Assembly: GCA_947174175.1 (NCBI GenBank)
Contig: CAMWHW010000001.1
Span: forward strand, 1 to 22,844
Source: an uncultured Clostridia bacterium
Lineage (GTDB): Bacteria > Bacillota > Clostridia > Christensenellales > Borkfalkiaceae
Direction: 5' to 3'
Length of the DNA: 22,844 nucleotides
The translations under genes were made by a program, and so were the position numbers. The notes beneath the pieces are model-generated. The model did not search any database. It saw only the letters and a program-made list of their open reading frames with translations, and was not told the origin of the DNA. Within the stretch, counting starts at the first letter, position 1. Every line of letters begins with the position of its first letter. Positions 1-22,844 of the stretch are shown here, one piece after another.

Positions 1-43
1 ATATTGTGAAATAGATGTTTTTTGGAGAAAGCGAAGTAAAAGT

Positions 44-2590
44 ATGTCACAAAAGAATTGGGACAAATATGAGGTGGCTTTACTGATCGAAGCCTATCAA
101 AATATTAAGCAAGGAAGAGTGGATAAGAATACCGCTCTTGTTGCTTTGTCTCAAAACTTAAGACAAATGGCACAAAATGAAGGCTTGGAGATTGATGATG
201 TGTTCCGAAATTTAAATGGGATGCAGTGGCAGTTGGGATTTATAGAGAAAGCCTTTATTGGTAATGATTTCGAGAGTCGAACACCCCCTAAAATTTTTAT
301 AGAAATGGTTACAGTTTATAATGATAACCGGAAAGAATTTCAAGACATTTTAAAAGAAGCATACAAAAAAATTGCTACAGAAATAGAAATCAGCGACGAT
401 GTACGGAAAGAGTTGTTTAGAAGATGGGTTATCGACAAGATAAACATATCGTCAGCAGCATCTGTTGTAGATAATATTAATAATGTTTCCACTTATGCAA
501 ATAAGCGTAGTATAGCAAAAAAGAGTTTTTGGAGTTTTAGCGATTATAGGGAATTTAATATAATTCGCGTGAATCTATCAGGAAATAAACTTTTCAAGAT
601 GATGCACGGCAAAGAGCATCGTAAGTTTGAAAAGAACGGAAAACTCTATTCTGATTTTTTGAAAGAGTGCTTTAGCAAAAATAAAAATAATTGTCAAAAT
701 AATTTACCTAAAGATCAAGAAGAAGCTTCAGATTCCAAGCAAATAGAAAAATTTAATCAAGGTGAGAATTTAACGGTCTCTGCTATAGATGAAAGTCCTT
801 CGCCCAAAAAATCACTTAAAGAAGTTGCCGCTGTAACTGATGTTAAAAATGTTTCAAAAGAAGTAGTTGAGGCCAAAGAAAATTTTATTTTGGCACAATA
901 TTCTTTATGGCTAGTACAAGAGAAAAATGTTTCATATATAACAAGCCGAAGCTATGCTTCGAATTTACGAATCGTGAATATTCGTGCGCACGAAATGGGG
1001 TTGCTTGATACCAGTTTGTTTGATATAGCAGATGAGGATTTGCAAGAAACAGCTAGAAGAATTTTATCCGATAAAACGTTTTCCAAATACAACAGTGAAC
1101 AGCATAACCGATTTAGTGCGGCGTTGCAAGCGTACTTAATGTTCAAAACTGGGGAAAAGGCGACGGGGATCAGAACAAGGAAATCACACAAACATCACGA
1201 AGCAGTAACGTGTCCAGACGAGCTAAAAACACTCTTACTTAAAAAGTTTCCATATGGTATAAGAACAGATTCGCAAATAGACATGATGAAGCTCAAGAAT
1301 TTTGCCGGCATGTTTGATGTGAATTTAACTGAAAGTGAAGAATTATTAAAGACGCAAATTTTGGCTGGCGGTATTTTTTATGATGGAAAAATATATTTCG
1401 TCTCGGATGAGGTTATTGAAGCTATCATAGAAAAGATTAATAATGTTTTCGCGGAAGGGTATAGTGTAATTTACTATGAGGAATTGCTCGGCCGAAATTT
1501 TGAATGGTTTGATGAAAAACATATTTCAATGTGGGAGCTGATTCGAGAAGTTCTTGACAAACATAGCGAAGACTTATTTATAAGTAAAAACTTTTTACGG
1601 TACGGTACCGAACGCATCAATGAGGCGGATGCCTTGGAGGCGGAATTCGAAAAGGTTTGGGGTGACAATGCTACTCGTACTTACGATGAAATGTACGAAC
1701 TGTTACCATATATTCCTGACGAAAAAATAAAGTCGTATCTCTCGTTTTGTAAAAAGTTTGTGTGGTCATCTCATGAGACCTTTGCGTGGATAGACAAAGT
1801 TATTATCTCCGAGGAAGAAAAACAAGCGATTATTGATTATGTAACGGATGAGTGTGAACTTATTGGACATGCTTCTATCGCTAATGTCCCTCTTGGAAAT
1901 ATCGAAGAAGAAAACTATCAAATCTCGATTACAGCAATATATTCCGCAATTTACAATTTAATACTCAAAGACGATTTTAAAATCAATGGCAAAATTCTTA
2001 CTAAGAATAACAGCGGAACTGATGCCTTGACGCTCGCAAAGACTTATTGCGCAGAGAAAGATACCTGCTCATTTACGGAACTGAATAATTATGTTACTTC
2101 TATAAATGGGACGTCAAATAGACAGGTTGCCTTACGAGCAGCTTATGATCAGCTCGTAAGAGTGGAAGCGGATAAGTTTGTTGCTGATAAATTTATTCAC
2201 TTTGATATTGAAGCAATCGATGAACTTTTGGAACAAATAATAGTCGAAGATTTTGCTTCCATTAAAAGTATTGCAACATTTGTTATGTTCCCTAATTGTG
2301 GTTTTACTTGGACTTATTACCTTGTAGAGAGTTTTTGTTATAGATTTAGCAAAAAATTTACATTGCGCGTTATTAACCTCAACGATAAAAATGCGGGTAT
2401 TATAGCAAAAAAAGATTTAAATTTATCATATATAGATATGCTTGCTATTGTCGCAGCAAATTCTAAACTCGATTTAACATCCGATATTATAGGGCAATAT
2501 TTGTTTGATAATGGATATTTGGGAAGAAGAAAGACGCCAATAGTTGATACTGCAATAGAAAAAGCAAAAGATATCAGGGAGGGTAGGTAG
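44..2590 (+). CDS. Unrecognised 848-aa protein, first gene of the BREX-type-4-like operon
   Basis: I do not recognise the full-length protein. Residues about 5-75 (WDKYEVALLIEAY, then LRQMA, then FRNLNGMQWQLGFIEKAF) resemble a small N-terminal domain I know from Firmicutes restriction and helicase-type proteins. A charged K/E/S/N-rich linker covers about 205-275. Residues about 276-370 (ILAQYSLWLVQEKNVSYITS onward) look like the SAM-like, helical core-binding domain of tyrosine recombinases, but no recombinase catalytic R/H/Y set follows. The rest is mainly helical and may hold winged-helix DNA-binding units; a conserved-looking block sits near the end (TWTYYLVESF, KNAGII, LFDNGYLGRR). The stop is followed at once by the brxP ATG, so the two are co-translated. 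A GGAG at 24-27 lies rather far from the ATG. Inference: a DNA-binding sensor, specificity or effector subunit. The coding region is certain; the function is not. Confidence 0.9.
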   Translation: MSQKNWDKYEVALLIEAYQNIKQGRVDKNTALVALSQNLRQMAQNEGLEIDDVFRNLNGMQWQLGFIEKAFIGNDFESRTPPKIFIEMVTVYNDNRKEFQDILKEAYKKIATEIEISDDVRKELFRRWVIDKINISSAASVVDNINNVSTYANKRSIAKKSFWSFSDYREFNIIRVNLSGNKLFKMMHGKEHRKFEKNGKLYSDFLKECFSKNKNNCQNNLPKDQEEASDSKQIEKFNQGENLTVSAIDESPSPKKSLKEVAAVTDVKNVSKEVVEAKENFILAQYSLWLVQEKNVSYITSRSYASNLRIVNIRAHEMGLLDTSLFDIADEDLQETARRILSDKTFSKYNSEQHNRFSAALQAYLMFKTGEKATGIRTRKSHKHHEAVTCPDELKTLLLKKFPYGIRTDSQIDMMKLKNFAGMFDVNLTESEELLKTQILAGGIFYDGKIYFVSDEVIEAIIEKINNVFAEGYSVIYYEELLGRNFEWFDEKHISMWELIREVLDKHSEDLFISKNFLRYGTERINEADALEAEFEKVWGDNATRTYDEMYELLPYIPDEKIKSYLSFCKKFVWSSHETFAWIDKVIISEEEKQAIIDYVTDECELIGHASIANVPLGNIEEENYQISITAIYSAIYNLILKDDFKINGKILTKNNSGTDALTLAKTYCAEKDTCSFTELNNYVTSINGTSNRQVALRAAYDQLVRVEADKFVADKFIHFDIEAIDELLEQIIVEDFASIKSIATFVMFPNCGFTWTYYLVESFCYRFSKKFTLRVINLNDKNAGIIAKKDLNLSYIDMLAIVAANSKLDLTSDIIGQYLFDNGYLGRRKTPIVDTAIEKAKDIREGR

Positions 2591-4933
2591 ATGTATTCAT
2601 ATAGTTTTGATGAAGAAACGGGTGGACTTCTTCTCAATTCAACTCCTACCAGTTTTTCTAAAGAACCTCGTCCCGTATATGCAAGCGAAATGGACTTGCT
2701 GGGCTTTTCGGCTTACTGGGAATACAAACACCAAGACGAAGTTCCTTATTTGTGGGCAGAGTCTAATGTGTATTGGTACAGGGGGCAAATCATAGCGAGA
2801 ATTAAAGGTGGCGATTTATACCACAAACCAATTTTAACGCCTGCTGTAGATAATGAAGGTAAAGTCGTTTTTTGCAGAGAATCAGGGTGCATTTTGCAGC
2901 AGATGGATATTATCCAGATGTGCCAAAGGAATAGAGAACTTCTCAATACAATGGAAAGAACAACTGTACAAAAAATTGTACGGGTATATGAGAAGTATAA
3001 GAACAAACTTGATATATTTCATGTCGCTTTTTCTGGTGGCAAGGATAGTGCTGTCTTGTTGGATTTGGTGAAAAAGGCTCTGCCCAAAGGAAGCTTTATT
3101 GTAATTTTTGGAGACACTGGAATGGAGTTTCCTGACACGTACAGCGCTGTGGATTACACTGAAGCACAATGTGCGGCTGAAGACCCACCTATACCGTTCT
3201 ACAGAGCAAGTTCTCATTTTAATACTGAAGAATCTTGGAAGTTGTTTGGCCCACCCGCAAGAGTTTTGCGTTGGTGTTGCAGTGTTCATAAAAGTACACC
3301 TCAAACACTTAAAATGCGAGAAATTACAGGAAAAGACAACTACACGGGTATGGATTTTGTAGGCGTTCGCAAAGAAGAGAGTTTGGCGAGAAGCACCTAT
3401 ACTTACGAAAACTTTGGAAAAAAACAAAAAGGCCAGTATAGTTTTAATCCCATATTGGAATGGACTTCCGCTGAGGTTTGGCTGTATATATTCACAAACA
3501 ATATTTTTGTAAATGAAGCTTATAAAAAAGGAAATTCTAGAGCGGGTTGTTTGTTTTGCCCTATGTCTGGAGGACAAAGCGATTATTTTAGAAGATGTAG
3601 TTATACCGAAGAAATTGATAAATATATCTCTTATATAAAAAATTCTTATAGCGCAAAAGACGACAAATCCGTTGAATCTTATCTAACCAATGGTGGATGG
3701 AATGCAAGAAATAATGGAAGAGATTTAGCAGATAATCCATTTAGATGCATTGAAAATACATCTAAAGGTATGCTAAAAATAAATGTTATCAACCCTTTGA
3801 CAAATTGGGAAGAATGGATGAAAACTATAGGGTTTGTAACGAAAAATTCTGATAAATATGTAGTTCAATATAAAGATAAATCAATCCCATTTGTTATTAA
3901 AGATAGTAATAATAGTTATGACGTACTTATTAGTGAAGCTGAATTAAAAGAAAATCCTAAATTCGGAAAACTGTTTAGACAAGTGTTCCGCAAAGCCGCA
4001 TATTGCACAGCTTGCAGGGTTTGTGAAACAAATTGTCATAACGGCAGCATCCAATTTATAAATGGAAAAGTTAAAATTTCAAATTGTATAAATTGTCATC
4101 AGTGCCATGATATCGATGATGGTTGCTTGTTGTTCCATTCATTAAGACATCCGCAAGGAGGGGGTAAAAACATGAAAAGTCTTAATTCTTTTGCCGACCA
4201 TGCTCCTAAAAGAGAGTGGCTCGTAGCGTTCTTTGATTTAAAAGAAGATTTCTTTACTAACCATACACTTGGGCCAATGATGTATGATATGTTCAGAAGA
4301 TTTTTGAAGGATGCGGGATTAAATGATAAAAATCATTTTACGCCGTTTGCGGAAATGATTGCTCAAATGGGGTGGGAGACAGAAACAGCATTGGGGTTAA
4401 TAATGGTAAATCTTGCATTTGAAAACCCTCAGATAGAATGGTATATTAATAACCTTGATATAGGCTATTTTTATGAACGAGAAAAAATAGAAGATATGCT
4501 CGTAGCATGTGAAGTTAAGCCTAAAGATGCCAAGTCAATTTATAAAGCTTTTAGAAGAATTACAGAAACGCCGTTTGGAACGAATTTGAATTTTGGACAA
4601 GCAAGCAGTGAAGATATCGTTCGCTTTAAATGGTCTATTTCGGATAATCGTGTAGTTTTATATGCTTTATATAAATTCGTAGAAAAGTGTAATTTAGATA
4701 ATAGAGAGTTCCACTTATCATATCTTTTCAACGAAGAGATTGAACGCGACGGAGTTAGCCCTGTGCGTATGTTTGGAATTTATGATGAGGAAGAGTGGAA
4801 ATCCATTCTTTTAGGACTTTCCGCAAGATATCCTGAATTTATCAATGCCACATTTACCAATGATTTAAAAACTATATCACTCAAAGATAAAACGTCCAGC
4901 GACGTTTTGGAACTTTTCAAGGAGGAGCTTTAA
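2591..4933 (+). CDS. brxP: BrxP-like PAPS-reductase-family protein with ferredoxin-like cluster and C-terminal domain
   Basis: The ATP-pyrophosphatase (PP-loop) fold is clear: SGGKDS at residues 148-153, GDTGMEFP at 174-181, GVRKEES at 258-264. Cys229-Cys230 (RWCC) together with Cys320-x2-Cys323 match the [4Fe-4S] cysteine pattern of APS reductases and DndC. A second set follows, C472-x2-C475-x2-C478-x3-C482 and C499-x2-C502-x2-C505-x6-C512, like a two-cluster ferredoxin. Residues about 528-780 form a separate helical domain that I cannot name. In type 4 BREX a PAPS-reductase protein (BrxP) replaces PglX; DndC of phosphorothioation systems is a relative. Predicted role: ATP-dependent activation of a nucleic-acid position and sulfur transfer. 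The start is set by GGGAGGG just upstream and by the zero-base gap to the previous stop. A near-perfect Shine-Dalgarno and in-frame ATG at 4155-4174 may also start the C-terminal domain separately. Confidence 0.88.
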   Translation: MYSYSFDEETGGLLLNSTPTSFSKEPRPVYASEMDLLGFSAYWEYKHQDEVPYLWAESNVYWYRGQIIARIKGGDLYHKPILTPAVDNEGKVVFCRESGCILQQMDIIQMCQRNRELLNTMERTTVQKIVRVYEKYKNKLDIFHVAFSGGKDSAVLLDLVKKALPKGSFIVIFGDTGMEFPDTYSAVDYTEAQCAAEDPPIPFYRASSHFNTEESWKLFGPPARVLRWCCSVHKSTPQTLKMREITGKDNYTGMDFVGVRKEESLARSTYTYENFGKKQKGQYSFNPILEWTSAEVWLYIFTNNIFVNEAYKKGNSRAGCLFCPMSGGQSDYFRRCSYTEEIDKYISYIKNSYSAKDDKSVESYLTNGGWNARNNGRDLADNPFRCIENTSKGMLKINVINPLTNWEEWMKTIGFVTKNSDKYVVQYKDKSIPFVIKDSNNSYDVLISEAELKENPKFGKLFRQVFRKAAYCTACRVCETNCHNGSIQFINGKVKISNCINCHQCHDIDDGCLLFHSLRHPQGGGKNMKSLNSFADHAPKREWLVAFFDLKEDFFTNHTLGPMMYDMFRRFLKDAGLNDKNHFTPFAEMIAQMGWETETALGLIMVNLAFENPQIEWYINNLDIGYFYEREKIEDMLVACEVKPKDAKSIYKAFRRITETPFGTNLNFGQASSEDIVRFKWSISDNRVVLYALYKFVEKCNLDNREFHLSYLFNEEIERDGVSPVRMFGIYDEEEWKSILLGLSARYPEFINATFTNDLKTISLKDKTSSDVLELFKEEL
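4155..4174 (+). promoter_or_regulatory. Internal ribosome binding site and in-frame ATG inside brxP
   Basis: The sequence AAGGAGGGGG at 4155-4164 is followed after 7 bases by ATG at 4172, which is codon 528 of brxP in the same frame. It lies in the Gly-rich junction (PQGGGKNM) between the ferredoxin-like cluster and the C-terminal domain. It would give a separate 253-aa protein ending at 4933. Translation from here is inference; the site is stronger than several gene-start sites in the operon. Confidence 0.5.
4919..4927 (+). promoter_or_regulatory. Strong ribosome binding site for brxC
   Basis: AAGGAGGAG lies inside the last codons of brxP, 8 bases before the ATG at 4936. It fixes the brxC start and couples it to brxP, whose stop (4931-4933) is two bases before the ATG. 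Confidence 0.75.
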
Positions 4934-4935
4934 TC

Positions 4936-7900
4936 ATGAACGTAAGAAAATATTGTGAGTATTTTAATATAAACGAGACATATTTTCCGTGCATCGACGA
5001 ATCTGCCATAAATGCTGGTGTGGATTGGCAAGCAACATATCCACATGAAACATTTATCAAGCTTTTAAAGGCAACCGAAAACATGTTAGGCGGTGCTACT
5101 AAGCGTTCCGTCTGGATCCACGGTGCTTACGGCACGGGTAAAAGTCAATGTGCTTATGCGCTTAAAAAAATATTGGAAGCTCCGGAAAAAGATTTGCGGA
5201 TATATTGGGATAAGTTTGAACCACTTAAAAGGGAGAATCCGCTACTAGAAAAGCTTTTAGGGCATAAAGATAAAGGTATTATAACGGCATATCGTTATGC
5301 GTCGGGAAGTATCAATTCGCCGCAGCAACTTTTCTTGGCTGTTCAAGAAAGTATCAAAACGGCACTTATTAATCAAGGCGCACAATATATGGGCGAGCGC
5401 ACATTAAAAGAAGGAGTTATTGACTGGCTTAGTATGCCTGCGCAAAAAGCCTTTGTTGACTCGCTTTTGAATAAGCCCGAATGGCAGTCATTGTTCGCGC
5501 AGTCGAGTGCGGACGAAATTATAAATTCATTGCGCAAAAACGGTGATGTTTCGTCTTTAATGGATAATATTTTCCGCATGGCGGGGAAAGAAGGAATTAC
5601 TGCTCTTTCGTTGGATGCGGATAAATTGCGCGACTGGATAAAAGATATTATTGAAACTAACAAAACTAAAATCGTTTTAGTCTGGGACGAATTTAGTGAC
5701 TTCTTTAGGTTAAACAAGAATTCGCTTGGCGAGTTCCAAAAAATTGTTTCGATTTGCGAAGAAGCGCCGTTCTATCTTATAGTTGTTACTCATCCTATAT
5801 CTTCTATCAGCAATAACGATGATTCTTGGAAAATTGTTCAGCAACGTTTTGACAGAATAGAAATTGAGTTACCCGAAAACATTGCATTTGATCTTATTGG
5901 ACACGCTTTCAGTGTTAAAGATTCTGCAAAAGATGAATGGAATAAAATGACTAGTGGGTTGGAGGCATCTATACCCAATTCTACTGCTGCAGTTATGAAA
6001 GCCGCAAATATTACAGACAGAGCAGTAATTAAGCGTATTTTACCTATTCAACCAATTGCGGCACTGGTGTTGAAAAACATCGCAAATGCTTTCCAGTCGA
6101 ATCAGAGAAGTATGTTTGACTTTATAAAGACTTCGCACGATGTTGATGTTAAGGCATTCCAGTGGTTTATTCAAGAATTCAGTCCTATGGATGAGCAGCC
6201 ACTATTAACTGTTGATATGCTTTGGGATTTCTTCTATGTAAAGGGCAAAGAATATCTTACTTCTGATATTAAACTTATTTTGGATACGTTCCCGCAGCAG
6301 ACTGCGCTTAATGAAAAAGAAAAGAAGGTTTTAAAAGCTGTGCTTATTATGCAGGCTATTGACCAGCGTCTGGGTGGAACGCTTCCGATTTTAAAGCCCA
6401 CGGATCAAAATCTTGATTATGCTTTCGAGGGGATAGCCGAATACGAAACATCCGCTAAAAATATCGCAAAAGCATTGGAGAACAAAGGTATTCTAATCAG
6501 TAATCCTATTGGTGATGGTAAGAAAGCTTTTGGCGCGGCTGTTTTGGCGGGCGACAATGCAAAAATTGAAGCATCAAAAACGGATATAAGAAAGAATAAG
6601 GGTACAACAAGCTTTCTCGTTTCTCAAGGCGATATGCTCCCTATGGCACTTTCGCTTACGCCCGCACTCAAACTTCGTTTCGCAAGGGATGACAGCGGAA
6701 TAATGCGTATTGTTACTGTGTCGGACTTTACAAAAACAATGGAAGAGTTAAAGCATAAGGATGTTACATGGCATTTTCAATCTGTACTTGCTCTTGCTAA
6801 AGATGAGGATGAGGCACAAAATTTCCGTGCTTTAATTAAAAGAACAATTGCGAACGAGGAATACAAAAATATTATTGTTATTGATGCCCTATCTTCGCCG
6901 CTTGGTGTAGAATTATTTGAACAATATGTTGATTATTCGGCAATGGCGAATTATTATCAAGGCAACAATAATCAGCAGGCTAAAGAGAATTCAACTAAAG
7001 CTAAAAATGTTTTAAATAGGACTTGGAAAGATAAGATCCATGACGGGCAGTTTTATGTATATACTTATGCAAATCAAGACGGCGAAAAAGCAATAGGGGC
7101 AAACAACGTTCACGTTATCTTACAAACGCTTGTGCTTAATAGATTCCGTTACATATTTGATTTTACTAAAGGCCTTACAGAATCACAATTAAAACTTACC
7201 AATCCCAAACAAGTTTCACGTTATGGAATGGGAGGCGCGGATATAAAAGGCTTGATTTCAGGCTGTGAAAAGAGCATACTTGGATTAGTATGGGGTAAAG
7301 AAAAGTATTGGCTTGTTCCCGAATTACAGAATGCGCATATCGTTATTATCAAAAAAGCTATTGATAAATTAATTTCAGAAGCGTTCGTAGAACACGGACA
7401 AATTTCAATTGGCGAAGTATATGACTGCTTACAAGATGAATTTGGATTTTCGCCTTGTAGTTTGTCGGCTTTTATTACGGGATTTTTGTTAAAAGAATAT
7501 AGTTCTGACCCTTATCGGTGTATTGATTCTGAAGGGTATCCTAACACTATGACTCCCGATAAATTAGCCGAAATGATAGGTAATTATATTGGGAAAACAC
7601 CTAAACCTACGTATATCGTCAAGATGACGCAAGAGGAAAAAACATTCTATGAGGCAACCGAAGAAATGTGGGGTGTTCCGGCAACAACATGTTCCTCTCC
7701 CAGTCAGGTTGGAACGCTAATCGGCAATAAAATGCAGTCGTTTGGTTATCCTACGTGGTGTTTGGAAAATGTAGACGACTGTGGTGTTTATGATATTGTC
7801 AAAAAATACATAACTCTAGTTCAAAGTGACGGAAAAATTACGCATAACATAGCTATTGAAATAGGCAGAATTGTTATGCAAAAGCCTACACTTATAGCAA

Positions 7901-9078
7901 GTCTTAAAGGTCTTCTTACGTCTGATAAATGTAAAGATGGTATGATTGCCTTCCTTAAACATTACAAAGAAGGTAAGCTTATGGATCTTGCGGCGGAGAT
8001 CGGTGCAAATGACGTAGTTCTTTTCGATATTAAAAAAATATTCAGCGTTAAGCATTCCGCCATGTGGATTGCAGAAACGGGCGAAACAGAAATAGATAAG
8101 CTCATTATTGAGTATGAAGTAATAAAGCTTATTAATAATCTGTTGAATGTTTCTTGCAACACGAAAGAGAAGGCTTTCGACGCTTTGAGGGAAGTACTTA
8201 AATTCGCAGGGTTTTCGTGTGATGCGTTAAAGGCAAAAAGGCCTTCTCTTGAAAAGGTATTGAGTTATCTTCTTAAAATCATGAATAGAGAAGATATGTT
8301 ACCCGAGATGATGAAGGAGCTCTTTGCAGAACTTGTAGCGCATAGATCAGAGATATCAGAAATTCTTAACAATAAACTTGCGGTTTTTGAAGAGCTGTAC
8401 GAAGCATATTTAGAAAACTTCTCTATAATAGAAAAAGAGGAGATTCAAAATTCTATCAATAGGGAATTATTCACTGCACCCGCGACAACAAGCAACCAGA
8501 TTGTAAAACAGGCAGCCGAGACTTATCGCAAAAATCAAATTAAAACGCAGCTCTTCAACCAATGGAAAGAATTGACTGGAACAAAAAACCCGAGAGAATG
8601 GTCGAGTAGATACCAAACGCCTATCATGTGTTTGGTCGACTCTGCTGTGTATGGTGAAGCTAAGCTTGCATTTGCAACTTTAAACAGTACATATCAAAGC
8701 GATTCCGATATTCATGCCGCGTTAGATTTTCTAGCTAAATCGCAAGATTTCTTTAACCGCATAAAGGAAGCCGCGTATAGAGATGAAGAGTTTAAAAATA
8801 AAATAATAGGCTCGTATGTTGTGCTTCTTCCAGATATAAATAAAGTTAGACAAGCATTAGACGCTCTCGCAATCGATGTTTACGATTGGTATGATAGTCC
8901 TACTGTTAAGCAAAAAATACAGCAAATGGCAGATGCAGAATATTTTGCTGGTGGTAGTGATAAAGCTATAGGGCTTATTGACAAAATGAGTGATGCAGAG
9001 CTTAAAAAACGCTTGAAAGAGCTTGTTCAAAAAGATGTTGAATTAGGAATGAAGATTATTTCGAACGAGGATAAATAA
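4936..9078 (+). CDS. brxC: BrxC-like large P-loop ATPase
   Basis: This 1380-aa protein has a Walker A motif GAYGTGKS at residues 63-70, preceded by WIH, and a Walker B VLVWDEF at about 247-253 followed by SDFF. This is the pattern of BrxC/PglY ATPases, which are about 1200 aa and carry one N-terminal ATPase module and a long helical remainder. Here roughly 1000 residues after the ATPase core have no motif I can name. In BREX, BrxC is a core ATPase thought to work with PglZ and the modification subunit on DNA. It sits between brxP and pglZ, the expected type 4 position, with a 2-base gap before and a 1-base gap after. The gene is complete with no frameshift. The family call rests on ATPase motifs, size and gene order. 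Confidence 0.85.
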   Translation: MNVRKYCEYFNINETYFPCIDESAINAGVDWQATYPHETFIKLLKATENMLGGATKRSVWIHGAYGTGKSQCAYALKKILEAPEKDLRIYWDKFEPLKRENPLLEKLLGHKDKGIITAYRYASGSINSPQQLFLAVQESIKTALINQGAQYMGERTLKEGVIDWLSMPAQKAFVDSLLNKPEWQSLFAQSSADEIINSLRKNGDVSSLMDNIFRMAGKEGITALSLDADKLRDWIKDIIETNKTKIVLVWDEFSDFFRLNKNSLGEFQKIVSICEEAPFYLIVVTHPISSISNNDDSWKIVQQRFDRIEIELPENIAFDLIGHAFSVKDSAKDEWNKMTSGLEASIPNSTAAVMKAANITDRAVIKRILPIQPIAALVLKNIANAFQSNQRSMFDFIKTSHDVDVKAFQWFIQEFSPMDEQPLLTVDMLWDFFYVKGKEYLTSDIKLILDTFPQQTALNEKEKKVLKAVLIMQAIDQRLGGTLPILKPTDQNLDYAFEGIAEYETSAKNIAKALENKGILISNPIGDGKKAFGAAVLAGDNAKIEASKTDIRKNKGTTSFLVSQGDMLPMALSLTPALKLRFARDDSGIMRIVTVSDFTKTMEELKHKDVTWHFQSVLALAKDEDEAQNFRALIKRTIANEEYKNIIVIDALSSPLGVELFEQYVDYSAMANYYQGNNNQQAKENSTKAKNVLNRTWKDKIHDGQFYVYTYANQDGEKAIGANNVHVILQTLVLNRFRYIFDFTKGLTESQLKLTNPKQVSRYGMGGADIKGLISGCEKSILGLVWGKEKYWLVPELQNAHIVIIKKAIDKLISEAFVEHGQISIGEVYDCLQDEFGFSPCSLSAFITGFLLKEYSSDPYRCIDSEGYPNTMTPDKLAEMIGNYIGKTPKPTYIVKMTQEEKTFYEATEEMWGVPATTCSSPSQVGTLIGNKMQSFGYPTWCLENVDDCGVYDIVKKYITLVQSDGKITHNIAIEIGRIVMQKPTLIASLKGLLTSDKCKDGMIAFLKHYKEGKLMDLAAEIGANDVVLFDIKKIFSVKHSAMWIAETGETEIDKLIIEYEVIKLINNLLNVSCNTKEKAFDALREVLKFAGFSCDALKAKRPSLEKVLSYLLKIMNREDMLPEMMKELFAELVAHRSEISEILNNKLAVFEELYEAYLENFSIIEKEEIQNSINRELFTAPATTSNQIVKQAAETYRKNQIKTQLFNQWKELTGTKNPREWSSRYQTPIMCLVDSAVYGEAKLAFATLNSTYQSDSDIHAALDFLAKSQDFFNRIKEAAYRDEEFKNKIIGSYVVLLPDINKVRQALDALAIDVYDWYDSPTVKQKIQQMADAEYFAGGSDKAIGLIDKMSDAELKKRLKELVQKDVELGMKIISNEDK

Positions 9079-9079
9079 G

Positions 9080-11335
9080 ATGCTTGATGAAAGCGTAAAA
9101 AGTTATTTGTCTACAGCAAAAGGATTACCATTCTTTTATGCAGTGGGCGATAGTGAGTATAAATCCACTTTGGACGAGCTTAAGCAAGTAGGCGTAAGCG
9201 TTATACGCATAAGTGAGTTTTGCAAAAAACCCGACAAATTTCCTAATTTAGACGATTTGGTTGACTCATTTCGTACAGCAGACGTGGATTATAAGTCCAA
9301 TAAATATGTTCTAGTTGGGTTAGGTGAATTTCTTGCCTTAAGAGGTGAATCAGTAGCTCTAAATATTTTGCGAGATTTGAAGGGTAAAACACTTGGAACG
9401 GCAAGAGTTATTCTTTTGCTGCGTTTCGTTGGAACACAGGTTAAAGCAATTGCAGAAGAAGATATCAGAATTAAGTCACGAGTTTATGTCAGCAGTAAAA
9501 GCGGAGAAAATATTTCTATAGTAAATGTAAAAATTGATCAGGGCGTGGGATTGGTAAAAGAGGATGGCATTCAGTCGCTTTTACGTAGTTTAGAAGAAGG
9601 CAAAACAGGTAAATTGTTTGTAAAAACCAATCTTCAACTTAATGAATCTATGTTGTCCATCGAGAGTATAGAGGATTCTTATTCAGCAATAAAAGTATTG
9701 TCACAAGGGTTTAATTTGTTAAAATCCTTTGGAGAAGAAGAACAGTGGCGTAGATTCTTGGGTGATTTGCGCAAATATAATTATTCGCTTTCAAAGTTTT
9801 TTGAGAACTATGGTTTCTATTCCGACTCTGAAATGGATTTTATAGAAAAAGCTTTCGGGTACGAATATAAGAATTGGTTGTATTTCATTTACTTAAAATT
9901 AAACGTCGACAAATTAAGCAATCCCTATTTACGATATGTTATCGAGAGAGTGGATAATTTTAAGGATTTGAAAACGCAAACATTAAATGCTATTATTTCT
10001 GTCAAGCATACAGAAAAAAATTTCAAAGTCCTATATATTGCCAGAAAGAAATTAGTAAGGCAAGTTCCTGAAGCCGACATCGCTGTATTTATTCAACACA
10101 ATGAAATTTATCCCGATGAGAGCATTTATAAGTTGACAGATAATACGCTTTTAGAACGGCAAACAATAATTCGTTGGGTGTCGGAACACGGCATAGTCAA
10201 AGAGATTGAACATATTTATCCCGCATTATTTTTGTATTTACAGAAGTATTCGTTTGTGTGTGGTAAAAATTCCGACAAATTAACTGAATATTTTGAAAGG
10301 TATAAAAAACAAAAGATTGCAAACAGGGTCGAAGATGGATTTGAAGAGTATGCGACAGAATGTTCAAGTCTATATGCGGGGTTGGATACACGTGCTAATG
10401 CGCTGATGAAACTGGGAGACAAAAAAGCTACATATCTATATTGGATTGATGCTTTAGGAGTGGAGTATTTATCCTATATTCAAGAACGCGCCAAGCAAAA
10501 AGGACTTTCTATTCAGATAGAAATTGCGAGATCGATTTTACCTACTATTACAGGAATCAATCGAGGCTTTTTCGACGAATGGAGTGGAGATAAGTATAAA
10601 GAGCCTAGATTAGATGATATAAAGCATCATGACGTTGGTGGCTTCGATTATAGAAAATGCAAACTGCCTATTCATCTTGCAAATGAATTGGATGTAATAG
10701 AGGATGCACTTAATCGCGCTGCTACTGAACTCGCTTTCCATAACTACAAAAAATTTATAATAGCAAGCGACCATGGTGCATCCCGTCTTGCAGTTTTGGG
10801 CCAACACGCCGAGAAATATGAAACTGATACTAAAGGAGAATACTCGGGTCGTTGCTGTAAATATTTTGATGAGTATGATCCCCAAAAATCGGTTGCAGAA
10901 AACGACTATGTAATTTTGAAAGATTACGGTAGATATAAAGGTAGCAGAGAAGCCAACGTAGAAGTGCACGGCGGTTGTACTTTGGAAGAAACGGTAATTC
11001 CCATTATTGCATTGTCATTGAAAAACCAGACGGAAGTTCAAATTGTTGTTTTGACTCCTGATGAGCTTACAATTGATAGAAAGAATGGAGTTACTGTATC
11101 TGTTTATATTTCATATGTGGAATTACCTAAATCTGTGCGTATGGAAATTAATGGTAAGCCTTATTCTGCTGTGCAAACAGATAAAACGCATTTCAAATTT
11201 ATTTTAGGGGATATAAAACGCTCTGGCGATTATGAAGCTAGCATTTTTGATGGCTCGAATTTGATAGGGCGTGTAAAACTTCACTTCAAGGGAGCTGCTG
11301 GCTCTACAAAATCAGACTTTGACGATCTTTTTTAA
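9080..11335 (+). CDS. pglZ: PglZ-domain protein (alkaline-phosphatase superfamily)
   Basis: The 751-aa protein shows the PglZ-type alkaline phosphatase core: WIDALG at residues 455-460 (metal-site Asp457), IIASDHGASR around 560-569 (Asp564-His565), and VHGGCTLEETVIP around 629-641 (His630). These three blocks in this order are characteristic of PglZ, the one protein shared by all BREX types. The N-terminal 400 residues look like a partner-binding region and the last about 90 residues like a small beta domain. In other BREX systems PglZ binds the methyltransferase; here the partner is likely BrxP, which is inference. The ATG lies one base after the brxC stop, with GAGG a little upstream. PglZ may act on phosphate esters or serve as a structural hub; its substrate in BREX is not settled. 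Confidence 0.92.
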   Translation: MLDESVKSYLSTAKGLPFFYAVGDSEYKSTLDELKQVGVSVIRISEFCKKPDKFPNLDDLVDSFRTADVDYKSNKYVLVGLGEFLALRGESVALNILRDLKGKTLGTARVILLLRFVGTQVKAIAEEDIRIKSRVYVSSKSGENISIVNVKIDQGVGLVKEDGIQSLLRSLEEGKTGKLFVKTNLQLNESMLSIESIEDSYSAIKVLSQGFNLLKSFGEEEQWRRFLGDLRKYNYSLSKFFENYGFYSDSEMDFIEKAFGYEYKNWLYFIYLKLNVDKLSNPYLRYVIERVDNFKDLKTQTLNAIISVKHTEKNFKVLYIARKKLVRQVPEADIAVFIQHNEIYPDESIYKLTDNTLLERQTIIRWVSEHGIVKEIEHIYPALFLYLQKYSFVCGKNSDKLTEYFERYKKQKIANRVEDGFEEYATECSSLYAGLDTRANALMKLGDKKATYLYWIDALGVEYLSYIQERAKQKGLSIQIEIARSILPTITGINRGFFDEWSGDKYKEPRLDDIKHHDVGGFDYRKCKLPIHLANELDVIEDALNRAATELAFHNYKKFIIASDHGASRLAVLGQHAEKYETDTKGEYSGRCCKYFDEYDPQKSVAENDYVILKDYGRYKGSREANVEVHGGCTLEETVIPIIALSLKNQTEVQIVVLTPDELTIDRKNGVTVSVYISYVELPKSVRMEINGKPYSAVQTDKTHFKFILGDIKRSGDYEASIFDGSNLIGRVKLHFKGAAGSTKSDFDDLF

Positions 11336-11347
11336 GGAGAGGAAGAC

Positions 11348-12838
11348 ATGACTTATTCTGATAAATTAAGAGACTGTTTTGATGAAATGGTCGTTTATAA
11401 AGATTTAAAAAAGACGAATTTCTTTTCGGCTTTGAGTTTGCCTGCATTTATGCGTGATTGGCTTTTAAGAAAGTTTGAAGATGAAGAGGGAGAGTTTGAT
11501 AAAGACGAGTTAGCGCGTTTTGTAAAAAAATTCATACCTAGAAAAGAAGACTGGAATGCTATTAAAAACAGAATTATTGTTGAAGGGGAAAAGGTAAAAT
11601 TTTTAGCTAAAATTTCCGTAAATATAGACATCCGCACAGGCGAGGTATCATTTGCATTGCCTGAGTTTGGGCTTGGCTTTAAAGAGACTATTATTGAAAG
11701 TGGTGTCTGGGATGAATGCAAGGACGATCTTGTAAAAGGTAGAGATATTTGGGGAATGATCGAGCTTGGATATCGCGCTCCCGATGCTTTTGATATTGAA
11801 TTTGAATATGAAAGGACTAAATCAAAAGCTAAGACATCTAAAGAGGGCAAAATCAAGTTACTGTCATTTAGAAATTTCTGTCCGTATGAAATTGATGTAG
11901 ATCAATATAAAGAAGCCCGCAAAGAATTCACTACAGAAGAGTGGATAAATGTTATTTTAGGTGCCGTCGATTATAATGCAGATGGTTATAAGACTGAGGA
12001 AGAAAAGCTTACTATGCTTACTCGGTTATTGCCATTTGTGGAAAAGAGATTGAATCTGATTGAACTTGCTCCCAAAGGAACAGGCAAATCCTATCTTTTT
12101 GGCAATGTGAGTAGATATGGCTGGTTATCCAGTGGTGGTATAATGAGCCGCGCTAAAATGTTCTACGATCAGAGCAAACGCCGTGAGGGATTGCTAGCAG
12201 GCAGTGATTTTGTTACGCTTGACGAAGTGCAAACTATATCTTTTACTGATACTGACGAAATGAGAGCCGCATTAAAGGGATATTTGGAGCAAGGTACTTT
12301 TACTGTTGGCGATTATAAAGGAGTTGCCGAAGCCGGAGTTATTCTTTGCGGAAATATAAGAAAAGAAATAATGGACGCTGATGGATACGGCAACATGTTC
12401 GTCGAATTACCTGTTGTGTTCCACGAGTCTGCATTAATAGAAAGATTCCACGGATTTATAAAAGGCTGGAATATTCCAAGAATGAATGATGATTTAAAAG
12501 TTGCTGGCTGGGCCTTAAATTCAGAATACTTTTGCTCCATAATTCACGAATTGAGAAGCGATTTGACATATCGTTCCGTAGTAGACGAATTAATTGTTGT
12601 CCCCGACTCAGCGGATACTAGAGACACAGAAGCGGTTAAAAGAATAGCAACAGCATATCTAAAGTTGCTATTTCCGCATGTTCAAAACGCTAAAGATATA
12701 TCCGCATATGATTTTAAGCGTTACTGTTTATCAAGAGCGATGAGAATGCGTGATACAATTCGTTACCAGTTAGGACTTCTTGACAAAGAATATGCAGGCA
12801 AAGATTTACCAGCATTTACAATTTCAAAAGAAGATTGA
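11348..12838 (+). CDS. brxL: BrxL-like AAA+ protein without a visible Lon protease domain
   Basis: Walker A APKGTGKS lies at residues 241-248, Walker B TLDEVQ with Asp292-Glu293, a sensor-like CGNI at about 334-337, and LIERFHGFIKGWNIPRM from 363, with Arg366 a candidate arginine finger. These blocks match the BrxL AAA+ core. The N-terminal 200 residues fit the BrxL DNA-binding-side domain. BrxL of type I BREX is about 680 aa and ends in a Lon-like domain. This one is 496 aa and stops soon after the AAA+ lid region, so that domain is absent. There is no sign of a broken end: the stop is followed by a tidy ribosome site for the next gene. The start follows AAGGAGAGG in the 12-base gap after pglZ. 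BrxL is thought to be a DNA-loaded multimer acting against phage. Confidence 0.88.
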   Translation: MTYSDKLRDCFDEMVVYKDLKKTNFFSALSLPAFMRDWLLRKFEDEEGEFDKDELARFVKKFIPRKEDWNAIKNRIIVEGEKVKFLAKISVNIDIRTGEVSFALPEFGLGFKETIIESGVWDECKDDLVKGRDIWGMIELGYRAPDAFDIEFEYERTKSKAKTSKEGKIKLLSFRNFCPYEIDVDQYKEARKEFTTEEWINVILGAVDYNADGYKTEEEKLTMLTRLLPFVEKRLNLIELAPKGTGKSYLFGNVSRYGWLSSGGIMSRAKMFYDQSKRREGLLAGSDFVTLDEVQTISFTDTDEMRAALKGYLEQGTFTVGDYKGVAEAGVILCGNIRKEIMDADGYGNMFVELPVVFHESALIERFHGFIKGWNIPRMNDDLKVAGWALNSEYFCSIIHELRSDLTYRSVVDELIVVPDSADTRDTEAVKRIATAYLKLLFPHVQNAKDISAYDFKRYCLSRAMRMRDTIRYQLGLLDKEYAGKDLPAFTISKED

Positions 12839-12848
12839 TGGAGTTAAA

Positions 12849-13046
12849 ATGGAAAGCAAACGATGCTATGTATGCGGCAAAGAATTATCAAAGAACGAGA
12901 TTGGATTAACAAAAAAGCTTATCGATAAAAAAGCAAATAAGTTTTATTGTCTGTCTTGCCTTGCTGAATATTTGGAAGTAACCGAAGAAGAACTGCTGGC
13001 AAAAATTGAAGAGTTTAAAGAAGAAGGTTGCACTTTATTTAAATAA
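12849..13046 (+). CDS. 65-aa zinc-ribbon protein
   Basis: I chose ATG 12849 because GGAG at 12840-12843 is five bases upstream and the Cys-rich domain begins at once; the open frame runs back to a TTG at 12780, inside brxL, with no ribosome site. Cys6-x2-Cys9 and Cys34-x2-Cys37 make a four-cysteine metal site, most likely zinc. A short acidic helix (TEEELLAKIEEFKEEG) and a final GCTLF with Cys61 follow. It lies between brxL and the desulfurase gene with gaps of 10 and 9 bases, so it belongs to the operon. A role as sulfur carrier, desulfurase partner or small DNA-binding adaptor is possible; I have no evidence to choose. Cys61 near the C-terminus is worth noting for a persulfide role. Confidence 0.82.
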   Translation: MESKRCYVCGKELSKNEIGLTKKLIDKKANKFYCLSCLAEYLEVTEEELLAKIEEFKEEGCTLFK

Positions 13047-13055
13047 AGGATAAGA

Positions 13056-14180
13056 ATGAAGCAAATGATTTATGCCGATAATGCGGCAACGACAAAACTT
13101 GATATTGAAGCATTTGAGGCAATGAAACCATATTTGCTTGAGGATTATGCTAACGCTTCGCAGCCTTATTCCTTTTCCCGAGGCGTCAAAAAAGCCCTTA
13201 AAGATTCGCGTGAGATTATAGCTAAATGTATTAACGCTGAGCCTGATGAAATCTATTTTACGTCAGGAGGTACGGAAAGCGATAATTGGGCGATAAAAGG
13301 AATTGCTTATAACGATTCTAGTCGAAAAGCTATAATTACAAGCAATATAGAACACCATGCAGTTTTAAATTCTTGCAGACAAGTTGAACGACTTGGTGTT
13401 CCTGTTGCGTATTTGCCAGCTAATGAAGAGGCTATTATTTCCCCTGAAATACTGAAACAGTTTATAACTAAGCAAACTAAACTTGTATCAATAATGATGG
13501 CAAATAATGAAGTTGGATCTATACAACCTATCAAAGAGTTGTGTGCGATTGCTCATGATAATGGCGCGATTTTCCATACGGACGCGGTACAAGCGGTAGG
13601 ACATATCCCTGTGGATGTTAAAGCATTTGGAGTAGATCTTTTATCTGCCTCGGCTCATAAGTTTAATGGACCTAAAGGGGTTGGCTTTCTTTATATAAAA
13701 AAGGGAACTAAAATTGCTGAACATGAAATCGGTGGACATCAAGAGCAGGCGCTGCGCGCTGGCACCGAGAATGTAGCCGCGATTGTTGGTATGGCTATTG
13801 CATTGAAAAACAATTGCAATAATTTGGCAAAGAACTCGGAACTAGTAACAGAGATTGAAAACAAGTTTAAATCTTTATTGTCCAAGACAAATATAGATTT
13901 CATTGTAAATGGCTCAAAAGTGCATATTCCTGGGAATATCAGTTTATCGTTCAAAAATGCTGATGGAGAGATGCTGTTACATCGACTTGACCTCTTAGGC
14001 ATAATGGTTTCAACTGGTGCAGCGTGTGATAGTAAAAGCACTCAAATCTCACATGTCTTACAAGCAATAAAAGCTTCTGAAGAGTATGCAAAAGGAACGA
14101 TTCGCATATCATTTGGTAAGTATAATTCGTTGAAAGATGCCGAAATAATTGTGAATGGTCTAATACAAATTTTATCGTAA
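13056..14180 (+). CDS. Cysteine desulfurase (NifS/IscS/DndA-type)
   Basis: A pyridoxal-phosphate fold-type I enzyme that takes sulfur from L-cysteine and holds it as a persulfide on a catalytic Cys. Visible motifs: YADNAATT at residues 6-13, TSGGTESDNWAIKG, NIEHHAVL, HTDAVQAVGH, SASAHKFNGPKGVG with Lys202 as the PLP lysine, RAGTENV, and STGAACDSKST with Cys324 as the persulfide residue. At 374 aa it has normal family length. It is the last gene of the operon, nine bases after the zinc-ribbon gene with AAGGA before the ATG, and is closed by a terminator. No iscU, iscR or thiI lies beside it, so a dedicated role supplying BrxP, as DndA supplies DndC, is the simplest reading. The desulfurase call is near certain; the partner is inference. 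Confidence 0.95.
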   Translation: MKQMIYADNAATTKLDIEAFEAMKPYLLEDYANASQPYSFSRGVKKALKDSREIIAKCINAEPDEIYFTSGGTESDNWAIKGIAYNDSSRKAIITSNIEHHAVLNSCRQVERLGVPVAYLPANEEAIISPEILKQFITKQTKLVSIMMANNEVGSIQPIKELCAIAHDNGAIFHTDAVQAVGHIPVDVKAFGVDLLSASAHKFNGPKGVGFLYIKKGTKIAEHEIGGHQEQALRAGTENVAAIVGMAIALKNNCNNLAKNSELVTEIENKFKSLLSKTNIDFIVNGSKVHIPGNISLSFKNADGEMLLHRLDLLGIMVSTGAACDSKSTQISHVLQAIKASEEYAKGTIRISFGKYNSLKDAEIIVNGLIQILS

Positions 14181-14192
14181 AACAAAGAAATA

Positions 14193-14225
14193 CAGCCCGG
14201 CGGAGGGATCCGCCGGGCTGGTTTT
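14193..14225 (+). terminator. Rho-independent terminator of the BREX-like operon
   Basis: A perfect 12-bp inverted repeat (14193-14204 with 14209-14220) encloses a four-base GGGA loop and is followed by GTTTT. It begins 12 bases after the desulfurase stop. It is the only clear terminator seen after the seven genes, which supports a single transcript. Confidence 0.93.
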
Positions 14226-14561
14226 ATGCTAAAAACTTTGGGGAGTGAATTGGAACGGAAGTGCCCGAAAATTGGGGAGTTTCGGGAATTAAAATTCCGT
14301 TCATTGGAGTTTCGGGGAACTGTAATATCAGCGCCATATTACGGGCTGTTTTTGGGTTTTGGCAGGGTATTTCCGCTTCTCGCTAAAACACCTCGCCGGG
14401 TTCAAATTCGGGGACTTTATCCCTGAATTTCGGGGATTTTCCGTCGTATAAACAACCGAAAACCGATTGCTAAATTTCGTCTTTCTCAACTTACCTCAAA
14501 GGACGTTTTTGGGGAATTAATCCACCGGGTCTGCCTTAAAAACTTTTTAGTGCGCACAAAA
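14226..14561. other. Gene-free boundary region with repeated TTYGGGGA-like motif
   Basis: No credible gene lies here; a 66-codon frame from 14226 has no ribosome site or recognisable content. Six GGGGA copies, all on the + strand and each preceded by TTT, ATT or TTC, start at 14240, 14274, 14314, 14410, 14432 and 14511. Their spacing is irregular. An 11-bp inverted repeat with one G-T pair (14404-14414 with 14420-14430) and a short palindrome (14285-14298) also occur. The stretch separates the AT-rich operon from the more GC-rich genes to the right. No integrase, tRNA or clear attachment-site duplication was seen. Confidence 0.5.
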
Positions 14562-14590
14562 TTGCAATCGTGCTGGAAAACTGCTATACT
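14562..14590 (+). promoter_or_regulatory. Sigma-A-type promoter of the epimerase-like gene
   Basis: TTGCAA (14562-14567), a 17-base spacer and TATACT (14585-14590) are well placed 30 bases before the ATG at 14620. The short leader contains GGGAG at 14606-14610 as ribosome site. Confidence 0.75.
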
Positions 14591-14619
14591 TGTTTTGAAA
14601 AACGTCGGGAGATAAGCAA

Positions 14620-15516
14620 ATGAAAATTTTAGTTATAGGCGGAACGGTTTTCGTAAGCAAATTCATAGCGGAGTATTTTTCCGCAAACGGGCACGAAGTG
14701 TACGTTTTAAACCGTAACACAAAACCCCAGCTGCCCGCAGTCAGGCTTATTCAATGCGACCGCAAGGCAATAGACGGGCAGCTCAAAGACTTGCATTTCG
14801 ATGTCGTAATAGACGTAACCGCGTACACCGCGGAAGACATAAACAGTTTGCTCGACAATCTTGAAAGCTTTGATAACTATATAATGATAAGTTCCAGCGC
14901 GGTATATCCCGAAACTCTGCAAATGCCGTTTAAGGAAAGCGACGAGCGCGGCGCGAACAAATTCTGGGGCGATTACGGCACAAATAAAATTGCGGCTGAA
15001 AACGCTCTTTTGAAGCGTGTTCCGACCGCGTATATCATAAGACCGCCCTATCTGTACGGTGAGTATAACAACGTTTACCGCGAGGCGTTCGTGTTTGACT
15101 GCGCCGAAAGGGGCGCAACATTTTATCTGCCGAAAGACGGCTCTATGCCGTTGCAGTTTTTCCACGTAGAGGACCTGTGCCGGTTTATTCAAAGCATACT
15201 CGCGCAAAGGCCCGAACGGAGAATATTCAACGTCGGCAATGCTTCCGTAACGGTAAAGGAATGGGTGGAGTACTGCTACCGCGCCGCAGGAAAAACGCCG
15301 CAATTCAAATACGTTACGGGCGGTACGGAGCAGCGCAATTATTTCCCGTTTTACGATTACGGCTATGTGCTTGACGTGACCGAACAGAACAAGCTGTTGC
15401 CCGATTTGCTGCCCGTTGCCGACGGCTTGCAGCGGGCGTATGCCTGGTATAGGGACAACAAAAGTGCAGTAAAGCCCAAAAACTATTTTGAGTTTATCGA
15501 ACGCAATTTAAAATAA
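14620..15516 (+). CDS. NAD(P)-dependent epimerase/dehydratase-family protein (extended SDR)
   Basis: The N-terminus MKILVIGGTVFV (Gly7-Gly8-Thr9) is the Rossmann dinucleotide-binding loop in the variant seen in atypical extended short-chain dehydrogenases. SSSAVY at 91-96 gives the active-site Ser region and Tyr119-x3-Lys123 (YGTNK) the catalytic pair. IIRPPYLYG and FFHVEDLCR are further family motifs. At 298 aa it has normal length. The substrate is probably a nucleotide sugar, but nothing here identifies it; some members of this subgroup are RNA-binding rather than enzymatic. It has its own promoter and is not part of the operon to the left. Base composition is close to that of the right-hand genes. 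No terminator is visible directly behind it. Confidence 0.9.
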   Translation: MKILVIGGTVFVSKFIAEYFSANGHEVYVLNRNTKPQLPAVRLIQCDRKAIDGQLKDLHFDVVIDVTAYTAEDINSLLDNLESFDNYIMISSSAVYPETLQMPFKESDERGANKFWGDYGTNKIAAENALLKRVPTAYIIRPPYLYGEYNNVYREAFVFDCAERGATFYLPKDGSMPLQFFHVEDLCRFIQSILAQRPERRIFNVGNASVTVKEWVEYCYRAAGKTPQFKYVTGGTEQRNYFPFYDYGYVLDVTEQNKLLPDLLPVADGLQRAYAWYRDNKSAVKPKNYFEFIERNLK

Positions 15517-15551
15517 ATTATTCCAGGTAAAGTATTTCTTTATCATTGGGG

Positions 15552-15580
15552 TTGACATTTTTCAAAAAATCAACTATACT
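15552..15580 (+). promoter_or_regulatory. Strong sigma-A-type promoter for a short RNA
   Basis: A perfect -35 TTGACA (15552-15557), 17-base spacer and TATACT (15575-15580) predict transcription from about 15587, immediately before a structured, terminated segment. Confidence 0.8.
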
Positions 15581-15586
15581 AACAGT

Positions 15587-15655
15587 AGTAGATAGGCGAG
15601 GGAATTGGGCAACCCCATTTTGGAAGTCCCTTTCGTAATGACCCTATCTTTTTTT
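15587..15655 (+). ncRNA. Candidate small structured RNA of about 70 nt with built-in terminator
   Basis: The segment folds with an outer stem AGATAGG (15590-15596) to CCTATCT (15643-15649) running straight into a seven-T tract. Inside it a second stem, CGAGGGA (15597-15603) with TCCCT..CG (15627-15635), has a two-base T bulge. A small inner hairpin TGGG-CAAC-CCCA lies at 15606-15617. The 3' side between stems is an unpaired TAATGAC. A strong promoter stands directly before it. There is no open reading frame of note. I could not match it to 6S, SRP or a riboswitch family from memory. It could also be an attenuator-type leader for the lipoprotein gene 250 bases on, but that gene has its own promoter candidate. 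Confidence 0.6.
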
Positions 15656-15819
15656 ATGCATTTTTAAACAATTGCTACATAGAGGGCATTTGTTTATCCG
15701 AAAACTTCTTAACCTCAGATCATATGAACTTCATTTGTCAAAAACTACGAAAAATTGTTTGTGTTGGCTATGGCAAAAAAAATTTTTCGACAAAATTCGG
15801 CAAAGCGGAACGAAATGCA
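15656..15819. other. Intergenic stretch without recognised features
   Basis: AT-rich spacer between the small RNA terminator and the promoter of the lipoprotein gene. A 61-codon frame from 15724 lacks a ribosome site and family resemblance. I see nothing else supportable in it. Confidence 0.5.
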
Positions 15820-15848
15820 TTGACAATAATCTTCCTCAACTATAAAAT
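15820..15848 (+). promoter_or_regulatory. Probable promoter of the lipoprotein gene
   Basis: TTGACA (15820-15825), a 17-base spacer and TAAAAT (15843-15848) stand 57 bases before the TTG start, with GGAGAGGAGG at 15891-15900 as ribosome site. TATAAA two bases earlier is an alternative -10 with a 15-base spacer. Confidence 0.6.
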
Positions 15849-15905
15849 CACATTTATCAAAAAGATATCTAACGGTGAAAAAACATCGTCGGAGAGGAGG
15901 AAAAT

Positions 15906-17501
15906 TTGACGGTAAAAACAAAAAACGGCGCGCTTATTGCGGTGTGCGCCGGCATACTTGCGGGCACGTTCGCAAGCGGTTGTGCCGATACGACAGCCGT
16001 TCCGCCGCACGCTCATACGTATAACGAAAGCGAATGGACGCAGGGCGAAGCGGGTCACTGGCGAAGCGCGACGTGCGGGCACGATGAGAGGAAAGATTAC
16101 GGCGAACACGTTTACGACGGTGCCTCGGACGCGGACTGCAACGTATGCGGTAAAGTGAGAAAAATTAAAGAAAATAAAGACCCCGCGGAAAGCAACGGAG
16201 CGAAGCCCGAAGATAATAAGGCAACGACCGATGAGCAAACCGAGGGGTTTATTATTGGCAAAAATACGGACGGACTTATAGTCGAGGGCATAAGCGCGGA
16301 ATATGCGCTGAGCACGACTTTCAGAGCACTGAATTTCGATACGCTTGAATACTCCGTCTATCTTTCCGAAAACGGCGCAAAGCGCGGAGAGGTGCCGCGC
16401 GAAAACTACCAAACCACGGTATATTACGGCGGTAACGAGGTTTTAACGCCCCAAGAACTGACTGCCGACGGGCAGTATACGGCGGTCGTAAAGCTTATGG
16501 GCGCGGTGTACGCGGAGGGCGGAAAAGAGGGCGCGGACGGCGTTTCCGCGCATATAAAATTTACCGTTAAAAACGGCGTGCAGTCTTTCAGTCTGACCGA
16601 GGGCAAAACCGAGCAGGTGTCTTCCGCAAACGATAAAATGAGCGCGACATGGAAGTTTGAAGCGGTGCGCGCAAACGGGGACAAATTTACGTTCGAAGGG
16701 AGCGAAGCGGAGATATCGCCGCCCGATACCGAGACGGTGGGAACGCGCACGGCGGCTGTGAAATACGCGGGTGTGGAAAGGGAAATTCAATACACGGTTA
16801 AGCCCGTGCCCGAGATTGTAAACGGCGGGGTAAACGTGACCTTGAAGGGCGGTCCCGAAAGGGAGGTCGACGGTGATTACGCCGTGATAGGCGCGGACGA
16901 TTTCAAGGCGGAGTATTCGGTGAACGCGGGCTACGATTATTCGGTAGAGACCGCGCTTTTTTATCTTGGCGAGCAGGCAAACAGTGTCAGGCTGGAAGCG
17001 GGGGAAAGTATTCATTACGTGACCGTGCGCGTGACGTTTAATTACACGGTGGAGGGGGAAACGATTACTCGGAAATATTCGCAGGAGTTCGCCGTGACCG
17101 TGAGGAAAAAACAGCAGGAAATTAATTTGCCGCTCGTATATAGCGGTGCGGATATAATGAACGGCAACGGGATAGTACGGCTGAACGGGCAGGACGATTT
17201 TACCGCAAGCGTGAACGGAAGTGCCGCGGAGATAAGGTATAGCGGCGAAGAGTTCGGTCCGATTTACGGCGGTTTGGTAATAGACGTAAAAAAGCCCGCA
17301 ACGGTCAAACTGAAAATAGCCGTTGCGGGCGGTGCGTTTTGCGGTATGATGGAAGGCGATGAACAGGGCGACGGACAATATATTGCCGGCGAAGAAGAGT
17401 TGAGCTTTTTCTTTGCCGCTGGGCAATACGTGCTGTACGTTATGCCCGATTATTCCGACGACGTGATTATAATTCACCGCGTCGAAATTATATATGAATG
17501 A
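15906..17501 (+). CDS. Surface lipoprotein with His/Cys-rich repeat and Ig-like regions
   Basis: The start is TTG at 15906, chosen because GGAGAGGAGG ends five bases upstream and the signal peptide begins there. Residues 1-25 form a lipoprotein signal peptide (NGALIAVCAGILAGTF) with lipobox FASG before Cys26. Residues 35-83 contain a His/Cys/Trp-rich unit (HTY, W44, GHW at 50-52, C57, H59, H68, C78-x2-C81) of a type common in Clostridia surface proteins. The middle, about 230-400, looks like bacterial Ig-like beta domains. The C-terminal 120 residues may be a beta-sandwich, possibly carbohydrate-binding. No catalytic motif is visible. It is convergent with mnmA: the two stop codons touch with no base between. 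Function unknown; likely an extracytoplasmic binding or adhesion protein. Confidence 0.85.
   Translation: MTVKTKNGALIAVCAGILAGTFASGCADTTAVPPHAHTYNESEWTQGEAGHWRSATCGHDERKDYGEHVYDGASDADCNVCGKVRKIKENKDPAESNGAKPEDNKATTDEQTEGFIIGKNTDGLIVEGISAEYALSTTFRALNFDTLEYSVYLSENGAKRGEVPRENYQTTVYYGGNEVLTPQELTADGQYTAVVKLMGAVYAEGGKEGADGVSAHIKFTVKNGVQSFSLTEGKTEQVSSANDKMSATWKFEAVRANGDKFTFEGSEAEISPPDTETVGTRTAAVKYAGVEREIQYTVKPVPEIVNGGVNVTLKGGPEREVDGDYAVIGADDFKAEYSVNAGYDYSVETALFYLGEQANSVRLEAGESIHYVTVRVTFNYTVEGETITRKYSQEFAVTVRKKQQEINLPLVYSGADIMNGNGIVRLNGQDDFTASVNGSAAEIRYSGEEFGPIYGGLVIDVKKPATVKLKIAVAGGAFCGMMEGDEQGDGQYIAGEEELSFFFAAGQYVLYVMPDYSDDVIIIHRVEIIYE
17288..17330 (-). terminator. Intrinsic terminator for mnmA, inside the convergent lipoprotein gene
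   Basis: Read on the minus strand, an 11-bp perfect inverted repeat (17320-17330 with 17294-17304, 15-base loop) is followed by six T (17293-17288). It lies 172 bases past the mnmA stop, within the lipoprotein coding sequence, so transcripts of the two genes would overlap antisense. Confidence 0.75.
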
Positions 17502-18578
17502 TTAATATTTCACTTTTTCTATCACGCCACCGCCCAGACAACGGGAGGAGTCGTAAAACACCGCGTACTGGCCCTCGGTCACTGCGCGCTGTTTTTCGGC
17601 AAACTCCACGCGCACGCCGCCGTCTTCGGGCACGATTAATACTTTCTGTTCGCCCTGACGGTAGCGGAATTTCGCCGTACATTCGAAGGGTTTTTCAGGC
17701 GCGTCTATGCCTATCCAGTTGAGATGCGAAACATTACACGAGTGCGAATACAGCGGACTTTCGTCGCCGTGGGAAACGTATAAAATATTGTTCTGCAAGT
17801 CCTTTTTCACGACGAACCATCTGCCGTCCTCGCCGCTCTTTCCGCCTATGTTCACGCCCCTGCGCTGACCTATGGTGTAGTGCATAAGTCCGACGTGCTC
17901 GCCCACTTCCTCGCCGCCAAGGGTGACGATTTTACCGGGCTTGGCGGGCAGATATTCCATAAGAAATTTGCGGAAATTGCGCTCGCCGATAAAGCATATG
18001 CCCGTGGAATCTTTCTTTTCCGCGGTGGCAAGTCCGTTGGCAACGGCGATTTTGCGCACCTCCTCCTTGGGCAGATTAGCAAGGGGGAACAGCACTTTTT
18101 CAAGCTGCGGCTGGGTGACCTGATTTAAAAAATAGGTCTGGTCCTTGCCCTGGTCTGTCGCCTTCAAAAGGTAGTGCTTGCCGTCTTCCGAATGGTCAAT
18201 GCCGCAGTAGTGTCCCGTGGCAATATAGTCCGCGCCCAGCGAAAGCGCGTACTCGCGGAAGGGACCGAACTTGATTTCGCGGTTGCACAGAACGTCGGGG
18301 TTGGGCGTTCTGCCCGCGGCGTATTCGTTCAGGAAATGTTTAAACACTCTCTCTTGGTACTGCTTTGCAAAGTTCACGCTGTAATAGGGGATATCCAGAA
18401 GCGAGCACACCCTGCGCACGTCGGCAAAGTCGCCCTCGGCAGTGCACGCGCCGTTCGCGTCGTCCTCCTCCCAGTTCAGCATAAAAAGCCCTATTACGTT
18501 GTAGCCCTGCTGTTTTAAAAGCAGCGCCGCCACGGAGCTGTCTACTCCGCCGCTCATTCCCACGACCACGGTTTTCAT
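17502..18578 (-). CDS. mnmA: tRNA-specific 2-thiouridylase MnmA
   Basis: MnmA adenylates U34 of Lys, Glu and Gln tRNAs and replaces its 2-oxygen by sulfur taken from a cysteine-desulfurase relay. Seen in the 358-aa protein: PP-loop GMSGGVDSSVAA (Ser9 to Ser14), NPDVLCNREIKF with Cys98, TGHYC, KDQTYFL, and KDSTGICFIGER with Cys195; Cys98 and Cys195 are the catalytic pair. Length is normal. The open frame reaches back 13 codons to a TTG at 18617, but those codons coincide with the promoter, so the ATG at 18578 is the start. The promoter then leaves only 3-4 bases before the ATG, predicting a leaderless mRNA. It lies well away from the desulfurase of the BREX-like operon, on the other strand, and is a housekeeping gene. 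Confidence 0.97.
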   Translation of the reverse strand: MKTVVVGMSGGVDSSVAALLLKQQGYNVIGLFMLNWEEDDANGACTAEGDFADVRRVCSLLDIPYYSVNFAKQYQERVFKHFLNEYAAGRTPNPDVLCNREIKFGPFREYALSLGADYIATGHYCGIDHSEDGKHYLLKATDQGKDQTYFLNQVTQPQLEKVLFPLANLPKEEVRKIAVANGLATAEKKDSTGICFIGERNFRKFLMEYLPAKPGKIVTLGGEEVGEHVGLMHYTIGQRRGVNIGGKSGEDGRWFVVKKDLQNNILYVSHGDESPLYSHSCNVSHLNWIGIDAPEKPFECTAKFRYRQGEQKVLIVPEDGGVRVEFAEKQRAVTEGQYAVFYDSSRCLGGGVIEKVKY

Positions 18579-18588
18579 AATCGGACAA

Positions 18589-18617
18589 ATTATAACACTT
18601 CCCGCCGCCTTTTGCAA
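18589..18617 (-). promoter_or_regulatory. mnmA promoter giving a leaderless transcript
   Basis: On the minus strand TTGCAA (18617-18612), a 17-base spacer and a perfect TATAAT (18594-18589) predict a start at about 18581-18582, three or four bases before the ATG at 18578. No Shine-Dalgarno can fit. Confidence 0.8.
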
Positions 18618-18627
18618 TTAAATGCGG

Positions 18628-18656
18628 TTGCGTAAATCAAATCAAAGTGCTATAAT
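18628..18656 (+). promoter_or_regulatory. DUF4250 gene promoter giving a leaderless transcript
   Basis: TTGCGT (18628-18633), a 17-base spacer and a perfect TATAAT (18651-18656) predict initiation seven bases on, at or beside the A of the ATG at 18663. Its -35 lies 10 bases from that of the divergent mnmA promoter. Confidence 0.75.
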
Positions 18657-18662
18657 CGGGAT

Positions 18663-18857
18663 ATGGATAAGATTAACGACAGTCTTCCCACGGATGATAA
18701 CATTCTGCTCTCGCTGGTCAACACCAAGCTGAGGGACGGCGACACGCTTGCGGATTTTTGCGCGGCGTACGGAGCAGAGGAAGGGCAACTTATTTCGCGC
18801 CTTGCCCGCGCGGGTTACAAATACGACGAGGAGCAAAACGCTTTTATGCGCGTATGA
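18663..18857 (+). CDS. DUF4250 domain protein
   Basis: This 64-aa protein carries the DUF4250 signature: a start rich in D/N/P, then ILLSLVNTKLRDGD at residues 14-27, DFCAAYGAE, and AGYKYDEEQNAF near the end. Family members are small acidic-to-neutral helical proteins of about 60 aa found widely in Firmicutes; their function is not known to me. It is divergent from mnmA. No ribosome site fits, because the -10 box ends six bases before the ATG; translation is probably leaderless. Family call is firm. Confidence 0.85.
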   Translation: MDKINDSLPTDDNILLSLVNTKLRDGDTLADFCAAYGAEEGQLISRLARAGYKYDEEQNAFMRV

Positions 18858-18864
18858 GACGACT

Positions 18865-18908
18865 AGGAAAAATTCCCTTTGCCGACGGCGGCGGAGGGAA
18901 TTTTCCTT
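18865..18908 (+). terminator. Long hairpin behind the DUF4250 gene, probable terminator
   Basis: AGGAAAA.. (from 18865) pairs with ..TTTTCCT (to 18908) through a stem of about 19 bp with one bulged A, two T-G pairs and an ACGG loop. The T-rich part lies in the 3' arm rather than after it, so termination efficiency is uncertain. It starts seven bases after the stop. Confidence 0.5.
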
Positions 18909-18945
18909 AAATACGCTTTATTGGATAAAAATACGCTTAATCGGA
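18909..18945 (+). repeat. Two 17-base direct repeats upstream of the XRE-protease gene
   Basis: AAATACGCTTTATTGGA (18909-18925) and AAATACGCTTAATCGGA (18929-18945) agree at 15 of 17 bases and repeat at a 20-base interval, about two helical turns. They end 13 bases before the -35 of the next gene's promoter. A regulator binding site is the natural reading; the downstream XRE domain is a candidate binder. Confidence 0.6.
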
Positions 18946-18958
18946 GAGACGGCTACCG

Positions 18959-18987
18959 TTGATTTTGCGGCGCCGTTAATGTATAAT
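18959..18987 (+). promoter_or_regulatory. Promoter of the XRE-protease gene
   Basis: TTGATT (18959-18964), a 17-base spacer and TATAAT (18982-18987) stand 47 bases before the ATG. The leader has GGAG at 19026-19029, five bases before the start. Confidence 0.75.
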
Positions 18988-19034
18988 GATATCGTAGACA
19001 AAAATGCCGGACGAAAAGTTCCGACGGAGCAATT

Positions 19035-21608
19035 ATGAAAAATTACGGTATTGCTATAAAAAAGTTAAGAAGGAATGCGGATATTACGCAGGCACAGCTG
19101 GCGCAGAAGCTGAACGTTTCGTCGCAGACGGTAAGCAAGTGGGAAAACGGAGTTAACCTGCCCGACATCCTGGTGCTGGAAGAAATGTGCGGGCTGTTCG
19201 GCATTACTATGGAAGAGTTTTTGCGGCTTGCCGACGGCGGCGAACTTAAAACCTCCGCGACTGCGCAGCCCGAGCAGACTGTTCAGACTCCGCCTGCGGC
19301 ATTTGCGGAAACCGTTCCCGCGGCAGCTCCCGCAGCCGCGCGTCGCAAAATCAAACCGTGGCTAATTGTTCTGATTGTATCTGTCGTTACGATATACGTC
19401 GCTTCCATTATTACCGGAATAGTGTTGTTTGCAAGCAAAGATCCGTTCGGGTGGTTTAAGCACGGTTCGCCCGGGGACGGAATTTACGAAAAGGTAAATC
19501 CCTCGGTGTTCTGCATAACCGTGCAGACGGAAAACGACACGATTGGCGGGTCGGGGTTTTTTATAGACAGTAAAGGTACGGCGGTTACCAACTATCACGT
19601 AATCGAAGGCATAAAGTCGGCAAAAGTCAAACTGTCCGACGGCAAAGAATACGAAGTTGATAAAATTCTGGGGCACGACACCGTGCGCGACATAGTTATA
19701 ATTCACGTGAACGCGGGCAGGACTACGCCCGTAAAGCTTGCTAACAGCGACCGTATCAGTACGGGCAGTACGGTCTACGCCATAGGATATCCCGAATCGT
19801 TCGTTCTCGGTTCGCTTGACAGCACTATGACCGACGGTATCATATCCAAGACGTCCTATTCGGTGGGAGGTTTAGATTATATACAGTCCACAGTAGACAT
19901 TACGCACGGCAACAGCGGCGGCGTACTGGTAAATACCAGGGGCGAGGTTATAGGTATAACCACCGCGGGCATAGATTTGGGCAACGTCACCTATATGAAT
20001 TTATCCGTTCCGTCCAACGCGATAAAGCAGGTTAAACGCAACATAAATCTGCCGGTTTCAAACTACGCGTCCAAATTCAACCGTAAAATCACGGTAACGT
20101 ATATGATTGACGGTGAGACGTTTGCAAAGAAAACCGTCTGCGCAGGAGATACCGTGCCTTGTCTTACGATAGATTTTACGACGCTTGACGATAAATATTC
20201 AAGCTGTGAATTCCTCGGCTGGTATGCCGACGATAAATATAATACGAAGTTTGATTTTAACGCCGAAGCCACCGGGAACAACGACTTTACGCTGTATGCC
20301 AAGCTGCGCTTTAAGGCGACCGAAATCGTGTATGCGGGCGGAAGCGGTGCGGTTGGTACTGTGCGCGGAGAAAGGGTTGCCGCCGGCGAAAGCTTCACTC
20401 TTCCCGAAAACAATTTTACACGCTCAGGTTATAAGTTTATAGGCTGGGAAGTAAACGGGCAAAACTATGCCGTCGGCGATAAGGTGACGGTTGAAGGCAC
20501 CGCGGGCGAATTGACCGTAAACGCGCGGTGGACTGGTATTTCGTATACGGTAAGGTTTACTTACGAAGGGCAAGCGCACGAACGGGAGTACGTATACGGC
20601 GCAGAACAACGCCTGCCCGACAAACTGTTCGAGAGGACGGGATATACGCATACGGGCTGGCAGTATAACGAAAAAAAATACGGATTCGGGGACGTTATTT
20701 ACGGCGGACTGACGACTAAGGATAATGCGGTTATAACCGTTACGCCCCTGTGGACGCCTATCGAGTATAAGTTACAGCTGGATCTGGGCAGGGTTGCCGT
20801 TTACCGGCAAAAAAGGTACGTGCGCGAATACGCTTATATAACCGGTACTTACGGTAAAGATCCGTTTGACGGGGATGGAGACCCTTTTCGCGAGGGGTTG
20901 ATTTTCGAAGGCTGGACTGTTTATTCTTCCGACGGGAGTGTTTACGAAGGCGATTTGCGGTATATAAACTCCGACCCGAACACGGTTATCCGCGCCAAAG
21001 CAAACTGGGTTTCAAGCAGATATGCGATAGCTTTGTACACGTCGCGCTTTTCCGACCCTTTGCACGTCGTGATTCTGGAAGGCAGAGAAGAGTACGTTTT
21101 GCCGTTGTATTCCACCTTTGATGACGAAGGCTATTCCGAAGGTTTTCATATAGATCACTGGGTAATGTACAACAACGACAGGACGGAGAAAGAATTAACG
21201 TTCGAAGACGGCGCCACCGTATCCGATTTAATGATTCATTATTACTATATAGGCGGCTTATACGACGACTACGATGAAGTTAAACACAGAGTCGACTATT
21301 TCGTGGAATTCTATGCCGAATTCGAACCGAACGAATATACCGTAAGCTTTGACGGAGACGGCGCGCAGGGCAGTATGGAAAGTCTGAACTGTCTGTACAA
21401 TAAAGAATACACTCTGCCTGCCGTCACGTTTACAAAAGAGGGTTATACGTTCGCGGGCTGGCAGTTAGGCGACGTTATTTTCGAAGATGAAAGCGTAATC
21501 GAAGAACTTACTGCCGTCGACGGCGGCGAAGTAACTCTGACTGCCCGATGGATAAAAAGCGTTCGCTTAATAAAAATAAATAATACGAAAGCCGCTTCAT
21601 TAGCTTGA
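19035..21608 (+). CDS. Membrane protein: XRE DNA-binding domain, HtrA-like serine protease, InlB-like repeats
   Basis: Residues 1-65 are an XRE-family helix-turn-helix (LRRNADITQAQLAQKLNVSS then QTVSKWENG). A Pro/Ala-rich linker leads to one membrane helix at about 109-133. Outside, residues about 150-345 form a trypsin-like HtrA protease with the triad His188 (TNYHVI), Asp219 (RDIVII) and Ser294 (HGNSGG); no PDZ domain follows. From about 352 to 845 come several Listeria-Bacteroides (InlB B-like) repeats, marked by GW near the middle and a final ARW or AKL (GYKFIGWEV, GYTHTGWQY, GYTFAGWQL). The topology puts DNA-binding inside and protease plus repeats outside, implying a one-piece signalling or surface stress protein. 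The stop codon lies in the loop of the terminator. Domain calls are firm; the regulatory role is inference. Confidence 0.92.
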   Translation: MKNYGIAIKKLRRNADITQAQLAQKLNVSSQTVSKWENGVNLPDILVLEEMCGLFGITMEEFLRLADGGELKTSATAQPEQTVQTPPAAFAETVPAAAPAAARRKIKPWLIVLIVSVVTIYVASIITGIVLFASKDPFGWFKHGSPGDGIYEKVNPSVFCITVQTENDTIGGSGFFIDSKGTAVTNYHVIEGIKSAKVKLSDGKEYEVDKILGHDTVRDIVIIHVNAGRTTPVKLANSDRISTGSTVYAIGYPESFVLGSLDSTMTDGIISKTSYSVGGLDYIQSTVDITHGNSGGVLVNTRGEVIGITTAGIDLGNVTYMNLSVPSNAIKQVKRNINLPVSNYASKFNRKITVTYMIDGETFAKKTVCAGDTVPCLTIDFTTLDDKYSSCEFLGWYADDKYNTKFDFNAEATGNNDFTLYAKLRFKATEIVYAGGSGAVGTVRGERVAAGESFTLPENNFTRSGYKFIGWEVNGQNYAVGDKVTVEGTAGELTVNARWTGISYTVRFTYEGQAHEREYVYGAEQRLPDKLFERTGYTHTGWQYNEKKYGFGDVIYGGLTTKDNAVITVTPLWTPIEYKLQLDLGRVAVYRQKRYVREYAYITGTYGKDPFDGDGDPFREGLIFEGWTVYSSDGSVYEGDLRYINSDPNTVIRAKANWVSSRYAIALYTSRFSDPLHVVILEGREEYVLPLYSTFDDEGYSEGFHIDHWVMYNNDRTEKELTFEDGATVSDLMIHYYYIGGLYDDYDEVKHRVDYFVEFYAEFEPNEYTVSFDGDGAQGSMESLNCLYNKEYTLPAVTFTKEGYTFAGWQLGDVIFEDESVIEELTAVDGGEVTLTARWIKSVRLIKINNTKAASLA

Positions 21609-21625
21609 CCGAAGCGGCTTTTTTT
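21588..21625 (+). terminator. Terminator overlapping the end of the XRE-protease gene
   Basis: AAAGCCGCTTC (21588-21598) pairs perfectly with GAAGCGGCTTT (21611-21621), with seven consecutive T at 21619-21625. The gene's last codons and stop lie in the 5' arm and loop. Confidence 0.9.
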
Positions 21626-21633
21626 GTTATATT
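21605..21633 (+). promoter_or_regulatory. Candidate pepT promoter nested in the upstream terminator
   Basis: TTGACC (21605-21610), a 17-base spacer and TATATT (21628-21633) predict a start near 21640, giving a 19-base leader with GGAGG at 21646-21650. The -35 sits in the terminator loop and the spacer is its 3' arm and T tract. Confidence 0.6.
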
Positions 21634-21658
21634 TGCATATGTCGCGGAGGTGAACGGA

Positions 21659-22783
21659 ATGGAAGCGGTTGAAGAGAAATTTTTGCGGTACGTGCAGGTC
21701 GATACGCCGAGCAGCGAGGAAAACTTTGATAACACGCCCTCGACCGAGTGCCAGAAAAATCTTGCCGAAATGCTGTGCAAAGAGCTTAAAGCACTGGGCT
21801 TGCAGGCGGAGGTTACGGAGCATGCTTACGTCTATTCGTATATTCCCGCGAACTGCAAAACGCAGTATTCGATAGGCTTTATCGCTCACCTTGATACGGT
21901 GGAGGAGCCCAGCGGCATAGGCGTAAAACCCGTGGTGCGCGGGGATATAATCACTTCGGACGGCACTACCGTGCTGGGCGCGGACGACAAGGCGGGCGTT
22001 GCCGAAATTATGGCGCTTGCCGAATATCTTGTTACGCATCCCGAAATCAAGCACGGAAAAATAGGCATAGCCTTTACCCCCGACGAGGAGATAGGTCACG
22101 GCGCAAAGCTGTTTGACGTTAAAAAATTCGGCTGCGACTTTGCCTACACCGTGGACGGCGAGGAGCTGGGAGAAATCTCCTACGAAACGTTTAACGGCGC
22201 GTGCTTCGACTTGGAAATGACGGGCGTGAATATCCACCCGGGGCAAGCCAAGGGCAAAATGATAAACGCGGTCACCGTCGTAAACGAGTTCATTTGCGCG
22301 CTGCCCGCAGACGAGCGCCCAGAAACCACCGAAGGCAGAGAGGGCTATTATTTTATACCCGAGATACGGGGCGGCGTGGAAAAGTGCGCCGTGCACGGCA
22401 TTATCCGCGACCACGACAGAGCGAAGTTCGAAAAGCGCAAAGCGTTCGTTAAAGGCCTTGCGGAAGAGCTTATCAAAAAGTACGGCGATAAGGTAAGTTT
22501 TAAAATGCGCGACCAGTACTATAACTGCGCGGAAGTAATAGAGCCGCATTTTCACCTTATCGAAAACGCAAAGCGCGCAATGGAGGCGGAGGGCGTAAAG
22601 CCGCTTATCTTCCCCATAAGGGGCGGTACGGACGGTTCGTCGCTTTCGTTTATGGGTTTGCCCTGCCCCAACTTATGCACGGGCGGACAGAACGCGCACG
22701 GGCTGAACGAGTGCATTTCGGTGCGGGCTATGCACAAGGTTGTGGCAATTCTTAAAGGCATAGTAGCCGAGTATTGCAAATAA
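21659..22783 (+). CDS. pepT: Peptidase T (tripeptide aminopeptidase, M20 family)
   Basis: A cytoplasmic zinc enzyme that removes the N-terminal residue of tripeptides. I chose ATG 21659 because CGGAGG lies eight bases upstream and the family N-terminus (EEKFLRYVQVDTPS) starts there; the frame extends back to a TTG inside the terminator, which is not credible. Metal and catalytic residues visible in the 374 aa: His77-x-Asp79 (HLDTV), the LGADDKAG block at 106-113 (Asp109/110), Glu143-Glu144 (PDEEIGHG), Asp166 (TVDGEELGE), and His347 (NAHGLNE). The bridging-domain motif HPGQAKGKMINA is present. It is somewhat shorter than the about 410 aa of enterobacterial PepT, without loss of a catalytic block. 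Own promoter likely; not in an operon with its neighbour. Confidence 0.95.
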   Translation: MEAVEEKFLRYVQVDTPSSEENFDNTPSTECQKNLAEMLCKELKALGLQAEVTEHAYVYSYIPANCKTQYSIGFIAHLDTVEEPSGIGVKPVVRGDIITSDGTTVLGADDKAGVAEIMALAEYLVTHPEIKHGKIGIAFTPDEEIGHGAKLFDVKKFGCDFAYTVDGEELGEISYETFNGACFDLEMTGVNIHPGQAKGKMINAVTVVNEFICALPADERPETTEGREGYYFIPEIRGGVEKCAVHGIIRDHDRAKFEKRKAFVKGLAEELIKKYGDKVSFKMRDQYYNCAEVIEPHFHLIENAKRAMEAEGVKPLIFPIRGGTDGSSLSFMGLPCPNLCTGGQNAHGLNECISVRAMHKVVAILKGIVAEYCK

Positions 22784-22804
22784 AAAAGTACGGTAAGCCG
22801 CGGC

Positions 22805-22833
22805 TTGCATTTTGCTTCCGCCGCGGCTATAAT
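22805..22833 (+). promoter_or_regulatory. Promoter for the next gene beyond the window, overlapping a hairpin
   Basis: TTGCAT (22805-22810), a 17-base spacer and TATAAT (22828-22833) are well formed. An 8-bp inverted repeat (22796-22803 with 22821-22828) overlaps it. It has no T tract, so it is a weak terminator candidate for pepT at best. Confidence 0.6.
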
Positions 22834-22844
22834 ATATATAAGGT

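Follow-up and report, generated by a model that had tools for sequence, protein, structure and literature searches.

The operon described here begins with a gene for an 848-amino-acid (aa) protein whose unnamed family, which we call F848, is best explained as a subunit fixed in one large branch of the type 4 BREX systems. The C-terminal core of this protein is co-inherited with BrxC and PglZ, and its set of N-terminal modules (the heads) is exchanged between otherwise similar operons. From these comparisons we judge it rather probable that the system is a phosphorothioation BREX that employs the F848 protein as an exchangeable DNA-reading subunit, whose core is inherited with the complex and whose heads are swapped. 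An earlier note on this DNA had called the gene simply a large unknown protein; it is the most interesting part of the operon.

A seven-gene type 4 BREX operon

The window (the whole stretch of DNA analysed) comprises the first 22,844 bases of a contig from a 1.15-Mb assembly that is 67% complete. Its relevant features are given below, where loci with room are those having at least 11.5 kb after the start of brxP.

44..2590, + strand, F848 protein, 848 aa (open reading frame list; core upstream of brxP in 75/80 loci)
2591..4933, + strand, BrxP, 780 aa (Pfam and PADLOC matches)
4936..9078, + strand, BrxC-type ATPase, 1380 aa (PDLC02485, E 0, residues 4-1378)
9080..11335, + strand, PglZ, 751 aa (PDLC02554, E 4.8e-201, residues 1-751)
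11348..12838, + strand, BrxL, 496 aa (PF13337, E 2.8e-110; PDLC02505, E 1.5e-223)
12849..13046, + strand, zinc-ribbon protein, 65 aa (cysteine motifs; 58/58 loci with room)
13056..14180, + strand, cysteine desulfurase of the NifS/DndA type, 374 aa (Pfam, PADLOC and NCBIfam; 44/58 loci with room)
14193..14220, + strand, terminator-like hairpin of 12 pairs, readable on both strands (stem scan)

The seven tightly spaced genes are confirmed as a real operon with a type 4 BREX core. All lie on the plus strand with gaps of 0, 2, 1, 12, 10 and 9 bases, as the earlier note had counted, and the order brxP-brxC-pglZ-brxL that it recognized is indeed that of type 4 BREX, with all four core proteins matching PADLOC models over their full length. 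Its single terminator may correspond to the terminator-like hairpin, which has 10 G-C pairs in its stem and is located directly 3' of the desulfurase gene, and the next-longest stem within positions 1-15000 has 9 pairs (4 G-C), though terminator-like sites overall are not above chance (8 versus a mean of 10.2 in shuffles). Promoter-like sites from the scan are likewise at chance level. No methyltransferase family is evident among the Pfam and PADLOC matches of the seven operon proteins, a view limited upstream by the contig edge, which lies 43 bases ahead of the first ATG and thus places the promoter and further-upstream genes outside the visible sequence.

BrxP matches its PADLOC model (PDLC02510, E 4.9e-247) over residues 1-777 and contains a PAPS-reductase domain (PF01507, E 7.5e-31) as well as a cysteine-rich, 4Fe-4S-like region in which eight cysteines are invariant across 12 sequences. 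No other PF01507 protein turned up in the assembly, which is 67% complete. The C-terminal part is matched at residues 536-766 by a further BrxP model (PDLC02511, E 1.5e-09), at the position of DUF4007 in the published BrxP fusion; DUF4007 itself gave no Pfam match in BrxP up to E 0.1.

The operon is best explained, on its protein matches and gene order, as a type 4 BREX, that is, a DNA-phosphorothioation BREX. Yuan et al. reportedly described phosphorothioates in BREX type 4. The sulfur chemistry anticipated in the earlier note appears sound, with a desulfurase of the DndA/SspA type accompanying a PAPS-reductase BrxP, but the merger of BREX with phosphorothioation that it considered novel is not new, since type 4 BREX had already been recognized as a system of DNA phosphorothioation. 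Its suggestion that the seven-part combination is undescribed holds in part. Passages of a 2026 survey (PMC12839542) already report type 4 BREX with a desulfurase and a zinc-finger protein, whereas the 848-aa family was not met in the literature searched, where a direct search is impossible because the family is nameless. A variable-head family of this kind is not mentioned in sections 34, 35 (part 1), 38 and 39 of that survey or in its passages found by term.

Linkage of the F848 family to brxP

The 848-aa protein has no family match in Pfam (E 0.1), NCBIfam (E 0.01) or PADLOC (E 0.01). Of 80 type 4 loci, 75 have a match to an HMM of its C-terminal core directly ahead of brxP, at a median distance of 3 bp. 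BLAST adds one locus, L109, whose upstream gene encodes a diverged member (29% identical to that of L114 over 433 aa), and the remaining four are short of upstream sequence: L073, L106 and L112 begin inside brxP, and L104 leaves at most about 0.5 kb. The next BrxP group (18 places, about 1e-100 to 1e-74) was left out of the type 4 count; four of its places (L047-L050) were inspected and judged to be Ssp systems.

The converse search covered 398 genomes from the phylum to which the window belongs. Its eight core matches with E < 1e-50 are all situated beside brxP, seven adjoining it and one separated by a single small ORF. Eight of the 18 brxP places in these genomes are without an F848 core. 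Intact members of the family range from 458 to 1488 aa.

Conserved core and exchangeable heads

The window protein is divided as follows.

Residues ~1-118, helical module N1, N-terminal
Residues ~119-213 and 271-372, two related integrase-SAM-like modules (label taken from relatives)
Residues 390-848, conserved core of ~460 aa, modelled as a winged-helix array

The best fold matches of the structure model (pLDDT 88) are tandem winged helices. Among F848 heads, the nameable families are integrase SAM-like, HARE-HTH, HTH_26, RNA polymerase (RNAP) alpha-CTD, sigma region 4, PC4 and MrcB_N, all of which are nucleic-acid-binding types. Modules N2 and N3 match the same stretches and were therefore merged into one SAM-like type. 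Module order was described with 25 labels, two of them 'none' and 'unknown', among 314 F848 proteins, after 16 of 330 pooled proteins without a complete core had been left out; these counts are skewed in favour of N1, as proteins with N1 were the starting point of the first searches.

One member, P0135, carries the database name 'site-specific integrase'. Its match is solely to the SAM-like N-terminal domain PF02899, at residues 396-479, and a catalytic integrase family is absent from the 48 F848 members scanned; a role as a tyrosine site-specific integrase is not supported. The family also matters for annotation, with other members filed as hypothetical and no matching model in the PADLOC library used.

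Identity matrices of the core correlate with those of BrxC (r 0.92) and PglZ (r 0.93) as closely as BrxC and PglZ correlate with each other (0.928), and the largest of 999 permutations stayed below 0.17. In this first run, some cores included head residues (those of the window and L052 among them) and 9 of 76 upstream proteins were left out for an incomplete core. With cores cut as one stretch, the values are 0.922 for BrxC (n 56), 0.926 for PglZ (n 56), 0.807 for BrxP (n 63) and 0.671 for BrxL (n 53).

The heads behave differently. At L054, L055 and L056, BrxP is 74-80% identical over residues 1-530 and 84% in its C-terminal part, and the F848 cores are 61-74% identical, whereas the heads, of 157, 283 and 117 aa, are unrelated. 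Similarly, P0229 and P0231 share 97% identity over 473 aa of core and 77% in the first module, and their middle modules are unrelated. Head labels (16 in this comparison) change 34 times on a PglZ tree that includes some ORFs truncated at contig ends, compared with 37-45 times (mean 41) in 200 shuffles. Two further candidates were dropped: L126/L128 as a recent head swap, as L128 begins at a contig end just ahead of the breakpoint, and L090 as an invertible switch, where a segment with the end of pglZ and the start of brxL is inverted but its flanks showed no clear inverted repeat.

Zinc ribbon and cysteine desulfurase

The earlier note placed the three outer genes in the same system as the BREX core, and the comparison of genomes that it recommended did not refute this. 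Among the loci with room, the zinc ribbon is present in all 58 and the desulfurase in 44, with none on the operon strand in the other 14; the F848 core is linked as described above. The desulfurase matches the PADLOC models for DndA (E 4.5e-128) and SspA (E 1.9e-126).

The zinc ribbon has the motifs C-x2-C...C-x2-C and a further cysteine in a C-terminal G-C-x-L-F motif, this fifth cysteine being found in 70 of 70 aligned copies. The 65-aa protein has no PADLOC or NCBIfam match (E 0.01 for each), and a fold search with its model returned nothing significant. Distant copies at L163-L166, in what we take to be alpha-galactosidase clusters, retain a similar motif. G-C-x-L-F is therefore not evidence for phosphorothioate chemistry, and we dropped the notion of a dedicated sulfur carrier.

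Possible roles of the F848 protein

By analogy with the DndA/SspA family, the desulfurase would supply sulfur, which BrxP, as a PAPS-reductase/4Fe-4S enzyme of a family known for this reaction, would insert into the DNA backbone on the BrxC ATPase platform. PglZ and BrxL would perform restriction. The F848 core would dock onto the BREX complex, and DNA would be read by the exchangeable heads. With such docking and reading, the F848 protein would do the job held by the methyltransferase BrxX in type 1 BREX, where site recognition resides in BrxX according to passages of PMC11842806. Type 4 BREX is without a methyltransferase to pick its sites. Section 38 of PMC12839542 names a dedicated DNA scanner, the DUF4007/BrxA unit, beside many accessory modules. 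An operon-fixed subunit whose front end is exchangeable would be an obvious candidate for determining the sites of sulfur insertion and the DNA to be excluded. We tentatively suggest, as a possibility still on the unlikely side, that the phosphorothioate motif and the DNA to be excluded are both selected by the chained N-terminal modules, such that natural module recombination would retarget the BREX complex in the manner of HsdS exchange. This specificity reading can be tested on natural pairs in which different heads accompany the same core.

It is also possible, though less probable than the reading we prefer, that the protein is a phage sensor. Its heads would then detect nucleic acid or protein of the phage and activate PglZ and BrxL, with phosphorothioation proceeding independently. 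The diversity of heads resembles arms-race variation, and the head of P0123 carries an MrcB-type N-terminal domain, MrcB being a family of modification-dependent restriction. In addition, sensor modules that evolve fast are described for other BREX proteins in section 38 of PMC12839542. However, the nameable heads are nucleic-acid-binding types, and our measurements do not separate sensing from site choice. The sensor reading overlaps our preferred one, which does not specify the target of the heads. A transcriptional regulator, whose HTH-type modules would bind the promoter of its own operon and whose heads would vary along with that promoter, is unlikely. Such a role would fit the position of F848 as the first visible gene, the sigma region 4 and RNAP alpha-CTD-like modules among the heads, and the sigma-factor-like genes upstream of brxP at the family-free loci L038, L046 and L032. 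Against it are the covariation of the core with BrxC and PglZ, as tight as between those two, the near-translational coupling implied by the 3-bp median gap, the size of intact members with their modelled winged-helix array, and the change of heads at L054/L055/L056 while the remaining operon stays similar.

Two other explanations would detach the outer genes from the system. The desulfurase and zinc ribbon might be a housekeeping sulfur pair placed there by chance, serving for example the mnmA-like ORF (identified by eye) at 17502-18617 on the opposite strand; the absence of the desulfurase from the operon strand at 14 of 58 loci with room agrees with this, and the assembly has four further PF00266 genes, so that sulfur could be supplied from elsewhere. 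We nevertheless hold this to be very improbable in view of the frequency of both genes at loci with room, the association of the desulfurase in 255 of 457 taxa (56%) given in section 34 of PMC12839542, and the strong hairpin that occurs only beyond the desulfurase. That the 848-aa gene, which belongs to no known family, is an unrelated neighbour abutting brxP by chance has practically no likelihood, being refuted by its core at 75 of 80 loci and by the eight of eight strong matches in the converse search.

Comparison with known systems

The window has the four core proteins of type 4 BREX (brxPCZL) in the same order, along with the zinc-finger protein and desulfurase, and adds the variable-head F848 protein, which the consulted passages of PMC12839542 do not mention. 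The F848 core and DUF4007/BrxA/SspB, which that survey describes as DNA-binding winged-helix components in BREX and Ssp, may both be of winged-helix type (F848 by model), but hhalign of the core against BrxP C-terminal parts and four ORFs in the SspB position gave no significant match (probability 1%).

HsdS is the specificity subunit of type I restriction-modification and has exchangeable DNA-reading parts on a fixed complex. If the specificity reading holds, the F848 protein would work alike, as a swappable reader carried by an otherwise constant complex for modification and restriction. It differs in having no HsdS family match (Pfam up to E 0.1), in heads that are chained helical modules on a core modelled as a winged-helix array, and in a mark that would be backbone sulfur.

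SspABCD and DndABCDE resemble the operon in their desulfurase and PAPS-reductase-type sulfur enzyme, and BrxC is weakly SspC-like (E 2.1e-17). A Dnd system is not supported, given the lack of DndD and DndE matches among the seven operon proteins (PADLOC) and the weak match of BrxP to DndC (E 1.4e-09). Nor is an Ssp system supported by the scores of BrxC (1546 bits versus 60 for SspC) and BrxP (820 versus 42 for SspD). In contrast to both, PglZ and BrxL are present, and the best models of BrxP, BrxC, PglZ and BrxL are those of BREX.

The operon and its known parts

The window spans the entire first contig of an assembly that totals 1.15 Mb and is 67% complete; the contig edge cuts the upstream end of the operon. 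Seven successive plus-strand ORFs are separated by gaps of only 0, 2, 1, 12, 10 and 9 bases, and the relevant features are:

44-2590 (+): first gene, encoding the 848-aa protein, followed by brxP, brxC, pglZ, brxL and a 65-aa zinc ribbon gene
13056-14180 (+): cysteine desulfurase gene
14193-14220: strong hairpin, with no comparable one within the operon, from a hairpin scan that was at chance level overall
17502-18617 (-): mnmA-like gene (tRNA thiolation), assigned by eye, 3.3 kb past the desulfurase gene on the opposite strand

PADLOC models match BrxP, BrxC, PglZ, BrxL and a DndA/SspA-type desulfurase over their full lengths, and Pfam gives concordant calls for a PAPS-reductase domain, BrxL and an aminotransferase class V domain. 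Together with the tight gaps and the hairpin, these matches confirm the seven-gene operon described in the earlier note.

The same note regarded the operon as a possibly undescribed merger of BREX with phosphorothioation-like sulfur chemistry, but such a combination is not new. An excerpt of PMC12839542 presents type 4 as the phosphorothioation branch of BREX, in which the methyltransferase is missing and a phosphorothioation apparatus stands in its stead, and an excerpt of PMC11931770, citing Yuan et al. 2024, counts brxPCZL among three known gene families that make phosphorothioates. The desulfurase and zinc ribbon are therefore expected parts of a known system. Among those of the best 80 of 344 loci that extend at least 11.5 kb past the brxP start, the zinc ribbon is present in 58/58 and the desulfurase, on the operon strand, in 44/58. 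Across a set of 398 genomes from the window's phylum, the 11 strong zinc-ribbon matches (E < 1e-25) all lie in type 4 genomes, and the five weaker ones (1e-7 to 1e-17) all lie outside them. The window's operon is ordinary as type 4 BREX, and its apparent novelty is the first gene.

Several variants were also observed. Four loci (L163-L166) carry distant homologs of the BREX zinc ribbon with a similar C-terminal Cys motif, in surroundings that, judged by sequence, resemble alpha-galactosidase clusters. In a Selenomonadaceae locus (L084), brxP and brxC are followed directly by the zinc ribbon and desulfurase genes, with pglZ and brxL absent; this is perhaps a modification-only remnant. Another operon (L090) contains an inverted segment at 15455-16480, spanning the 3′ end of pglZ and the beginning of brxL, which is either an inversion or a misassembly; no clear inverted repeats were found flanking it.

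A protein family encoded 5′ of brxP

No family in Pfam, PADLOC or NCBIfam matched the 848-aa protein. A protein search recovered 121 relatives, and one started from a distant member recovered 720. Members share a C-terminal core of ~460 aa, preceded by a head that ranges from nothing to ~950 aa.

A scan of a species-genome collection with a BrxP alignment gave 344 confirmed loci, the best 80 of which, going by their record titles, derive from Bacillota, Bacteroidota, Spirochaetota, Synergistota, Desulfobacterota, Planctomycetota, an archaeon and others. The core HMM matches the gene immediately 5′ of brxP in 75 of these 80, with a median gap of 3 bp. Among the misses, the sequence starts within brxP in L073, L106 and L112, and L104 has at most ~0.5 kb upstream (the brxP ORF opens at base 174, with the match at 558). 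The upstream gene of L109 encodes a diverged member, 29% identical to that of L114 over 433 aa. Elsewhere, a tandem pair of family genes (1364 and 564 aa, the second core incomplete) precedes brxP at L098:4173-9968, and one member (P0123) carries an extra MrcB_N domain (PF12102) ahead of N1, the helical first head module.

A co-inherited core with exchangeable heads

Pairwise identity of the core correlates with that of BrxC (r 0.923, n=57) and PglZ (r 0.931, n=57). Given that BrxC and PglZ correlate with each other at r 0.928 (n=55), the core tracks either equally closely. Values are lower for BrxP (0.827, n=65) and BrxL (0.695, n=54). A stricter core cut gave 0.922, 0.926, 0.807 and 0.671 for BrxC, PglZ, BrxP and BrxL, respectively, and the maximum over 999 permutations was at most 0.17.

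Unlike the core, heads do not track core or operon identity. Loci from Spirochaetota (L054), Synergistaceae (L055) and Desulfofustis (L056) carry heads of 157, 283 and 117 aa that are unrelated to one another, yet share 74-80% identity over BrxP residues 1-530, 84% in the C-terminal part of BrxP and 61-74% in the core. Proteins P0229 and P0231 are 97% identical over 473 core residues and 77% in the first module, and their middle modules are unrelated. In the reverse case, the first 250 residues of the window protein are 65% identical to P0105, and the cores only 23%.

Profiles of the recurrent modules N1, N4 and a SAM-like type (two cross-hitting profiles, merged) gave 25 module-order labels in 314 pooled proteins, 'none' and 'unknown' among them. 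Mapped onto a tree of PglZ from 54 loci, these labels require at least 34 changes, versus 37-45 in 200 shuffles; head type is thus almost, though not entirely, independent of how the operon was inherited. Almost headless proteins occur at 11 of 67 loci, nine of them in Selenomonadales; L052, which carries N1, is not counted.

Head relationships by core identity (pairs with both heads at least 60 aa; pairs are not independent)
Core identity: unrelated heads; partly shared heads
60-70%: 132/1944; 1554/1944
70-80%: 2/821; 343/821
80-90%: 0/389; 96/389
90-97%: 3/162; 23/162

Unrelated heads are rare at high core identity and partly shared ones are common throughout. Complete replacement is therefore mostly older, and modules are gained, lost and exchanged at every identity level. 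The three unrelated pairs at 90-97% are those of P0229 with P0215, P0217 and P0218; the latter three appear to be shortened forms of a P0221-type protein.

Limits of the family

Conversely, the core profile gives 11 matches in the 398 genomes, and all eight with E < 1e-50 lie beside brxP. At L034, the core gene and brxP are separated by an ORF of 238 aa that carries an N1-like module. Type 4 brxP places (E ≤ 2e-206, with the fragmented G285 and contig-end G265 added) number 18, in 17 of these genomes; a further 18 at ~1e-100 to 1e-74 were assigned to Ssp systems after inspection of four. The core gene is present at 8/18 type 4 places and absent from another 8/18, some of them truncated or broken. 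At the other two (L042 and L045), the upstream protein has head modules common to the family and a shared C-terminal part whose weak likeness to the core is seen in L042 only. Thus, the family is not universal in type 4 BREX and marks one large branch.

Sigma-factor-like genes lie 5′ of brxP in type 4 loci lacking the family, at L038:12030-13511, L046:6528-7973 and L032:12292-12654 (28, 27 and 290 bp from brxP, respectively). The copies in L038 and L046 share 75% identity.

Proposed role

Within its branch the family is constantly linked to the operon, its core is co-inherited, its heads are exchanged as modules, and a winged-helix-like model was obtained. We propose that the core would bind a BrxC-centred complex while the head reads DNA. 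An excerpt of PMC11842806 attributes site recognition in type 1 BREX, for both methylation and defence, to BrxX. In type 4, by contrast, the methyltransferase is absent and the 848 protein is a candidate reader; a variable DNA-reading subunit would fill this gap. A regulatory role is a weaker alternative, favoured mainly by three loci lacking the family, in which sigma-like genes take its place upstream of brxP. The 848 protein may pick the modification site, sense the invader, or both, possibilities among which the sequence does not discriminate. The first gene is apparently an undescribed, branch-specific, head-swapping component of type 4 BREX.

Another phosphorothioate-linked defence may use a comparable subunit, given that proteins weakly related to the core precede PbeA- and PbeC-type genes. 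The three remaining core matches in the 398 genomes are weak (1e-7 to 1e-11); two adjoin genes of this defence and the third lies in an unrelated place. The large proteins with weak kinship to the core are encoded at L143:4991-8953 and L145:7032-10502, directly 5′ of genes for a PbeA-type helicase and a PbeC-type ATPase, together with an ORF of ~150 aa that has no name.
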